From contig CANQMW010000007.1 of the NCBI GenBank assembly GCA_947625045.1, positions 1 to 64,000 on the forward strand: a DNA stretch of 64,000 nt. Reading direction: 5' to 3'. This stretch comes from an uncultured Oscillospiraceae bacterium. Lineage in GTDB: Bacteria; Bacillota; Clostridia; Oscillospirales; Oscillospiraceae. Each line of letters opens with the position of its first letter. Position 1 is the first letter of the stretch. The notes below the pieces were generated by a model. The model was not told the DNA's origin and did not search any database. It was given only the letters and a program-made list of their open reading frames with translations. The position numbers and the translations under genes were made by a program. Below, piece after piece: positions 1 to 64,000 of the stretch.

Positions 1-18
1 ATTATAGCAAAAGAAGTG

Positions 19-47
19 TTGAAATGATGAATTTTGAGGTGTATAAT
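19..47 (+). promoter_or_regulatory. sigma-A promoter of thsA
   Basis: A TTGAAA -35 box and a TATAAT -10 box are separated by exactly 17 bp. The predicted start point is about 65 bp upstream of the thsA start codon, so the 17-bp dyad at 61-77 falls in the 5' untranslated leader. Confidence 0.7.
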
Positions 48-60
48 ACAATAAATGACA

Positions 61-77
61 GATAATATGGGATTATC
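61..77. repeat. 17-bp dyad, copy 1 (upstream of thsA)
   Basis: GATAAT-N5-ATTATC is a short palindrome just downstream of the thsA -10 box. The identical 17 bases occur in reverse orientation at 2288-2304, upstream of thsB. It could be a shared operator or a recombination site. Confidence 0.75.
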
Positions 78-118
78 TGCTGTTATGGCGGAGTGTAACT
101 GTAAGAAAGGGAAAAACA

Positions 119-1498
119 ATGCCGATAAGTCTGAATCAGTTTTTGAGACAATTTGCCAAGCAAGCTTTAGATGAACGCGTTTCATTATTCCTTGGTGCTG
201 GTGGGTCACGTGAAGCTGGTTACCCAAATTGGGCAGAATTATTTTCGCCAATTGCTGATGATTTGGGAACTCCCATCACAGAGGCAACTGATTTTTATCG
301 GCTTGCGCAATACTATTCCAACACTTTTGGACAGGCCGAACTCCGCAAGCGAATCAATGAACGTATAAATAGATCTAGCGCAGAAAGCCCATTGCTTAGT
401 GAATTAATCAAAATTGGTTTCACCAATATTTGGACCACAAATTTCGACAACGCTATTGAATCTTCTTTTCAAAAAAATGACGTGTTAATAAATAAAGTCT
501 TTAAAGATGCAGATTTCTCAAATATTGATATTAATAAACGTATCAATATTTTTAAAATGAATGGAGATGTGACTAATCTCGAAGGAATTGTCGCGACACA
601 AAGTGATTATGAGCAATATATTGACACGCACCGTATCATGCTCATGTTCTTCAAACGAGAGTTGCTTTCAAGCACGTTTTTGTTTATCGGCTACAGTTTT
701 ACAGACCACTTAGTCTTAGGGTGTCTAAGCGAGATAATGCGGTATCTTGGAGGAACATCTAACTATCATTATACTATCCTCAAAAACAGACGCGATGATC
801 CATACTTTAAACATTTTGTTGATGACCTAGAACAAAGGTATCATATCCGCGTGCTGCTGGTAGAAGATTATTGCGAAATAACTAATGTTCTAAAAAGGCT
901 AAACACAAGAATACAAAATCGCCGTGTCTTTATATCCGGAGCATTTAGGTCGTATGACGAGAGAATTGAAGAATACTCCCACAACCTTGCCCAAAGTCTT
1001 TCAAAGCATCTTCTCAAAGCTGATTACCGTATTGTTAATGGGATAGGAAGACACTTCGGGACGCATCTGATAGGATATGCAAACGAGTACCTTGCAAAGC
1101 AAGGAATTAAAGACATGGAGCGATATTTAATAATTAAGCCCTTTGTCAGGAACAATGAGACTGCGGCAATTGAGAAAAAAGCGATGCGGCAAAAGGTGAT
1201 AGGGCAATGTGGCGCAGCAATCTATATCTTTGGAGATCCCCCTACTAATTCTCCGCTTACGGATAGCGGGGTCTGGGAGGAGTACCAAATTGCTCACGAA
1301 CAGCATAAAGTGGTCATTCCTATAGCGTATCCGGGAATGGTATCTAGTATTATTTGGGAAACTGTAATGAAGAATGTTACAGAGTTTCCATACTTGGAGA
1401 GAGTCGGTATGTTGCTAGATTCTCAACAGCCAACCGAAATAGTAGCTAAAGTCATTGTTCAAATACTGGACTCGATCCAAGAGCGGTTAGACGATTGA
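119..1498 (+). CDS. thsA: ThsA-like SIR2-SLOG effector of a Thoeris system
   Basis: Thoeris effector: known ThsA proteins use a SIR2 domain to consume NAD+ once the C-terminal SLOG domain binds a cyclic-ADP-ribose isomer made by the TIR partner. SIR2 spans about residues 1-265 (LGAGGS at 25-30, TTNFD near 106, GYSFTD near 191). The SLOG domain starts at FISGAF near 271. Length (459 aa) and domain order match Bacillus cereus ThsA as I recall it. The odd point is residue 148: the position expected to hold the catalytic His (KMHGD in B. cereus) reads KMNGD, although the NAD-site Asn (N108) is kept. The start has a GAAAGGGA Shine-Dalgarno. The 3' end overlaps the opposing thsB by 47 bp. Whether it still hydrolyses NAD+ is uncertain. 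Confidence 0.88.
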   Translation: MPISLNQFLRQFAKQALDERVSLFLGAGGSREAGYPNWAELFSPIADDLGTPITEATDFYRLAQYYSNTFGQAELRKRINERINRSSAESPLLSELIKIGFTNIWTTNFDNAIESSFQKNDVLINKVFKDADFSNIDINKRINIFKMNGDVTNLEGIVATQSDYEQYIDTHRIMLMFFKRELLSSTFLFIGYSFTDHLVLGCLSEIMRYLGGTSNYHYTILKNRRDDPYFKHFVDDLEQRYHIRVLLVEDYCEITNVLKRLNTRIQNRRVFISGAFRSYDERIEEYSHNLAQSLSKHLLKADYRIVNGIGRHFGTHLIGYANEYLAKQGIKDMERYLIIKPFVRNNETAAIEKKAMRQKVIGQCGAAIYIFGDPPTNSPLTDSGVWEEYQIAHEQHKVVIPIAYPGMVSSIIWETVMKNVTEFPYLERVGMLLDSQQPTEIVAKVIVQILDSIQERLDD

Positions 1499-2231
1499 AC
1501 AATATGCACGTGGCGTTTTCTAGTAGCCACAAATCTCGGTAGTCTATAGAGATGTTTAGCCGCAGTTCCGAAAATGCACGTTCTAATATTTTGATTGCTA
1601 CACACAACATTTCGTCGTCTTCTTCTACTCTAAAGTTTGGCGATACAGTTAGATATACTGCATAAAGCAATGCCACACGGCTATTAATATTATCTTTATC
1701 AACATTCAAATAGCAGTTAACGAGCGGCACTGCTGACTGGTATTGCTTTGAAGTCAAGTGATTTGACACATCCGTGATTTTCTTAATTAAAAGGTCTTTT
1801 ATATAGTCTTTGGTAATTCTACATGCAATGTGATTGCATATCTGATATGTTCCAGAGTGTCTGTCAACTTCCTTAAAGATTATTTCTGACACCCACTTCA
1901 ATTCACTTGGAAGTTCTCTTTGTGTGATCTCATATAGAATAGGAAATACTACTACACTTCCATCCCGATATTTGTTCCGAATGATTGATATTTCTTCCAT
2001 CGCACATACAGAAGATTCTGTGCTTTTACTAATTACTATTATTGCGTAATCGCATGCTTTTGCCCCTTCAATTAGATTCTTCTGTACGCGGTTATCTCCC
2101 ATCAACAATTCGTTTCTGTCATACCAGACCTTTATTCCATAATTATTTAGATGGTATACAAGAGGTTCCGCGATTGTATAGCGATCTTTAAACGAAAAGC
2201 AGATGAACACCTTTTTTTGTTTTGAATTCAT
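1452..2231 (-). CDS. thsB: TIR-domain protein, ThsB-like partner
   Basis: TIR-domain enzyme expected to make the nucleotide signal that activates the SIR2-SLOG partner. The TIR fold fills about residues 5-130: VFICFSFKDR at 8-17, VWYDRNEL near 35-42, and CAMEEIS around 77-81, where a catalytic Glu is expected. The remaining ~125 residues are helical and have no domain I recognise, making this protein longer than typical ThsB. The start is preceded by GAGG. It is transcribed towards thsA and their stop regions overlap, whereas Thoeris genes normally run in one direction. Its identity as ThsB rests mainly on the neighbouring thsA. Confidence 0.8.
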   Translation of the reverse strand: MNSKQKKVFICFSFKDRYTIAEPLVYHLNNYGIKVWYDRNELLMGDNRVQKNLIEGAKACDYAIIVISKSTESSVCAMEEISIIRNKYRDGSVVVFPILYEITQRELPSELKWVSEIIFKEVDRHSGTYQICNHIACRITKDYIKDLLIKKITDVSNHLTSKQYQSAVPLVNCYLNVDKDNINSRVALLYAVYLTVSPNFRVEEDDEMLCVAIKILERAFSELRLNISIDYRDLWLLENATCILFNRLTALGSSPVFEQ

Positions 2232-2287
2232 TGTTAAACCTCGTCAATATAGTCAAATGGAACAAATGTCTATGTCACTGAATTAAG

Positions 2288-2304
2288 GATAATCCCATAT
2301 TATC
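2288..2304. repeat. 17-bp dyad, copy 2 (upstream of thsB)
   Basis: Exact reverse complement of bases 61-77. It lies about 57 bp upstream of the thsB start codon. The two copies bracket the whole thsA-thsB module. Confidence 0.75.
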
Positions 2305-2314
2305 TTCACATATA

Positions 2315-2346
2315 ACAACGCCACCGAGTTTATTCGGCGGCGTTGT
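2315..2346 (-). terminator. terminator-like hairpin after the xerC-like gene
   Basis: Thirteen-base stem with one mismatch (ACAACGCCACCGA / TCGGCGGCGTTGT) and a 6-base loop. It starts about 15 bp past the stop of the minus-strand recombinase. Only a weak T-rich run follows, so strength is uncertain. Confidence 0.55.
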
Positions 2347-2361
2347 AGTATACGAAATGGC

Positions 2362-3270
2362 TCACAATGAGAAACTCATCTTTCCGCGTGGATGCTTTTC
2401 CGCCAGCAGCTGAGTCTGATGCTCCGCTGCCACATGCGTGTAGATCTGCGTAGTAGATATGGAGCTATGCCCTAGCAATGACTGTATATATCTAATGTCC
2501 ATGCCAGCCTCAAGCAGAGAGGTGGCGAAGGTGTGCCGGAACATGTGCGGGGTAATGTCGGTCTTTGTGTCGAGTTTGGCAAGGTACTTTCTAATAATGC
2601 GCCTGACAGACTGCGGCGAGAGCGGAGCCCCTCGATCGTTTATTAGAATGGTGTTTGTGCGCTGAATTTCGGCCTCATACTCTTTGTAGTATCTTTCTCC
2701 AAGCTGGAGCAGTTCCGGAGTAGTGATGTGAATGATACGTTCCTTACGTCCCTTGCCATAGATTAGCATCTTCATATCGTTGGTGTCGACGGAAAAGGTG
2801 TTATTGGAAAGAGAGCACAACTCGGATACCCTGGCACCGCTGCTGAACAACAGTTCCAGCACGAATATATCCCGCAGGACCTTCCGACGCCCTGGGACAT
2901 AAGCCCCATAAGCACATCGCAGAAGATCCTGAACCGTTCGCTCGGGGATCGTCCGCGGGAGTTGTTTAGACATGTGTATTTTTATGTGTAGTTTATCGAA
3001 AGGGTTGTTCTCCACCTCGCCGTTCTGCTCTAACGCATGATAAAAAGCGCATACGCTTGCTAGTTTCCGCTTCACCGATCTCGGGGCAAAGTGAATATTC
3101 AAATACTTGACGTATTCGCTCAATCTATCCTTTTCTGGCCAAGCACCATTTGTAAACTGGGAGAATTGTGCAAGATCGATACGATACGCTTTTACCGTGT
3201 GAGGAGATAGCTCCTTCTCATGCTCGCAGGCTTCCAAATACGTCTTAATGGCCTCGTTGATTTGTTTCAT
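2362..3270 (-). CDS. tyrosine recombinase, XerC/XerD-like
   Basis: Site-specific recombinase of the XerC/D type (302 aa). The N-terminal SAM-like core-binding domain (about 1-95, SPHTVKAYRIDL) is followed by a catalytic domain. That domain keeps the first Arg (GARVSEL), the HxxR box (HMFRHTF), the later His (LGHSS) and the nucleophilic Tyr (TQIYTHV), so it should be active. I chose the internal ATG at 3270 because GGAGG sits 5 bp before it and the longer ORF adds 61 residues unlike the family. Substrate sites are unknown. The 17-bp inverted repeats around the adjacent Thoeris pair are one candidate. It could equally be an integrase relic of a mobile element. Confidence 0.88.
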   Translation of the reverse strand: MKQINEAIKTYLEACEHEKELSPHTVKAYRIDLAQFSQFTNGAWPEKDRLSEYVKYLNIHFAPRSVKRKLASVCAFYHALEQNGEVENNPFDKLHIKIHMSKQLPRTIPERTVQDLLRCAYGAYVPGRRKVLRDIFVLELLFSSGARVSELCSLSNNTFSVDTNDMKMLIYGKGRKERIIHITTPELLQLGERYYKEYEAEIQRTNTILINDRGAPLSPQSVRRIIRKYLAKLDTKTDITPHMFRHTFATSLLEAGMDIRYIQSLLGHSSISTTQIYTHVAAEHQTQLLAEKHPRGKMSFSL

Positions 3271-3647
3271 GGCGCCCTCCATAGTAAGGTATTTCTTCGA
3301 CATTATGGAGGCAGCTTTGCTCTTTGTCCAGCAGGATCCAGAATAATGCCAAGCATCATCAGTGATGCACTGATCAGCATCCAGCAGCCGCACCGCAACC
3401 CATCGCCTCCTCGGCAAGGGGCTGTTAGACATACACTGACCGGATGCGGTCAAGGCATCCAGGAGTGTATCATCAACCTGGAGGATACCCCACGTTGTAT
3501 TTATGAGACGCAGGCGGAAAAGCTGGTGCCCAGCCTCCTCTGACGAATGATTATAATGCCCATACTCACATCTTTTCTGATAACAAGTAGGTATGGGTAT
3601 TCATCCTATAGACTTGACTGGCAGTCAAGAATGTGACTCCCAGTTTA
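3271..3647. other. intergenic region, nothing recognised except a small dyad
   Basis: No gene is supported here. The ORFs listed in this stretch have no good ribosome site or recognisable product. A short palindrome, CTTGACT-ggc-AGTCAAG, lies at 3613-3629 just upstream of a promoter and could be an operator for the next gene. Confidence 0.5.
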
Positions 3648-3676
3648 TTGCATTGGAGAAGGCCCTGTGGTACAAT
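3648..3676 (+). promoter_or_regulatory. sigma-A-like promoter of the 3704 gene
   Basis: TTGCAT and TACAAT separated by 17 bp. The predicted start point, about 3683, excludes the upstream ATG at 3593 and supports the ATG at 3704. Confidence 0.5.
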
Positions 3677-3703
3677 TGGCAAAAAAGAACGCTGGGGGCT
3701 ATC

Positions 3704-4015
3704 ATGTGCACATTTGAAGAGCAAATGATTAAAGAATCACTGAAACTAAACGACACATACCCGAAGGCTATGGCCGACTTCTTTTTCCGGGAGATTATCG
3801 AAGACGCCCATGTGAAGTACAATATATCTCAGGAAGATATGCACAACATGTGCAAACGCGTAGTAGACCGTGCAGCCTTGTTTCTCAAAATCATAGATAA
3901 GCCAGATTTGTATCGGGCTTTTGCCATATATGCCCTGTGGGGGAAGGATTTTGACGATGCCGAGGATACACCGGAGATAGAGAACATATACGACATGCTT
4001 AAAAGTCTGACATGA
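3704..4015 (+). CDS. hypothetical small helical protein
   Basis: A 103-residue protein that I do not recognise. It is predicted mostly helical and acidic at its C-terminus (DDAEDTPEIE), with no membrane segment or signal peptide. I chose the internal ATG because a GGGGG ribosome site lies 6 bp before it and a promoter at 3648-3676 starts transcription downstream of the ORF-track start. A hairpin with a T-run follows directly, so it looks like a one-gene transcript. Confidence 0.55.
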   Translation: MCTFEEQMIKESLKLNDTYPKAMADFFFREIIEDAHVKYNISQEDMHNMCKRVVDRAALFLKIIDKPDLYRAFAIYALWGKDFDDAEDTPEIENIYDMLKSLT

Positions 4016-4019
4016 TAAC

Positions 4020-4055
4020 GCTACTCTCTGCAATGCACAGAGGGTAGCATTTTTC
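4020..4055 (+). terminator. intrinsic terminator
   Basis: GCTACTCTCTG pairs with CAGAGGGTAGC (one G-U) and is followed by ATTTTT. It lies just past the stop of the 3704 gene. Confidence 0.75.
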
Positions 4056-4151
4056 ACTGTTTCTTGTTCCGCAATGCGGTATTGATATGGCCAGGGGCAA
4101 TTCTCCCGGATAGTCGTCCATGTACCTCTACATTATTAGAGGAAGAATACA

Positions 4152-4187
4152 CAAAGTTCCTGAGAACACAGGCTCTCAGGAACTTTG
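4152..4187. repeat. perfect 14-bp inverted repeat (hairpin)
   Basis: CAAAGTTCCTGAGA and its exact reverse complement are separated by 8 bases in the ~440-bp gap before the amidase gene. No T-run follows, so it is not an obvious terminator. The rest of the gap (4056-4378) holds only an unconvincing 88-codon ORF. Confidence 0.7.
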
Positions 4188-4378
4188 AAAACACAGTCAC
4201 TGTCAACTACAGACTGCAATCTACAATACTTAGCAATGTGACCATAGCAGATGGCGGACGACTTTACAATCCGTACTATTCCACGCGCCAGCGGTACTCC
4301 CTGTGGAATCGCACATGCTGTAAAAGGTAACTCATTGGAGACTCTTCCAAATCAGCCAGACAGCATATGCAAAAGTGA

Positions 4379-4407
4379 TTGTCAAACGGCCGCAAAACTG
4401 GTACACT
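4379..4407 (+). promoter_or_regulatory. sigma-A-like promoter of the amidase gene
   Basis: TTGTCA, 17 bp, TACACT. About 45 bp separate the predicted start point from the ATG at 4458, which has GAGGTG in front. Confidence 0.5.
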
Positions 4408-4457
4408 GTTACTGTATTCAAACGTGAAATGCTTACAGAAATTGTGAGGTGTGACAG

Positions 4458-5639
4458 ATGGCTTTGCTCAATCTTTCGGATGAAGAAAAGATCGTTCGTA
4501 TCTCAAAGGATTTTCTTCAGGCGCGGATAACACGTCTGGAGCAATATGACAGCCCCATCGACTTTCTGACCTTCTTCGACCCGGACTCGCAGCAGTTTCG
4601 TCATCTTCAGTATATGTCCGACCGCATCGAACTGGAGGCCGGCCTTCGCAGAGCCAACAATGCGCAGGTCATGAAAAGTGAGCACCACCTAAAACATCAC
4701 CTGGTGGGTATCAGCGGAGACTATGCGGAGATCACGTTCTTTGAGAGGTATGAGTATGTCCTGAAGCCAGTACCAGAGTTCAAGACCTCCGAGACAACGA
4801 GATATGAAATGGCTCTGAGCAGGGTAAACGGGACCTGGCTTCTGTCGGACATCATCACCGACAGCGATTTTGACGATGCCTTCCGTGATACAGACGTTGA
4901 CGTCAAGACGTTTCTCGACTCTAATCTCAAGCGCAAAAAAAGCGTTCCCCCTGCAGAGTATCTAGGGCCCGACATGGCCGATATGTTCCCGGTCTTTACG
5001 CCCTACAATATCGAAAAGGCCGTGGCTTACGCAGAAAAATACGCGCTGTCATATAATCCGCTCTTCTACAGCTATAAGGGGCTGGGCGGTGATTGCCAGA
5101 ACTTTGCGTCGCAGTGCGTATGGGCGGGCCTCGGGGGAGAGAATACCGCCACGGCGGTCAACCTCAAGATGCCCCCTATGGTGCGAAGCGGTCCCCGGGC
5201 ATGGTATCAGAACAATACGACCGACCATGACCCCTATGGCCGCTGGATAGCCGTTCAGCCGTTCTCCGCCTATATACTCTCCGGCCAAGTGGGGGACCTG
5301 GGACCGGTGGGCACGGTCACAAACGGTCTGGCAAACGCTGCTACGGGGGACTTGATCGCGATCTCTGACGGCAAACGTTGGTTCCATATCTATGTAGTTG
5401 TCGCGCACACAGGCGTCCAGGGTATGCGCACGACAAAGGATCTCTGGGTCTCGGCCCATACTACGGATCGGAACAGACAATGGCTCGCGACGCTGATCAC
5501 AGATGCGCTGCCTGTCCGCACGATACATATCATCGGCGGTGTGAATAACGCGGGTTCCGGCCCATTGTCTGCTCCCGGGGGTATAGGCCTTCTTGGAGTA
5601 GACGAAGCATCGGCAGTAATTCCCCGTATAGATAAATAA
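4458..5639 (+). CDS. Amidase_6-domain protein
   Basis: Putative amidase or peptidase of the Amidase_6 family. These are Cys/His hydrolases common in Clostridia and mostly uncharacterised. The signature GGDCQNFASQC lies at 211-220 with Cys213 as likely nucleophile, preceded by the family's YNPLFYSYKG. Candidate catalytic His residues are in FHIYVV and VSAHTTDR. The first ~170 residues form a separate domain with no clear match. No signal peptide is visible, so secretion by the Sec route is not supported. It is monocistronic or leads into the Panacea pair 60 bp downstream. Confidence 0.75.
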   Translation: MALLNLSDEEKIVRISKDFLQARITRLEQYDSPIDFLTFFDPDSQQFRHLQYMSDRIELEAGLRRANNAQVMKSEHHLKHHLVGISGDYAEITFFERYEYVLKPVPEFKTSETTRYEMALSRVNGTWLLSDIITDSDFDDAFRDTDVDVKTFLDSNLKRKKSVPPAEYLGPDMADMFPVFTPYNIEKAVAYAEKYALSYNPLFYSYKGLGGDCQNFASQCVWAGLGGENTATAVNLKMPPMVRSGPRAWYQNNTTDHDPYGRWIAVQPFSAYILSGQVGDLGPVGTVTNGLANAATGDLIAISDGKRWFHIYVVVAHTGVQGMRTTKDLWVSAHTTDRNRQWLATLITDALPVRTIHIIGGVNNAGSGPLSAPGGIGLLGVDEASAVIPRIDK

Positions 5640-5700
5640 GAACACTTTACTTGGTACTGTTTAATCTCTACTTACAACATATAAAGAGGGAGGTATTTGT

Positions 5701-6156
5701 ATGAAAGCGATTGCCACTAATCTGTGTAACAACATCCTGGAACGCGGTAAGCACGATAGTATTCGCATCACCCCAATGAAGTTGCAGAAGCTGCTGTACT
5801 ATATCTGCCGTGATTACGTTATCGAAACGGGTCAAATGCCAATAGCAGAGCAATTCCAAGTATGGCAATATGGACCGGTACTAGAATCTGTGTATGGAGA
5901 ATTCAAAGATTTTGGCGCACGCCCTATCACATCCTTCGCCAAGAATGCAAGCGGACGGTCATATATGGTCAGCGAGGATAAAAACCCGATCTTAGCCAGG
6001 ATCATTGATATCGTCTGGGCAACGCATAAAGACAAATCTGGCATTACCCTTTCCAGAATGACGCATCAAACCGGTTCCGGGTGGATGACCGCATTTCTTG
6101 ATGGCCGGGACACCATTACAGAGGAGGATATGAAAAATGACACAACAGGAAGATAA
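5701..6156 (+). CDS. Panacea (SocA/DUF4065)-domain antitoxin-like protein
   Basis: Panacea-domain protein, 151 aa. The family is known as a promiscuous antitoxin domain that neutralises many unrelated toxins. The typical core is visible: TPMKLQKLLYYI near 22-33, VWQYGPVLESVY near 50, and the C-terminal ITLSRMTHQTGSGW. GGGAGG lies before the ATG. The stop overlaps the next gene by 20 bp, which implies translational coupling. I infer that this is the antitoxin of a two-gene module, with the membrane protein as candidate toxin. Other roles of the domain, such as proteolytic adaptor, are possible. Confidence 0.75.
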   Translation: MKAIATNLCNNILERGKHDSIRITPMKLQKLLYYICRDYVIETGQMPIAEQFQVWQYGPVLESVYGEFKDFGARPITSFAKNASGRSYMVSEDKNPILARIIDIVWATHKDKSGITLSRMTHQTGSGWMTAFLDGRDTITEEDMKNDTTGR

Positions 6157-6514
6157 TATAGAGCGCAAGCAGAACGAAAACAAGACTGCAGAAAATGCCC
6201 CCTTGCAGGGCCTCCCAGTGATTGAAGAGGAAGAGGATAGACCATTTCCAACTGACGGCAAGGTGATTGACAGCGAACTAGATGCGACGGAAGATGTTGA
6301 CAACGCATTTAAACAGCGTAAATTCCTGACCGGCACCGCTGTCCTGTTTGTCGCAATGGGCCTTATGTGCTTGTTTGTCGTCATGGATGTTGTTTTCTCT
6401 CTCAATGGGAATGCAGAGCGGACTCTGATAAATAGTGCGTTTGAGGCATTCAAGTTGATTGCTATGACCGTTCTTGGCTATCTGTTCGGTTCATCAAATA
6501 TGAATCAACAATAA
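6137..6514 (+). CDS. small two-helix membrane protein, candidate PanT toxin
   Basis: A 125-residue protein with an acidic N-terminal half (EEEEDRPF) and two hydrophobic segments, about residues 61-82 and 97-116. The second is followed by a GSSNMNQQ tail. It overlaps the Panacea gene by 20 bp. Membrane proteins are among the toxins reported with Panacea antitoxins, so a membrane-acting toxin is the leading guess. No sequence motif proves toxicity. Confidence 0.6.
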   Translation: MTQQEDNIERKQNENKTAENAPLQGLPVIEEEEDRPFPTDGKVIDSELDATEDVDNAFKQRKFLTGTAVLFVAMGLMCLFVVMDVVFSLNGNAERTLINSAFEAFKLIAMTVLGYLFGSSNMNQQ

Positions 6515-6528
6515 CGAAATTCTTCTCC

Positions 6529-6626
6529 AGCCGGCGTGGGAAATGCTGACGCTGCTGACCTGTCACCCCTACGCCTCCGAGGGCAGATACAGATATGTGG
6601 TCTACTGTGACTGCGTAACTGGCTGA
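6529..6626 (+). pseudogene. sortase C-terminal fragment
   Basis: An open stretch reads WEMLTLLTCHPY followed by RYRYVVYC and a stop. TLLTCHPY matches the catalytic-Cys block of class B/C/D sortases. The rest of the gene is absent, so this is a remnant left by rearrangement. Confidence 0.65.
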
Positions 6627-6633
6627 AAAAAGC

Positions 6634-6660
6634 AAGGGCCTCGATCAGAGGCCCTTTCGT
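6634..6660 (+). terminator. intrinsic terminator
   Basis: AAGGGCCTC-gatca-GAGGCCCTT followed by TCGT. It sits just after the sortase scrap and was probably the terminator of the lost sortase gene. It now serves the Panacea operon. Confidence 0.75.
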
Positions 6661-6790
6661 CATGTCATACCGTTACATTTGGGTGCAGAATGTAATAACT
6701 GCATCTTGGAGGCAACTTAGGCCCACCAAAATGTCTGTCAAAAGATAACCCCATGGAATAACATACCGCAAAAAGCTAACGCAGTTTTCC

Positions 6791-6816
6791 AATTTTGCGA
6801 TTTTAACCGCAAAATT
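6791..6816. promoter_or_regulatory. operator-like inverted repeat
   Basis: AATTTTGCG and CGCAAAATT separated by 8 bp end one base before the -35 box of the ATPase gene. This placement suits a repressor or activator site. Confidence 0.45.
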
Positions 6817-6817
6817 G

Positions 6818-6846
6818 TTTACATTTAAAGGATTTTGTGGTATACT
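6818..6846 (+). promoter_or_regulatory. sigma-A promoter of the ATPase gene
   Basis: TTTACA, 17 bp, TATACT. The predicted start point is only about 16 bp before the TTG start codon, leaving just room for the GGAGGTG ribosome site. Confidence 0.7.
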
Positions 6847-6869
6847 ATCTTCAGATGGAGGTGATCGTT

Positions 6870-8081
6870 TTGGTTTACAGACCTATGTATGTAGATAGGA
6901 TCATGGCCTATGTGGACACGCCCTTTGTGAAGGTGTTGACAGGTGTTCGTCGCTGTGGGAAGTCCACTATATTGAAAATGATTATGGAAAAACTACGGGT
7001 GGAAGGAAATATCCCTGACGACCGGATCATAAGCCGCCGTTATGATTCGATGGAATATGCGGATATGACTGCAAAACAGATGTACGCTGAACTGAAACAA
7101 CTCCTATCCCCCACCGACAGAACGTATTTGTTTCTTGATGAGGTGCAGGAGATCAAGGGCTGGGAAAGGGTCGTCAATTCACTTGCCTCAAATCATAATG
7201 TGGATCTATATGTGACAGGCTCCAACTCCCGCATGATGTCCTCAGAGATATCCACATACCTGACAGGAAGATATGTCACTTTTCGCATCTACACGCTCTC
7301 ATTTGCTGAGTACCTGAAGTTCAAGGAAGTATACAGCTCTGTTGCGGACCCAAGGACAGAACTGGCGGAATATGTTCGCTTGGGCGGATTCCCAGCAACG
7401 CATCTGCGGAAGTATTCTCAGGATGAAATATATACCATCGTGCGGGATATATACAATTCTACCATTTTTGCTGACATTGTGCGGCGCAATCAGGTAAGAA
7501 AGATCGACCAGCTGGAGCGGGTCGTCAAATTCACGTTCAACAATGTAGGCAATACTTTTTCCGCGAAGTCTATCTCGGATTATTTAAAATCAGAGAACCG
7601 GAAGATCGACAATGAAACCGTGTATAGCTATCTGGAAAAGCTGGAGAAAGCGTATTTGCTTCACCGCTGCTCCAGATATGACATACAAGGCAAGGAACTG
7701 CTAAAAACGCAGGAGAAATTTTATCTTGCGGATACATCCTTGAGATACAGTGTTTTAGGCTATAATGCCGATACAGTCGCTGCGAGTCTTGAGAACATTG
7801 TCTACTTGGAACTCTGTCGCAGAGGTTACACTGTCCATATTGGGAAAACCAATGATGGAGAAATAGATTTCATAGGCACAAGGCAGAATGAAAAGCTCTA
7901 TGCTCAGGTCACCCAGGAGGTCCGTTCCGAGAAAGCTGAAAAACGTGAATATCATCGTCTGCTTGAAATACATGACAACTATCCCAAATATGTATTAAGA
8001 GCGGATGAGTTTGCAGGAGGAAACTACGAAGGCATAAAAACGATGCATATAGCCGATTTCCTTCTCAGTTCGGAGTACTAA
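6870..8081 (+). CDS. AAA-type ATPase with DUF4143-like C-terminus
   Basis: A predicted cytoplasmic ATPase of the widespread bacterial/archaeal AAA_14-DUF4143 family, whose role is generally unknown. Walker A is GVRRCGKST and Walker B is YLFLDEVQE. A sensor-like TGSNSRM follows. The C-terminal half contains a winged-helix-like region (FSAKSISDYLKS) and the closing DGEIDFI segment, which resembles a nuclease-type D-ExK strand (DGEIDFIGTRQNEKLYAQV). I start it at TTG 6870, because GGAGGTG lies 6 bp upstream and the promoter excludes the ORF-track start. About 403 aa, full length for the family. It is transcribed alone. Confidence 0.8.
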   Translation: MVYRPMYVDRIMAYVDTPFVKVLTGVRRCGKSTILKMIMEKLRVEGNIPDDRIISRRYDSMEYADMTAKQMYAELKQLLSPTDRTYLFLDEVQEIKGWERVVNSLASNHNVDLYVTGSNSRMMSSEISTYLTGRYVTFRIYTLSFAEYLKFKEVYSSVADPRTELAEYVRLGGFPATHLRKYSQDEIYTIVRDIYNSTIFADIVRRNQVRKIDQLERVVKFTFNNVGNTFSAKSISDYLKSENRKIDNETVYSYLEKLEKAYLLHRCSRYDIQGKELLKTQEKFYLADTSLRYSVLGYNADTVAASLENIVYLELCRRGYTVHIGKTNDGEIDFIGTRQNEKLYAQVTQEVRSEKAEKREYHRLLEIHDNYPKYVLRADEFAGGNYEGIKTMHIADFLLSSEY

Positions 8082-8125
8082 CTGACTACTGGGTAGCAGT
8101 ATCCAAGCGACATGGTCATTCAAAT

Positions 8126-8164
8126 AGTCCCCATCCATGAGTTGCCAGTTCATGGATGGGGACT
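8126..8164. repeat. perfect 15-bp inverted repeat after the ATPase gene
   Basis: AGTCCCCATCCATGA and its exact reverse complement with a 9-base loop, 45 bp past the ATPase stop. It is a probable transcription terminator or stabilising hairpin, though no T-run follows. No gene is recognised in the rest of 8165-8378. Confidence 0.6.
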
Positions 8165-8378
8165 TCTGTGTATGATTTGGATTACCGCTGTCACCCGGTC
8201 GACTATGACGCCTTTGCCACGAACCTGGGTCATCTGCCAGCATAGAAAGCGTCTTAACACTCAATGTAACAGGTAGTGCAAGAGCGCCAAACTTTTCTCT
8301 TTCACAATTTAACCCATTGACAAACGCATTTCCGTGTGATAGCGTCATATCAAGCTTGGGGCGATATGGAGGTTTAAC

Positions 8379-8624
8379 ATGAAGTCAACTGGGATCGTCC
8401 GAAAGGTGGATGAATTGGGCCGCATTGTGCTGCCTATTGAACTGCGCCGTACCATGGACATCGCGGTGCGTGACCCCCTGGAGGTTTACATGGCCGAGGA
8501 TACAGTCATATTGAAAAAGCATCAGCCTGCGTGCGTATTCTGCAACAGTTATAAAGACCTCACCAGCTATAAAGGAAAGAATATCTGCTCCTCATGTGTT
8601 ACCGCTCTGCTAAAAAAGGCATAA
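8379..8624 (+). CDS. AbrB-type regulator with a C-terminal zinc-ribbon-like tail
   Basis: An 81-residue AbrB/SpoVT-fold transcription factor. The swapped-hairpin domain covers residues 1-50 (TGIVRKVDELGRIVLPIELR), which is typical of transition-state regulators. Residues 52-76 carry CVFC and CSSC pairs, a likely zinc-binding ribbon. GGAGG is present before the ATG. Its targets are unknown. It is flanked by hairpins and seems to be a single-gene unit. Confidence 0.8.
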   Translation: MKSTGIVRKVDELGRIVLPIELRRTMDIAVRDPLEVYMAEDTVILKKHQPACVFCNSYKDLTSYKGKNICSSCVTALLKKA

Positions 8625-8663
8625 CTGGCTACATCAGACTTCACTTATTTTCTTGGTTTCTTC

Positions 8664-8696
8664 AGAGCGTCCGCCTTCTGGCGGGCGCTCTTTTCT
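8664..8696 (+). terminator. intrinsic terminator of the AbrB-type gene
   Basis: AGAGCGTCCGCC pairs with GGCGGGCGCTCT (one G-U) around a TTCT loop and is followed by TTTTC. Confidence 0.8.
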
Positions 8697-8790
8697 ATTC
8701 ATTCGGCGTCTTTCTGAAATAAATGGGTGTCACAGATTGAAGCGCACGCTGCGTATCATTATGCCAGCGCCGGAGGCGGGCCACTGACGA

Positions 8791-10035
8791 TCAGGAGTAC
8801 ATCAGCCCAGGCATCTTTACCAGGTCCCGACCGTCACAGGGCATCTTCAAATCGCCCATGAGCGTTGCATAGGTAAGCGCTTTTTTCCCGTATCTCTCCC
8901 GAACAGCCTCCACGGCATCCTGCAGCCGTTCCCTGCGCTCCATTCGCTGCGTATCCACAAACAATGATAACTGGTCCGGCGTCTCTTGCGGCACCAAATT
9001 GGTAGCACGCACAGTGACAGCCCGGACCTTTGTTGTCCATGGGTACCGTTCGCAGAACAGCTTATATGCGCCGGAAGCTATCTCGCTGGGCAGCTGCGTC
9101 ATAAACGGCAGGTGCCCTCTGTACTGGGCACCCATGAGGTCGTTGCCGCGTACCCAAAGCTCCACGCCCCTTGCAGTCAGGCCATGGATGCGGAGCCGGT
9201 GCCCAATGTCCTGGGACAGCTCCAGAATCACCTTCCAGACCTCCTCCCTGTTCACCAGATCCGCCACACAGGTGATTCCATGGCCGATGGATTTGATTGG
9301 CGACTCATAGTCCTTATGCATGACCCGCGAGGTATCCGTCCCGCTGGCATACCGCCAAAGCGCTAGGCCGTTGACGCCCATGAGCCGCTGAAAAAACTCT
9401 GGTTCTGTGTTTGCGATGTCTCCGATGGTGTGTATTCCGTACTTGGCCAGTTTTGCTGTCGTTGCCCGACCGCAGTAGATCATATCGCTGGCTGGGAGCG
9501 GCCACACTTTCTCCCTGTAGTTCTCCGGGGTGATTTCCGTAATGGCGTCCGGTTTCTTCATGTCGGAGCCGAGCTTGGCAAAAACCTTATTATAGGAGAC
9601 CCCAACACTGACCGTGAGCCCCAGCTCCTCTTTCATCGAGCGGCGGATCTTCTCCGCTATAGTCATCCCGTCGCCGGCACTCCAACGGCTGTGTGTCACA
9701 TCCAGCCAGCACTCGTCCATCCCGAACGGCTCGATGAGATCCGTGTATCGCTGGTAGATGTTTCTGGCCAGCTTGGAATACTTTAAATACTCATCATAGT
9801 GCGGCAGCACCGACACCATGTCCGGGCAAAGCTGCTTTGCTTCCCAGTTGACCATCCCGGTCTTGACCCCGCACTTTTTCGCCTCCTCTGACTTTGCGAG
9901 CACAATCCCGTGCCGCTCCTCCGTTGCTCCACATACTACGACAGGTTTCCCCCGGAGCGTTGGATCAAGCATCATCTCGACCGAGGCGTAAAAGCAGTTC
10001 TGGTCACTGTGGAGTATAGTCCGCTGTTCCGCCAT
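8791..10035 (-). CDS. Y-family DNA polymerase (UmuC/DinB type)
   Basis: Error-prone translesion polymerase, 414 aa. Palm motifs are HSDQNCFYASVE near the start and FGMDECWLDVT near 105-115, supplying the metal-binding acidic residues. A helix-hairpin-helix/little-finger region follows. I start it at the ATG at 10035, which has AAAGGAGGGGAGG directly upstream. It is divergent from a self-cleaving repressor gene with a consensus promoter, a layout typical of damage-inducible mutagenesis modules on mobile elements. The C-terminus lacks an obvious sliding-clamp box, though one may be present in weak form. Confidence 0.9.
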   Translation of the reverse strand: MAEQRTILHSDQNCFYASVEMMLDPTLRGKPVVVCGATEERHGIVLAKSEEAKKCGVKTGMVNWEAKQLCPDMVSVLPHYDEYLKYSKLARNIYQRYTDLIEPFGMDECWLDVTHSRWSAGDGMTIAEKIRRSMKEELGLTVSVGVSYNKVFAKLGSDMKKPDAITEITPENYREKVWPLPASDMIYCGRATTAKLAKYGIHTIGDIANTEPEFFQRLMGVNGLALWRYASGTDTSRVMHKDYESPIKSIGHGITCVADLVNREEVWKVILELSQDIGHRLRIHGLTARGVELWVRGNDLMGAQYRGHLPFMTQLPSEIASGAYKLFCERYPWTTKVRAVTVRATNLVPQETPDQLSLFVDTQRMERRERLQDAVEAVRERYGKKALTYATLMGDLKMPCDGRDLVKMPGLMYS

Positions 10036-10118
10036 GCTCCTCCCCTCCTTTGCGCTCATCTTATATTCGCTGCTGGAACTCGTCAAGGTCGCAGTTGTGT
10101 ACTATTAGGAGATTTTTG

Positions 10119-10147
10119 TTGACAGTATTCTCTTAACAAGCTATAAT
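10119..10147 (+). promoter_or_regulatory. consensus sigma-A promoter of the S24 repressor
   Basis: A perfect TTGACA-N17-TATAAT in the divergent intergenic region, 27 bp before the ATG at 10174, which has AAGGAGGTG. This should be a very strong promoter unless repressed. Confidence 0.85.
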
Positions 10148-10173
10148 CCGAGACAAGCAGAAGGAGGTGCGCT

Positions 10174-11007
10174 ATGAAAAGAGCAGACTGCAGCGGCGCG
10201 GTCATCCGCCTTGATGTTGCCACCAACGCCCCCTACAACATGGAGTCAGAGCGGGAAAGAAACGTCATCGGTTGCCGCATCAAAGAGGGGCGGCACAGAA
10301 TCGGGATGAATCTGGACGCCTTCTGCGAACACCTCAAGGACTACGGCGTTTCCGTAGGCCGCGGCGGACTCAGCAAGTGGGAAACGGGAGCGACGATCCC
10401 AAACGCATAGCAGCTGGTCGCTCTGGGCTATGCTCTCGGCGTAGAGCAGGACCCGGATTACTTCACAGGTGACTGCCACCGTGACCTGAACGATGAAGGC
10501 ATGAGAAAGGTCGCCTCATATAGGGCCGACCTGATCGCCTCCGGCAGGTACACGCCCGAGGCTCTCGAAACTGACTCCCATGGCTCCATCAAGTATATCG
10601 AGATGCCCATCAGCGACCTGTGTGTTTCCGCCGGCCCCAGTAACTTCATGGACGAGGAAAATTTCGAGCTGGTTTCTTTCCCTGCTGCTGCCGTTCCAGC
10701 GAAAGCTGATTTTGGCGTCCGTGTGTCCGGTGACAGTATGGAGCCTGCATACCATGACGGCCAGATCGTCTGGGTCGAGCAGTGCAGCCGTCTCAATGTC
10801 GGGGATGTAGGCGTTTTCATCTACGACAATGCCGGCTATTTGAAATCCTACAGCGAACAGCAGCCTGCCGAGGACATTTCCGATGCTTTCACAGACAGCA
10901 GCGGTAATTTGCGGCCGCAGCCGGTCCTCATTTCCTATAACCGGAAATATGCCCCGAAGGTCATCTCCCCCAGCTACCCATTCCAGATCCTCGGGAAAGT
11001 GCTCTGA
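10174..11007 (+). pseudogene. LexA-like XRE/S24 self-cleaving repressor interrupted by an amber codon
   Basis: One continuous reading frame of 277 codons, broken only by TAG at 10408-10410 (codon 79). The N-terminal half is an XRE-type helix-turn-helix (RHRIGMNLDAFCEHL, GLSKWETG). The C-terminal half is an S24 peptidase: Ala-Gly cleavage site in CVSAGPSN near codon 153, catalytic Ser188 in SGDSMEP and Lys224 in AGYLKSY. It probably repressed the divergent polymerase until DNA damage. The amber lies where related proteins usually have an aromatic residue (IPNA-x-QL), so a Tyr codon mutated once is likely. No other damage is visible. Translational restart at the ATG at 10501, readthrough, suppression or sequencing error are alternatives to simple inactivation. 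Confidence 0.8.
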
Positions 11008-11090
11008 CTGTCCGGTTTTCGGGACATGTCCTCATTTATGATATGGTTGCAGCATTTACCTACTCATGGTTCGTGAAAGCGAGGATACAG

Positions 11091-11360
11091 ATGGACACTA
11101 TGAAACGAGTAAAGGAGCTTGTGAAAGAGCGGAATATGAGCCTCTATAGTCTGGCTAAAACATGCGACATCTCATATTCCACACTGAAGAACACTGTCTC
11201 ACGCAACGGCCAGCTGACAGTCGACACCATCGAACGCATCTGCCAGGGCCTTGGGATCCCCATGTATGAGTTCTTCATGGAGAGAAAGGACCCGCCCAGG
11301 CCACAGGCGAGGAGGTTTTCACAGAATGAGCCAGAAAGTATATGTAGAAGTGCTCGTTGA
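11091..11360 (+). CDS. small XRE-type HTH regulator
   Basis: About 89 residues. The N-terminal HTH reads MKRVKELVKERNMSLYSLAKT, then STLKNTVSRNG and GIPMYEFF, a Cro/CI-like fold. The start at 11091 has GAGG upstream. An ATG at 11100 is an alternative. Its 3' end overlaps the next gene by 35 bp, so they are co-transcribed behind the S24 repressor gene. Confidence 0.7.
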   Translation: MDTMKRVKELVKERNMSLYSLAKTCDISYSTLKNTVSRNGQLTVDTIERICQGLGIPMYEFFMERKDPPRPQARRFSQNEPESICRSAR

Positions 11361-11595
11361 CCACGACCCTGAAGGGCGAATGCTCCCCAAGGTAATCACC
11401 TGGGAGGACGGCACCCGGTATGTGATCGATAAGGTCGTGGATATCCGGCAGGCAGCATCCCGTGTGGGTGGCCAGGGCGACCGATATACCATAAGGGTGC
11501 AGGGCCGTGAGAGCTGTCTGTTCTTCGAGAGAAGCGCCAATTTGACCGGTAATGTCATCGGCCGGTGGTTCGTAGAAAGACGCACCGCAGGATAA
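11326..11595 (+). CDS. small beta-rich protein of unknown function
   Basis: An 89-residue protein starting MSQKVYVEVLVDHDPEGRMLP, with GGAGG 10 bp upstream. The pattern (short strands, a WEDG turn, a terminal RWFVE strand) suggests a compact beta barrel. Genes like this often accompany Y-family polymerases in gut Firmicutes, to my recollection, but I cannot name a function. The protein encoded at 53695-53925 shows the same arrangement. Confidence 0.6.
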   Translation: MSQKVYVEVLVDHDPEGRMLPKVITWEDGTRYVIDKVVDIRQAASRVGGQGDRYTIRVQGRESCLFFERSANLTGNVIGRWFVERRTAG

Positions 11596-11600
11596 CAGAA

Positions 11601-11645
11601 CAACGCCACCAGACCCTCCATGGGGCGCCTGGTGGCGTTGTTGAT
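11601..11645 (+). terminator. terminator of the repressor operon
   Basis: A perfect 12-bp stem, CAACGCCACCAG / CTGGTGGCGTTG, with a 16-base loop, followed by TTGATTTG. It closes the 10174-11595 transcription unit. No gene is recognised from 11646 to 11842. Confidence 0.65.
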
Positions 11646-11842
11646 TTGCAATCTCATTTTGAGCAGATAACGCAATACCAATGAGCGGCAGGACGTCCAG
11701 CATTAAACAAACTGGCCGCCGCAGAGCTCCACCTCTACGGCGACAATCTTTTCTGATATGCGGCCAACAGGCAGATTTCAAGCAGATAGAAAATACAAAA
11801 GAATGCAGTTCAAGTCAAGATGCAGAGAGTCGACTAATTTCC

Positions 11843-12154
11843 TTATCCCGCCGAGACCTCTCTCGCCTGCTTCACCATCAGCTCTACCATTTCAAGGATG
11901 CGGTGCTGTTTCTCACTGGAGACTCCATCAAGGAGCCGGGATAGCTGTGATGCCTTAAACTCTGTCCCATGCTCCACAACGTCACAGAACAGCGCGTCCG
12001 CAGAGACCTCCAAGCCGTGGATGATCGCTATCAGCTTGTCATAGCGCGGGAATGCCGTACCCCGCTCAACCGTGGAGATGTAATTCGGTGTGAGACCAAT
12101 CCTCACTGCGAACTGCTCCTGCGTCAGGCATAGCTGTTCACTGCATGCCTTCAC
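11843..12154 (-). CDS. XRE-type regulator, 5'-truncated
   Basis: HTH protein (LTQEQFAVRIGLTPNYISTVERG) with a C-terminal helical tail. The reading frame is open upstream of the GTG start (SGKRVKACSEQL) back to the TGA that ends the methyltransferase gene, so the original start codon appears to have been lost at the cassette junction near 12163. If it is still made, it starts at GTG 12154 without the usual first helix and without a clear ribosome site. It may be non-functional. Confidence 0.6.
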   Translation of the reverse strand: MKACSEQLCLTQEQFAVRIGLTPNYISTVERGTAFPRYDKLIAIIHGLEVSADALFCDVVEHGTEFKASQLSRLLDGVSSEKQHRILEMVELMVKQAREVSAG

Positions 12155-12166
12155 ACGTTTACCGGA

Positions 12167-12883
12167 TCATTTTTTGATGCATCGGATACAGAAAGACAAA
12201 GGTGACAAAAAAACTCTTCTGATTCTGAACAAATAATCTTGTGCAACTCCTTCAACAAAAAAACCATGTTCCTCTAATATAGACGCAACTTCTTCACATT
12301 TTCGATATATAGGCTTGACGCCATTAAAATGTGCATCCCAGAATATATTTGGTGACGGATCAATGATAATAAGCTCGCTTCCGGTATACAAAGAGTTCAA
12401 CACATCAATGAATAATCCATCTTCAATATAACATAAAGAGTTGCACATAAATATAATATCATTTGAACCAGATAAGTATTTATATGCATTAGCAATATCA
12501 TCATTCTTCAGAATTCCGCAGTCATCTATATTTCGATTGCGTATCGAGAAATCGATTCCAGTATACCTGCTAATTGATAGTCTACGCTGTCTTAACCAAT
12601 AATATAGGCTACCATTACCACTCCCCAAATCCAGAATAGAAACATTGTGCCACGATTTAAAATCTACCAACAACTCAATTTTAGAATAATAGCCATTTGT
12701 AGAACCATCAAACAATAAATCATCCTGCTTTTCATAATAATTAGATATAAAAAATTTTCTAATTCCATCTTTTTTCGGAATGAAAAAAGGTAATGTTATA
12801 AAAGAAACGGCTGATACATATAATTGCCTCATATATTTTTTAAATCCAGGAATCCATTCTGCCACTACTTTATATATCATCAT
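12167..12883 (-). CDS. class I SAM-dependent methyltransferase
   Basis: A Rossmann methyltransferase, 238 aa. Motif I ILDLGSGNGSLYYW lies near residue 82, with an acidic GID turn and FMCNSLCYIED as the later motif. The N-terminal ~30 residues contain a hydrophobic stretch (LYVSAVSFITLPFFI), suggesting membrane association. It overlaps the upstream amidohydrolase gene by 14 bp and has AAGGAATG before the ATG. The substrate is unknown. As last gene of the AT-rich cassette it presumably methylates a cassette product. Confidence 0.75.
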   Translation of the reverse strand: MMIYKVVAEWIPGFKKYMRQLYVSAVSFITLPFFIPKKDGIRKFFISNYYEKQDDLLFDGSTNGYYSKIELLVDFKSWHNVSILDLGSGNGSLYYWLRQRRLSISRYTGIDFSIRNRNIDDCGILKNDDIANAYKYLSGSNDIIFMCNSLCYIEDGLFIDVLNSLYTGSELIIIDPSPNIFWDAHFNGVKPIYRKCEEVASILEEHGFFVEGVAQDYLFRIRRVFLSPLSFCIRCIKK

Positions 12884-14441
12884 TCACATTCCTTTGCATC
12901 CAATACATAGGATATCCTGTTATAAAATCATTCTTATCGAGCATTCTTTTAGGCTTTTTATTCTTAAGGTTAACCATTCCTATAAATCTGGTTAGCGAAG
13001 ACTTTTTAGAATAATATGAAAGCACATCATACATTAATCTCTGAGCAACACCATTGCGCCGATATTGCTCTAGAACGTATATATTCTCTAGATGAACTTT
13101 GTTGGTTGCTTTATGGTAATGTGTTAAACAAAATCCGATGAGCGTTTTCTCAAAGAATGCTCCGATACAATAATCCTCCTCAACAGAAAACCACTCTTCA
13201 AGCTCACTGTCACTCCAACAATCACAAATCGCGCCGCAGTCAAACGAATAATGATGCAAATAAAGCGAAACAGAACTCACATCACATTCTGCTAGACGAT
13301 GAAGCGTTACATGATTGGCAATCTTATTATCTACTCTTTCCCCGGAAATCCATACTTCTTCTGGGTATCCAAGCAAATCGAGATTTGTGAGTGGATTGTC
13401 CTTGTAGCATGAAAAATCTGCATAATAGCCCTGAGCAATTCTCCCCAGCTTATCGCCTAACATTAGGGCCTGTGGTGTTGTAATTAGGTCTGAAAACAAT
13501 ATCCGTTCAATAGATATTCCAAAATCTGAATTTAATAGCTTTATCTCTCTTATTAACGAATCACAGGGTGTGCCACTAAAGCCCGAATCAGTACCTAAGG
13601 CCACCATAAGATTATTTTCAAATAATTTAGGAATTACTTTTTTCTCCCCAACAATCCAACTTTTGAGTACTTCTCCATTAATATCGCTAAATGTTTTGCA
13701 ATTATCAAGCGTGCTGTCGACCGATGCAACATAAGTTGGTATAATAATTACGTTCCGCTTTTTAATCATCTGCAATAATGAATCGCTATAGTCTCCAGCA
13801 TGCTCCAAAGTGTCTGTACCTGCTAGAACCGCTTCAAACGCTGCCTTCTCTGTGTAGGCATGACAGGAAACCAACAGATCATTACTGTGCGCGAATTCTA
13901 TCATACTCTCCAACAGGTCAAATGAAAAGGCATTGTCACCATGCAGAATTTTACAAAAGTGTATATCACTACTAATTAATTTGCTTATCGCATTTTTGAA
14001 TTGTAAAATATCCGTAACCACAACAGCGCCACGATCATGACAATGTCCCCCTGGGCAGGTAAAAAAACAACCAGAAGTATAAATCCTCGGTAGGTAGTTC
14101 TTATTAAGCCTGTTCACAATACCTATCGGCTTAAAGGAGAAACCTCCCATATCTTTTAAAGTGGTAATCCCGCATTTGCATGCATCTAAAGCATTTTTGA
14201 GAGCAATTTCGTGTAATGTACTCGTTAGCTCTTCATCGTACGGGTTCTCAAGAATATGGCAATGTGCATCAATTAGCCCTGGCAATATGTAACGAGAATA
14301 CTTCTTTTCTTCAACACAATCTGTAAAATCAACATCAACAATTGTGCCATCAGAAATAGTAAGGCAATTAAGCTGCAGCCATTTTGCACTTATAGCGTCA
14401 TAGAAGCAAGTATTATTCGGCTTATAAATATAATCACTCAA
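12870..14441 (-). CDS. amidohydrolase-GNAT acetyltransferase fusion
   Basis: A 523-residue two-domain enzyme. Residues 1-375 form a metal-dependent amidohydrolase of the imidazolonepropionase/prolidase-like branch: LIDAHCHI (HxH) near 57, SCHAYTEKA and LEHAGD as later His ligands, and GTDSGFSG with the Asp. Residues ~380-520 form a GNAT domain, with IYVLEQYRRNGVAQRLM as the acetyl-CoA loop. The start is TTG with GAGGTG 5 bp upstream. I know of no common fusion of this kind. The likely sense is hydrolysis of an amide or lactam coupled to acylation of the freed amine. Confidence 0.75.
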   Translation of the reverse strand: MSDYIYKPNNTCFYDAISAKWLQLNCLTISDGTIVDVDFTDCVEEKKYSRYILPGLIDAHCHILENPYDEELTSTLHEIALKNALDACKCGITTLKDMGGFSFKPIGIVNRLNKNYLPRIYTSGCFFTCPGGHCHDRGAVVVTDILQFKNAISKLISSDIHFCKILHGDNAFSFDLLESMIEFAHSNDLLVSCHAYTEKAAFEAVLAGTDTLEHAGDYSDSLLQMIKKRNVIIIPTYVASVDSTLDNCKTFSDINGEVLKSWIVGEKKVIPKLFENNLMVALGTDSGFSGTPCDSLIREIKLLNSDFGISIERILFSDLITTPQALMLGDKLGRIAQGYYADFSCYKDNPLTNLDLLGYPEEVWISGERVDNKIANHVTLHRLAECDVSSVSLYLHHYSFDCGAICDCWSDSELEEWFSVEEDYCIGAFFEKTLIGFCLTHYHKATNKVHLENIYVLEQYRRNGVAQRLMYDVLSYYSKKSSLTRFIGMVNLKNKKPKRMLDKNDFITGYPMYWMQRNVNDDI

Positions 14442-14453
14442 TATATCACCTCT

Positions 14454-15011
14454 TCAGTTTTTCGCAGAGCTATAATCTTTTGATTGTCTAAAGTTCTTTA
14501 TATAAAAATCATAATACCAAACAGTAAGCACAGCAATCCACATTATCATCCCAACATACTGAAGATAGATTATAAAAGAATTTGACATAACCTTCTGAAG
14601 AATAAATACAATCAAACTATATACAATTGAAGAAATATTGCACACTTGATACTTATGCAATGTAGCTTTTAACTTTGCATCCTGACTTTCCAAAAGTATA
14701 TTCCAGAGAAAATAGAAAATAAAGATTAAAGAACTAAATAAAAAGAAGTGTTCGTATGAACCGTCAGCAAGTTCTAGCAACGTTAGAAAATATAGCGCCA
14801 GGCAAAATGCATCAATCAGTAAGTATAAATCACCATAAGAAATACTGTCATCCTCTGAAGCTGTCCATCCATTCAACGCTGCTATAAATTCTATAACTGC
14901 AAATAGACGAATTATCATACTGCTACTTCTATAGAAAACAACCACTGCAAAGCCCATGAGAGCAACAATAGCAAATTTAAACGCAACCGGATATCGTCTT
15001 TCAGTGTCCAA
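14454..15011 (-). CDS. hypothetical multi-span membrane protein
   Basis: 185 residues with about five hydrophobic segments (FAIVALMGFAVVVFY, MIIRLFAVIEFIAAL, LYLLIDAFCLALYFLTL, FFLFSSLIFIFYFLW, VGMIMWIAVLTVWY). The start is TTG behind AGGAAGTGAT, just past the radical SAM stop. I recognise no family. It could be a transporter or anchor for the cassette. Confidence 0.6.
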   Translation of the reverse strand: MDTERRYPVAFKFAIVALMGFAVVVFYRSSSMIIRLFAVIEFIAALNGWTASEDDSISYGDLYLLIDAFCLALYFLTLLELADGSYEHFFLFSSLIFIFYFLWNILLESQDAKLKATLHKYQVCNISSIVYSLIVFILQKVMSNSFIIYLQYVGMIMWIAVLTVWYYDFYIKNFRQSKDYSSAKN

Positions 15012-15015
15012 GCGA

Positions 15016-15918
15016 TCACTTCCTATCTAAATGATACATCTCAAAGTACTCATCCATCTCCGCCCAAGCATCACAACAGCTACAGAGTGCTATTTCTCTG
15101 TATCGCTCTGCCATATGCAAATCTCTCAATCTTGATATTTGCTCACCGTTCCAAATATCAAATAAAGATTCTTCATTGCTATCACCCAGAAAAAGCCTGT
15201 TTTCATAGTCAAAGCAACATGCAGATACTATGCCGTTCCAATGAATTGTCATCTTATTCCACAAATCTGCACATGGAACTCTAGGCCTACCTAACACTGG
15301 ACTAAGATTATTACTAGCTAAATTTAGGCTTGGCATTTGGTTAGCCCATGTATATAAGCAAGAAATCTCCAAATCGCAGTCATATTTAGCCCATTTCTTC
15401 ATGAAACAATCTCGCTCTGCGTTATTTACATACATATCAATAAATTGCAGAACTACATGAACTCGATCATTATTACTAAGCAAATATTCTAAATTATCAT
15501 TTAGCTGATCCAAATCACCCCCGCATCTAATCAAATCATAAACTGTATTTGAATCACATGCATCGACTGAAACTATCAACTCATCCAAACCAACCTCATT
15601 CAACCTATGAACGGCATAGTCCGTTAATAGACTTCCATTTGTCGAGACAATGACTTTCGACTTTGTCCTTTCCTTACACCAGCGTATAAGAGTATATATC
15701 TCTGGATTCAAAAATGGTTCTCCCATCCAATACAATTGTACAACTTCAGCACTATCACTAATTTGATTCAAAATCGAATCATAGAGTTTCATTGACATAC
15801 ATCCAACGGGTTTATCTTGTGAAGCAATTGAATTCGGACAAATACTGCAATGGAAGTTACATTTATTCGTTGGCTCAATAACATAATATTTGGGGAGGGG
15901 GTAACGACTTTTCATCAT
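15016..15918 (-). CDS. radical SAM enzyme with SPASM domain
   Basis: A 300-residue radical SAM protein. The cluster motif CNFHCSIC lies near residues 18-25, followed by YWMGEPFLNP and the TNGSLL strand. The C-terminal ~80 residues form a SPASM-type Cys-rich domain (VPCADLW, SACCFDYENR, LCSCCDAW) that should hold an auxiliary 4Fe-4S cluster. The family includes peptide-modifying, epimerising and dehydrogenating enzymes. No precursor-peptide gene is evident nearby, so a small-molecule or sugar substrate is as likely. It directly abuts the GNAT gene upstream. Confidence 0.85.
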   Translation of the reverse strand: MMKSRYPLPKYYVIEPTNKCNFHCSICPNSIASQDKPVGCMSMKLYDSILNQISDSAEVVQLYWMGEPFLNPEIYTLIRWCKERTKSKVIVSTNGSLLTDYAVHRLNEVGLDELIVSVDACDSNTVYDLIRCGGDLDQLNDNLEYLLSNNDRVHVVLQFIDMYVNNAERDCFMKKWAKYDCDLEISCLYTWANQMPSLNLASNNLSPVLGRPRVPCADLWNKMTIHWNGIVSACCFDYENRLFLGDSNEESLFDIWNGEQISRLRDLHMAERYREIALCSCCDAWAEMDEYFEMYHLDRK

Positions 15919-16692
15919 CTACTCCATGCAATATACACTGCCAGAAAATGCAGTTTCAAATCCAAGTTCACGATACCATTTCTCTACCGTGCTTCCAGCC
16001 TCTGTCTGCAAAAATAACACTTCTCCTAATCTTCTACTCCATTCATATATACATGCATTAGTAACAGCAGTTCCGTATCCATGGCTTCTGCTATCAGACA
16101 AAGTCCCCACATTATATATACCGCCTTTTCCTTCTTCAATACAAAGTGTCGCAACTGACAAAGGAATGTTATTGCAATAGCAGATATAATGAATGAATTT
16201 CTCACTATTCGAAAAAGAACGAGTAAGCGCATCTATATATGTTTTATCAAGCTCACCATACGGCTGCTCTGGAGTTCTTTCACCACAATAAGCACTCATA
16301 AACACTCTAATAAAATCCTGTATTGTCTTATCATCACGCACTTGCCTAATAACCAGATCTTTTGCTTCCTGTCGTTGCTGTTTTGATTTATATACCATGA
16401 ACGATTCTTCAGACATCTTCACAAATCCATTATGTTTTAGGTATTCAATTGTATCCATCTGTTCCTTTTCATTAACTATATAAACTGACGGTGTTCTTCC
16501 TGAACTTAGAAAAGTACGCTTAATGCTTGGTAGTACATCTGTAAGATGTGTATTTTCTCTTAGAATTGCATAATTCCAAAAGCCATCGGTAATTATATCA
16601 CTCAAATAAGCAGTCCAATCCTCATAGTCTAAACAATGGTCAAAAAACATCCCTTCTTGTACCTTGTAATGCCATTTTAATAAATCATTCAT
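15919..16692 (-). CDS. GNAT-family N-acetyltransferase
   Basis: 257 residues. The GNAT fold is in the C-terminal half: IYNVGTLSDSRSHGYGTAVTNACI forms the acetyl-CoA-binding strand and loop, and YRELGFE is the usual terminal motif. The N-terminal half may be a degenerate second GNAT unit. AAGGAGGAT precedes the ATG. Being the first enzyme in the cassette and abutting the radical SAM gene, it probably acylates the same pathway intermediate. Confidence 0.75.
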   Translation of the reverse strand: MNDLLKWHYKVQEGMFFDHCLDYEDWTAYLSDIITDGFWNYAILRENTHLTDVLPSIKRTFLSSGRTPSVYIVNEKEQMDTIEYLKHNGFVKMSEESFMVYKSKQQRQEAKDLVIRQVRDDKTIQDFIRVFMSAYCGERTPEQPYGELDKTYIDALTRSFSNSEKFIHYICYCNNIPLSVATLCIEEGKGGIYNVGTLSDSRSHGYGTAVTNACIYEWSRRLGEVLFLQTEAGSTVEKWYRELGFETAFSGSVYCME

Positions 16693-16705
16693 AATACTAT
16701 CCTCC

Positions 16706-17299
16706 TTATTGCTTTATTAATGTTATAATAACTGAAACCATTGCTCCAATAATACTTATATATAACCCAGTCCAAAACTCTTTCCTTTTATTGTTTCTTA
16801 TGTGCCTTTCAACTTCACCACACCTTTGATATAACAATTCCAAATCTTCTTGGGCTCGAGTAATGTTATTCACCTTTAACGATTCGGATATTCTTTTGAA
16901 AATTTCTGCGCTTAAGTTTGAAACTTTAATATACGTATTTTTCCTTTTAATAGCGTCAATCAAGATATCTATCTTAAATAGTATGTTTTTCCTCTGTTCT
17001 TTTTGAATTTCTATTGCACGAAGCTTTGTCAGATCATTAAGCATCTCATTATAATTTATCTCTCCATCCATATAGTATAGTGGTTCGAAACTTTCAAGTA
17101 AATCTATAATTCTCTTTGTGCAATCAGGCTCACTATTCTCAACATTTGAGCTGAATAATAATTTTATAATTTTCTTCTTCCTTTTAAACACAAAAAATTT
17201 TTTGCTATGATTTGCCAGCAGATAGTAAAGATACCCTAATATGAACATAGCAGGGAATGAGTACTGGAAAACCTTTTTTAACATGTCTATTAACACCAT
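16706..17299 (-). CDS. membrane-anchored helical protein, unknown
   Basis: 197 residues. A hydrophobic segment lies near the N-terminus (FPAMFILGYLYYLL) and another at the C-terminus (LYISIIGAMVSVIITLI). Between them is a long charged helical region rich in Lys and Glu, likely a coiled coil on the cytoplasmic side. I do not recognise the family. Both ends in the membrane with a helical middle resemble sensor or signalling anchors. It is the first gene of the AT-rich cassette. Confidence 0.55.
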   Translation of the reverse strand: MVLIDMLKKVFQYSFPAMFILGYLYYLLANHSKKFFVFKRKKKIIKLLFSSNVENSEPDCTKRIIDLLESFEPLYYMDGEINYNEMLNDLTKLRAIEIQKEQRKNILFKIDILIDAIKRKNTYIKVSNLSAEIFKRISESLKVNNITRAQEDLELLYQRCGEVERHIRNNKRKEFWTGLYISIIGAMVSVIITLIKQ

Positions 17300-17371
17300 G
17301 CTTTCTCAATTTAACAAGCCGTCAATGACAACCACTTCCATCTTTTTGTATAACTAATCTTACCTCTTGTA

Positions 17372-17473
17372 TTACTTCGTCATACAAGTAAACATCTGGG
17401 GACAAATCATGAGGTTGTCATAGACGGGCAGGTACTGCTTCGACATGCCCTTGGTGATGGGTTGTATTCTCAT
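17372..17473 (-). pseudogene. rfbA 5' stub
   Basis: A 33-codon frame containing ITKGMSKQYLPVYDN, which matches the N-terminal substrate loop of glucose-1-phosphate thymidylyltransferase (compare [12 protein letters not shown] in the intact rfbA at 45966-46841). The sequence diverges after LPVYD. It marks a recombination junction at the end of the polysaccharide locus. Confidence 0.65.
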
Positions 17474-17519
17474 TCCATATCTCCTGGCCAAGATGACACT
17501 TCACATGTTCTTTACCTTT

Positions 17520-19391
17520 CTACAGTTCCTGTGCCGCCCTATCCAGCGCCACAGCGATGGTTTCATCCATGTCGTAATACTGATATTCCCCCAGCCGGCC
17601 GCCGAAAATCACATCCGGCCGCTCCTTCGCCAGGTCAAGATACTGCTCGTACAGCGCCAGGTTCCGCTCGTCGCTCACAGGATAAAAAGCCTCCCGCCCG
17701 GGCACCCACTCCCGGGGATATTCCCGGGTGATCACCGTCTTCGGGCTCTTCTGCCCCGACAGATGCTTGTGCTCGACGATCCGCGTATAGAGCGGCTTTT
17801 TCTCGCAGTAGTTCACCACCGCATGGCCCTGGGAGTCCTCCTGCTCCAGCGTCTCGGTCTCGAACCGCAGGCTCCGGTATTCCAGCTGCCCCAGCTCGTA
17901 CCCGAAGAACTCGTCTATGGGCCCGGTGTATACGGTCTTCTTCGCGATGTCCGGGAAGGCGTTCACCAGCTTTTCATAGCTCATCTCCGTCGCCGCCGGG
18001 ATGCCCTCCAAAAGCTTCTCTATGAGCCCGTTGTAGCCCCCCTCCGGGATGCCCTGGTGCTCATCCTCAAAGTACCGGTCGTCCTCTGTGAACCGCAGGG
18101 GGATGCGCTTGATGACGTCCGCCGGCAGGCTTTTGCAGGGCCGGCCCCACTGTTTCTCCGTGTAGCCTTTGATAAGCGTCTTGTACAGGTCCTTCCCTAC
18201 CAGCGCCAGCGCCTGCTCTTCCAGGTCCTTCGGCTCGTGGTCCAGCCTCGGCCGCTGGGACGCAAGCTTCTTTTTGGCCTCCTCCGGCGTCTTCACGCCC
18301 CACAGCTGCTCAAAGGTCTTCATATTGAAGGGCAGGGAATACTCCTTCTCCCCGCTCACCGCCATCACCCGGTGGGTATAGGGCCGGAAAGCGGTGAAGC
18401 GGTTCACATACTCCCACACCGCCTCGTTGTCCGTGTGGAAGATATGGGCGCCGTACTTGTGGACGGTAATGCCCTCTATGTCCTCGCAGGCCACGTTCCC
18501 GCCCAACTGGGGCCGTTTGTCGATGACGATGCATCTCTTGCCCTTGTCCGCCATCTCCCGGGCAAACACACTGCCGTAGAGGCCGCTGCCCACGATAAGG
18601 TAGTCGTACTTCTCGTTGAGCGCCGCCCATATGGCCCTGGCCTGGTCCAGCGTGACAGCCTTGTCCAGATACTGCTGATAAAGCCCGCATATTACCGCCG
18701 TGTCCCCATAGGCGATCTGCTCCCCATGCTCCAGCCACAGCACCTTCGTGCACAGCTCCTGCACCTGCGCAAGGGAATGGGACACCAATATCGTCGCCGC
18801 GCCCCGGGCGATGATCTCCCGCATCTTGGCTTCGCTCTTTTTTCGGAAAGCGCCGTCGCCGACCGACAGCACCTCGTCCAAGATGAGGATATCCGGCTGG
18901 ACCATGCTGGCGATGGAGAACGCCAGCCGGCTCTTCATGCCGCTGGAAAGCTGTTTGAAAGGCCTGTCCTGGAAATCATGCAGCTCAGCGAATTCGATGA
19001 TCTCGTCGTAGGTCTCATCCATAAACTTCCGGGTGTAGCCCAGCATAGCACCCCGGAGGTAGGCGTTTTCTTTTACCGTCAGCTCTCCGTCAAAGCCAGA
19101 GGCCAGTTCCAGCAGCGCCGCCACGTTCCCCCGCCTCTTCACCCGGCCTTCCGTGGGCTCCATGATGCCCGACACCGCCTTCAGAAGCGTGGATTTGCCC
19201 GCGCCGTTGCTGCCGATGATCCCCAGCATCTCCCCCTCATCCAGGGTGAAGGAGACGTCCTTGTCCGCCCAGAACTCGTTCACATGATAGTTGCGGGTCA
19301 GACGCCGCATCACATACTCTTTGAGCCCTATCTCCTTAAAGTCTCCCGTCATATACCGGATGGAGACGTTTTTCACTTCCAATACGCTCAT
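17520..19391 (-). CDS. polysaccharide-export ABC ATPase fused to UDP-galactopyranose mutase
   Basis: A 623-residue natural fusion. Residues 1-250 form a TagH/Wzt-type ABC ATPase (Walker A GSNGAGKST, signature LSSGMKSRL, Walker B ILILDEVLSVGD, H-loop LVSHS). Residues ~260-620 form a complete UDP-galactopyranose mutase: the FAD Rossmann motif IVGSGLYGSVFA, then GGNVACEDIEG, YGAHIFHTDN and the C-terminal GRLGEYQYYDMD. The mutase makes UDP-galactofuranose, so the polymer probably contains Galf. The fusion would place Galf synthesis at the exporter. The permease gene is 11 bp upstream in the same operon. The frame is continuous, with no stop between the halves. Confidence 0.9.
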   Translation of the reverse strand: MSVLEVKNVSIRYMTGDFKEIGLKEYVMRRLTRNYHVNEFWADKDVSFTLDEGEMLGIIGSNGAGKSTLLKAVSGIMEPTEGRVKRRGNVAALLELASGFDGELTVKENAYLRGAMLGYTRKFMDETYDEIIEFAELHDFQDRPFKQLSSGMKSRLAFSIASMVQPDILILDEVLSVGDGAFRKKSEAKMREIIARGAATILVSHSLAQVQELCTKVLWLEHGEQIAYGDTAVICGLYQQYLDKAVTLDQARAIWAALNEKYDYLIVGSGLYGSVFAREMADKGKRCIVIDKRPQLGGNVACEDIEGITVHKYGAHIFHTDNEAVWEYVNRFTAFRPYTHRVMAVSGEKEYSLPFNMKTFEQLWGVKTPEEAKKKLASQRPRLDHEPKDLEEQALALVGKDLYKTLIKGYTEKQWGRPCKSLPADVIKRIPLRFTEDDRYFEDEHQGIPEGGYNGLIEKLLEGIPAATEMSYEKLVNAFPDIAKKTVYTGPIDEFFGYELGQLEYRSLRFETETLEQEDSQGHAVVNYCEKKPLYTRIVEHKHLSGQKSPKTVITREYPREWVPGREAFYPVSDERNLALYEQYLDLAKERPDVIFGGRLGEYQYYDMDETIAVALDRAAQEL

Positions 19392-19401
19392 GCCGCCGAC
19401 C

Positions 19402-20169
19402 TCATACGTAGTACAGGAACCGGGTATTGTACTTCTTGTACATCACGCACCCGACCCCCAGCGCGATCGCCACATCCGCCGCCATCAGCAGGTGGAACCA
19501 TACCGAGGGAATGGTCGCCTCTATCACGATCTTACGGAAATAGCGGATGAACAGATACACCGGGTTCAAGAGAAATAGCTTCCGGGCCGTCTCCCCATAG
19601 CTGTCGATCTGATAGAAAATGGCCGACATGTACATCAGAAGCCGTACGAATACATCATAGAGATACTGGATATCCCGGAAAAAGATGTACATCGCCGAGA
19701 GGATCATCCCCACGCCGATGTTGAACAGGATGAGCATGCAGATGGGATATACGAGACACAGAAATTTCCAGGTGAACGCCAGGTGGTCGAATGCCACGAA
19801 GATAAAGAAGATCACCAGCGTCAGCAGAAAGCTGATGAAGGTCTGGACGTTCTTGGAAAGCAGGAACAGGTACTTGGGCACCGTCACCTTGGAGAATATC
19901 TTAGCGTTATCCATGAGCGCCCGCATGCCGGACTTGGTGGACTCGGAGTAGTAGTTGAACACCAGGTTGCCGCAGAAGAGATAGATGGTGTAATGGGGCG
20001 TGTTCCGGCCGAAGAAGTGGGTGAACACCAGCTTCATCACAAGCAGCATCAGCAGCGGAGACAAGAGGCTCCATCCCATCCCCAGCACCGTCCGCTTATA
20101 TTTCTTTTTAAAGTCCCGTTTCACCAGCTCCTCAAAGAGAAACCGGTGCTGGAGCAGCTTTCGGAACAT
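19402..20169 (-). CDS. ABC-2 type polysaccharide export permease (TagG/Wzm-like)
   Basis: 255 residues with about six membrane segments and the ABC-2 export family pattern: FKKKYKRTVLGMGWSLLSPLLMLLVM near the start, and LNPVYLFIRYFRKIV late. It pairs with the ABC-mutase fusion next door to export a lipid-linked polymer. The longer ORF would overlap the LDH-like gene. The ATG at 20169, with GGAG 9 bp upstream, is more plausible. Confidence 0.88.
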   Translation of the reverse strand: MFRKLLQHRFLFEELVKRDFKKKYKRTVLGMGWSLLSPLLMLLVMKLVFTHFFGRNTPHYTIYLFCGNLVFNYYSESTKSGMRALMDNAKIFSKVTVPKYLFLLSKNVQTFISFLLTLVIFFIFVAFDHLAFTWKFLCLVYPICMLILFNIGVGMILSAMYIFFRDIQYLYDVFVRLLMYMSAIFYQIDSYGETARKLFLLNPVYLFIRYFRKIVIEATIPSVWFHLLMAADVAIALGVGCVMYKKYNTRFLYYV

Positions 20170-20215
20170 GGGTCTTATCTCCACATATAAGTCTCTTGAG
20201 ACACAGTAAACAGAA

Positions 20216-21175
20216 CTATCGATCAAGCGTGTTTAGGATCGTTCTGACGTTTTCCACGGCGTCAAAAAAGCCCCTATATTCCTCCGGCGCCCAGCGCTCC
20301 CGTATGCGCTGCTGCACACCGCCGGGGCCGATGACCGAGGGGACCGACAGCGCCACGTCCCGCACCCCATGCTCTCCCATCAGCGGGGAACTTACGCACG
20401 CGATCGTGGGGCGCTGGTTGAGGATGGCGTCGGCAAGCTGGCAGACACATGTGGCGATGCCGTAGTGGGTCCTTCCCTTGGCACGGATGATCTCGGTGCC
20501 CATTCCCTTTGTCTTTCCCGCAAGCTCAGCACGGACCGCCTCGTCCCATGGGATGTCCGCCTCTCTGCAGTAGTCATCAACAGGGATGCCGCCCACCGTC
20601 ACCCGGCTCCACACCGGTACCTGGCCCTCGCCGTGTTCTCCCACCAGGTACCCCTGGACCACGCCGGTGCTCAGCCCCACATAGTCGGCGATGAAGCGGA
20701 CGAACCGGGAACTGTCCAAGATGCAGCCCGTGCCGAACACACGCCCGTTAGGAAGCCCCATCCACTGGCTCACCTTATACGTCAGGATGTCCACCGGGTT
20801 GGTGATCACCAGGACGGCCCCGCGGGTATAGTATTCTTGAATGTACCCTGTGACCTCCCGCAGGATGCGCACATTCTCCTCCGCCAGGTCCGCCCGTGTC
20901 TCGCCGGGCGCCCGGTTGCGGCCGGCCGCGATGACAATGAGATCACAGTCCGCGCAGTCGGAATAATCGCCGGCGTACAGGTCGGCGGTCCCCAGCATAG
21001 GGATGCCGTGGCGGATGTCCCACGCCTCGCCCTCCGCCTTGCTCCTGCTGCGGTCGATCAGCACGATTTCCCTGGCGATATCCCGCAGAGACAGCGCATA
21101 GGCCACCGTAGCGCCCACATAGCCCGCCCCGATGATAGCCACTTTTCGATTGCCCTGCGTGTAAGCCTTGGTCAA
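20216..21175 (-). CDS. LDH/MDH-family dehydrogenase with malate-type specificity residue
   Basis: A 319-residue NAD-dependent 2-hydroxyacid dehydrogenase of the lactate/malate family. It shows the GAGYVGATVA Rossmann motif, the substrate Arg in PGETRADL, ITNPVDILTY, and the catalytic His in GEHGEGQVPVWS. In lactate dehydrogenases residue 102 is Gln (NQKPGETR). Here it is Arg (NRAPGETR), the change known to switch Bacillus LDH to malate use. Its place between the export permease and LuxC suggests it serves substituent synthesis rather than fermentation. The physiological substrate is unknown: malate or oxaloacetate, or another dicarboxylic or bulky 2-ketoacid. Confidence 0.85.
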   Translation of the reverse strand: MTKAYTQGNRKVAIIGAGYVGATVAYALSLRDIAREIVLIDRSRSKAEGEAWDIRHGIPMLGTADLYAGDYSDCADCDLIVIAAGRNRAPGETRADLAEENVRILREVTGYIQEYYTRGAVLVITNPVDILTYKVSQWMGLPNGRVFGTGCILDSSRFVRFIADYVGLSTGVVQGYLVGEHGEGQVPVWSRVTVGGIPVDDYCREADIPWDEAVRAELAGKTKGMGTEIIRAKGRTHYGIATCVCQLADAILNQRPTIACVSSPLMGEHGVRDVALSVPSVIGPGGVQQRIRERWAPEEYRGFFDAVENVRTILNTLDR

Positions 21176-21212
21176 TGCCGGTTCCTCCCAACGGTCCGTT
21201 TCTGATCTTTGG

Positions 21213-22427
21213 TTATCCTACCGCCACCGTCCTTGTCAGCCGGCTCACCAGGTCGTACCCGTCCCAGATGAGGTCAAAGTCCATAGTCTTGCCGATGGGC
21301 ACGATGCGGTCTATCCCCCGGACGCCAGCCGCCAGCAGGGGACGGAGCATATCCTTGTCCCCCAGATAGGAGATGGTCTGACAGCGGTTATCGTCGCACA
21401 GCGGCGCCAGTTCCAAAATGTCGTTGCAGTCATACTCAAAGAAGTACCCGGAGTTGTCCTTCAGGTCCATGATGCCGCCGTCCAGGGCCGGCACATGGAC
21501 CCGCACCAGCAGATTGTCCTCATGGGGCTCCACCCGGATGCCCTCCCGACTCACCGCAGCCAGATACCCACTCGTCAGCTTATTGACGCCCTGGATGGAC
21601 TGGAACGTATACTTTTTGCGGACCAAGTCATGGAGCCGCCGCCAGAATTCCGACTTGGCCTCTTCCCTTTTGCCGCCTGTCCAAATGACCATCCGGGGGC
21701 TTGTGCAGGCATTCTGGTCGGTGAGATAAGTATCGTTATAAAAGTCCTGTGCGATGTGGTCCTTGTCCTCCCGGGCCAAGTAACCGTCGGCGTCGATCAC
21801 CGCCAGAGAGAACCGGTCGGCAAAGGTGACCTCGCTGCCTCTGGGCGGCAGGGGCGATTTGCGCACCTCCGCGATAGTGGCGTCGCCGCCCCATATAACG
21901 CGGGTATCGGCCATGGCGGAGAAGGCGTCATTGACGGCCTTGTCCCGGCCGTACCGCACCAGGCAGACCCGCCTTTTCATCTCCCCATACTCCGGCATAT
22001 CCAGCACGCTTTGGAGCGCCCGGTCGATTATGCCCACCTGGGGAAAATCCTTGCTGGGCACACGCACGATGTTGGCGTTGCCGGTCAGGAGCCCCGCCGT
22101 CAGGGAATAGGCATAGTTCACCGGCACATTGGAAGGGGCGATATGAAAGGCCACACCCCGGCCCAGGCGGACGTGCCCCTCCTCCCGGCAAAACCGCTCC
22201 TTCAGCTTTTTCGTGGAGGCGCCGCGTATCCAGAAGGCAAAGGTGACCACATCGGGATAGGCCTTCGCCTCCCGGTCCGCCAAAAGCACCTTCGCCGCCG
22301 CGTTCAGAAAGTCCAGGATACGCCCGTCAAAGGGCGGCAGCGCCGGCACGGCCGGCATGGCGGCGGCGATATCCGCGCTGCCTACCAGGTATGTGACGCC
22401 GGTCAGATCATGCAAATCTTGCCGCAT
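21213..22427 (-). CDS. LuxC-like acyl reductase, copy 1
   Basis: LuxC-family (PF05893) fatty-acyl/acyl-CoA reductase, about 404 aa, which reduces an enzyme-bound acyl thioester to an aldehyde with NADPH. The catalytic Cys lies in DQNACTSPR, and HIAPSNVPVNYAYSL plus GNANIVRVPSK form the nucleotide site. I use the ATG at 22427, since GGGGGTG is well spaced there. The ORF-track GTG is too close. It overlaps the partner LuxE gene by 20 bp. There are no luciferase genes, so the aldehyde is for biosynthesis. A second LuxE-LuxC pair lies at 26667-28935. Confidence 0.87.
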   Translation of the reverse strand: MRQDLHDLTGVTYLVGSADIAAAMPAVPALPPFDGRILDFLNAAAKVLLADREAKAYPDVVTFAFWIRGASTKKLKERFCREEGHVRLGRGVAFHIAPSNVPVNYAYSLTAGLLTGNANIVRVPSKDFPQVGIIDRALQSVLDMPEYGEMKRRVCLVRYGRDKAVNDAFSAMADTRVIWGGDATIAEVRKSPLPPRGSEVTFADRFSLAVIDADGYLAREDKDHIAQDFYNDTYLTDQNACTSPRMVIWTGGKREEAKSEFWRRLHDLVRKKYTFQSIQGVNKLTSGYLAAVSREGIRVEPHEDNLLVRVHVPALDGGIMDLKDNSGYFFEYDCNDILELAPLCDDNRCQTISYLGDKDMLRPLLAAGVRGIDRIVPIGKTMDFDLIWDGYDLVSRLTRTVAVG

Positions 22428-23499
22428 AGGTATCACTGCACCCCCGTATCTCCGCGTTTTTCAGCCGCCCGTTGATCTTGAAATACTTTCCCTTCCGCCC
22501 GCAGGGGCAGTCGTCCTCCCCCAGCAGCACACCCTCGTCCTCGGTCAGGAGAGAGTGGCCCGGATAGGACTCCGGGATGGTGGACACCACCTGGATGATG
22601 CCCGGCTCCCCCACTCCGCATACGCCGAAGTCAAGCGACCGGCGCATGATAACATCAGAGAAGACGCTGGCGTGGAGATGGCCGCACTCGCACTGCATAT
22701 AGATGCAGCCGGTCTGCTCCACCATGCCGTAGTAGTCGTGTATCCGGTCCAGGCCGCATACATCCCGCAGCCGGTCGTGAAACTCCTGAGGGCTCACCGC
22801 TTCGCTGGCCAGCTTTTTCCATCCGCCGCCGTGGATGAGGATGCCGCGGGAGAGGTCGAAGGTGACGCCCTGCTCCTTCAGCCGCACCAGCTCTTTATAA
22901 AAGTGCTGCCAGACCATAAAGGTGAAGCCGAAGAGAAGGACATCCTGCCCCTGAAACTTCTCCAGAAACGCCCGCAGGCCGTCCACGTCCAGGCGCATAT
23001 CGTCGTCCAGGGCGTATATCTTCCGGGCCCCGAAGATGGAAAAGCCCAGAATGCCGGCGCCCCGGGCGGAGAACATGTTCCGGTCCTTCACCACCGACGG
23101 GCAGTCCAGAATGATCATGGGCAGCCGGGAGGCGCCCAGAAAGTCCGAGACGATCTTCACCATGGTCTTCTGCTGGTTGGCGGAGGTAGTCCTGTCCAGG
23201 TATATCCTGGACACGGCCTGCCCCGTGGTGCCGGAGGACGTCATGGTCTTCACCACATCCTCCTGCGGCACGCTCCTGAGGCTCAGCTCCTTGAAAAGCC
23301 GCACCGGCAGAAACGGCAGGTCCTCATAGCCGGAGATGCTCCCGCTGTCATAGCCAACGCTGTCCAGCATCCGGCGGTATTCCGGGCAGTGAGCCAGGTG
23401 ATGCTCCGTCAGCCCAAGGAGCCTCTCCGTCAGAAGGGCATGTTTCTCCTCATGCCCCAGCGAATAGGGCGGTATCTGCAAAAGCTCCTCAAATGTCAT
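22408..23499 (-). CDS. LuxE-like acyl-protein synthetase, copy 1
   Basis: LuxE-family (PF04443) ligase, 363 aa, expected to activate a carboxylic acid with ATP and pass the acyl group to LuxC. The ATP-site motif is TSSGTTGQ near 88-95. YGMVEQTGCIY and CPCGRKGKY are later family blocks. The C-terminal Cys (EIRGCSDTYA) is placed like the acyl-accepting Cys of Vibrio LuxE. It overlaps LuxC downstream and the thioesterase gene upstream (11 bp), so the three are translationally linked. Confidence 0.87.
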   Translation of the reverse strand: MTFEELLQIPPYSLGHEEKHALLTERLLGLTEHHLAHCPEYRRMLDSVGYDSGSISGYEDLPFLPVRLFKELSLRSVPQEDVVKTMTSSGTTGQAVSRIYLDRTTSANQQKTMVKIVSDFLGASRLPMIILDCPSVVKDRNMFSARGAGILGFSIFGARKIYALDDDMRLDVDGLRAFLEKFQGQDVLLFGFTFMVWQHFYKELVRLKEQGVTFDLSRGILIHGGGWKKLASEAVSPQEFHDRLRDVCGLDRIHDYYGMVEQTGCIYMQCECGHLHASVFSDVIMRRSLDFGVCGVGEPGIIQVVSTIPESYPGHSLLTEDEGVLLGEDDCPCGRKGKYFKINGRLKNAEIRGCSDTYAARFA

Positions 23500-24190
23500 G
23501 CTCTCTCAGCCTCTCATTGATCACATCTGCCACTTCCTGTTCGTGCTCCCGCAGGAAGAAGTGGCCGCCGTCATATTCCAGAATGTCACAGCTGCCAGTA
23601 AAGACCCGCCGCCATTTTTCCATATCTCTCCGGGGGATATCCGACGGTGAAAAGAACACCGTGGCCGGGATGCGTGTTTCATAGACCAGCCGCCCGAAAT
23701 CATAGCTTGTTATCAACTCATAATCCGCCCGGTAGACAGGCAGATAGACGCGCCAGAAGGTGGGGCTGTTGATGAGCTTTTCGGGAAGTCCTCCGAAGCG
23801 GACGGTCCACCGCTTGATTGTTTCATTTTCATCCGGTCCCTCAGCGCTGACCCGTTCTCCCAAAAAGCACGGCCCATGGGATGCCAGGAACACATGGACC
23901 GGCAGCGGCATCTCTCCCCTGGCCTGGATCATTTTCGTTACCTCGGCGGCCGCCAGGGCGCCCAGGCTGTAGCCGAATAAAGCGTAGGGTCCCTCTCCTG
24001 CCTGCGTTTTGATCTGGCCGTACATATCCGCCGTGAGCTCGTCAAAGTCCTTATAAAACGGCTCATGCCGCCGCTCCATATGGCCGGCGTATTCCAATTT
24101 TACCGGCTCGATGTCCGGCCGCAGATAGGGCGCAAGCCCATTGAAAAAGGACCCGCTCCCGCCGACAAATGGAAAGCAGAAAAGCCGCAT
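23489..24190 (-). CDS. type II thioesterase
   Basis: A 233-residue alpha/beta hydrolase of the type II thioesterase (GrsT/RifR) family, normally used to clear wrongly loaded carrier proteins in NRPS/PKS systems. It shows the FPFVGGSGSFF oxyanion region, the nucleophile elbow GYSLGA and the catalytic His in GGHFFLREH. Its presence between LuxE and a ligase/carrier-protein pair shows that acyl groups are handled on a carrier protein here. Confidence 0.85.
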   Translation of the reverse strand: MRLFCFPFVGGSGSFFNGLAPYLRPDIEPVKLEYAGHMERRHEPFYKDFDELTADMYGQIKTQAGEGPYALFGYSLGALAAAEVTKMIQARGEMPLPVHVFLASHGPCFLGERVSAEGPDENETIKRWTVRFGGLPEKLINSPTFWRVYLPVYRADYELITSYDFGRLVYETRIPATVFFSPSDIPRRDMEKWRRVFTGSCDILEYDGGHFFLREHEQEVADVINERLREHDI

Positions 24191-24203
24191 AAGCTCCTAC
24201 CCC

Positions 24204-25616
24204 TTACTCGTAATACTTTGCCAGGTCCTTGTAGAGCGTCTTGCCCGCATCATTCTTCGGTATCTCGTCGATGACGATGACCTTAAACGCCGCCTGGTTG
24301 AGCCCCGTCTTGACCACGATGAAGTCCTTCACCTCATCCGCCAGGGAGCCGTCCGTCACGAACAGGTACAGGTGATCGTCCACGCCGGCGCTGGCGCAGT
24401 CAAGGCCCTCAAAATGACCCTTGATGAGCCTGTCCACCTCATCCAGATTGACCCGGTTGCCGTATATCTTCAAAAACCGCTTTTTCCGGCCAACGATATA
24501 GTAATACCCGTCCTCGTCGAACTGGGCCATGTCCCCCGTCTCCAGCACGCCGTGGCGCTCGTCGCCCTTGATGAGATCCTCGCCGCTTTCCGCATAGCCC
24601 AATGTCACATTGGGTCCCTCATAGACCAGCTCCCCGGTCACATGGGGCTCGGTAACAGTCCCGCCGTCGGCGTCCACCAAACGGAACGTGCCGCCGGGGA
24701 TAGGGATGCCCATAGAGCCGCACCGCTCCACCGCCTTGTCCGCCGGCAGATAGCCCATGCGCGCTGTAGCCTCGCACTGGCCGTACATCACCACGAACTT
24801 TTTACCCTTTGACCCGGCGTATTCGGCGAATTTCTTGTGCAGCTCCGGCGTCAGCTTGCCCCCCGCCTGGGTCATGGTCCGCAGGCTGGGCAGGTCCATG
24901 CGGAAGAACCGCAGCCGCTCCAGCATCTCGTAGGTATAGGGCACGCCGCCGAAGGACGTGGCGCCCTGTTCCCTGAAAAACTGCCAGAACTCCCGCTGCA
25001 TGAGGCCCTTGTCCGTAACCAGCAGCGTGGCCCCCACCAGCAGGTGGCTGTTGATGATGGAAAGGCCGTAGGTATAGTTCATGGGCAGGGTCGTGATGGG
25101 CCTTTCCGTCTCGTCCAACTCCAGATACTGCACGATGGACCGGGCGTTGGCCAGGATGTTGGCGTAACTTTGCCGGACAAATTTGGGGCTCCCCGTAGAG
25201 CCGGAGGTGGTGAGCAGAAGGCCCAGTTCCGGGAACAGCGGGTACTCGGTGGGATAGCCTGTCCGAAGAAGGCTGTACCCATATACGCGGTAAACGCTCT
25301 CCATGCCGGCAAAGCCATCCGCCATTTCCGCCGGGACCCAGAGATACTTTGGCTCATAGGCCGCCAGCAGCTCCTCCAGCAAAGACCGCTCCAGATGGGC
25401 GTTCAGCAGCACCGGTACGACACCTCCGTTCAGAAAGGACACATACCCCGCCACGGAGCCGATGGTATTCGTACATAGGCAGAACACCAGACAACGCCCG
25501 CCGGCCGCGGAGACGATGCGCTCGCCCTCCGCGGCCAGTTCGCCGTATGTGACCGCCCCGCCAAACTCATCCAGTATGGCGGTGCGGTCATGGAATTTTT
25601 CCAGCTCCCAAATCAT
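24204..25616 (-). CDS. acyl-AMP ligase (ANL superfamily)
   Basis: A 470-residue AMP-forming ligase. The P-loop-like motif TTSGSTGSPKF, the YGQCEATARMGYL motif, the GDMAQFDEDGYYYIVGR block and the C-terminal Lys in KNDAGKTLYKDL are all present. It should load a carboxylic acid on the adjacent carrier protein. The two genes share one base (stop/start). The acid is unknown. The pocket residues cannot be judged by eye. Confidence 0.85.
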   Translation of the reverse strand: MIWELEKFHDRTAILDEFGGAVTYGELAAEGERIVSAAGGRCLVFCLCTNTIGSVAGYVSFLNGGVVPVLLNAHLERSLLEELLAAYEPKYLWVPAEMADGFAGMESVYRVYGYSLLRTGYPTEYPLFPELGLLLTTSGSTGSPKFVRQSYANILANARSIVQYLELDETERPITTLPMNYTYGLSIINSHLLVGATLLVTDKGLMQREFWQFFREQGATSFGGVPYTYEMLERLRFFRMDLPSLRTMTQAGGKLTPELHKKFAEYAGSKGKKFVVMYGQCEATARMGYLPADKAVERCGSMGIPIPGGTFRLVDADGGTVTEPHVTGELVYEGPNVTLGYAESGEDLIKGDERHGVLETGDMAQFDEDGYYYIVGRKKRFLKIYGNRVNLDEVDRLIKGHFEGLDCASAGVDDHLYLFVTDGSLADEVKDFIVVKTGLNQAAFKVIVIDEIPKNDAGKTLYKDLAKYYE

Positions 25617-25855
25617 CAGAACTCGATGTCGTAGTTCTTGGCGAGGATCTCCTTGCCCTTTTCAAAGGAACTGAAATCGATGATGTCATCGGTGTCCATC
25701 ATGATGTCGAAGGCATCCTCCAGGGCCGCGATGAGGCTCATGTGCCCCACGGAGTCCCAGGCAGGGATGTCCTGATATTTCAGGGTCCTGGCCGTGGCCT
25801 CATCTACGTCAAAGCTCTCCTTGAAAATGCTCAGATACTTTTCTTCGTTTGTCAT
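25616..25855 (-). CDS. acyl carrier protein, set 1
   Basis: A 79-residue carrier protein with the phosphopantetheine Ser in WDSVGHMSLI and an acidic helix II-III surface. It is encoded immediately before its probable ligase. A second, different carrier protein lies in the dlt-like set at 36521. Confidence 0.85.
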   Translation of the reverse strand: MTNEEKYLSIFKESFDVDEATARTLKYQDIPAWDSVGHMSLIAALEDAFDIMMDTDDIIDFSSFEKGKEILAKNYDIEF

Positions 25856-25923
25856 TGTTTTTTCCTCCGTTTTTGTTTTTATATACTATTATGCAGCCGC
25901 AAGATGCAGACTGTATTATCAAA

Positions 25924-26670
25924 TCAGCGAATCCCACCATCAACATGCAGGACCTGGCCGGTTATAAATGACGCCATATCCGACGCGAGAAAGACCACCG
26001 CATTTGCGATCTCTTCCGGCCGCCCAAGCCGTCCCATGATGCTCATAGAATAAGCTTTTTCCACATCCGCATCGGAAAGGCTCTTAGCCAACTGCGTGTC
26101 TGTCAAACCCGGTGCAACTGTGTTGACCCGAATACCATAATTCCCAAGCTCTAATGCCAGTCGTTTACCTGCGCCAACCAGCGCCGCCTTGCTGGAAACG
26201 TATTCCACATTTGCCCCGCCGTCGAATGCAGCGGCAGATGAAATAAAAACAATGCTCCCCGCCTTGTTACGGATCATACTTTTTGATATAAGCTGTGTCA
26301 GCAGGATGTGAGAAAAATAATTTACCTGAAATGTCTCTTTAACAGTGGCCATACCCGTCATTAGAAACGCGTTCTGATTGTAGTCCATACCCACATTATT
26401 GACCAGAACATCAATTGGGACCTTCTGCGAAAGTATCTCCTTCGCGCCGGCCTTCACGCTTTGCTCATCGGAGAAATCGGCTTGAATAACATTGACTCTC
26501 GCCCGCGCATCTGCATCCATTTCAGAAAGAAACTGTCTGAATTCATCTGTCTCATTTCTGACAACAGCAAACACTCTCGCACCCTGATCCAGGAATTCAC
26601 AAAGAATCGCTTTCCCGATTCCTCTGTTGCAGCCAGTTATAATGGCTGTCTTGTTTTCCAAGAGCTTCAT
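25924..26670 (-). CDS. SDR-family ketoreductase (FabG-like), 1 of 3
   Basis: A 248-residue short-chain dehydrogenase: TGCNRGIG cofactor loop, NNVG, catalytic Ser in FISSAAAF and YVSSK as the YxxxK pair, ending in GQVLHVDGGIR. It probably reduces a carrier- or CoA-bound ketone in substituent synthesis. Its 3' neighbour is the carrier protein of set 1. Its start overlaps the LuxC-2 stop by 4 bp. Confidence 0.85.
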   Translation of the reverse strand: MKLLENKTAIITGCNRGIGKAILCEFLDQGARVFAVVRNETDEFRQFLSEMDADARARVNVIQADFSDEQSVKAGAKEILSQKVPIDVLVNNVGMDYNQNAFLMTGMATVKETFQVNYFSHILLTQLISKSMIRNKAGSIVFISSAAAFDGGANVEYVSSKAALVGAGKRLALELGNYGIRVNTVAPGLTDTQLAKSLSDADVEKAYSMSIMGRLGRPEEIANAVVFLASDMASFITGQVLHVDGGIR

Positions 26671-27872
26671 TTTCCTACCTCCACATATCTAGACAGTGTG
26701 TCTACGAGAGAATACCCATCCCAGTCAAGGCCCGGCGCCGTAGTATCACCCAAAGCTACGATGCGGTCCACGCCTTTCAGGCCCTTCTCAAACACCAGAT
26801 TTTTAAGTTCGCTGGTTTCTATGCCAAACAACGCTACCGTCTGACAGGCTTTGTTGTTCAGCAACGGCATAAGATCATCCAGACTGTCACATGAGCACTC
26901 AAAGAAGTACCCACCGCCGTCTTTAAAGCGCATAAGCTCCGGCGTCGGATTTTTGACCCATACCCGGTAGATATAGCCATCACAGGATACGAGGTTTACC
27001 TCTTCCTCCGACTGCATAGCCAGTCTCGTAAAGGAAGTAAGCTTATTGACCGACAGGATATCAGCAACATCATATTCCTCCTCCACCTTCTTATGGAGCG
27101 CATCCCAAAATCTACTGCGGGCATGTTCTCTTTCGGTGCCTGTCCATGCAATGAGCCGTGGAGAGCTGCACGCATTCTGATCGACAAAATACGTGTCGGA
27201 CCAGAACTTGTCCACCACATCACTGATATCGGCCTTCAGCAGTTCCTCGCTATTGATGACGGCGAGAGAATACCTGTCGGCGAACACGAGTTCTGTTGAC
27301 CGGGGCGGTATCGGGAATGTGCGGATGCTCCTGACCGTGCGGTCTCCGCCCCAAATGATTCGGACATCACAAAATGAAGAAAGCCACGCCGTTATCTCGT
27401 CGTCATGGTCGTACCTTATGATACAGATATATCTGGCAAGGTCTGTATGTTTTCCTGTCAGCAGGGTCCTGAGTTTTTCACACAGTATATCCACCTGGGG
27501 AAATTCACGCATAGAAACCCTTATGACACACGCGTTGCCGGCAAGAAGCGCATGGACCATGCTCAATGCGAATTGGATTGGTATGTTAGACGGAGCGATA
27601 TGGAATGTCACACCTCTTCCTATCTTTTGGTCTGCACGTGATATAGTATCCTTATAGGGCAGGATGGACGCTTTTCGGATCCAATACGCATATCCAGCTA
27701 TATCTCTGTAGGATCTGACAATGTTCCTGTCGCGCAGAATACTGGCTGAGAGATCCGACAGGAACGAGACGACTTGTTCGGAAAACACTGGAAGCACAGG
27801 GATGCTCATTATATCGAGCAGCGTCTCCTCATTTCCGACCAGGTAACTTATACCCTTAAAACTTGGACGCAT
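26667..27872 (-). CDS. LuxC-like acyl reductase, copy 2
   Basis: A LuxC-family reductase of about 401 aa, paralogous to the 21213 gene across its length (HIAPSNIPIQFALSM, catalytic Cys in DQNACSSPRL). I use the ATG at 27872, by analogy with copy 1: both have the same GGGGGTGCAGTGA context overlapping the end of luxE. Divergence between the copies suggests different acids or sequential reductions, rather than a fresh duplication. Confidence 0.87.
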   Translation of the reverse strand: MRPSFKGISYLVGNEETLLDIMSIPVLPVFSEQVVSFLSDLSASILRDRNIVRSYRDIAGYAYWIRKASILPYKDTISRADQKIGRGVTFHIAPSNIPIQFALSMVHALLAGNACVIRVSMREFPQVDILCEKLRTLLTGKHTDLARYICIIRYDHDDEITAWLSSFCDVRIIWGGDRTVRSIRTFPIPPRSTELVFADRYSLAVINSEELLKADISDVVDKFWSDTYFVDQNACSSPRLIAWTGTEREHARSRFWDALHKKVEEEYDVADILSVNKLTSFTRLAMQSEEEVNLVSCDGYIYRVWVKNPTPELMRFKDGGGYFFECSCDSLDDLMPLLNNKACQTVALFGIETSELKNLVFEKGLKGVDRIVALGDTTAPGLDWDGYSLVDTLSRYVEVGK

Positions 27873-28935
27873 AAGTGTCACTGCACCCCCTCAACTCCGC
27901 CATCTTTAACCTTCCGTGTACCTTGATGTATTTTCCCTTTCTCCCACATGGGCAATCATCGATACCCACAATCTCTCCCTCGTCCTCGGTCAGAAGAGAA
28001 TGGCCTGGATAGGACCTTGGCACCACGGAGACGACCTGAATGATCCCGCGCTCGCCTACTTTGCACAGACGAAAGTCAATGGGGTCTCTGATGATGACAT
28101 CGGAATACAGGCTTGCATGATAATGTCCGCAAGGACACTCCAGATAAATGCTCCCGACTTGCTCCGACATGCCGTAATGGTCAAGGAATGTCTTTACTCC
28201 GCAGGTATGGGAGAGCGCGTCTTTGAAATCCTGCTGTGTGAGCCCATCTGAGGCCATCTTTTTCCATCCGCCGCCTGTCATAAGTATGGCGTTGGACATA
28301 TCCACTGTTTCACCCGCCTCCTGGAGGACCTTGTACAGATGCCGCCAAACCATAAAGGTAAAACCAAATACGACGAAGCGGGAATCGCCGTATTCGGCCA
28401 GGAATCTATCCAGTACATCCCAGTCCAATTCCATATTGCCGTTCAGTAAAAAGCGGGTATCTCTGGCAAAAAACCTCATCCCCATGATGGCAGACGCTCT
28501 GGCGGAAAACTGGATCCTGTTCCTGACCGTTTCTTCGGAGTCAACTATGAGAAATGGCAGTCTTTTTTTGCCCCAAAAATCCGTCAACTGCCTGGCAGCG
28601 ACTTTCTGCTGACAAGCAGCGGTCTCCCTATCGAGATACATCTTGGATACCATTTGCCCCGTTGTGCCAGAGGAGGTCACCGTTTTGATGACCTCTTCCC
28701 TCGGGACGCTGAGGAGCTCCATCTCCTTGAACATCCTCACAGGGAAAAAGGGAATATCCCCTATGCCGGCTACGTTGTTCTCGTCATATCCTATCGCATT
28801 CAGAAATCGCCTATATTCCAGGCATTTCTCTCCGTGGTGCGCAGTAAGCTCTACGAGTTCTCTCGTCATCAGCCGTTCCTTTTCTGCCTGAGGAAGATCA
28901 TACGGCCCTTGCTCGAAAAAAGCCTCAATACTCAT
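27856..28935 (-). CDS. LuxE-like acyl-protein synthetase, copy 2
   Basis: 359 residues, paralogous to the 22408 gene: TSSGTTGQMVS, HYGMSEQVGSIYLE, CPCGRKGKYIK and the C-terminal ELRGCSDTYA Cys. It overlaps LuxC-2, reproducing the gene junction of copy 1. About 110 bp without genes separate it from the upstream SDR. Confidence 0.87.
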   Translation of the reverse strand: MSIEAFFEQGPYDLPQAEKERLMTRELVELTAHHGEKCLEYRRFLNAIGYDENNVAGIGDIPFFPVRMFKEMELLSVPREEVIKTVTSSGTTGQMVSKMYLDRETAACQQKVAARQLTDFWGKKRLPFLIVDSEETVRNRIQFSARASAIMGMRFFARDTRFLLNGNMELDWDVLDRFLAEYGDSRFVVFGFTFMVWRHLYKVLQEAGETVDMSNAILMTGGGWKKMASDGLTQQDFKDALSHTCGVKTFLDHYGMSEQVGSIYLECPCGHYHASLYSDVIIRDPIDFRLCKVGERGIIQVVSVVPRSYPGHSLLTEDEGEIVGIDDCPCGRKGKYIKVHGRLKMAELRGCSDTYASKF

Positions 28936-29044
28936 ATCTTGCCTCCGTCAAATAAGTGATAATGCCACCGCAGCTTTTCTACTTATTACTAAATTTACTA
29001 CGCATAACATATGAAACCGCCTAATGATACAAGCGAAATAGTGG

Positions 29045-29812
29045 CTAAACGCCTTTTTTTCTTAATGTAACGCCGCCATCCACTCTTATGACCTGTCCGG
29101 TGATATAGCTGGAAAGGTCAGAGATGAGAAATGCCGCCGCATTGGCGATGTCCTCAGGTTTTCCAGTCTTTTTCAGGGCAGCAGCTTCTTTTTCGATCTC
29201 ATAGATATAGTCATGCATTTGAGATATCATCTCCGTCTGTGTCACACCTGGACATATCGCATTGGCTCTGATCCCGCTTCCGCCCAGTTCCTCAGCAATG
29301 CACTTCGTCAGTGTTATCAATGCCGCCTTGGATGCGCCATACGCCGATTTTCCCGCATTGCCATCGAGGCCAGCTGTCGACGCGATATTGACGATACTTC
29401 CGCCCTGACCCCGCATCATCAGTTTTGAAATATACTGTGTCAGCATATAAGGCGCCATGAAATTGACTTCCATCACCCTCCTCAGATCTTCTTCCTTCGT
29501 CATCTGAACAAGAGCATTATGGGTAATACCAGCATTATTCACCAAGCCGTCGATACAAAACTTATATGAGCGGATCTCTTTGACTGCCTCTTTCATGGCT
29601 TCGAAATCCGTTAGTTCGAAATAGACCGGTATGACTGATACGCCGTTTTTCTCGGAAAGCTCTCTGCAGCACTCCTCATGCTCTTGCGTGTGTTTCCTCG
29701 CCAGTGCAAACACATTTCCTCCCAGCGAGGAAAAGACTTCGACCATCTGTCGTCCCATACCACGGGCTGTGCCCGTGATCACTGTCGTTTTACCATTTAA
29801 GATTCTTTCCAT
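29045..29812 (-). CDS. SDR-family ketoreductase (FabG-like), 2 of 3
   Basis: About 255 residues with TGTARGMGRQ, NNAG, IASTAGLDG and YGASK (catalytic Tyr/Lys), ending in GQVIRVDGGV. The ATG at 29812 overlaps the stop of the upstream SDR (TGATG), so the two SDRs are translationally coupled. The two may act on successive keto groups or form a heteromer. Confidence 0.85.
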   Translation of the reverse strand: MERILNGKTTVITGTARGMGRQMVEVFSSLGGNVFALARKHTQEHEECCRELSEKNGVSVIPVYFELTDFEAMKEAVKEIRSYKFCIDGLVNNAGITHNALVQMTKEEDLRRVMEVNFMAPYMLTQYISKLMMRGQGGSIVNIASTAGLDGNAGKSAYGASKAALITLTKCIAEELGGSGIRANAICPGVTQTEMISQMHDYIYEIEKEAAALKKTGKPEDIANAAAFLISDLSSYITGQVIRVDGGVTLRKKGV

Positions 29813-30555
29813 CACCTTATTCCCCCGTCGATACGAATCGTTTGCCCTGAAATATGCGAGGACATATCAGACATCAAAAATATCAGCACGGATGATACTT
29901 CGCTTGCCTTGCCCAGTCGTTTGATATCCATTAACTCAGTTTTCTTCGCTTTCAATTCATCTGAAAGCTTGTCTGTCATCGGAGTTTTGATGACTCCCGG
30001 TGCCACAGCATTGACACGGATCCCGTTTACCCCCAATTCCTTTGCCATAGAATGCATCGCGCCAAGCAGCGCAGCTTTAGACGCTGCATAGGCGACCTGA
30101 CCTTCATTCCCATCGAACGCAGTTGTGCTGGATATAAATGCGATGCTCCCACCAGCTTTCTTCCGCAGCATGAGTTTAACGATATACTGCGAAAATGTGA
30201 TCTGGGAGAAAAAGTTTACCTGGAAAGTATCCTGCATATCCCGTTTTGAGATCATACCAAAATACGCGTCCCGGTTTATCCCAGCGATATTGATCAGGCC
30301 ATCGATATCCACCTTTGCGCCCTGTATCTCACGAGCCGCCCGTTTTATTGCATCGTCGTCCATCATGTCAAAATAGACGGGAATGACCTGCCGTCCATTC
30401 TCACTGGCTAGTTTTTGACAGTATGCCTCAAATTCATCTGTCTTTTCATAGGCACAGGCGAACACATTCGCACCGTTCCTCACACAGTCGGTCAGCGTCT
30501 GCCTACCAATTCCGGTCAGGCAGCCTGTTATTACCAAGTTCTTTCCTTTCAGCAT
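29812..30555 (-). CDS. SDR-family ketoreductase (FabG-like), 3 of 3
   Basis: 247 residues with TGCLTGIGRQ, NIAG, FISSTTAFDG and YAASK, ending in GQTIRIDGGIR. I use the ATG at 30555, because GGGGGAG lies 8 bp before it. The ORF-track start lacks one. The NNAG motif is changed to INIAG, a mild deviation. It is coupled to the next SDR. Confidence 0.85.
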   Translation of the reverse strand: MLKGKNLVITGCLTGIGRQTLTDCVRNGANVFACAYEKTDEFEAYCQKLASENGRQVIPVYFDMMDDDAIKRAAREIQGAKVDIDGLINIAGINRDAYFGMISKRDMQDTFQVNFFSQITFSQYIVKLMLRKKAGGSIAFISSTTAFDGNEGQVAYAASKAALLGAMHSMAKELGVNGIRVNAVAPGVIKTPMTDKLSDELKAKKTELMDIKRLGKASEVSSVLIFLMSDMSSHISGQTIRIDGGIR

Positions 30556-30602
30556 AGCTTTTGCTCCCCCAATCATATAAACATAGCCAAATTATCTGAT
30601 GA

Positions 30603-31598
30603 TCAATTATTTCTACATGCGCACTGTTTGATCCTGTCTACTATTCCTTCTGCCGTGAGACCGGCCTGTTCAAGCATGAACTTTCGGCTTCCGAAAACGC
30701 AGCTTTTCTCTTCAACCCCTACGAATAACTGCCGCACTCCGGCCCCATGGGCCGACAGGCACTCTGACACAGCTCCTCCAAGCCCTCCTACAACAGAGTG
30801 CTCCTCTGCTGTTACTATGAGTGAGTGATCTTTACACAGTGACAAGACGAACTCCTCATCTAATGGCTTTATCGTGTGGATATCCGCCACAGTAGGTTCG
30901 ATTCCGATATTATCCCGCAACATATCCGCCGCGCGAAGGGCTTCCCAAACGACATTCGTACCTGTCGCCAATATCGCCACTTTGGAACCCTCTTTCAGTA
31001 CATTGGCCTTTCCGATCTTGTATTCAAAATCCTCTGCATATACGTTAGGCAAGTTGTTTAGGCCACAGAACCTCATATAAACAGGCCCATCCGTCTCGCC
31101 GATAGCAACAGCCATCTTCATGGCCTCCGCACAATCGGCCGGCGATAAGACCGTCATATTCGGTATAGCACGCGCAAATGCAATATCATTTATCGCCATA
31201 AGCGAATAGCCTGACGTGGCCGCCGAAAAACCTGCCGCCGTCCCAATCGCTTTGATGTTGAGATTGCAGCTTCCTGCCAAATGTCTCAACTGGTCTGCGC
31301 AACGAAATGCAAGAAACGGCGCATATGTGGTGACATACACCTGCTTGCCTTCCAAAGCCATGCCGGCGGCGACGCCGATTAGATCCTGCTCTGCAATACC
31401 AACGTTGAAGATCCGATCAGAAAGCTCTTCATCTATCTTTTGAAATCCACAATATCTTCCAGTATCTGCGGTGATAAGGCATGTATTTTTGTTCTTCTTC
31501 ATCACATCTGCAACACCGTGTATAAATATAGACGGTGCAATGCCTAGCAGTGACCATGACCGAATACTTTTCTTGTCAAATTGAGGCATTTTATCCAC
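30603..31598 (-). CDS. transketolase-like C-terminal subunit
   Basis: 331 residues forming the pyrimidine-binding and C-terminal domains of a split transketolase/DXS-type enzyme. The Glu that activates TPP is in VGIAEQDLIGVAAG. The C-terminal domain starts near KVAILATGTNV. Its start overlaps the N-terminal subunit gene by 8 bp. Split transketolases in sugar loci usually move two-carbon ketol units onto aldehydes, which fits the aldehyde-producing LuxC enzymes nearby (inference). Confidence 0.87.
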   Translation of the reverse strand: MDKMPQFDKKSIRSWSLLGIAPSIFIHGVADVMKKNKNTCLITADTGRYCGFQKIDEELSDRIFNVGIAEQDLIGVAAGMALEGKQVYVTTYAPFLAFRCADQLRHLAGSCNLNIKAIGTAAGFSAATSGYSLMAINDIAFARAIPNMTVLSPADCAEAMKMAVAIGETDGPVYMRFCGLNNLPNVYAEDFEYKIGKANVLKEGSKVAILATGTNVVWEALRAADMLRDNIGIEPTVADIHTIKPLDEEFVLSLCKDHSLIVTAEEHSVVGGLGGAVSECLSAHGAGVRQLFVGVEEKSCVFGSRKFMLEQAGLTAEGIVDRIKQCACRNN

Positions 31599-32415
31599 GC
31601 CTTCCTTTCGTCATCGCCACAGTATAATCACTCTTCAAAAGTGATGTTTGATGGGACTCTGGTTTGTTTTCAAGCCGTTCGATTCCTTTTGCTTTGATCG
31701 TGTGAGCAATAACAGCCAAAGGCTTACCCACATGCCGCACAGCAAGCACGTCACGCAGGGCATTAACGTCGTGGCCATCGACTTCTACAACGGCAAATCC
31801 AAATGCCTCCATCTTTTTACCCAGCGGATCCAGCGTCATGACTTTGTCGTTTGCATCATCAAACTGCATATTGTTGTAGTCGATGATGACCGTCAAATTA
31901 TCAAGCCTATACTGGTTTGCTGTCATAAAAGACTCCCAAACAGAGCCTTCATTACATTCTCCGTCGCCTAGCAGAACATATACTTTATGTTTCTTCCCGT
32001 CATGCTTTGCCGCGAGAGCCATTCCAACGCCAACTGATATTCCCATTCCCAAGCTGCCGCCTGAAAATTCGAGTCCTATCTCCGGGGCATATGGATGTCC
32101 GCACAAAAGGCCTCCGTCCTGATGAAAGCTTGAAAGTTCTGTTTCCGGAAAATACCCTACCAAACTGAGCGTTGCAAAATGGGAAAGTATGCAGTGGGCC
32201 TTGCTGGCGATGAATCTATCTCTTTCGTCCCATAGAGGATCGTTTACGCTATAATGCAGCACATCTGCATATAGGACCGCGAAAATCTCGATGCAGGAAA
32301 AACTGCCTCCGATGTGAGAACCCTGTTGCCCAGCCCCAAGAGCCATATCAAGCGATTTTTGATAGATAGCATCTGCCAGGCTTTCACTGCTCCAGTGTTT
32401 CATCATCTTCTCCAT
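31591..32415 (-). CDS. transketolase-like N-terminal (TPP-binding) subunit
   Basis: 274 residues. The TPP/Mg motif GDGECNEGSVWES with DYNNMQ downstream and GGSLGMGIS before it mark the diphosphate-binding half of a split transketolase. Early His motifs (GQQGSHIGGSFS, DGGLLCGHP) are family-typical. It overlaps the adjacent C-terminal subunit gene and the upstream GNAT gene (13 bp). Confidence 0.87.
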   Translation of the reverse strand: MEKMMKHWSSESLADAIYQKSLDMALGAGQQGSHIGGSFSCIEIFAVLYADVLHYSVNDPLWDERDRFIASKAHCILSHFATLSLVGYFPETELSSFHQDGGLLCGHPYAPEIGLEFSGGSLGMGISVGVGMALAAKHDGKKHKVYVLLGDGECNEGSVWESFMTANQYRLDNLTVIIDYNNMQFDDANDKVMTLDPLGKKMEAFGFAVVEVDGHDVNALRDVLAVRHVGKPLAVIAHTIKAKGIERLENKPESHQTSLLKSDYTVAMTKGRRG

Positions 32416-33257
32416 TCACTATTTCTGTATACAAACTGCCACAGATACTTGCCAGTCAAATCAGATACTCTTTCTGCCCCGGAACTTGATTCCGCGTTAT
32501 CCTCTCTGACCCAAGTCAGCTGTTTTGTACAGCCTTCCTCATATTCACATATTGCTCTTTCATATGCTACGCTACCACCTAACCCCGATTTCTTGAACAC
32601 CGTTTCTGTGATATAGTCATATGCCAAATTTCCCGATTTAAAGAAGGTGCTCGACGCCACGATCCTCCCCTGTGGGTCACATATGACCGGGCACCGACCG
32701 TACTTCTCCATTTCATCCAGTTGAGCGTCAGTCAACGCGAGCACATTATAACTATCTTCACCCAGCATTATCAGCCATTGCTTCCTCAGTTCAGGATAGT
32801 CCGCCTTTGTCGCCTTGCGATAGGTGAATCCACGCTTCTCCCAAAACGCACGCATGACTTTAGCTCTGCTTCGAATCATTTCTATGAAATCTTCGAGAAA
32901 TGAACCATACTCCAAATACTTGCCGCCCTTTTCAAACCCCGCCGCGACAAGCTCCCGGTCCATCTGCACGTTGTAACGGGACTCGTTGCCCATGAGCTCC
33001 ACTTCCACATCCTTATCCTGTTTCTCCATCTGGATGGGCCTGTCCGCCGGGGCATAGAGGTGGGCGGAATAGAAGTAGTCCTCGTCAGAAAAGAACCACA
33101 GTGTGTCACCGATCTGTTCATAGTACAGCTTGCCTGCCTCGATCAGCGCCGTCAGCTCGTCCCGCATCATCATTTTGTTGGTGGCGCACCGGGCCCGACC
33201 CTGCTTGAACGCCGCCAGCACCTGGGAGTATTGTTCATATGACTGGAGTTTTTCCAT
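32403..33257 (-). CDS. GNAT-like acyltransferase
   Basis: 284 residues with a GNAT-type C-terminal half (FTYRKATKADYPELRKQWL, GRIVASSTFFKSGNLAYDYITETVF). The N-terminal half may be a degenerate duplicate. I start it at the ATG at 33257, which has AAGGAGGGCGGAG upstream. The 35 extra ORF residues are unlike protein. The acetyl-CoA loop is not textbook, so the assignment is tentative. It lies between the transketolase and the adenylating enzyme. Confidence 0.6.
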   Translation of the reverse strand: MEKLQSYEQYSQVLAAFKQGRARCATNKMMMRDELTALIEAGKLYYEQIGDTLWFFSDEDYFYSAHLYAPADRPIQMEKQDKDVEVELMGNESRYNVQMDRELVAAGFEKGGKYLEYGSFLEDFIEMIRSRAKVMRAFWEKRGFTYRKATKADYPELRKQWLIMLGEDSYNVLALTDAQLDEMEKYGRCPVICDPQGRIVASSTFFKSGNLAYDYITETVFKKSGLGGSVAYERAICEYEEGCTKQLTWVREDNAESSSGAERVSDLTGKYLWQFVYRNSEWRR

Positions 33258-33286
33258 ATGTATCTCCGCCCTCCTTTTTCGTTTTG

Positions 33287-34813
33287 TCAGCTGATATAGT
33301 CCTGCTTCAGCTTCACCCGGTCGATCTTGCCGTTGGCGTTCAGCGGCAGACTGTCCAGGCACACGACCTTGCTGGGCAGCATGTACCGGGGCAGCAGCTC
33401 CGCCAGCTTTTCGTTGATCTCGGCTCTGGTGAACTGCCCCTCCACAAACAGAACGATCAGGCTCTTTCTATGGTTGTACAGGCAGCAGCACGCACCTATG
33501 CCGTCCAGAGACGACACCGCCGTCTCTATCTCGCCCAGCTCGATCCGGTGGCCCAGATGCTTCACCTGGAAGTCCTTTCTCGACATGTAAATGAGCTCAT
33601 GCCGGTCATTGTACTTCACCAAGTCGCCGGTGCGGTATATCTTCTCTTCATAGGCCGTCTGCAGCGGATTCTGCACGAATGCCTCATCTGTCTTCTCCGG
33701 GTTGTTGTAATACCCCGCCGCCAGAGACGAACCCCGCACGCACAGCTCGCCCACTTGGTCCGGCTCCGTCACTAGCCGATTCTGCTCGTCCAGCACCAAG
33801 ACTTCTGTATTGCGCATGGGTCCGCCGATGGGCAGAGGCTCTTCGTCCGAAAATTCCCGGTCTACGATATAGTAGGTGCAATCGACTGTGATCTCCGTAG
33901 GCCCGTAAAGGTTAGCATAAGTAGCGTTGGGAATATGACTACGCCATGTATTCAACAGTTTTGTAGGCATCACTTCACCAGCAAACAGTACCCGCTTCAG
34001 AGTCCTCGTCAGGTCGACCGTCTCGAACGCCTTTGACCGGGCCGTTTGGGACAGAGCCGAAGGGACCCAGAAAATGGTGCTGATTCTATTGTCAACTAAA
34101 TACTGCAGCAGCTGAGGGGCTTGATGATACATCTGCTCCGGAATGATATGCAATTCAGCGCCGGTCTTGAGTGAAGAATAAATATCCAGCACAGAATTAT
34201 CAAAATGGAACGGGGCCTGATTGCCGAAAGAGTCGTTCTCCGTGACGGAAAACTCCTCTACCACCCAGTCAATATAATCGATCACGCTCCGATGGTTGAT
34301 AGCCACGCCCTTGGGCGTACCGGTGGAGCCGGAGGTGAACAGCACATACAAAAGATCTGTGTCCAGGGTGCTGTCCGCATAGCGTTTGGCATTTGGATCG
34401 CTCACGTCATCACCTGTTATGTCCTCAAAACACAGCACTTCCCCGGAAAAGACAATGTCCTTTCCCGAGCCGACTTTACCGCATAGTTCTCTTGTACTGA
34501 TAAATATTGATGGCTGAAGAACGTCCAAGATCTTCTCAACCCTAGAGGGCGGCATATCCGGCGCCACAGCGGTGTATATATTTCCGCTGTAGGCAATACC
34601 CAGAAATGTAATTACCATGTCAGCGGATTTTTCCATGTACACCGCAACCGGCTTCTTCCGCCCCGGTACAACTTTCTCTATATTACTGGCAATGGACAGC
34701 GCCTTTTGCCGCACCTGGGCCCAGGTATAGGACCCCTTTTCATCCACAAAGGCGATTTTATCCTGAAACCGTGCCGCTGTCTTCTCCAGCCATTGAACTA
34801 TACTGTTTTGCAT
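33287..34813 (-). CDS. DltA-like adenylating enzyme
   Basis: A 508-residue amino-acid/acyl adenylation enzyme close in plan to DltA and NRPS A-domains: LFTSGSTGTPKG, NLYGPTEITVDCTYY, YRTGDLVKYND and the catalytic Lys in NANGKIDRVKL. It should charge the carrier protein encoded at 36521. With the MBOAT and SGNH genes downstream in order it makes a dlt-like set that decorates an exported polymer. D-Ala is the default guess, but a non-standard acid is possible given the rest of the locus. Confidence 0.87.
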   Translation of the reverse strand: MQNSIVQWLEKTAARFQDKIAFVDEKGSYTWAQVRQKALSIASNIEKVVPGRKKPVAVYMEKSADMVITFLGIAYSGNIYTAVAPDMPPSRVEKILDVLQPSIFISTRELCGKVGSGKDIVFSGEVLCFEDITGDDVSDPNAKRYADSTLDTDLLYVLFTSGSTGTPKGVAINHRSVIDYIDWVVEEFSVTENDSFGNQAPFHFDNSVLDIYSSLKTGAELHIIPEQMYHQAPQLLQYLVDNRISTIFWVPSALSQTARSKAFETVDLTRTLKRVLFAGEVMPTKLLNTWRSHIPNATYANLYGPTEITVDCTYYIVDREFSDEEPLPIGGPMRNTEVLVLDEQNRLVTEPDQVGELCVRGSSLAAGYYNNPEKTDEAFVQNPLQTAYEEKIYRTGDLVKYNDRHELIYMSRKDFQVKHLGHRIELGEIETAVSSLDGIGACCCLYNHRKSLIVLFVEGQFTRAEINEKLAELLPRYMLPSKVVCLDSLPLNANGKIDRVKLKQDYIS

Positions 34814-34870
34814 AACCTCGTCTCCAATCTTCTTTTCTGTTATATGACCCAGCCCTTCGCTCTGTACTAA

Positions 34871-36445
34871 TCAGAACCGCTCATAGATGAAACTGGCCGC
34901 ATCGAATCCCGGCCCATACATGCCAAAGATGACCAGCGCGAATATCGCAGCCAGATACACGCACCAGCGCACCGCTATATTCTGCCTGGCAATGGCCTGA
35001 CGGATATGTACGCCCTTCTCTTTGATAAAGTCCGATACCATGAGTATCACGATAAATATGATCATCACCCAGAAGTTCTTTTGGTCCACTCCCAGTGTAT
35101 AGAGAGAGCCGTTCACAAATATCCAAGGGTTGAACCGGCTGAATGTGGCCATGATGAGGCCGATCATATCCGGCTCTTTGGTCAGGATCAGGTAATTGCC
35201 GAGTGTCACGATGATGAATGTACGCAGAACCTGGAAAACATGCCATCCCTTAGAGTCATCTTCTATTTTGAACTTTGTCCTGCAACTGGCATAAAAGTCT
35301 TCTAAGAGCGTACTCGAAGCAACTAGGATAGCGTTAAAAATGCCAAACGGCACATACGCCCAGCCTGCGCCATGCCACATGCCGACCAGAAAGAACGTGA
35401 TGAACGACGCCAAACTTGGCGCAATCTGTTTACCATAGCTATCCCCCAGCTTCTGCCGGCACTTTCGGCCCAGCTTGCTGAAGCTCTGGGACAGGGACAG
35501 CGGATAGAACACATATGTCCGCATCCACGCGCCCAGCGTGATGTGCCAGCGCTGCCAGTACTCAGATATGCTTGTAGAAAAGAATGGCTGCTCAAAGTTC
35601 TCCGTCAGTTTAATACCAAATATCTCGCTGAGACCGATGACGATGTCCATGCCGCCGGAAAAGTCAGCATAGATCCGGAAGGAGGCAAGGAACATCATGA
35701 ATAATATGGTGAACCCCTCATAGCCTGCTGTAGTAAAATTATACTGGACTGTGTTGATGATGATCGTGGCCCGCTCGGCAATGATGAGCTTTTTCATATA
35801 GCCCCACAGCATCCGCTGGGCGCCGAAGCACAGCCGGTCGTAGTCGAACTTGTGCTCCGCGAACAGCTGCTCCGCCACGTCCTCATACCGGTCGATGGGC
35901 CCCTGGACCAGCGCCGGGAAGTACCCTATGTACAGCGCCAGCTTGAAGATGTTCTTTTGGGCCGGGATACGCCCCCGGTATACGTCGATGACATAGCCGA
36001 TGGACTTGAACGTGTAGTAGCTCAGGCCGATAGGCAGCAGAAGGTCGAGGGTGGCAAGCGTCGTGCCAAACCTCTGATTTATGCTGCCAATGGCCAGATC
36101 AGCGTATTTCAAGGCAATGAGGATGCCCAGATTGATCAGTACCGAGAGAACTACATACCATTTCTTATGCTTGGCGAATTGCTTCTTGATCTCTTTTTTC
36201 TGTTTCCCCTCCGCCTTGTCCATCCGCGCCTTCATCTCGGTGTTCCTGCGCTCCAGCGCAAGCGCCAGGAAAAACTGGGATATGATGGTCACCAGGATAT
36301 ACCAGCAGCTTTTCCATCCAAAGCTCAGATAAAACGCGGCGCTGGCCAGCAGCAGGATGACCCACTGGCACTTTTTGGGCAGCAGGAAAAACAGTGCCAC
36401 CAGCACGATGGCAAAGCATATGAATTTTAATGAAACGATCGACAT
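34871..36445 (-). CDS. MBOAT O-acyltransferase (DltB/AlgI-like)
   Basis: A 524-residue polytopic membrane protein with the MBOAT core: DLLLPIGLSYYTFKSIGYV, YFPALVQGPIDRY, FEQPFFSTSISEYWQRWHITLG, and the catalytic His in FFLVGMWHGAGWAYV. It moves the acyl group from the carrier protein across the membrane for transfer to the polymer. It lies between the DltA-like and DltC-like genes. Confidence 0.9.
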   Translation of the reverse strand: MSIVSLKFICFAIVLVALFFLLPKKCQWVILLLASAAFYLSFGWKSCWYILVTIISQFFLALALERRNTEMKARMDKAEGKQKKEIKKQFAKHKKWYVVLSVLINLGILIALKYADLAIGSINQRFGTTLATLDLLLPIGLSYYTFKSIGYVIDVYRGRIPAQKNIFKLALYIGYFPALVQGPIDRYEDVAEQLFAEHKFDYDRLCFGAQRMLWGYMKKLIIAERATIIINTVQYNFTTAGYEGFTILFMMFLASFRIYADFSGGMDIVIGLSEIFGIKLTENFEQPFFSTSISEYWQRWHITLGAWMRTYVFYPLSLSQSFSKLGRKCRQKLGDSYGKQIAPSLASFITFFLVGMWHGAGWAYVPFGIFNAILVASSTLLEDFYASCRTKFKIEDDSKGWHVFQVLRTFIIVTLGNYLILTKEPDMIGLIMATFSRFNPWIFVNGSLYTLGVDQKNFWVMIIFIVILMVSDFIKEKGVHIRQAIARQNIAVRWCVYLAAIFALVIFGMYGPGFDAASFIYERF

Positions 36446-36520
36446 AATTAGACCCGCTCCCCCTGCCGCCGTCTGTTGCCAGGCGGCGGCAGGAGCTTTC
36501 TTTTGCGTTTGTGTCCCTTC

Positions 36521-36745
36521 TTACTGTAGCGACTTTATCAGCGCCACGATGGCATCCACAGTGTTGAAGTTCTCCGGCTCCAGCTCGTCTGCGGAGATAT
36601 CTACGTCGAACTCGTCGTTGAGATCGGACACCACGGAGATGATGTCGAAGGAGTCGAGGATACCGTCGTCGATGAGCGCCGTCGCATGTTCATAGTCCAC
36701 GCCCTTCTTCACGCCGTTCAGGATGGCCAATACCTTTTCTTTCAT
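36521..36745 (-). CDS. DltC-like carrier protein, set 2
   Basis: A 74-residue carrier protein, with the phosphopantetheine Ser in LIDDGILDSFDIISVV. It sits between the MBOAT gene and the SGNH gene, in dltABCD-like order. The sequence differs from the set 1 carrier, so the two loading routes are probably separate. Confidence 0.88.
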   Translation of the reverse strand: MKEKVLAILNGVKKGVDYEHATALIDDGILDSFDIISVVSDLNDEFDVDISADELEPENFNTVDAIVALIKSLQ

Positions 36746-36789
36746 TGCTTCGTTCTCCTTTATTGTTATAGTTTTTTGTTTTCTCGTTT

Positions 36790-39012
36790 TCAGCCCGCGC
36801 CGTAGACGGCTGTCTGTCCGGCGTCCTCACGGAACTGGCCGTAATAGGTGCACCCGCCTTGGGTACACATTGGCTGGAGCGTGTACGTGTACGTGCCCTC
36901 CGCCGGAGGCTTGTCCTGATAGGTATTGCCGGTCTGGAATGCCTTGATCAGTATCCATTCGCTCTCGCCCTCCGCCTGGCGGTAGATGTGATAGGATGTA
37001 GCGTTTGCGGACGGCCCCCAGACGAGCTGCACAACGTTTCCGACTTGCTCTGCCATCAGTATCTCCGGCGGCTCCAGTTGTATCGGTTCTGCCTCCGCCG
37101 TGGCCGTCACCACTTCCGACGGATAAGTCTTTGTTTTTGTCCCGTTAGAATACACGAAATTCGCGCTCACCTGATATTTGTATTCTGTTCCAGCCTGGGC
37201 CGTAATGTCCCGGAACTGTGTGTTATCTTCACCCGTCAGATCTGCCACCACAGTCCATTCGCCGCCAGGTTCCCTGCGGGCGACGGTATAGCCTGCCATT
37301 GTTTCTATTTTTCCCCATATCAAAACAGGCGCGCCGTTTTCCAGTTCCACAGTGACGCTCGGTCCGGAGAATTCCGGAATATACAATATCCGGCCAGACC
37401 AGCTGCCATATACATACTCTCCCGCCTCATTGATCCAATAGGCCCTCACGCGATACTGATAGGGCAAGCCCTCCAGCATGGCAGTATCAACATAGGACGT
37501 ATCCGGCCCCGGCTCTCCCTGGTTCTGCCAACTTCTCGCATACACCCGTCTATTCAACCAATATCCATCCGCACCTGGAACCGGATCCCATGTCAGTGTC
37601 ACACCATCAGCCGTGTCAGACACTGTTAGGTTTTGGGGAGCTGCGATCAGCGCCGTTTCGCTCAGACCGGCAAAGTTATATTTGCCCCAATAGCGGACGC
37701 CATCCGTTTCCCGGTAGGGGGCGACCACGTATGTGTAAGCAGTGCCGATTGCAAGACCCTCGTCCGCATAGAAGAGCGTTTTGCCGTCCACGTCCGCCAC
37801 CTGTGCGAACATTTTTGCTTCGGCATCGTCCTTTCGGTAAATACAGTACCCATCCGCACCCTTGGATGCCTTCCAGGACAGCGTGAGTGTTTGCCCGTTC
37901 ACCTCCAGGCCGCTCAACTCCGGCGCAGCGAGGGTATTATCCCTCGGCGAGCCGTCCCACTCAAAGTCACAGCCCCACTCAGAAATGATCTCATTATATT
38001 TCTCAAATGCCTGGTCCCAGTCGGCATAGGCCGGATCGCCGCGCTTATCCTCAAAACCGTAGTGCTCCATAAGATACCGGCTCAGATAATCTGTCACTTT
38101 TGCCGCACCGTGGCAGTTCGTATGACCAGTGCTATAGTAATCTGCTGCCAGATCCAGCCCTATTTCTTCGTACAGTTCGTTCATATTCAGCGCTGGATAT
38201 CCGCGCGCCTCTAAATAATCACATATCGAATTAATCTGCGCCAAAGCGCTCTCATCAGTCGTAATCTGCGGCGAATTCACGAACAGGACATCAACATCCT
38301 CTTCGTCGCAGTAATCCAATAGACTATCCAGATACCCAAAATTATCCTCTGGCAATGGTTCCCGACGGTCTGTCTGACGATATTTCGCCGACACATCCAC
38401 ACTCTTGCGGAGGAAAGAACTGTATGTGCTCCCTCCCTTCAGACCGTCCAATTCATAATTGAAGTCCGCCTCCGTCAACTCTTCCCAGCGAGAGTGATAA
38501 CGGTATAGGGGGAAATAAAACTCCAGCCGGTCTTTTCCTTCGTATCCCGAAAGGTCCAGAAGCGCATTTGTCATCTTGAGTTTATTTATTGAGTTTGGAA
38601 AATAGTCGAGCAGATAATGTAGCTGCGGCTCACTGTATTCAGTGCCCTGAAGACCGATCTTCACGATATAAAGCGCGTTTGGCTGTGTTTTTCTCGCCTC
38701 CCTGATGATGCCCTCAGCTGCGGCGAGCGGCTGGCTATTGCTCGCAAGCGGATAAACTGTAATGCCATAGTTTTCCCATGCCAATGGCGCCATCCAAAAC
38801 GCATAAGTAGCGCTTGAGCCTAAATACACAGCATCCAGAGAATCCTCTCTCTCTTCAAAAAAGCCATGGACCCATTGGTAATTCCGGTAGTCCTCTGTGC
38901 TTGTCATGACTTTTGAAAGCGGGATCATAAGTGCGGCCAGAAGCGCGAAAAACACTATGGCTCTTAAAGCTTTTTTCATCCCTGTTCTCTTCATCATATA
39001 TATTCTTCCCAT
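36790..39012 (-). CDS. DltD/AlgX-like SGNH-type protein with fibronectin type III repeats
   Basis: 740 residues. An N-terminal membrane anchor (ALRAIVFFALLAALMIPLS) precedes an extracellular SGNH-like domain of about 340 residues with GSSATYAF as the Ser block and YYSTGHTNCHGA as the His block. The usual Asp before that His is not obvious. About four fibronectin type III modules follow (GADGYCIYRK, GADGYWLNRR, AGYTVARREP, ATSYHIYRQ). I infer final transfer of the acyl group to the polymer outside the cell, with Fn3 modules holding glycan or wall. Start choice among three nearby ATGs is uncertain. Confidence 0.78.
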   Translation of the reverse strand: MGRIYMMKRTGMKKALRAIVFFALLAALMIPLSKVMTSTEDYRNYQWVHGFFEEREDSLDAVYLGSSATYAFWMAPLAWENYGITVYPLASNSQPLAAAEGIIREARKTQPNALYIVKIGLQGTEYSEPQLHYLLDYFPNSINKLKMTNALLDLSGYEGKDRLEFYFPLYRYHSRWEELTEADFNYELDGLKGGSTYSSFLRKSVDVSAKYRQTDRREPLPEDNFGYLDSLLDYCDEEDVDVLFVNSPQITTDESALAQINSICDYLEARGYPALNMNELYEEIGLDLAADYYSTGHTNCHGAAKVTDYLSRYLMEHYGFEDKRGDPAYADWDQAFEKYNEIISEWGCDFEWDGSPRDNTLAAPELSGLEVNGQTLTLSWKASKGADGYCIYRKDDAEAKMFAQVADVDGKTLFYADEGLAIGTAYTYVVAPYRETDGVRYWGKYNFAGLSETALIAAPQNLTVSDTADGVTLTWDPVPGADGYWLNRRVYARSWQNQGEPGPDTSYVDTAMLEGLPYQYRVRAYWINEAGEYVYGSWSGRILYIPEFSGPSVTVELENGAPVLIWGKIETMAGYTVARREPGGEWTVVADLTGEDNTQFRDITAQAGTEYKYQVSANFVYSNGTKTKTYPSEVVTATAEAEPIQLEPPEILMAEQVGNVVQLVWGPSANATSYHIYRQAEGESEWILIKAFQTGNTYQDKPPAEGTYTYTLQPMCTQGGCTYYGQFREDAGQTAVYGAG

Positions 39013-39038
39013 TCACTCTACTTCTCGTCAAATGTCGC

Positions 39039-40103
39039 CTACTGCACACTTTTTCTTTTCCGAAAGTCGTTCAGCATATCCTTCACCCCTGCGGCCAGAT
39101 CATACTGTGGTACCCAGTCCAGCCCTTCCAGTTTGGAGGCATCCAGGACCGCTCTGGAAATACGGGAGTACCCCCTGGCTTCTTCCTCCGTGGGGAAGTC
39201 GTTTTGGATGCCGACGCCGCCAGCCTCTGCCAGCGTTTGGGCAAACTCACGGACTGTAGCAATGGAATGCCGGTTCGCCACGTTATACGCCTCGCCCGAC
39301 ACGCCCCACACCAGAATGTACAGCAGCGCCGTCGCCGCATCCTTCACATAGCAGAACGAACGCACCTGCGTACCCGGGCTTTTCATCACGATGTCCTCAT
39401 GGGCCAGCACCCTGCGCAGAAACTGCGCGTCCGCCCGGGTGTTCCTCTCCGTGATTGCCGGGCCGTACACATGGCACAGCCTCGCCACAACGGCGTCTAC
39501 GCCGTACTGCGCGTGATAGCTGGCGCACAGCGTCTCCGCCGCCCGCTTGCTCTCCGGGTAGCAGGAACGCGGGTTCGTAATATCGATGTAGCCGTAATCG
39601 TCCTCCCGGAACGCGCTGTTCGGGTCACCGCTGGTGCCGTATATCTCCCCGCTGGACAAAAACAGCAACCGGGCTCCGCACCGCCTCGCCAGCTCCAGCA
39701 TGTTGAGCGTTCCCAGTAAATTCGCCTTCATCACGTCTACCGGTGTCTGCGAATAGGCAAGAGGATGAGCCGGACTGGCCGCGTGGACGATATAGTCGAC
39801 CTGCAGGTCCGACAGATCCACACGGCTTATGTCGCCCTCCAGCACGTGAAAGCATGAGGCATGAATATATGCTTGGAAGCGGTCCTCCAGCCTTCGGCCG
39901 TCGCGCCCCAAGGCATATACTTCTATCTTTGGCTCCGCACCGTTCCCCAACATGAGGCAGTCGATCAGGGTAGAACTGATCAGCCCACTGGCACCGGAGA
40001 CCAATAACCGCTTGCCCGCCAGCATGTCAAACGGCATTTGAACCCGAGGGGATATATCTCCTAAAACGGTCTTCCCTGCCATTGCGTCCGTCACTCCCGT
40101 CAA
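39039..40103 (-). CDS. NAD-dependent epimerase/dehydratase
   Basis: A 354-residue extended SDR: LVSGASGLISSTL cofactor loop, FLSSGEIYG and YPESKRAAE (catalytic Tyr/Lys), VRSFCYVKDAA. It resembles UDP-glucuronate decarboxylase and epimerase relatives. Its stop/start overlap (4 bp) with the cytidylyltransferase gene suggests the two work on one nucleotide-activated sugar or polyol. Confidence 0.83.
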   Translation of the reverse strand: MTGVTDAMAGKTVLGDISPRVQMPFDMLAGKRLLVSGASGLISSTLIDCLMLGNGAEPKIEVYALGRDGRRLEDRFQAYIHASCFHVLEGDISRVDLSDLQVDYIVHAASPAHPLAYSQTPVDVMKANLLGTLNMLELARRCGARLLFLSSGEIYGTSGDPNSAFREDDYGYIDITNPRSCYPESKRAAETLCASYHAQYGVDAVVARLCHVYGPAITERNTRADAQFLRRVLAHEDIVMKSPGTQVRSFCYVKDAATALLYILVWGVSGEAYNVANRHSIATVREFAQTLAEAGGVGIQNDFPTEEEARGYSRISRAVLDASKLEGLDWVPQYDLAAGVKDMLNDFRKRKSVQ

Positions 40104-40801
40104 CTCCCCTGCGACCCATGCAGAAATGCCCGGAGGATATCCATATCCTCCAAGGTGGTCAGCTTAAAGTTCTTCTCCGAGCCCTTTGAGAGATAGACCG
40201 TCTCTCCCAGCTCCTGCATCAATGTACAGCTTGCCGCCGTGTTTTTTATCCCGCGCTTTTTTGCTTCATCATGCGCCCACAGCAGCTTTTCCAGTGTATA
40301 TGTATGCGGCGTCTGAGTCCGGAAAAGCTGTTCCCGCGGGATAGAAATGTCGGATGTACGGCCATCTGCGCTCTTGAACACCGCTTCCACGCAAGGGATA
40401 GCAGCCACCGCAGAGCCATATTTTTTGAATACCGACAAGCTATCGGCGATGATGTCATATGATACCAGCGGCCGGTTCCCATCGTGGACCATGACGATGC
40501 TGTCCGGTCCGCACTCCTCCGCCAGTGCCCGCAGGCCGTTTTCAATGGATTCCTGCCCCGTGGCGCCGCCGGATACGACCCAGCGCAGCTTCGTTATCTC
40601 ATACTGCCGGGAATAGGTCCAGACAAAGTCCTTCCAGGTGTCCAGCGTCACCACCATGATCGCGTCGATTTGCGGGTTCTTCTCGAAAGCCTCCATGGTA
40701 TAGAGAATGATCGGCCTGTCGTTGATATGTAAAAACTGTTTGGGGATATCCTGATGCATCCGGCTCCCGTTGCCCGCCGCCGTCAGAAGTGCAACGACCA
40801 T
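40100..40801 (-). CDS. TarI/IspD-like cytidylyltransferase
   Basis: A 233-residue sugar/polyol-phosphate cytidylyltransferase: LTAAGNGSRMHQDIPKQFL, MVHDGNRPLVS and TQTPHTYTLEKLL. IspD acts in isoprenoid synthesis, but the neighbourhood (TagF-like, LicD) favours a TarI-type role making a CDP-polyol or CDP-sugar donor. No TarJ-like reductase is present. The coupled epimerase may supply the substrate instead. Confidence 0.82.
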   Translation of the reverse strand: MVVALLTAAGNGSRMHQDIPKQFLHINDRPIILYTMEAFEKNPQIDAIMVVTLDTWKDFVWTYSRQYEITKLRWVVSGGATGQESIENGLRALAEECGPDSIVMVHDGNRPLVSYDIIADSLSVFKKYGSAVAAIPCVEAVFKSADGRTSDISIPREQLFRTQTPHTYTLEKLLWAHDEAKKRGIKNTAASCTLMQELGETVYLSKGSEKNFKLTTLEDMDILRAFLHGSQGS

Positions 40802-40817
40802 TTACACGTCCTCTACT

Positions 40818-42131
40818 TCACATTAATTCTTTCAGTTTCTCTACAACTCTTTCCGCTGCGTGCCCGTCCTCAAAGCATCCTTTTTCTTCCAAAAACTTGT
40901 CGCAGTTTTCTCTATATCTATCCTCGTCGAAATTTTCGATATTATTAATAAGCTCGAAATTATTCTGCGCTAATGGTATCGGCGTCGTTTCCAACGGATA
41001 ATAGAATCCTCGTTCGCTGTAAAAACTACGCAAATCTGTTACGAAGAAAAATGCCGGCCTTCTTGTTAACATATAATCACATATCCAACTCGAGTAATCC
41101 GTGATCCCAACATCAGTTATCAGCAAAAGATCTTGAATGTCAGGATATGTCGAAACATCTAAAACAAATTCAGGGAATTGCGTCGCTTTCTTTGCTTTCT
41201 TTACTTGTTTTTGAAGCTGAAAATGAAACCTTACCAATATGATCCATTCACCGCCAAAGCGGTTTATGAGGGCTTTTTGCAGTTTTTTATAGTCAATATC
41301 ATAATATGAAAAACTAATTTCGTCTCTGTATGTTGGTGCATAAAGCGCAACATGTACGTCCTTTCCGATACTCAAATCAGAACGAAGACGTTTTTTTATT
41401 GTCTTCTCTTTGTCAGTATTCGGTAACACCAGTATGTCATTTCTGGGATATCCAAAAGAAAGCATCTCACTAGACGGCCAAAACGTCTTTTTAAACAGTT
41501 TGTTCTCAAACTCACTGTTAGTAATGCAATAATCTGTCCGCGCACCGGCCTGTTTTGCTTTTCTTATCCAAATCTTGTCACTACTCGTTTCAAACCTTTT
41601 GAGTCCAAAAGAACCATGCCATGCTTCAATCAGTATCTGGTCTTTCTTTTTGGGCATGTATAGGTACTGAAGATTAATAGAATTATCCAGCCACACTTTT
41701 GCCGATGCCATTTCGCAGAAAAGCTCATAAGAATCACGGAGGACGATCCTCAATTTTGAGGGAAACTGATCCGACCTTTTCAGTTCCTCACGTCGTACTA
41801 CCCAAACCAACTCCCATGGTAGTTCTTGCCGGATTATCTCATCCGCGATCGCACGAAGATTGCAGTTGTAGCTTCCCCTTGTGGTCATAAAGAGTATCTT
41901 ATTGTGTGCGACCTTTGTTTCTCTGGCTAGCTTTCTTCTGAAAAACGATGAAAATACGGCATCAATTCTCTTAAAAACCCGCCTTCTGTTTTTCCCGCTA
42001 AGCGTATCTGTAATAAACAGTTTCTTCAGCTTCCTATATGACTTCTCCAGTAGCATTCCTTCTGTAATCGCTTTTTTGACCTTATTCACACACTTGCGCC
42101 TTTCATCAGTTCTTGATCTGCATTCTTTCAC
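40818..42131 (-). CDS. CDP-polyol phosphotransferase (TagB/TagF-like)
   Basis: A 437-residue member of the CDP-glycerol glycerophosphotransferase family. Signature blocks are IEAWHGSFGLKRF (catalytic His), FGYPRNDIL, ALYAPTYRDE and ITDYSSWICDYML. It polymerises or primes polyol-phosphate units on a lipid carrier at the membrane inner face. Together with the TarI-like enzyme it shows that the polymer is at least partly of teichoic-acid type. Confidence 0.88.
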   Translation of the reverse strand: MKECRSRTDERRKCVNKVKKAITEGMLLEKSYRKLKKLFITDTLSGKNRRRVFKRIDAVFSSFFRRKLARETKVAHNKILFMTTRGSYNCNLRAIADEIIRQELPWELVWVVRREELKRSDQFPSKLRIVLRDSYELFCEMASAKVWLDNSINLQYLYMPKKKDQILIEAWHGSFGLKRFETSSDKIWIRKAKQAGARTDYCITNSEFENKLFKKTFWPSSEMLSFGYPRNDILVLPNTDKEKTIKKRLRSDLSIGKDVHVALYAPTYRDEISFSYYDIDYKKLQKALINRFGGEWIILVRFHFQLQKQVKKAKKATQFPEFVLDVSTYPDIQDLLLITDVGITDYSSWICDYMLTRRPAFFFVTDLRSFYSERGFYYPLETTPIPLAQNNFELINNIENFDEDRYRENCDKFLEEKGCFEDGHAAERVVEKLKELM

Positions 42132-42143
42132 GTCTGTTCAATA

Positions 42144-42944
42144 TCATTTTTCCATGCTGATATGTTTTAACCGCTCAGGTTGATCCGGTATCCTTAGATA
42201 CATCGTTCCATACATCAGTTCCAGAATTTCCTCAGCCAACTCAGGTATCGCAAACCATCTTCCTTCAAATCTTTCTAGCCTAATTTGATGTCCAAGCCGA
42301 AGAACAGGATAAATTTCTTTTTTATACCCATACGCCCCTGCATAGCACGCCATATATTCCCCGTCGCTCAGCCATTTGCTCAGCCGCAAAAGCTTTCGCC
42401 TCAGCTTTACCAAGCCACGGGGGGAAAACAGCCGCAATACGACATAGCCTATCCTTCCGCTCAGCTCCTCATAGGGCCGGTACGCCTCCCCGCTGTCCAC
42501 CTGCCCCCGGTAGTTCATCACCGCCAGCACGTTGAACAGCAGGTGACATATGAGCCCCGGCTTCGGGCAGCCGTCCAGCGGAAAGATATCTATAAACACG
42601 CCCTGGTGGAACTTCGCGTCCTTGAACCGCTCCTCGTAGACCTCCGTCCCGTTTTTGCGGAGCTTGTTATAGGACAGGAAATAATAGGGGTCCGTTTCTG
42701 GGCACTGGTAGAAAAACTTGAGGTCCAGCTCCGTCCTGCAGACTTCTCCGAACCGGTCGTAGTCCGCCCGGGGCATGGCCACGTCTATGTCGTCGTCCCA
42801 GGGGATGAACCCATGGTGCCGCACCGCGCCCAGCAGCGTCCCGCCTACCAGGTAATACCTCAGTCCGTGCTTCTCACACAGCCGTACGAACTCGTCCAGT
42901 ATCTCCAGCTCACACAGCTGCAGCTGCCGCAGTTTGTCATACAT
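42144..42944 (-). CDS. LicD-family phosphotransferase
   Basis: A 266-residue LicD/fukutin-type nucleotidyltransferase fold: YYLVGGTLLGAVRHHGFIPWDDDIDVAMPR holds the metal-binding Asp residues. LicD enzymes transfer phosphocholine or other phospho-substituents from CDP donors to cell-surface glycans. It overlaps the DUF4422 gene upstream by 8 bp. The donor is unknown, as no licA/licC genes are here. Confidence 0.87.
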   Translation of the reverse strand: MYDKLRQLQLCELEILDEFVRLCEKHGLRYYLVGGTLLGAVRHHGFIPWDDDIDVAMPRADYDRFGEVCRTELDLKFFYQCPETDPYYFLSYNKLRKNGTEVYEERFKDAKFHQGVFIDIFPLDGCPKPGLICHLLFNVLAVMNYRGQVDSGEAYRPYEELSGRIGYVVLRLFSPRGLVKLRRKLLRLSKWLSDGEYMACYAGAYGYKKEIYPVLRLGHQIRLERFEGRWFAIPELAEEILELMYGTMYLRIPDQPERLKHISMEK

Positions 42945-43761
42945 CCCTTCCTACGATCCCCTTCACCGCCGCTCTCCGTTTCGTCCCCGGTGGCAGCAGC
43001 GCGTTCAGGGCTCTCCTTTTCACATACTCCTCGCCGGTGTAAAAGTGTACCCGGGGCAACTCCAGCGTCTTCAACTCCCGCCGCCGGTATTCGGCATACA
43101 CCCCCAGCAGCCGCTCCCCTATGTACCCGTCTACACGAGGCTCCGGGTCAGGCGCCTCAGCGTCGAACGCTTCCAGCAGCGGGAACAGCCAAGAGCAGTA
43201 GTCGTGGAACACATCCCGGCTCATGACGAAGATATTGCCGAAATACTGCGCCGTGCCATTTAAATATGTATCCAGATCAACCGAAATCTCCGGATACATC
43301 GCTCGTACCAGTTCTTTCGCCAAGTCAAGGTCAGTGGCACGGTGATACCGAGCGTAATGCTCCCGCACAGGCACACCCATATCCTCACCCTGAGGGAGGA
43401 TCATGTCATAGCGTTCAATGAGCGGCCCAAAGCGGTCATAACCCAGCGCGGCCAAGTCCGGCTCACGCCGTATGATGTACGGTCGCTTGGCATCAACATC
43501 TGGATACAGATACCGCCGGTAATGGAAAAAGCCGTACCAGCCCGCCGTGACATTCTTCCAGGCCCAGTACTGGCCCGTGAGCTCACAGTAGGCCCGATTC
43601 TTGGCGGAGATGTTCTCCCCTTCGTCGTCATGGGCAAAGCCCGGGAACCGTTTCCCCGCCAAGGCCGCGCCCACCTGCAGCGGGCACAGCAGCGGATGCG
43701 ACGGCACCGCAACCGGCTCATGAAAGCACACATACAGCTTTATCTCAGCTCTCCCACCCAT
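42937..43761 (-). CDS. DUF4422-family glycosyltransferase
   Basis: A 274-residue DUF4422 protein, a family found in capsule loci and considered glycosyltransferase-like. Typical blocks are AKNRAYCELTGQYWAWKN, GFFHYRRYLYP and the late YIGERLLGVY. It is the first sugar-polymer gene after the recombinase-like pair and overlaps its second member by 17 bp, so they are probably on one transcript. Confidence 0.82.
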   Translation of the reverse strand: MGGRAEIKLYVCFHEPVAVPSHPLLCPLQVGAALAGKRFPGFAHDDEGENISAKNRAYCELTGQYWAWKNVTAGWYGFFHYRRYLYPDVDAKRPYIIRREPDLAALGYDRFGPLIERYDMILPQGEDMGVPVREHYARYHRATDLDLAKELVRAMYPEISVDLDTYLNGTAQYFGNIFVMSRDVFHDYCSWLFPLLEAFDAEAPDPEPRVDGYIGERLLGVYAEYRRRELKTLELPRVHFYTGEEYVKRRALNALLPPGTKRRAAVKGIVGRDV

Positions 43762-44308
43762 ACTCCGCCTGCTCCTTGTCCAGCTGCTCCTGCATGAGCT
43801 GCTGGACGGTCTCGGTCATCAACTCAACCCAGGTGGTCTCATACAGCTTCTGCAGTGTCCGGGCAGAAACAAGGCCATCATCAAATCCTGCGACCCTGCT
43901 CACAGTCTTTATCTGCTCCCGGACCATCGACAAGGCCGGGAGCGTGCCTATCTTGTCCATAAATATCGCCCCACTGGAGATGCCGTTTCGCCGGGCGCAG
44001 GCCAAAAGCTCCTCCCGCAGACTGTCCGGCAGGTGGATGACACGCTCCGCCGTCGTGATCTCGCCAGTCTTGACTTCCTCCACTGTCACCGCCAGAAGCT
44101 CCTGCGGCTGGACGCCCGCAGAGAAAATCGCCAGCATGGCAAGATAGGCCTGCACCTTGTGCATTTTCCGCGCTGTCTTCAACATCTCCAGGTACTGATC
44201 CCGGGTGAGTTCCTTCGGTGCCGGTTCCGGGATAAACGCAGGCTCCCTGGGGACCTGCGTGACCGGGCGCCGCCGTATTCGGTTTTGACTACGCGGCAGC
44301 TCCTGCAT
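43745..44308 (-). CDS. degenerate tyrosine-recombinase-like protein, short type (pair A)
   Basis: 187 residues resembling only the catalytic half of a tyrosine recombinase ([15 protein letters not shown], then SAGVQPQELLAVTVEEV and [18 protein letters not shown]). The first catalytic Arg is replaced (GVQPQE for GIRVSE). The HxxR box reads RTLQK, and the GH..Y end is replaced by a Gln/Glu-rich helix (ETVQQLMQEQLDKEQ). It cannot recombine DNA by the known mechanism. The frame is intact and couples to the capsule genes, so I infer a regulator or structural DNA-binding role. The 46862 protein is its paralogue. Confidence 0.75.
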   Translation of the reverse strand: MQELPRSQNRIRRRPVTQVPREPAFIPEPAPKELTRDQYLEMLKTARKMHKVQAYLAMLAIFSAGVQPQELLAVTVEEVKTGEITTAERVIHLPDSLREELLACARRNGISSGAIFMDKIGTLPALSMVREQIKTVSRVAGFDDGLVSARTLQKLYETTWVELMTETVQQLMQEQLDKEQAEYGWES

Positions 44309-44310
44309 CC

Positions 44311-45291
44311 TTATACATCCCAGCCTGCTATGAGCTGTTCTTGCTCCGCCTGCTTATCCATCGTCTGCTCCACCAGCAGTGCAAAGTTCGCCTCCACCGC
44401 TGCCCGAGTACTCTTGTACAGCCGCCGCAGGCACTGGGGATTACACTTCTCGCTTGCTATCCCAGCTGTTTCACTCAGTTTCGAAATAGAAGCCGTCAAA
44501 CCAGAGCGACACATGGCTTTGCCCCTGATTGACTTAAAGATGGGCCCAATGCCTATCCCCTGCCGTTCCGCGTATGCCAAAAGCTCCCAGCACAGGCAGC
44601 GAGGAAGATGCACCATACTTCTCGTGCCGCTGGATTCGACCATCAGGCAACCGGTCTTTGCCGCCTCCACTGTCACCTTTTTCAATTGCTGCACCGGCAA
44701 GTCGCAGGAGGCAAACAGCTTCACCAACAAATACTCCCTCTCCCGTTCCAAGGTCTTCGCCGCCTGTAGAAGCTGCAGGTATTCGCCCCGTGTAAGCTCC
44801 GGCTGGGGGCTCTTCTCCTGCTTTGGCAGCTCGGAAAGCTGATACTCCCGATGTCCTACATAGTCCAAAAACCTATTTGCCACTATCGCGAAATTGTTTA
44901 TTGTATTGGCAGCATATCCCTTATCTCGCAGGAGCTCTATCCATTGTGCAAGAGTACCCTTGCGGACGAATTTATCCTCCGGCAGGTCCTGATACAGCTG
45001 CTCCAGGATGCTACCGTAGCGGCGAGCAGCCGCAATAGAGCCTTTGGTGGACAGACTCAACAAATATCCGTCCATATCCTCACGGGTTATCAGGACACCA
45101 GGGTCATTGGATACCGGCCATATGGTGTCAGCCTTATCCTGCCTATCTTTAGTATTGGTTGTCCCCAACGCCTGACCCGTCGGCTCGCGCCACTCCCCGG
45201 AAAAATGCCGTATCTCAGCGCCCGCGTGCCGCATTACCCCGAACTCCTTCCATTCGCTGAAAAAGTCAATATAAAAACAAACGTTTCTCAT
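44311..45291 (-). CDS. degenerate tyrosine-recombinase-like protein, long type (pair A)
   Basis: 326 residues with a SAM-like core-binding domain (about 80-160, DGYLLSLSTKGSIAAARRY) and a catalytic-like domain. The first Arg position reads DLPVQQ, the HxxR box reads NPQCLRRLY (His lost, Arg kept), and the final His/Tyr segment is replaced by LLVEQTMDKQAEQEQL. Residues such as VTVEAAKTG and LPRCLCWELLAYAERQ align with the active recombinase at 49314, showing common origin. It is followed within 2 bp by its short partner. The start codon among early Met residues is uncertain. The paralogue is the second half of the 47428 protein. Confidence 0.75.
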   Translation of the reverse strand: MRNVCFYIDFFSEWKEFGVMRHAGAEIRHFSGEWREPTGQALGTTNTKDRQDKADTIWPVSNDPGVLITREDMDGYLLSLSTKGSIAAARRYGSILEQLYQDLPEDKFVRKGTLAQWIELLRDKGYAANTINNFAIVANRFLDYVGHREYQLSELPKQEKSPQPELTRGEYLQLLQAAKTLEREREYLLVKLFASCDLPVQQLKKVTVEAAKTGCLMVESSGTRSMVHLPRCLCWELLAYAERQGIGIGPIFKSIRGKAMCRSGLTASISKLSETAGIASEKCNPQCLRRLYKSTRAAVEANFALLVEQTMDKQAEQEQLIAGWDV

Positions 45292-45299
45292 GAATATAA

Positions 45300-45795
45300 G
45301 TGGCCCGAAACGCCGTCAAACATCACTCTGTCCGTTATGCCGAGGTGCCGCGCTTTTCCTCCAGCATGGGCCGGTACTTGTCTTCACCCACCAGAAGCAA
45401 CACACTCTCGGGCTACACTTTCACCGCCTCAGCCAGCATGTTCGGCAGAAAACTTTGGCATTCTGATATCAAAGCCACTCCCACATGACCTATCGCGCTC
45501 TTACGGTCCGGCCCCTTCTCATGACACACTTCATTCCGCGCCGCCGACTCGATCGAAACCCATTAACATCTATCCCGTTAGGGATGAACTGAAACCCCCA
45601 CCCCGACATCTCGTCCACAGCAAACGGAAAAGTTGCCGCATCCCTGGAGCAGGCACACATGACCGTGAATACGCTACTGCCCTGCTGTGCTACCACAGCG
45701 CCCACTTCCAGCCAGGTCATATCCAGCCGCGTCAGCATATTGCAGAGAAACGGCTCTATCCCTCCGGAATCCTGGCTTACGCACATGTAGCACAT
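45300..45795 (-). pseudogene. glycosyltransferase family 4 remnant
   Basis: Broken frames read WGFQFIPNGIDVNGF, then IGHVGVALISE, then PESVLLLVGEDKYRPMLEEK. These match the PNGIDxxxF, GHVGR and VLLLVGDGxxRPxLEEKA blocks of GT4 enzymes, in the right order. Frameshifts and a stop separate them, and the ends are missing. It is a relic of an earlier capsule gene. Confidence 0.7.
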
Positions 45796-45831
45796 CAGCC
45801 TGATTGAACTATTCTTCCTGTGTTCTTCCTA

Positions 45832-45935
45832 CTCCCCATATGGTTCTGCAGCACGAATTGCTGCACAGTCTCTGCCATCTGTTTCGCCCAAGTCGTCTCA
45901 TACAGTTACAGTCCTTGAAGCGTGTATGTGCACTG
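45832..45935 (-). pseudogene. remnant of a short-type recombinase-like gene
   Basis: The frame reads TLQGL, a stop, then LYETTWAKQMAETVQQF, nearly identical to TLQKLYETTWVELMTETVQQL of the 43745 protein. This is a third, decayed copy of the short gene directly after rfbA, which suggests that pairs have been duplicated and lost at this locus. Confidence 0.72.
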
Positions 45936-45965
45936 TCTTTTGGGTAAACAGCATTGCTCATAGCT

Positions 45966-46841
45966 TCACGATCTGTCGTCTTCCGCGATCTCCTTCAGAT
46001 ACTGGCCGTAGGCCGTCTGCTCCAGCGGCTCCGCCAGGCTCAGGAGCTGCTCCCTGTCGATGAAGCCCTTCCGGTAGGCGATCTCCTCGATGCAGGACAC
46101 ATACAGCCCCTGCCGCTTCTGGATGATGTTCACGAACTGGGCCGCCTCTTGCAAGCCATCGTATGTACCGGTGTCCAGCCAGGCCATGCCCCGGAAAAAC
46201 TTAACCGCGTGGAGCTGCCCCCGGCGCAGGTATTCCTGGTTCACCGCCGTGATCTCCAATTCACCCCGGGCGGAGGGCTTTATCGTCTTTGCGATGTCCA
46301 CCACCTGGCTGTCGTAGAAATAGAGCCCCGGCACGGCGTATTTTGATTTGGGCCGTCTGGGCTTTTCCTCCAGGGACAGCACCGTACCGTCCTTATCGAA
46401 TTCCACCACGCCGAAGTCGGATGGGTCGTGGACCGGATAGCCGAATACCACCGCCCCCTCCTTCACGTCCGTGGCCTTGCGCAGGAAGGAGGAAAAGCCG
46501 CTGCCGTAGAAGATATTGTCCCCCAGTATCAGCGCCACCCTGTCCCCGGCGATGAACTGCTCGCCGATGAGAAACGCCTCGGCCAGGCCGTTGGGCTTAT
46601 CCTGTTCGGCATAGGAAAACTTCATGCCCAGCTGGGTCCCGTCCCCCAGTATCTCCTGAAAAGCGGGCAGGTCCCGGGGCGTAGAGATGATGAGCACTTC
46701 CCGTATCCCCGCCAGCATCAGCGTGGACAGGGGGTAGTAGATCATGGGCTTGTCATAGACTGGTAGCAACTGCTTGCTAGTCATCTGCGTCAGCGGGTAT
46801 AGCCGCGTACCACTACCGCCCGCCAGTATGATCCCCTTCAT
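45966..46841 (-). CDS. rfbA: glucose-1-phosphate thymidylyltransferase
   Basis: 291 residues, full length for RfbA/RmlA. It carries the [25 protein letters not shown] nucleotide loop region, [31 protein letters not shown] and [10 protein letters not shown]. It makes dTDP-glucose, the first step to dTDP-rhamnose and related sugars. No rfbB/C/D genes are in the window, so those steps must be encoded elsewhere. It lies between the two recombinase-like pairs, and a second rfbA scrap is at 17372. Confidence 0.93.
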
Positions 46842-46861
46842 ACTCTCTTCGTCTCTTTCCG

Positions 46862-47425
46862 CTAGTTCTCCCAGCCATGCTTCACCTGCTCCTGCTCTAA
46901 CTGCCCCAACATAATTTTTTCCGTTACTTGGGCCATCAGCTCTAATCTAGTTGCCTTGTACAGTTTCACCAGCGTCCGGGCACTGACCTCAATGCCCTCC
47001 ATGCCCGCAACTCTGCACACAACCCTTATCTGCTCCCGGACCGTCGGCCAGGTCGTGATTGGGGCCTCCTTGCCCACAAAGATAGCTCCGCTGCTGACCC
47101 CCTTTCGCCGGGCATAGCCCAAAAGCTCCTCCCGCAGACTGTCCGGAAGATGGACGGTCCTCTCCGCCGTCCGGATCTCTCCGGTCCTGACCTCCTCCAC
47201 CGTCAGCGCCAGAAGTTCCTGTGGCCAGATGCCCGTAGAGACTATCGCCCGCATGGCGAGATAGGCTAGCATCTTGCCTCTTTTCCTTGCAGCCTTCAGA
47301 AGTTCAAGGTACTGGTCCCGCGTGAGTTCGTTTTGCTGCGGCTTCTGCGCGTCAACCAGTTTCTGAGTTCTTTCCTTGGGGAGGTGCCTTAACGTTTGCT
47401 CTTGTACCTGAAATATCTCCTGCAT
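46862..47425 (-). CDS. degenerate tyrosine-recombinase-like protein, short type (pair B)
   Basis: 187 residues, exactly the length of the 43745 protein and alike throughout ([34 protein letters not shown]-like block, [18 protein letters not shown]). Catalytic Arg, HxxR and Tyr are all missing ([18 protein letters not shown]). The tail is [15 protein letters not shown]. It starts 2 bp after the long partner. It is expected to act with the 47428 protein. Confidence 0.75.
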
Positions 47426-47427
47426 TC

Positions 47428-48960
47428 TTAAACCTCCCAGCTCGCTATGAGCTGTTCCTGCTCCACCTGCCGGTCCATCGCCTGCTCCACCAGTAGCGCG
47501 AAGCTGGCTTCAACCGCCGCTCTGGTGGTCTTATACAGCCGCCGCAGGCACTGGGGATTGCACTTCTCACTGGGAAGCCCCGCCTCCTCACCCAGCCTCG
47601 TGATGGACTGCACAATGCTGGCGTGGCTCATCGTTCTCACCCGGTACGACAAAAAGATAGGCCCATCGCCGATGTACTGCCGATCCGCATAGGCCAAAAG
47701 CTCCCGGCACAGGCACCCGGGCAAATGAAGCATAGTGCGCGTGCCCCTGGAATCGACCGTCAGGCACCCAGTCTTTGCCGCCTCCACCGTTACCTTTCTC
47801 AGCTGCTGCACCGGCAGGTCACAAGAGGCGAACAGCTTCACCAGCAGATATTCCCGCTCCCTGTCCAGCCGCTTCGCCGCCTGCAGCAGCTGCAGGTATT
47901 CGTTTCGGGTCAGCTCCGGCTGGGGGTTGTCCTTCTGTTTGGGAAGATCGGAAAGCTGATACGCCCGGTGCCCAATATAGTCCAAAAAACCATTCGCCAT
48001 GATGGCATAGCCGTTGATCGTGTTGGGGGCATAGCCCTTTTCCCGCAACAGTTCTACCCAACAGGCCAAGGTCCCCTTGCGGATACGCTTATCTGCTGGC
48101 AGGTCATTGTACAGCTGCTTCAAAATGACTCTGTACTGTTGGGCAGCCGCTGTGCGCCCTTTGGCATGCAATAACGACATATACCCCTCGATGTCCTCCT
48201 TGGTCATTAAAACGCCAAGGCCATCGGAGGGGGGCCATAAAACGCAACTCTTTTCCGCCATTGCTTTCGTTCCGGCAGTCTTTCTCGCCGGAAACGGTTT
48301 CTCTCGCCGTTTTGGAAAAGTAGGGCGGCTCTCCGCATCCGCCTGCCGATCCATGAACTGTTCCGCCATATCGACAGCCCGGGCCTCCGCATCCGCCTGC
48401 CGATTCATAAGCTGTTCCACCTTGTCGGCGGCCTGGGCCTTCGCATCCGCCTGCCGGTCCATGAACTGTTCCACCACGTCGGCGGCCTGTGCCTCCGCAT
48501 CTGCCTGCCGCTCCATGAGCTGTTCCACCATACTAGGGGCCCGGGCCTCCGCATCCGCCTTCGTATCCCGATACAGCTTCCTCAGTGCGCTTGGGCGGCA
48601 CTTCTCTTCCTCAAGTTCTGCCGAACGGCATAGGTTATGCAGGAACCTGGATACCTGCGTTGAGTTGTAAGGCCGCCCGTTTCGCGTGATGAACACCGGC
48701 CCGGATCGGACGCTCTTCCCCGCCGCATAGGCCGTGAGTTCCTCCTGCAGGCCCGCCGCCAGCGGCACGACGTCATGTTCCACTTTCAGCTTACCAGCCC
48801 GGACGGCTTCCACGGTCAGCTCCGGCAGTCCCAGTGTCGACACGCCGGTGGTGGCCATCACCTTCACCAACAGATACGAGCGCTCATCATTTGATTCCCT
48901 TGCCGTGTCCAGAAGATGCAGATACTCTTCCCGGGTGATATCAGCGCCCAAAGTCCACAT
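47428..48960 (-). CDS. degenerate tyrosine-recombinase-like protein with internal repeats, long type (pair B)
   Basis: 510 residues. Residues 1-140 are a catalytic-like domain (GVSTLGLPELTVEAV, PSALRKLYRDTK), with the first Arg and the HxxR His lost. Four 18-residue repeats (RQADAEAQAADVVEQFMD type) form a probable long helix at about 139-210. A basic linker, a core-binding domain (about 255-340) and a second catalytic-like domain (ASCDLPVQQLRKVTVEAA, NPQCLRRLYKTTR) follow. The last two domains match the 44311 protein. No catalytic Tyr is present. GAAAGGAG precedes the ATG. As first gene of the capsule transcription unit it is well placed to regulate it. Confidence 0.75.
   Translation of the reverse strand: MWTLGADITREEYLHLLDTARESNDERSYLLVKVMATTGVSTLGLPELTVEAVRAGKLKVEHDVVPLAAGLQEELTAYAAGKSVRSGPVFITRNGRPYNSTQVSRFLHNLCRSAELEEEKCRPSALRKLYRDTKADAEARAPSMVEQLMERQADAEAQAADVVEQFMDRQADAKAQAADKVEQLMNRQADAEARAVDMAEQFMDRQADAESRPTFPKRREKPFPARKTAGTKAMAEKSCVLWPPSDGLGVLMTKEDIEGYMSLLHAKGRTAAAQQYRVILKQLYNDLPADKRIRKGTLACWVELLREKGYAPNTINGYAIMANGFLDYIGHRAYQLSDLPKQKDNPQPELTRNEYLQLLQAAKRLDREREYLLVKLFASCDLPVQQLRKVTVEAAKTGCLTVDSRGTRTMLHLPGCLCRELLAYADRQYIGDGPIFLSYRVRTMSHASIVQSITRLGEEAGLPSEKCNPQCLRRLYKTTRAAVEASFALLVEQAMDRQVEQEQLIASWEV
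48331..48546. repeat. four tandem 54-bp repeats inside the 510-aa gene
   Basis: Units at 48331, 48385, 48439 and 48493 each begin CTCCGCATC(C/T)GCCTGC or a one-base variant and encode 18 residues. A partial fifth follows. Because 54 is divisible by three, gain or loss of units keeps the frame. Confidence 0.85.
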
Positions 48961-49313
48961 CTTCTTGGGTCTCCTTTCTCCAGCCAGCGGAAGGACAGGT
49001 CAAAATTGAACTATCGTTTCTAGTGACAAAGGTTTGACCCCTCCATAATGAAAAGACCATCCTGCATGTGGACCATACAGGACGGCAAAATGAGATGCCA
49101 TGGGCATAGGAAAGCAGGCCGTTGAAAGATGTCGTTTCAACGGCCTTAATGCGTATGCAAAGCTACTTGATTTGGATGCTTTTTACGCCGCATACAGAGA
49201 ATACTGCTTGATTTATATGTAGGGATATGGTATTATTCTTTAGACGATTTGGTCGAATTACCGTAATTTGAACTGTTTGCCGGTCGCTTAAGTTCAATTC
49301 TGTTGATGTTCCG
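48961..49313. other. intergenic region upstream of the capsule locus
   Basis: A 353-bp gap with no gene. It contains the terminator-like hairpin at 49117-49145 and AATTGAACT-type 9-mers at 49004-49012 and, inverted, at 49291-49299, with a near copy at 49265-49274. It must hold the promoter of the minus-strand capsule unit, but I see no convincing -35/-10 pair. Confidence 0.5.
49117..49145 (-). terminator. terminator-like hairpin after the 49314 recombinase
   Basis: A perfect 11-bp stem GGCCGTTGAAA / TTTCAACGGCC with a 7-base loop. On the minus strand it is followed by TGCTTTCC. It should separate the recombinase transcript from the capsule unit. Confidence 0.6.
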
Positions 49314-50153
49314 CTAGCTGACCAACCCCAACCGCTCCAGCGTCCGAGCATGTTCTGCCCCGGTGGTGATGAGGTATATCCGTGTCGTGTTGATGCTGGA
49401 GTGCCCCAGTACATCCGCCAGCTTCACGATATCGTGACAGGCCCGGTAAAATGTAGTGGCGAACAGATGCCGCAGGTTATGGGGGAAAACCTTGGATGGC
49501 TCCACGCCCGCCAGTTTGCACACTGCCTTCATCTCCGCCCATATCTGCCGCCGGCTCAAGCTTTTTCCGCTTCTGGTGAGAAATATCTCGCCGGAGGCAA
49601 TCTTATTTTTCCGGGCGTACTTTAGGAGCTTTCTGCATAGCTTTCCCGGTAACATGATGGTCCGTATCTTCCCCTTCAAGGTAATCTCTGCCTGGCCCGC
49701 TATAGCCGCCTCAACGGTCACGTACCGCACCTCGGACACCCGGATGCCCGTGCCGCAGATGGTCTCCATGAGTAAGGCAAGTCGGCTTCGACCACTGTCT
49801 ATCGCCGCTGTTACCAGCCGCTCATACTCGGTCTTCGTCAGTTCCCGGCCCGGCTCGCGGTAGGCCCTGCGCTGGAGTCGCAGGGCTTTGACGCAGCAGT
49901 CCTGCCAGCCGCAAAACTTTAAGAAAGCGTTCACCGCCGCCAGTTTCACGTTCACCGTGGTCGGAGCATAATGCTGGACCAGTTCATTCTTCCAAGCAAC
50001 CACCGCTTCCTTTGTGACATGACCATCCCCCAGCCATTCCGCAAACGCATGGACATTTGCCATATATGCACTTACTGTGCCCTCGCTTCGTTCTTCCCTC
50101 CGCAAATTAGACGCAAATGATTCGATTTCGTAGCCTTTCAACTTCCTTCTCAT
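49314..50153 (-). CDS. tyrosine recombinase, catalytically complete
   Basis: About 279 residues with a core-binding domain (SEGTVSAYMANVHAFAEWL) and a complete catalytic set: Arg in GTGIRVSEV, HNLRH, the later His in LGHSS and Tyr in TTRIYL. I start it at the ATG at 50153, where GGAGGT lies 8 bp upstream. It is related to the degenerate proteins downstream (VTVEAA, LPGKLCRKLLKYARK) and precedes the capsule promoter region, so it could invert or excise DNA there. It may equally be an integrase. Confidence 0.87.
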   Translation of the reverse strand: MRRKLKGYEIESFASNLRREERSEGTVSAYMANVHAFAEWLGDGHVTKEAVVAWKNELVQHYAPTTVNVKLAAVNAFLKFCGWQDCCVKALRLQRRAYREPGRELTKTEYERLVTAAIDSGRSRLALLMETICGTGIRVSEVRYVTVEAAIAGQAEITLKGKIRTIMLPGKLCRKLLKYARKNKIASGEIFLTRSGKSLSRRQIWAEMKAVCKLAGVEPSKVFPHNLRHLFATTFYRACHDIVKLADVLGHSSINTTRIYLITTGAEHARTLERLGLVS

Positions 50154-50245
50154 GTTGGGATACCTCCTCATTTTAATATCTTCCATTTTAACATTCTGAG
50201 GAGGGTCTTAGACACAAACACATATAACTGGAGCTGTTTAACAGA

Positions 50246-50485
50246 ATGAGTACAGAAAAAGTCTTTCCTGATGATAAGACCATCCGGGATGCCATCTCAG
50301 GCGATCAGCAGGCAGTTGAAAAACTGCTGTCACATTACGCAGATGTAATTGATTCCTATGCGACTGTCGAAGTCCATAACCAGGACGGAACCACACGACA
50401 GTATGTTGATCCCGACCTCCGACAACATTTGGTGATGAAACTCCTGGAGGAACTACAGAGCTTCCCAGTAGATGAAGCAAAATAA
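50246..50485 (+). CDS. HTH_16-type conjugative-transposon protein
   Basis: 79 residues matching the small helix-turn-helix proteins carried by Tn916-like conjugative transposons: AISGDQQAVEKLLSHYADVI, then YVDPDLRQHLVMKLLEEL. In such elements they resemble a truncated sigma region and regulate transfer genes. No transfer genes are here, so it is probably a leftover of a former element. It is convergent with the STAND gene. Confidence 0.72.
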   Translation: MSTEKVFPDDKTIRDAISGDQQAVEKLLSHYADVIDSYATVEVHNQDGTTRQYVDPDLRQHLVMKLLEELQSFPVDEAK

Positions 50486-50487
50486 AA

Positions 50488-50519
50488 CGCTGCCTGGAGC
50501 ATCAACAGTCCAGGCAGCG
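50488..50519 (-). terminator. intrinsic terminator of the STAND gene
   Basis: CGCTGCCTGGA / TCCAGGCAGCG with a 10-base loop. On the minus strand TTTTATTTT follows. It lies between the convergent HTH_16 and STAND genes and may serve both. Confidence 0.78.
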
Positions 50520-50560
50520 AAGTCTATCAAATATCGTCACATTTAAGCATTGCGAATACT

Positions 50561-53500
50561 TTAGTTTAACAAGTTATGTTGGTTAGAAATTAAAACATTG
50601 TGTTCTTGAAAACCACAAAGTTGACAAAGCTTTTGTCTTAATGAATGAGTACAAATTCGATGGTTGAGATAATAACCAACGATAGAATCGAGTACTCGAG
50701 CCGCATAGATTTCATTTTCACCCTCAAAGCAATCTCTCAATTGTTTAACATCATAATAGTTAAAACTATTTAAACAATTAATTTTAAGGTCGAGCAATAC
50801 GAGTTTGGAAGATATGGATGAATCAGCCTCAAATGAAGTTGTTGCTGCTCGTAATAAGTGCTTGCTGTTTAATGAGGTGGCAACTTGATGAACCATGTTG
50901 CTTGCCATTCCTGAAACCAAAATTTTGACAAAGGTACGAGTCGCTTGGAGCGCAGCCTCCCTTGTAATATTCTTATTATTCGCTACAGCGCGCTGATATG
51001 CAAATTCAACTAAATCACCCTCGATGAAAACTATCATATCATTTATAGCGCGCACTGCACGCATACCGAGTTTATGGATCTCGCTAATAATATTAATTTT
51101 ATCTTCGCCCTTAATATCAGTTGGATAATTTTGCAGAATTTGTCCCAGCACTTCAATTGTCTTTAGTGCTGACACAACTGCCGCCATGTCTTTATCTTTA
51201 TCTGAGAGACTGTCATCTATTATCTCTTCACCTTCATGCACCGAACCATCTACAATTCCTATTTCATCTTTTAGTGTAAGTTCTCTTCTCTGATTCTCTG
51301 AAACTTCATCATCCGTAGACGCGACGGAAGAAGGGACAAGTGCTTCTACGACTTCCTGAATATCCTCAAATATGGGATCATCTTTGTTGAAGTCGAACTC
51401 TTGATAATCATCCAACGTACAGTACGCATTCAACAGAACATTGTCAATCACCTCAGAACTATTTGCGAAGTGACACACAAAAATAACAATGTTTCCATAC
51501 GTCTCATTGTACAGTCTTGAACTCATATACTCAAGTAATTGTAGGACATCTTTATCTGCAATATTGGCAGCAATATATCTCCCGCAAAAGTAGTAAAATA
51601 TATATGGGTATTTAAATCTAAATACCTCGCCCGCGCTTTGATCCTTATAAAACAGTTTCGCTTTGAGCATATTGTTCAAGAACTCATTTACTGAAAGTCG
51701 AAGCATATATGTAGAGCTAATCACTTCAACCACCGCTTCTAATTCTTCTACTGTAAAGCTTGTTTTCTTTTCAGAAAGCATTAAATATGCCAACCTTGAC
51801 AAGATGCTTAAATCAGTATTAATATTTCCTGACTGGTAATAATCCTCCGACAGGACCTGAAGACTCCCAAGAATCAGCGACTCATACAAAAAACTATATT
51901 TGCTGCCTTTAAATATCGGCCTAACCGCATCAACATTTTGCAAAACGCTTAATACAGTTATTGGCATTGCTGGAATAAACGCAGCACCATTTCCTAAAAC
52001 CGTATCAACTTTATTTCTCGCCTGTTCTATACGTTCAGATATTTCAGGCTCAGTCATTGATCTGTTCTGCAAATGATACCACTTAGATATTAACTCGTTC
52101 CTTTTTGCGTTTCCGAGCGGTAAAATCTCATAGTATATGAGATTATCCCATGTTCTAACCGTTTTTGATGTCAGTATAGTTGCCAACTCTAATGGGGAGG
52201 TCAGCAGCAAGCTAACGTTTCCAAAATATCCACACAGAAAATCGACCACTTGGTTTCTTCTGTTGTTAGAATCTTTAATATAATCAAAATCATCGACAAT
52301 AATCTTTCTCTTTTCTCTCTTTAGTTGTCTAAAATCCTCCAATGCACTTTCTGAGTATTGAGAAACAAATGCCTCCTCAACAACTTTCATAATACTAGAC
52401 TCTGATGACGCAGTAAAGGACCTTCCATTTACAATCAAACAGCAACAATCAGAATCTTTTTCGCTAAAAAAGATTCTGTTGGCCAGAGCAGTCTTTCCAG
52501 CACATGAGTCTCCTGTCAAGATGTTTAATGAGTTCTTATTGAGCTCAGCTAGCACGTTCGTGCGTATGACTCTACTCCTCATCTTTTCGTTCTTGAAATT
52601 GCACTTGTTCAATTCCGGCCATACGTATATATCCGATAGCAATACTTCCTCGGCGGCAAAATGGTTAATTGTAACCCCAATATCATTTGCTCTATTAATA
52701 CTTTCCTCGTTAGGACAGTAGGGATTCATTGTAGCAGCAATATTCTTGTGATACTGCTGTTTATGTGCATTCCCCATTCGTTCGTATTTTTTGCCTGTCC
52801 AGCAATAGTCGATAATTTCGTATGTCTGAAGTGCGCCATCAAAGTTAATTACAGAGAATGCGCTCTCGTCATCGTCACTGTTCTGTAACTCTTTTCCTTT
52901 GTCAATATACAGCGAAAAATTATCCCAACCCTTATTATAGTTATCTCTGTTATGTTCATGTCCCATGAGCACAATATCAGCTTTACTTCGTATGTAGTTA
53001 ATGAAGTCGGTTTTATGATCGGGGTTCATCCAATTTATTGGATGATGGAAAAGAAATACCACAACCCTGTAATTCTCTGGAGATATATCTTCAAAGTGCT
53101 CGGTCGGCATAACTATTTTGCCGGGCACTTCGCAAATTTTAGACATCCATGATGTGTTCGCCATCACAAATAAGCATTTGCTTCCATCGACTTCTATCTC
53201 TGATCTCGGCAAATACATGTCAGTATTAATCCCATGTGCTTTAGCAAATTCAAAATAGCCCTGCTGCACCACGGTCACATTCCTATAGAAATCATCATCA
53301 AGTTTACTTTGGTGGACACTATTTATCAAAACTTCCCTCGTTGTTGTTTCTCTGTCAAAGTCGCAGTCATGGTTTCCTGGTACACATATAAAATGCACTT
53401 TAGAATTCTTCTCTTTTTCTATAAACTCTGCTATATCATTAATCAGTTCATTAGCCAAATCATATTGTTGCTTTTTTCCAGAATACGCAATATCACCCGT

Positions 53501-53635
53501 TATCGCAAGTACAACATCCCCGTTGCTAGGCAATGCGCTAGCACAGGCAGAAGCCAACTTGTCCTTCTTCATCAGGATAGTATCATCATGTCCACTTATA
53601 TGTATATCAGACAAGTGAATAATTGACAGGCTCAT
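50561..53635 (-). CDS. metallophosphoesterase-STAND ATPase, candidate defence protein
   Basis: About 1024 residues. Residues 1-270 form a calcineurin-like metallophosphoesterase with all metal motifs: HLSDIHISG, TGDIAYSG, PGNHDCD, FLFHHP and MGHEHNRD. A STAND/NACHT-like ATPase follows near 365-600 (Walker A GDSCAGKTALANR, Walker B KIIVDDFDYI). A long helical region of about 400 residues, probably a sensor, completes it, with no membrane segment. This order (effector, NTPase, sensor) is that of bacterial STAND immune proteins. I infer that an infection signal triggers oligomerisation and phosphodiester cleavage. I start it at ATG 53635, behind GGGGGAAAG. It is AT-rich relative to the capsule genes. 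Confidence 0.82.
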   Translation of the reverse strand: MSLSIIHLSDIHISGHDDTILMKKDKLASACASALPSNGDVVLAITGDIAYSGKKQQYDLANELINDIAEFIEKEKNSKVHFICVPGNHDCDFDRETTTREVLINSVHQSKLDDDFYRNVTVVQQGYFEFAKAHGINTDMYLPRSEIEVDGSKCLFVMANTSWMSKICEVPGKIVMPTEHFEDISPENYRVVVFLFHHPINWMNPDHKTDFINYIRSKADIVLMGHEHNRDNYNKGWDNFSLYIDKGKELQNSDDDESAFSVINFDGALQTYEIIDYCWTGKKYERMGNAHKQQYHKNIAATMNPYCPNEESINRANDIGVTINHFAAEEVLLSDIYVWPELNKCNFKNEKMRSRVIRTNVLAELNKNSLNILTGDSCAGKTALANRIFFSEKDSDCCCLIVNGRSFTASSESSIMKVVEEAFVSQYSESALEDFRQLKREKRKIIVDDFDYIKDSNNRRNQVVDFLCGYFGNVSLLLTSPLELATILTSKTVRTWDNLIYYEILPLGNAKRNELISKWYHLQNRSMTEPEISERIEQARNKVDTVLGNGAAFIPAMPITVLSVLQNVDAVRPIFKGSKYSFLYESLILGSLQVLSEDYYQSGNINTDLSILSRLAYLMLSEKKTSFTVEELEAVVEVISSTYMLRLSVNEFLNNMLKAKLFYKDQSAGEVFRFKYPYIFYYFCGRYIAANIADKDVLQLLEYMSSRLYNETYGNIVIFVCHFANSSEVIDNVLLNAYCTLDDYQEFDFNKDDPIFEDIQEVVEALVPSSVASTDDEVSENQRRELTLKDEIGIVDGSVHEGEEIIDDSLSDKDKDMAAVVSALKTIEVLGQILQNYPTDIKGEDKINIISEIHKLGMRAVRAINDMIVFIEGDLVEFAYQRAVANNKNITREAALQATRTFVKILVSGMASNMVHQVATSLNSKHLLRAATTSFEADSSISSKLVLLDLKINCLNSFNYYDVKQLRDCFEGENEIYAARVLDSIVGYYLNHRICTHSLRQKLCQLCGFQEHNVLISNQHNLLN

Positions 53636-53694
53636 ATCTTTCTTCCCCCAAATCAGTATGAATGTCAATATTATACCTTGTTTAGGGTGTTATT

Positions 53695-53925
53695 TCAAGA
53701 GTCATGGTTTGTTTGTTCGATGACTAACCATTTATCACCGTCAAAAAACAGGACAAATTGCCGCTCATCTGATATGCACTCGAACTTGTGTCTTTCAGCT
53801 TTTCCTATTGCAATTCGTTTAACCTTCCGAAATAAATGTGTCTCACCCCAGCTATCTGTGATGCCTAATGGCAATATTTCCCCATCAGGATAATAATCTG
53901 CTCTGACAATATACTTATTTGCCAT
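53695..53925 (-). CDS. small beta-rich protein encoded upstream of the STAND gene
   Basis: 76 residues, MANKYIVRADYYPDGEILP to WLVIEQTNHDS. No named family is recognised. Its strand/turn layout parallels the 11326-11595 protein (basic start, DPEG/PDGE turn, DG or GDKW near the end). It lies 60 bp upstream of the STAND gene in the same direction and may be co-transcribed, perhaps as an accessory or regulator. Confidence 0.55.
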   Translation of the reverse strand: MANKYIVRADYYPDGEILPLGITDSWGETHLFRKVKRIAIGKAERHKFECISDERQFVLFFDGDKWLVIEQTNHDS

Positions 53926-54039
53926 AATACTATTTTCCCTTTCAATCGTCTACACATGTTTGTAGCTAGTTATTCTATTGACATATTTCTAACATATTAT
54001 GCCACGCCAGCATCTATAATGTGTCAATTCTTCTATTAC

Positions 54040-54307
54040 AATAAAAGTTGGACGAGGAAGCCGGGCAGCCAGTCCGGCTTTCATCCATCTCTTGCCTAAG
54101 CTACAATGGGAGGAGCAACTGGCTGACCTAATTCTCCTTGGGCTTTTATGTCCGCTGGAAAGACTGTCAGCCATCCTCTCATTGCAGCGTTCGGTTTAAG
54201 CAGGTTGAGCCCACCGCTCGTCGGAGTGTTCGCGTCACCCAATAGATTGAATCGGCAACGAGAAAAAGATGGGGTCCGGTTGCAGATCACTGTATTGGAG
54301 GAATGAC
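54040..54307 (+). ncRNA. possible bridge-RNA region of the IS110-family element
   Basis: About 270 non-coding bases directly before the transposase. The stretch includes an AAGCCGG / CCGGCTT hairpin at 54058-54080 and other pairings such as GGAG with CTCC. IS110-group elements encode a bridge RNA in their left non-coding end. Limits and structure cannot be set by eye. Confidence 0.35.
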
Positions 54308-55516
54308 ATGAACGCAGTTGGTATCGACGTTTCCAAAGGCAAGAGCATGGTGGCCGCCATGCGCCCCTTTGGAGAAGTGGTGTTCTCTCCCTTTGAGGTA
54401 CATCACACAGACAGCGAACTGTGCAGCTTGGCAGAGAAGCTCATAAGCCTGCCAGGTGAAACCCGCGTGGTAATGGAGTATACGGGAAACTACCACGCTC
54501 CGGCAGCACAGGCGCTTTGTGCAGCCGGGATCTATGTCTCCGTAGTCAATCCCATCCTGGTACATGACTACGGGAACAACAGTTTAAGACGGGCCAAGAC
54601 CGACAAAAAGGACGCCATAAAGCTGGCAAATTACGCTCTGGATCACTGGCTTTCTCTGCCGCAGTATTTCCCCGAAGAGGATACGCGGCATTTACTCAAA
54701 GTCTGCTATCGCCAGTACCAGCAGCTCAGTAGGATGCAGACCATGCAGAAGAACAATCTCATTTCTCTGCTCGATTCCACATTCCCTGGCGCAAACCGCC
54801 TGTTCTCAAGCCCTCCTCGTGCGGATGGAAGCGAAAAATGGGTGGACTTCGTGGCCCATTTCTGGCATTGCGAGTGTGTTTGCGGTACGTCTGTTGCGGA
54901 GTTCACTCGCCGGTATGAAAGATGGTGCCGGAGGCACGGCTATAACTTCAGTGCGGAGAAAGCCTCTGAGATATACACGGATTCTTGCGGTTATCCCAGC
55001 GTCTTGCCGAAGAGCGACACTACAAAGGTACTCATTCAGCAGGCCGTAGCTCAGCTCCAAGCCTCTTCATCTTCCCTGGCAGTTCTCCGCCAGCGCATGA
55101 CCACGCTTGCACAAATGCTGCCGGAATACCCCATCGTCATGAAGATGTATGGCGTCGGGCAAACCCTCGGCCCTCAACTCATGGCCGAGATCGGCGACGT
55201 TCGCCGGTTCCATTCCAAAAAAGCCCTTGTAGCCTTTGCCGGTATTGACGCGCCTCCCTACCAATCTGGCACGGTAGACGTCCGCAGCCGCAGTATCTCC
55301 AAGCGGGGCTCAGCATCCTTACGCCGGACGCTCTTTCTTGTCATGGGCGCTATCCTGCGCACCTCGCCAGCGGATGAGCCCATCTTCCAGTTCATGAACA
55401 GAAAACGCGCCGAGGGTAAACCCTACAAGGTCTACATGATGGCCTCCGCCAACAAATTCCTTCGCACCTACTATGCCACAGTAAAAGCGTATCTGAACGC
55501 CCTGGAAGACTGCTGA
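54308..55516 (+). CDS. IS110-family transposase
   Basis: 402 residues. The N-terminal DEDD RuvC-like domain starts AVGIDVSKGKSMVA, with VVMEYTGNYH and KTDKKDAIKLANYA as further acidic blocks. The C-terminal Tnp domain contains MYGVGQTLGPQLMAEIGDVRRF, FAGIDAPPYQSG and SISKRGSASLRR with the conserved Ser. I start it at the ATG at 54308, which has GGAGG 6 bp upstream. The gene is intact. Element ends are not obvious, as expected for a family without terminal inverted repeats. Confidence 0.9.
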   Translation: MNAVGIDVSKGKSMVAAMRPFGEVVFSPFEVHHTDSELCSLAEKLISLPGETRVVMEYTGNYHAPAAQALCAAGIYVSVVNPILVHDYGNNSLRRAKTDKKDAIKLANYALDHWLSLPQYFPEEDTRHLLKVCYRQYQQLSRMQTMQKNNLISLLDSTFPGANRLFSSPPRADGSEKWVDFVAHFWHCECVCGTSVAEFTRRYERWCRRHGYNFSAEKASEIYTDSCGYPSVLPKSDTTKVLIQQAVAQLQASSSSLAVLRQRMTTLAQMLPEYPIVMKMYGVGQTLGPQLMAEIGDVRRFHSKKALVAFAGIDAPPYQSGTVDVRSRSISKRGSASLRRTLFLVMGAILRTSPADEPIFQFMNRKRAEGKPYKVYMMASANKFLRTYYATVKAYLNALEDC

Positions 55517-55710
55517 TTCTTCCTTACATTCAATAGGCCGCCGTTTCAAAAAAGAGGCGTCATGCGGTCAGGATTGGTGTACCTGTTTTGGCCGTTTCAT
55601 AATCTGCTTTTTCCTACTTGACTTTTCTTAGCAGGTCTTTCCACTTCTCGCTAGGTAGACCAGAATTATAAGTAATGCCTTTTATTGACCTTCCTTCTGT
55701 CAAAAGCATA

Positions 55711-56163
55711 TTACCCAGTGCTCTTCTCAAAGGTGACCAGTTTTGGTCCGTTCTGGCACAATCTGACTGCTTCCACCTCCTCTTCTGTTATAAATGGCTC
55801 GTCCCAATGGCGCGAGTCGTAGGAGTCTGCCGCGTTATCGCCCAGGACATAGAAGCAGCCATTCGAAACGGTGATCATCTCGCCGTTCCGTTCTATTTTC
55901 TCTCCCCCGCTCGCCGCGATCCTCTTCACCAGAAACTCTCCATTATGCCTAAATATGATAATATCCCCGGTCTTCAGCTCCCCACGGAGCCGAAGGCCGA
56001 GGATAAAACTGTTTTTGTGCAGTGTCGGTTCCATGAAGGAGCTGGGCGCATAGCACACTAGCAGCACCATCTTGAAAAACAGAAGCGTCACCGCCGCACA
56101 TAGGACTGGGACCACCCAGCCTCGTTGTTTTCGCATATCCGAAGATCTCTTTCCTTCACGCAC
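55711..56163 (-). CDS. lepB: type I signal peptidase
   Basis: 150 residues: one N-terminal membrane span (VPVLCAAVTLLFFKMVLLVCY), the catalytic Ser in SSFMEPTL, the Lys in VKRIAASGGEKIE, and the GDNAADSYDSRHW box. It is short but complete for Gram-positive signal peptidases. GTG start, overlapping the end of the zinc-finger gene. It is not next to an obvious secreted substrate, although a secreted protein is encoded at 59020. Confidence 0.87.
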   Translation of the reverse strand: MREGKRSSDMRKQRGWVVPVLCAAVTLLFFKMVLLVCYAPSSFMEPTLHKNSFILGLRLRGELKTGDIIIFRHNGEFLVKRIAASGGEKIERNGEMITVSNGCFYVLGDNAADSYDSRHWDEPFITEEEVEAVRLCQNGPKLVTFEKSTG

Positions 56164-56449
56164 TCATCTCCTTTCTGTTCCTGATACCGGTTCCCCTCGC
56201 CTCCAAAAACGCTTTACTCCTGGAGATGTGTGCCTGGGACATTGGGGCTGAGATCGTGGCCGCCAGCCAGCGGTATGCCTCCTTCTTGCTCATATATCCT
56301 GACTGGTGCAGCTGATCAAAGTAGCGATGGTCCGTCCGCCGGAGCGCACGCATGTGGCCGTTCGCCATCTCTCCCACCGGGATCGTTGTCCCCAGGTGCG
56401 TGCGGACATAGGCGTCACATGCCGGACATTTGGCGCAGACATACAGCAT
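56156..56449 (-). CDS. zinc-finger protein, DUF3268-like
   Basis: About 97 residues starting MLYVCAKCPACDAYV, followed by GTTIPVGEMANGHMRALRRTDHRYFDQL and MSKKEAYRWLA, typical of the small DUF3268 zinc-finger proteins of phages and mobile elements. The ORF-track extension runs into recombinase debris, so I use the ATG at 56449. It overlaps the signal peptidase gene. Function unknown, probably nucleic-acid binding. Confidence 0.6.
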   Translation of the reverse strand: MLYVCAKCPACDAYVRTHLGTTIPVGEMANGHMRALRRTDHRYFDQLHQSGYMSKKEAYRWLAATISAPMSQAHISRSKAFLEARGTGIRNRKEMSA

Positions 56450-56466
56450 GGTGTTCCTACTGCTAG

Positions 56467-57040
56467 TATGCCGCAAGGTCCTTGCACAGCTTCTTTGGCA
56501 GCAGGATCATGCGTATCTTTCCCTTGTATGGATCACCGCCTGGCGTTTCCGCAAACACTCCACCGTTACAGCATACACCTCGCTTACGCGAATACCATTG
56601 GCAGCAATAGTCTGCATCAGCAGCTCTAACCGCTTATCTTCCTCATTCCTCGCAGCCCTGAGCAGTTTTTCATAGCCCTGCTGAGTCAGCTCTCTTTCTT
56701 ATACGGAAAGGATCGTCCACTACACCATTACGCGACGCAGCTTCCACCGAGGAAATCCGGCAAAACCAAGGAAGCGATTCACAGCCGCCAACACGAAATT
56801 GATGCTGGCGGCCGCATTGCCCTTTGCCTAATTCTTGAAAGCGACCAGCGTTCCCTTGTTCATGATCTGCCCACCGCAGAACGATGCCAATACCCCAACA
56901 TCGTGCATGTACTTCGCTACCATGGCCCCGCTGCCCCCTCGTTCCTGCAGATAAGCCTGGAATCTTTCCATTTCTTTTCTTTGTATCAAAAGCACTTTCC
57001 GCGTCCTCCTTTCGCTCATTTTAGCACGAAAGGATGGCAT
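56467..57040 (-). pseudogene. tyrosine recombinase pseudogene
   Basis: It starts with an intact 70-codon piece (RFQAYLQERGGSGAMVAKYMHDV) and continues in shifted frames through a core-binding segment (ASINFVLAAVNRFLGFAGF), a GIRVSEVYAVTVE block, and KGKIRMILLPKKLCKDLAAY followed by a stop. Several stops and frame changes are present and the catalytic HxxR/Tyr end is gone. It is closest by eye to the active 49314 recombinase. Confidence 0.78.
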
Positions 57041-57185
57041 TTCGGATAAGGTGCCTTTTTGGAGGGATTATTCCTCTGATTTGTTAAGGCATTGCGGCCA
57101 GTATAACCTGGCTGCCTTCATCCTATTATTCTAAAACCGCTGTCCCTATATTTCTCAAGGAAATATCGAATTGCTCTTTAGCTTA

Positions 57186-57234
57186 TTTAAACTCTTTCCC
57201 ACGAAAAATATAATCATCCCTTAGGGAGGGATGA
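57186..57234 (+). promoter_or_regulatory. promoter and operator-like dyad before the XRE-sigma operon
   Basis: TTTAAA, 17 bp, TATAAT (57209-57214). A 9-bp inverted repeat ATCATCCCT-N5-AGGGATGAT at 57213-57234 overlaps the -10 end and the GGGAGGG ribosome site. This is a good position for autoregulation by the XRE protein. Confidence 0.5.
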
Positions 57235-57238
57235 TCAT

Positions 57239-57601
57239 ATGAACAAAAGCGAATTACAAGAGACCATTGGCAACAACCTATATCAAGCGCGGCTCAACGC
57301 TCACATGACCCAGGAACAGCTTGCTGAGAAGGCGGGCATCAGCACTTCCTTCTACACAAACGTAGAACTCGGTCACAAGGGTATGGGCGTATACAACCTA
57401 TACAGGATCATCAATGTACTCCGCGTCAGCGCCGATGGCATCCTCTATGGCAGTGATTGCGACGCACACATTCTCAACATTCTTGCCATTCTGAAATATC
57501 AGCCGGACAGCTTCCTCACCTCAGTTGAGAACATGATCCGTTTCATGCTTGCCGAGAAGGAGCGTCAGGAAAAGGAGCACAGAGAGGAAGTGCTCCAATG
57601 A
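57239..57601 (+). CDS. XRE-type regulator of the sigma operon
   Basis: 120 residues: HTH (NNLYQARLNAHMTQEQLAEKAGISTSFYTNVELG) and a helical tail ending in a charged segment. GGGAGGG precedes the ATG. It overlaps the sigma-factor gene by 4 bp (ATGA), so both are made together. It probably represses its own operon through the dyad at 57213-57234. Confidence 0.78.
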   Translation: MNKSELQETIGNNLYQARLNAHMTQEQLAEKAGISTSFYTNVELGHKGMGVYNLYRIINVLRVSADGILYGSDCDAHILNILAILKYQPDSFLTSVENMIRFMLAEKERQEKEHREEVLQ

Positions 57602-58092
57602 TAGAAACAGAGGAACAGCGGCAGGGCATCCACACGCTTTATCTGCAAGAGTACCCAAAGCTCCTGGCTTACGCCCGGTCACTTCTCCATGACGAGAGCC
57701 TTGCCAAGGAAGCGGTGCAGGACACTTTTCTTATCGCTTGCACGAAACCAGCGGTCTTGCTCAGTCACCCGAATCCGCCCGGCTGGCTGATGCTGACCTT
57801 GAAATACACCATTAATAATATGATCCGAGGCAGGGCTAAGCTGAGCGCCCTGCTTCTTTATTATCAGGAGGTTCCGCTTGCCGATGGCTCTCTGCGCTTG
57901 GGTGAGTTGGAACTTGACGTCATCTGTGAAGACCTTTTGGGCAAAGAGGACTGGCGCATGCTCAAAAGCTTTCTGCTTCATCATATGTCTGTCCAGGATG
58001 TCGCCGATTCCATGGGGATCTCTCGAGAGGCCGCCAAAAAGCGTCTCCAGCGCTCTCACAAGCGGCTGAAAGAAAAACTCAAAAAAGACTGA
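57598..58092 (+). CDS. ECF-like sigma factor
   Basis: 164 residues with region 2 (YLQEYPKLLAYARSLLHDESLAKEAVQDTFLIA) and region 4 (MSVQDVADSMGISREAAKKRLQRSHKRL), the usual two-domain ECF plan. It lies between an XRE regulator and a membrane protein of anti-sigma type. It is expected to direct transcription of this operon or surface genes when released. Confidence 0.83.
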   Translation: MIETEEQRQGIHTLYLQEYPKLLAYARSLLHDESLAKEAVQDTFLIACTKPAVLLSHPNPPGWLMLTLKYTINNMIRGRAKLSALLLYYQEVPLADGSLRLGELELDVICEDLLGKEDWRMLKSFLLHHMSVQDVADSMGISREAAKKRLQRSHKRLKEKLKKD

Positions 58093-58145
58093 TCCGCTGT
58101 CCCCAAAACGTCGCTTTTCGACATATACGCTATAGGAGGGTTAAG

Positions 58146-59027
58146 ATGCAAGGTTCAAAAAAGCAACGCCGTCAGGACCTCTCTCAGTTTGACTCTATGA
58201 CCACAGATGAACTGCGGGAGCTCCTAAGAAACGACGCTCTTAAAAAGGAGGCGGATGCCAGCCTAGATATCGATGCGACCCTATACATAGCCGGAGTGAT
58301 AGCATCTCGGGAGAATGCCCCTGACACTGATGCCGCCTGGGAAGAGTTTGAACGGTCCTATCTGCCCGACGCCGGCGAAAAGACATTATATGAGGAGATC
58401 CTGTCCGATCCCGTTGAGCCGGTCAAGGCCTCTTCTGTCAGGGCCAAAACAAAGCGCCGCCTGCTTCGGTTTTCCCTCATCGCTGCGGCTGCGGCCCTTC
58501 TGATTTCCACAACGGCTTTCACAGCGGCTAAGCTCGGCTGGTTCCACACCTGGAATACAGAGGAGCTATGGTCACGACTGTCCCGCGAAGCGGCACCAGC
58601 GCAGGCGACCACCCTGCCAAAGCCCGCATACTACGATGAGATGGCCGAGGCTCTGGATTCCATCGGTGCGTCAGCGCACATGATCCCACTGTGGATGCCG
58701 GAAGGATATGAGATGACATCATATGAATCTCATATTAATAATCCAATAAAACAATACATCTTCGGCTTCAGTAATCCAAATCATCATAGTATAATTCTGC
58801 AATGTTCGTCAAATACCACTAGCAACATCTCTATATACTCCAAAGATGCCGGTTCTCCTGATATCTACACCGCTGGTGGTATAGACCATAGTATTCTCAC
58901 CAATATGAGCAACTATGGTGCTATTTGGTGGAGAGAGAGCTACGAGTGTTTCCTTTACGGCTATGAATACAGAGACGACCTGATCAAAACTATTGATTCA
59001 CTCTATATGGAGGTGCAAAATGAGTAA
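58146..59027 (+). CDS. membrane anti-sigma-like protein with DUF4367-like ectodomain
   Basis: 293 residues: cytoplasmic N-terminal part of about 105 residues, one membrane span (LLRFSLIAAAAALLISTTAFTAA, about 102-124) and an outer domain of about 165 residues with MIPLWMPEGYEMTSYES, resembling DUF4367 anti-sigma ectodomains. GGAGG lies before the ATG. Gene order after the sigma factor supports an anti-sigma role. No classic zinc anti-sigma HxxxCxxC motif is seen. Confidence 0.7.
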   Translation: MQGSKKQRRQDLSQFDSMTTDELRELLRNDALKKEADASLDIDATLYIAGVIASRENAPDTDAAWEEFERSYLPDAGEKTLYEEILSDPVEPVKASSVRAKTKRRLLRFSLIAAAAALLISTTAFTAAKLGWFHTWNTEELWSRLSREAAPAQATTLPKPAYYDEMAEALDSIGASAHMIPLWMPEGYEMTSYESHINNPIKQYIFGFSNPNHHSIILQCSSNTTSNISIYSKDAGSPDIYTAGGIDHSILTNMSNYGAIWWRESYECFLYGYEYRDDLIKTIDSLYMEVQNE

Positions 59028-59469
59028 GCGTTTTATCCATGTTACCGCCCTAGTTCTGGTATTGATGACCGTGTTTTCCATCCCTGCCGCTGCGGCGGCA
59101 GCTTCCGCACCCTCCCCAGCCCAGCCCCAGTCGGATGCCTACATTGCTTCATATCTTGCTGCTATTGATAGCTATAGCACTGGCACCGTAACAGTAGGGT
59201 TCAGTACAACCGGAACTGACATAATGGACACCGTCGGCGCCACCTCAATCATTGTTTATAAGTGGAACAGTACACAGCCAGTAGGCTCCCTATCCTCTAG
59301 TTATACTTCATCCATGCTTGGCCACTACTGTTTTGGTCATAGCAACTCCTATACGTTTACCGTCACACCCGGCGAGAAATACTACGCAGTCGTATCCTGC
59401 TATGCAGCAAAAGACGGCGGCAGCAGCACACGGAAATATACCACCGCCTACGCCACTGCCAAGAAATGA
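59020..59469 (+). CDS. small secreted protein
   Basis: 149 residues. A clear signal peptide (KRFIHVTALVLVLMTVFSIPAAAAAA, probable cut after the Ala run) precedes a Ser/Thr/Tyr-rich beta domain (TGTVTVGFSTTGTDIMD, YTFTVTPGEKYYAVVSC). It overlaps the anti-sigma gene by 8 bp and is translated with GGAGG. Likely an Ig-like extracellular domain and a signal or target of the sigma system. No function known. Confidence 0.7.
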   Translation: MSKRFIHVTALVLVLMTVFSIPAAAAAASAPSPAQPQSDAYIASYLAAIDSYSTGTVTVGFSTTGTDIMDTVGATSIIVYKWNSTQPVGSLSSSYTSSMLGHYCFGHSNSYTFTVTPGEKYYAVVSCYAAKDGGSSTRKYTTAYATAKK

Positions 59470-59508
59470 TCTTCCCCTATCCCCGCAAGAATAATTCAGC
59501 AAGAGAGG

Positions 59509-59886
59509 ATGGTCCCCATACACACGATCCAACGCACTGTAACTGAACTGAGCGGCCGGCGAAACAAATCCTGCTACTATGTTCTCTGCCGAGCCGTTGA
59601 GGCCGCTCTAAGCTGCCTTCCGGCGGAACCAAAGATGAACACGATCTGCGCCATGGTCCAAACCAGCACCGGTATGTCTGTCAACGCCATATCCAAGGCT
59701 CTCTCCCGGGTCACCGCCGACATCTGGGTCTACGGCAACAGGGACAAGCTACAGCAGATATACGGCCGGCCCATCCTGGAACAGCCAACGCCTAAGGAAC
59801 TGGTCTCTGTCCTGGCCATGTACTGTCAGGCCCTGGAAAACAGTTCTCATGCCAAGTCCATCCTCTCCCTGAGCCCTGTATCCTGA
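59509..59886 (+). CDS. stand-alone Spo0A C-terminal-domain-like protein, copy 1
   Basis: 125 residues resembling only the DNA-binding domain of Spo0A: RNKSCYYVLCRAVE, TGMSVNAISKALSRVTADIWVYGNRDKL and PTPKELVSVLAMYCQ correspond to the Spo0A recognition-helix region and its PTNSEFIAMVAD end. There is no receiver domain. It may compete for or modify Spo0A-box binding. Its paralogue is encoded in opposite orientation at 60141-60470. Confidence 0.7.
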   Translation: MVPIHTIQRTVTELSGRRNKSCYYVLCRAVEAALSCLPAEPKMNTICAMVQTSTGMSVNAISKALSRVTADIWVYGNRDKLQQIYGRPILEQPTPKELVSVLAMYCQALENSSHAKSILSLSPVS

Positions 59887-59925
59887 ATCTTCCTTGCCGC
59901 CTGCCAAAATTGGCTGGCGGCAATT

Positions 59926-60144
59926 TTATGTGAGGTCTCCCTGCAGAAAAGCATTCTCAAAATCCTCCAGAGATGCTTTCTCCCTCTCCAGCCCTGTGAT
60001 GAGACGATCGACCCTATCTTTATCATCGGTAAATGGGGCCGCCATAGCACATACTCGGCTCTCGGTGTCCTGCGCCAGGATGCCATATTTTCCTGTGAAA
60101 CCACATATTACTAGTCGATATACCACCCCCCTCACTGGCCTCAC
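59926..60144 (-). CDS. small protein, DUF6514-like
   Basis: 72 residues (VVYRLVICGFTGKYGILAQDT, RVDRLITGLEREKASLEDF) similar in layout to the small clostridial DUF6514 proteins, as far as I recall. GTG start overlapping the TGA of the Spo0A-C-like gene by 4 bp, so it is translationally coupled to it. Function unknown. Confidence 0.5.
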   Translation of the reverse strand: MRPVRGVVYRLVICGFTGKYGILAQDTESRVCAMAAPFTDDKDRVDRLITGLEREKASLEDFENAFLQGDLT

Positions 60145-60470
60145 TCTTTCCAGAGATGCTGCGCCAGCACATTGATCAGCTCTTTCGGCGACGGACGCTC
60201 CAACAGCGGACGGCCATATATCTGACAGAGTTTTTCACGGTTTCCATTGTCCCATATGTCATCCACCGCCCTCGATAACGCTTTCGCCGCCGCCCCAGGC
60301 GTCATGCCAGCGTTCTTTTTGATCACGGCACACACCTCTTTCATCTGCATCCCGTCAGGCTGGTGATCCCTCACCACCTCTATTGCCCAGCACAGCACAT
60401 AGTAGCATTCCTTGTTCCTTCTACCACTGATCTCAGTCACCAGCTGCATGATCTCCTGCAAACGAACCAT
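60141..60470 (-). CDS. stand-alone Spo0A C-terminal-domain-like protein, copy 2
   Basis: 109 residues, clearly paralogous to the 59509 protein: SGRRNKECYYVLCWAIE, GMTPGAAAKALSRAVDDIWDNGNREKL, IYGRPLLERPSPKELINVLAQ. It is a DNA-binding domain without a receiver. Its gene is followed by a coupled 72-codon gene, and the two paralogues converge. Confidence 0.72.
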   Translation of the reverse strand: MVRLQEIMQLVTEISGRRNKECYYVLCWAIEVVRDHQPDGMQMKEVCAVIKKNAGMTPGAAAKALSRAVDDIWDNGNREKLCQIYGRPLLERPSPKELINVLAQHLWKE

Positions 60471-60604
60471 CCCTTCCTACATTTTGCCAGCCGGAATTAT
60501 AAAACTTTCTCTTGGAATTATCTCCCGTTTTGACCGCATTTGACGGTCGCTGACAAAAACTGACGCCGCACATATTGTTATATGATGCCAGTTTCATAAA
60601 GGGC

Positions 60605-60633
60605 TTGACGCGCAGACATAAACCATATAAAAT
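60605..60633 (+). promoter_or_regulatory. sigma-A promoter of hipBA
   Basis: TTGACG, 17 bp, TAAAAT. The ~90-bp leader downstream is AT-rich and holds AAAAGG-N10-CCTTTT and an AGCATAT / ATATGCT pair, possible HipB operators. Confidence 0.6.
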
Positions 60634-60722
60634 GTAATCTATAGCATATTATATATTAAACAGCGCTTTAAAAGGAAATGTATTGCCTTTTATATGCTCA
60701 CTGACTTGAAGGAGCGCATAGC

Positions 60723-61070
60723 ATGAAGCTAACAGCACGATCATCCAATGAAGAGGTTCTACAGGTTCTCGGCAAACGGATCCGGGAGGCGAGGATCAAT
60801 ATGAACATGACCCAGGGCGAAACGGCAAAAAAAGCAGGGGTAACGGCAAAAACGATCAGCCGGATCGAAAACGGTGAAGACCTTGCCGTCTCTACGATGT
60901 TGAATGTGCTTCGCGCCCTGGGCCTGGTACAGAATATGGATGCTCTCATACCGGAGCCCACGGCCCGGCCCAGCATGCTCATGGCAAATGATAAGGAGAA
61001 GCAGCGCGTCCGTAAAAAGGCGAGCCGGGATGGGGCAGAAAAAAAGTGGAAATGGGGTGATGAAAAGTGA
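60723..61070 (+). CDS. hipB: HipB-like antitoxin
   Basis: 115 residues: XRE-type HTH (LGKRIREARINMNMTQGETAKKAGVTAKTISRIENG) and a basic C-terminal tail (KQRVRKKASRDGAEKKWKWG). AAGGAG lies before the ATG. It overlaps the hipA-like gene by 4 bp. HipB neutralises HipA and represses the operon. Confidence 0.83.
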   Translation: MKLTARSSNEEVLQVLGKRIREARINMNMTQGETAKKAGVTAKTISRIENGEDLAVSTMLNVLRALGLVQNMDALIPEPTARPSMLMANDKEKQRVRKKASRDGAEKKWKWGDEK

Positions 61071-62353
61071 CCTTTGCCACGGTTTATCTCTGGGGAACAA
61101 AGGTCAGCGTCGTCGCGTTCGATGACCAGACCGGTGTCGGCTCATTCGAGTATGAGCGGAGCTTCTTATCTTCCGGGATAGAGATTTCCCCCATTGTAAT
61201 GCCGCTTTCAACCAGAGTGTACAGCTTCCCCGAACTGCCCCGCAGGAGTTTCCATGGACTCCCCGGGCTGCTTGCAGACAGCCTCCCGGACAAGTTCGGT
61301 AACGCCGTCATCGACGCTTGGCTGCAGTCAGAAGGGCGCTCTCCGGAATCCTTCGACCCCGTAGAGCGGCTTTGCTATACCGGGGAGCGAGGCATGGGGG
61401 CACTGGAATTCGTACCCGCTACAGGACCAGCCCCCTCGGGGACCGAAAAAATCAGTCTCGCCAGTTTGGCACGCCTGGCGTCGGATATCCTCCGCTCCAG
61501 ACAGGGTTTCCATGTCCCCGCAGGAAAAGGGGCCATGAATGAGATCATTCGGGTCGGCACATCTGCCGGCGGCGCCCGGGCGAAGGCCGTCGTGGCCTGG
61601 AATGAGCGTACAGGTGACTTCCGCTCTGGTCAAGTCTCCGCCGGTGATGGTTATGACCATTGGCTGGTCAAGTTCGACGGGGTATCTGAAAACAGAGACA
61701 AAGAGGGCTATGACCCGCCGCAGTATACGCGGATCGAATATGCCTACTATCTGATGGCTTCCGCCGCTGGGATCGATATGGAGGAGTGCCGGTTGTATGA
61801 AGAGGGCGGGCTGTATCACTTTATGACCCGCCGGTTCGACCGCGTCCGCAGCACAGGAGGCAAACTGCACATGCAGACGCTTGCCGGCATCGCCCATTAT
61901 GACTTCAACCTTCCCGGTGTATACAGCTATGAACAGGCCGCCGGCGTCATGCGGCAGATGGGCATTTCACAGGACGAGATCAAGCAGTTCTATCGCCGGA
62001 TGGTATTCAACGTTTTGGCCAGGAACCAGGATGACCATACGAAGAACATCTCGTTCCTGATGGACAGAACTGGCAGATGGAGCCTGTCCCCGGCATATGA
62101 TGTCACCTACGCATATAATCCGGATGGCATGTGGACCGGACACCATCAAATGACCATAAACGGGAAGGTGGATGGCATCACCAAAGAGGACTTGCTGGCC
62201 TCTGCAAAGCACATGGGACTGCGAAAAACAGCCGCAGAGCAAGCCATCGCCGCAGTTATGGACAGCATCTCAAAATGGCCGGAATATGCTGAAAAAGCAA
62301 AGTTAAGCGACCAAACACAGTCAAGGCTCAAGCAGAGTTTTGTCTTGATTTAA
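61067..62353 (+). CDS. hipA: HipA-like Ser/Thr kinase toxin
   Basis: 428 residues, full length for HipA. VGTSAGGARAKAVV is the ATP/autophosphorylation loop, HWLVKFDG the nucleotide-site Lys, MTRRFDR, NQDDHTKNISFL the catalytic loop and SPAYDVTY the metal Asp. HipA kinases inactivate aminoacyl-tRNA synthetases and induce dormancy. The GTG start overlaps hipB. The gene looks intact. Confidence 0.88.
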   Translation: MTFATVYLWGTKVSVVAFDDQTGVGSFEYERSFLSSGIEISPIVMPLSTRVYSFPELPRRSFHGLPGLLADSLPDKFGNAVIDAWLQSEGRSPESFDPVERLCYTGERGMGALEFVPATGPAPSGTEKISLASLARLASDILRSRQGFHVPAGKGAMNEIIRVGTSAGGARAKAVVAWNERTGDFRSGQVSAGDGYDHWLVKFDGVSENRDKEGYDPPQYTRIEYAYYLMASAAGIDMEECRLYEEGGLYHFMTRRFDRVRSTGGKLHMQTLAGIAHYDFNLPGVYSYEQAAGVMRQMGISQDEIKQFYRRMVFNVLARNQDDHTKNISFLMDRTGRWSLSPAYDVTYAYNPDGMWTGHHQMTINGKVDGITKEDLLASAKHMGLRKTAAEQAIAAVMDSISKWPEYAEKAKLSDQTQSRLKQSFVLI

Positions 62354-62476
62354 GCCCTCTTTAACCATGCATAAGACATAGTCATTCATAAAAGACCCCA
62401 TCAATGAACCAACGGTTTGAACAGCACCCCATTTGTTAGACAGTATGGTATACTGATAACGAATGGGGTGTTGCTT

Positions 62477-62821
62477 ATGCCAAAAGGGAAACCGAAATAC
62501 AGCGGAGAATTCAAGCAGAGAGTCGTAGAGACAATGATGCGGGAGAAACTGAGCTACTGTGAGACAGCACGGGAATATGGAATAGCGGATCACAAGTCAG
62601 TTGCCAGATGGGAGCGCATCTATCTCGAGGAAGGGCCGGAAGGGCTGTATATTGAGCGGCGAGGGCGAGGAAGTAGAGGGTGTCCGTCAAAGGGACTGCG
62701 CCCGGAGGTAGAGGAAGATTTGCTGGCCGAGGTGCAGCGGTTACGGGCGGAGAATGCATATCTAAAAAAATTGAATGCCTTGGTTGCCGAGAGGGTACGG
62801 CAAGAGAGAAAGCAAAAGTGA
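62477..62821 (+). CDS. IS3-family transposase OrfA
   Basis: 114 residues: HTH (KYSGEFKQRVVETMMREKLS, ADHKSVARWERIYLEEG) and a C-terminal leucine-zipper-like helix (EEDLLAEVQRLRAENAYLKKLN). It binds the element ends. The A-run at 62764-62770 allows a -1 frameshift to make OrfAB. I use the ATG at 62477 rather than the upstream ORF start. Confidence 0.88.
   Translation: MPKGKPKYSGEFKQRVVETMMREKLSYCETAREYGIADHKSVARWERIYLEEGPEGLYIERRGRGSRGCPSKGLRPEVEEDLLAEVQRLRAENAYLKKLNALVAERVRQERKQK
62764..62770 (+). other. programmed -1 frameshift site
   Basis: A_AAA_AAA in the orfA frame (codons CTA AAA AAA). Slipping back one base joins orfA to the orfB frame (KKIECLGC), as is known for IS3-family elements. 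Confidence 0.75.
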
Positions 62822-63660
62822 TATGGGAACTAAGGCATGAACACAAGGTGACGCTGTTGCTGGACATTGCCGGTCTCCCTCGCAGCACATATTACTACTA
62901 CACCAGAAAGCAGAAAGAGCCGGACAAATATGCTGGGTTGAAAGAGGAGATCTGCTCCATAGTGACAGAAAACAAAGGGCGATACGGCTACCGAAGAGTA
63001 ACGCTTGAACTGCAAAACCGGGGATTCCACTATAACCACAAGCTTGTTATGAAGCTCATGAAGCAGCTTGGCGTGAGCAGCAAAGTAAGAATGAAGAAGT
63101 ACTGTTCTTACAAGGGAGAGGTCGGAAAGGCGGCCCCGAACCTATTGGAAAGAAACTTCTTTGCCGAGAAGCCGAACCAGAAATGGGTCACCGATGTAAC
63201 GGAATTCTCTTTGTTTGGTGAGAAGCTATATCTGTCGCCTGTTCTTGATCTGTGCAGTGAGGATCTGGTCAGCTATACGATCTCCGAACGGCCAGGACTC
63301 GACATGGTCCTTTCCATGGTGGAAAAAGCGTTTACAACGATCCCGGATGATACGGGACTGATCCTGCACTCTGACCAGGGATGGCAGTACCGGCACAAGC
63401 ACTACCAGGAAATGTTGAAAGCAAAAGGTGTTAAGCAGAGTATGAGCCGGAAAGGAAACTGCTTGGACAACGCTGTAATGGAAAACTTCTTTGGGTTGCT
63501 CAAGTCAGAGCTGCTCTATCTGCAGCAGTTCGATTCCTTGGAACATTTCAAGGCTGAACTTATTGACTATCTCGACTACTACAATAATCGCAGGATCAAG
63601 GCAAAATTAAAGGGCCTGACACCTGCTCAGCACAGATACCAGACCCTTCGGGTCGCTTAA
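62770..63660 (+). CDS. IS3-family transposase OrfB (DDE integrase)
   Basis: About 296 residues of the DDE integrase domain, read by frameshift from orfA. The N-terminal part is an HTH_21-like region (YAGLKEEICSIVTENKGRYGYRRV). The catalytic triad is D in WVTDVTEF, D in LHSDQGWQY and E in NAVMENFFGLLKSE. The ORF track extends it to 62680, but no independent start is convincing. The frame is intact, so the element may be active. Confidence 0.88.
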   Translation: MECLGCREGTAREKAKVIWELRHEHKVTLLLDIAGLPRSTYYYYTRKQKEPDKYAGLKEEICSIVTENKGRYGYRRVTLELQNRGFHYNHKLVMKLMKQLGVSSKVRMKKYCSYKGEVGKAAPNLLERNFFAEKPNQKWVTDVTEFSLFGEKLYLSPVLDLCSEDLVSYTISERPGLDMVLSMVEKAFTTIPDDTGLILHSDQGWQYRHKHYQEMLKAKGVKQSMSRKGNCLDNAVMENFFGLLKSELLYLQQFDSLEHFKAELIDYLDYYNNRRIKAKLKGLTPAQHRYQTLRVA

Positions 63661-63696
63661 CTCATTATTTCGTCTAACTTTTGGTGTTCACTTCAG

Positions 63697-64000
63697 AGCG
63701 CTCTCGCCGGGGCGCGGGACATCATCGCCGAGACGGTGAGCGATGACGCGGCTCTTCGGAAGGACCTGCGGGCAATGCTGCTGCGGGACGGCGTCATAAC
63801 CACCGCCGCCAAGGACGAGGACAGCGTCTACCGGATGTACTATGACTACCAGGAGCCGGTGCTCCGCATGGCCCCTCACCGGGTGTTGGCCGTCAACCGG
63901 GGCGAGCGGGAGGGATTCCTGAAGGTGACCCTCTCCGTGCCGAGCGAACGCATACTGGACCGGATCCGGCGGCGCCTCGTCCGGGGCAATGGAGAGGCCG
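63697..64000 (+). pseudogene. tex: tex fragment, 5' part missing, runs off the window
   Basis: A continuous frame from 63697 reads ALAGARDIIAETVSDD, then KDEDSVYRMYYDYQEPV and PHRVLAVNRGEREGFLKV, matching an internal part of the transcription accessory/S1 RNA-binding protein Tex. The upstream part is absent: the IS3 right end lies directly before it and hipBA lies on the other side. The rest lies beyond 64000. Confidence 0.8.

Follow-up and report, generated by a model that had tools for sequence, protein, structure and literature searches.

BtrN, the Twitch radical SAM dehydrogenase of butirosin biosynthesis, acts on an aminocyclitol. Enzymes of the Twitch type bear one auxiliary cluster with the motif CX9-15GX4C - gap - CX2C, whereas those of the SPASM type have a seven-cysteine motif with CX2CX5CX3C-gap-C and two auxiliary clusters, and function within this radical SAM subfamily is hard to infer from sequence similarity (PMC6231123). 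Here, we describe a six-gene cassette that includes a radical SAM gene and lies in a 64,000-nt stretch of DNA from an uncultured Oscillospiraceae bacterium, referred to as the window. With a probability that we put at slightly below one half (about 0.48), it is a horizontally acquired tailoring cassette that was appended to an operon for the biosynthesis and export of a surface polymer and acts on the exported polymer.

Structure and Base Composition of the Cassette

The first-pass annotation had described six tightly packed genes at 12167-17299 that differ sharply in base composition from both sides, and both points hold. The six ORFs form an operon-like block on the minus strand and encode, in order of transcription, a membrane-anchored protein of 197 aa, a 257-aa GNAT, a 300-aa radical SAM enzyme, a 185-aa protein, a 523-aa amidohydrolase-GNAT fusion, and a 238-aa methyltransferase (table 1). 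They are separated in this order by 13, 0, 4, and 12 nt; the last two share 14 nt (12870-12883), which is the sole overlap in the cassette, and not one of several as had been stated. Base composition was determined as GC and GC3 for each gene together with a 1-kb GC profile, and GC is 0.30-0.38 and GC3 0.27-0.34 in cassette genes compared with 0.49-0.64 and 0.55-0.83, respectively, in the eight flanking genes measured. None of the six frames is interrupted, and their catalytic motifs and close spacing are kept; scans for promoters and terminators gave no excess over shuffled sequence.

Table 1. Coordinates of the Cassette Genes and of the Features That Adjoin Them
Feature	Coordinates	Strand	Basis
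Wzm-type polysaccharide ABC permease	19402..20226	minus	Pfam ABC2_membrane
Wzt-type ABC ATPase fused to UDP-galactopyranose mutase (Wzt-Glf), host operon end	17520..19391	minus	Pfam ABC_tran and GLF
rfbA (glucose-1-phosphate thymidylyltransferase) scrap, upstream junction	17377..17500	minus	match to intact RfbA
197-aa protein, first gene, no family	16706..17299	minus	ORF; hydropathy
257-aa GNAT-type acyltransferase	15919..16692	minus	FR47 above gathering score
300-aa radical SAM enzyme, predicted Twitch type	15016..15918	minus	Pfam Radical_SAM and SPASM-model match; BtrN best solved relative
185-aa polytopic membrane protein, no family	14454..15011	minus	hydropathy segments
523-aa amidohydrolase-GNAT fusion	12870..14441	minus	Pfam Amidohydro_1 and Acetyltransf_1
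238-aa class I SAM methyltransferase, last gene	12167..12883	minus	weak Pfam methyltransferase matches
XRE regulator, 5'-truncated, downstream junction	11843..12154	minus	intact same-genus relatives

This layout bears on whether the cassette could be a RiPP pathway with an overlooked precursor, to which the C-terminal auxiliary-cluster domain of the radical SAM enzyme would be suited. That reading is nearly excluded because there is no space for a precursor: the gaps of 0-13 nt offer no room inside the block, and the 220 nt upstream of it (17300-17519) are occupied by the rfbA scrap, in agreement with the earlier remark that no precursor peptide is visible. Furthermore, no RiPP-specific NCBIfam model scored above its cut-off.

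Proteins Encoded in the Cassette

In the radical SAM enzyme, the core motif CX3CX2C is formed by C20, C24, and C27, and the auxiliary cysteines are arranged as C216-X12-G229-X4-C234 and C279-X2-C282. An alignment with four relatives revealed that these seven cysteines, three in the core and four auxiliary, are invariant. Across the whole sequence no cysteine follows C282, leaving the auxiliary-II set missing, and we therefore predict that the enzyme belongs to the Twitch type with the BtrN-like motifs present. SPASM, the label originally applied, is rejected, as the seven-cysteine motif is not found and the auxiliary motif has the one-cluster Twitch form despite the match to the Pfam SPASM model. 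Among solved relatives, BtrN matches best (E 4e-16). Identity as a prokaryotic viperin was also rejected, because the enzyme scores 40.7 of the 180 bits of the NCBIfam cut-off and its match is to the generic core.

The fusion protein comprises an amidohydrolase of the Xaa-Pro-dipeptidase/arginine-carboxypeptidase type (residues 1-~375) and a GNAT domain (~405-510). The first part matches Amidohydro_1 (E 2e-22), and alignment to solved prolidase-type enzymes places the residues of the prolidase-type metal site (HxH, Lys, His, His, Asp) at H60/H62, K164, H194, H214, and D285; we predict this domain to be a prolidase-type amidohydrolase in which the metal residues are kept. Its match to the NCBIfam model XaaProDiPepCaul (E 3.5e-26) is below the cut-off (92 of 500 bits). 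The fused GNAT matches Acetyltransf_1 (E 5.6e-10; 40 bits vs. a cut-off of 20.7), and the loop R/Q-x-x-G-x-G/A is present as RRNGVA. In the separate 257-aa GNAT, FR47 is the sole model to pass (23.4 vs. 22.1 bits), Acetyltransf_7 and Acetyltransf_1 are near the gathering score, and the N-terminal half is divergent; the C-terminal motif is RSHGYGT, in which the same loop reads RSHGYG, and a single-sequence AlphaFold model is of low confidence (pLDDT 46). The methyltransferase stays below the Pfam gathering scores and matches TIGR04325 weakly, with motif I present as ILDLGSGNG. Thus, the enzyme set named in the first-pass annotation (a radical SAM enzyme, an amidohydrolase, two acyltransferases, and a methyltransferase) was recovered, with the 257-aa GNAT barely passing and the methyltransferase below threshold.

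Neither the 197-aa nor the 185-aa protein matches a family in Pfam (above cut-off), NCBIfam, PADLOC, or PHROGs. Both had been described as unrecognised membrane proteins, which fits the 185-aa protein well, as it is clearly polytopic and all-helical in a low-confidence single-sequence AlphaFold model (pLDDT 57), and the 197-aa protein less well, as its hydropathy profile has a single strong TM segment at the C-terminus (residues 174-197). Taken together, the original observation is partly confirmed: it was right in substance, with the two labels on overlaps and on SPASM corrected.

The enzymes could alternatively constitute a self-contained cassette for a small diffusible metabolite derived from an amino acid or aminocyclitol, where acylation would protect and deacylation release, with the polymer operon as a neighbor by chance. 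In line with this, the block is tightly packed and AT-rich in its own right, the nearest solved relatives of the radical SAM enzyme, BtrN and BlsE, are both from antibiotic pathways, and a GNAT together with an amidohydrolase recalls protect-and-release logic. Nonetheless, Pfam and NCBIfam searches identified neither a recognised transporter family nor a scaffold builder (NRPS, PKS, or aminotransferase) in the block, and we regard a metabolite product as quite possible but less likely than tailoring.

Junctions and the Adjacent Surface-Polymer Operon

The Wzt-Glf gene and the cassette are separated by a 220-nt junction that contains the rfbA scrap. The scrap matches the intact RfbA encoded at 45966-46841 over residues 13-42 of the latter, with 15 of 30 positions identical (E 8e-8), and its frame also reads VILARRYGMRIQPITKG against a 17-residue stretch upstream of the aligned part. 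At the other end, the truncated XRE regulator shares 77% identity with intact copies of 110 aa from two other genomes of the genus. These relatives start MIDKRFGKRVKEC, and the first residues are lost from the copy in the window; homology at the DNA level ends at 12163, and the cassette ends within 4 nt of this position. The AT-rich block thus has a broken gene at either end, the rfbA scrap on one side and the truncated XRE gene on the other. We found no recombinase inside the cassette and no convincing pair of flanking repeats at its two junctions, and an integrative mobile element, for which its own recombinase and flanking direct repeats were sought, was rejected.

Beyond Wzm, a long operon on the minus strand includes genes for an LDH-like dehydrogenase, AMP-ligases, a thioesterase, SDR-like proteins, a split transketolase, an MBOAT protein, a nucleotide-sugar epimerase, an IspD/TarI-like cytidylyltransferase, a CDP-glycerol-type transferase, LicD, and DUF4422, and two LuxC/LuxE acyl-reductase pairs are located within it at 21213-28935. 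Based on the IspD/TarI-like, Glyphos_transf, LicD, MBOAT, LuxC/LuxE, and epimerase genes, this operon is a surface-polymer locus. At its head (43745-50186), several tyrosine-recombinase-like genes, some of them short or degenerate, are interleaved with the intact rfbA gene and could be able to rearrange the locus. Two other genomes of the genus, G688 (80%) and G694 (67%), also encode the in-frame Wzt-Glf fusion, and many of its other relatives match one part only.

Distribution of the Cassette

Among 35 genomes of the genus, the amidohydrolase-GNAT fusion is present in its own genome and absent from the other 34. Searches of 295 genomes of the order and 399 of the phylum (E<=1e-20) returned four distant amidohydrolases only, which align outside the GNAT domain; the 257-aa GNAT had no relative at E<=1e-8 in the 399 phylum genomes, and the 185-aa protein had none in the 295 order genomes. 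Likewise, tblastn detected no cassette proteins in the sequence fetched around Wzt-Glf in G688 and G694. Exact-peptide scans of 84,980 species genomes, which overlook moderately diverged relatives, yielded no close relative with either the fusion or a two-sequence alignment of the radical SAM enzyme as query. Viral contigs gave no match for four cassette proteins, plasmids and phages gave distant single-enzyme matches only and never covered the fusion end to end, and no plasmid matched the cassette at the DNA level.

Within this limited sampling of the order, the phylum, plasmids, phages, and viral contigs, we found no second cassette, and relatives in unsampled species stay possible; the first-pass annotation had named a failure of the genes to co-occur elsewhere as a ground for refutation, and the data at present agree with that condition. 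The first-pass annotation knew of no described pathway with these genes, and this stands uncontradicted, as the literature on the combined gene types gave no paper, which is weak evidence of novelty. Each kind of enzyme is individually ordinary, and we rate the exact combination, which was encountered nowhere else, as new.

A singleton (1/35 in the genus and the only copy in all samples) with broken genes at both flanks and a composition unadapted to its host might also be a recently acquired insert that has no selected function there and, still intact, is in transit or in early decay. The preserved reading frames, motifs, and spacing count against this, and we consider it quite possible but less likely than either tailoring or a metabolite. 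A merely passing insert would have little import beyond showing gene gain at the ends of such loci.

Genomic Settings of Radical SAM Relatives

We inspected 11 loci that encode relatives of the radical SAM enzyme with 23-30% identity, and eight of these are surface-glycan loci, in a small sample that has no baseline from random radical SAM genes. The relative is found in a NeuB/flagellin region (L007), in two DegT loci (L009 and L010), in a nucleotide-sugar locus with an epimerase gene (L015), and with rfbC/GT41 (L051). A methyltransferase gene accompanies it in the other three, namely L008, which has a GT2 gene and in which the radical SAM gene is followed by the methyltransferase gene and one for a creatininase-type amidohydrolase; L052, which has ABC export, DegT, and WbqC genes and an adjacent methyltransferase gene; and L053, a Brachyspira plasmid with rhamnan, GDP-mannose, and amidoligase genes, also with an adjacent methyltransferase gene. 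The remaining relatives (L014, L016, and L054) are encoded outside glycan loci. No relatives of the other cassette proteins were detected by tblastn in the loci checked (L003-L016).

Defence-Like and Foreign-Looking Loci in the Window

Other parts of the window also have a defence-like or foreign appearance. A Thoeris-like convergent pair at 119-2231 encodes ThsA (SIR2+STALD; PADLOC E 8e-101) and a TIR protein (ThsB match, E 1e-10) and adjoins a tyrosine recombinase gene (2362-3453). An AAA_14/DUF4143 ATPase (6837-8081) matches the defence candidate PDC-S01 (E 5e-151), and a near copy of it is encoded in G688 close to the Wzt-Glf locus of that genome (L040). At 50561-53668, an AT-rich gene (0.377 GC) for a metallophosphoesterase with an nSTAND-like domain, which matches the defence candidate PDC-S60, makes up a second foreign-looking island near an IS110 transposase gene (54269-55516).

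A signalling or defence compound had been among the products suggested for the cassette. These neighbors, the two orphan membrane proteins, and the weak viperin-model match could be taken to point to an anti-phage or signalling system, but that match is to the generic core, and Pfam and PADLOC revealed no nuclease, NTPase, nucleotidyltransferase, or effector domain in the cassette. Since PADLOC returned generic matches only, the suggestion gains no support, and we judge such a system very improbable.

Proposed Role in Surface-Polymer Tailoring

The modified surface sugar that was likewise suggested at first gains support, as the cassette directly follows Wzm, Wzt-Glf, and the rfbA scrap and the radical SAM relatives are encoded mostly in glycan loci. 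We favor tailoring of the exported polymer because of the position and junctions of the cassette, because the upstream operon is a surface-polymer locus, because the best solved radical SAM relative uses an aminocyclitol, because 8 of the 11 loci are glycan loci, with a methyltransferase in L008, L052, and L053, and because the amidohydrolase and GNAT motifs are intact.

On our best reading, the target would be an N-acylated sugar or a sugar-linked amino acid of the polymer, and we infer the following order of steps. The Twitch radical SAM enzyme would oxidise or rearrange a C-H bond of a sugar, a cyclitol, or a sugar-borne group; the prolidase-like amidohydrolase would free an amine by stripping off an N-acyl or aminoacyl substituent; both GNATs, fused and separate, would load acyl groups onto that amine; and the methyltransferase would cap the resulting product. 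The late steps may be located at the membrane by one or both of the membrane proteins, and the product would be incorporated into, or attached to, the polymer exported by Wzm-Wzt.

Several points count against tailoring. There is no glycosyltransferase or sugar-nucleotide enzyme within the cassette, and the amidohydrolase family is known to act on peptides and amino-acid amides, not on sugars. The position behind the operon may be accidental, and without a second copy the joint travel of the gene set is unsupported. The radical SAM relatives are only 23-30% identical, in a subfamily in which sequence similarity is a poor guide to function (PMC6231123).

It is possible, although on balance doubtful, that the six genes make up an undescribed pathway in which the acyl-exchange fusion of amidohydrolase and GNAT, the other GNAT, the Twitch radical SAM enzyme, and the methyltransferase would together furnish a teichoic-acid-like exported polymer with a new decoration, namely an N-acyl-modified sugar or amino acid. 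If so, a surface polymer would be expected to carry a specific, checkable modification introduced by radical SAM chemistry and acyl exchange, in a group of bacteria in which such polymers have received little study.

Comparison with Known Systems

BtrN (PDB 4m7s/4m7t) and the cassette enzyme are of similar length, and their core and Twitch domains align, cysteines included. Their identity is low, in a comparison that covers domains and cysteines, and the neighbors of the cassette enzyme are not butirosin genes. The Twitch/SPASM radical SAM genes of O-antigen, capsule, and flagellin-glycan loci (such as L007-L010 and L051-L053) resemble the cassette in the enzyme, in the glycan setting, and often in an accompanying methyltransferase, but the enzymes are 23-30% identical to that of the cassette. 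Finally, Xaa-Pro dipeptidases/L-arginine carboxypeptidases of the Cc2672 type (3mtw, 2p9b) have the same domain and metal-binding residues as the fusion protein, whereas the cassette protein carries a C-terminal GNAT and falls below the NCBIfam equivalog cut-off.
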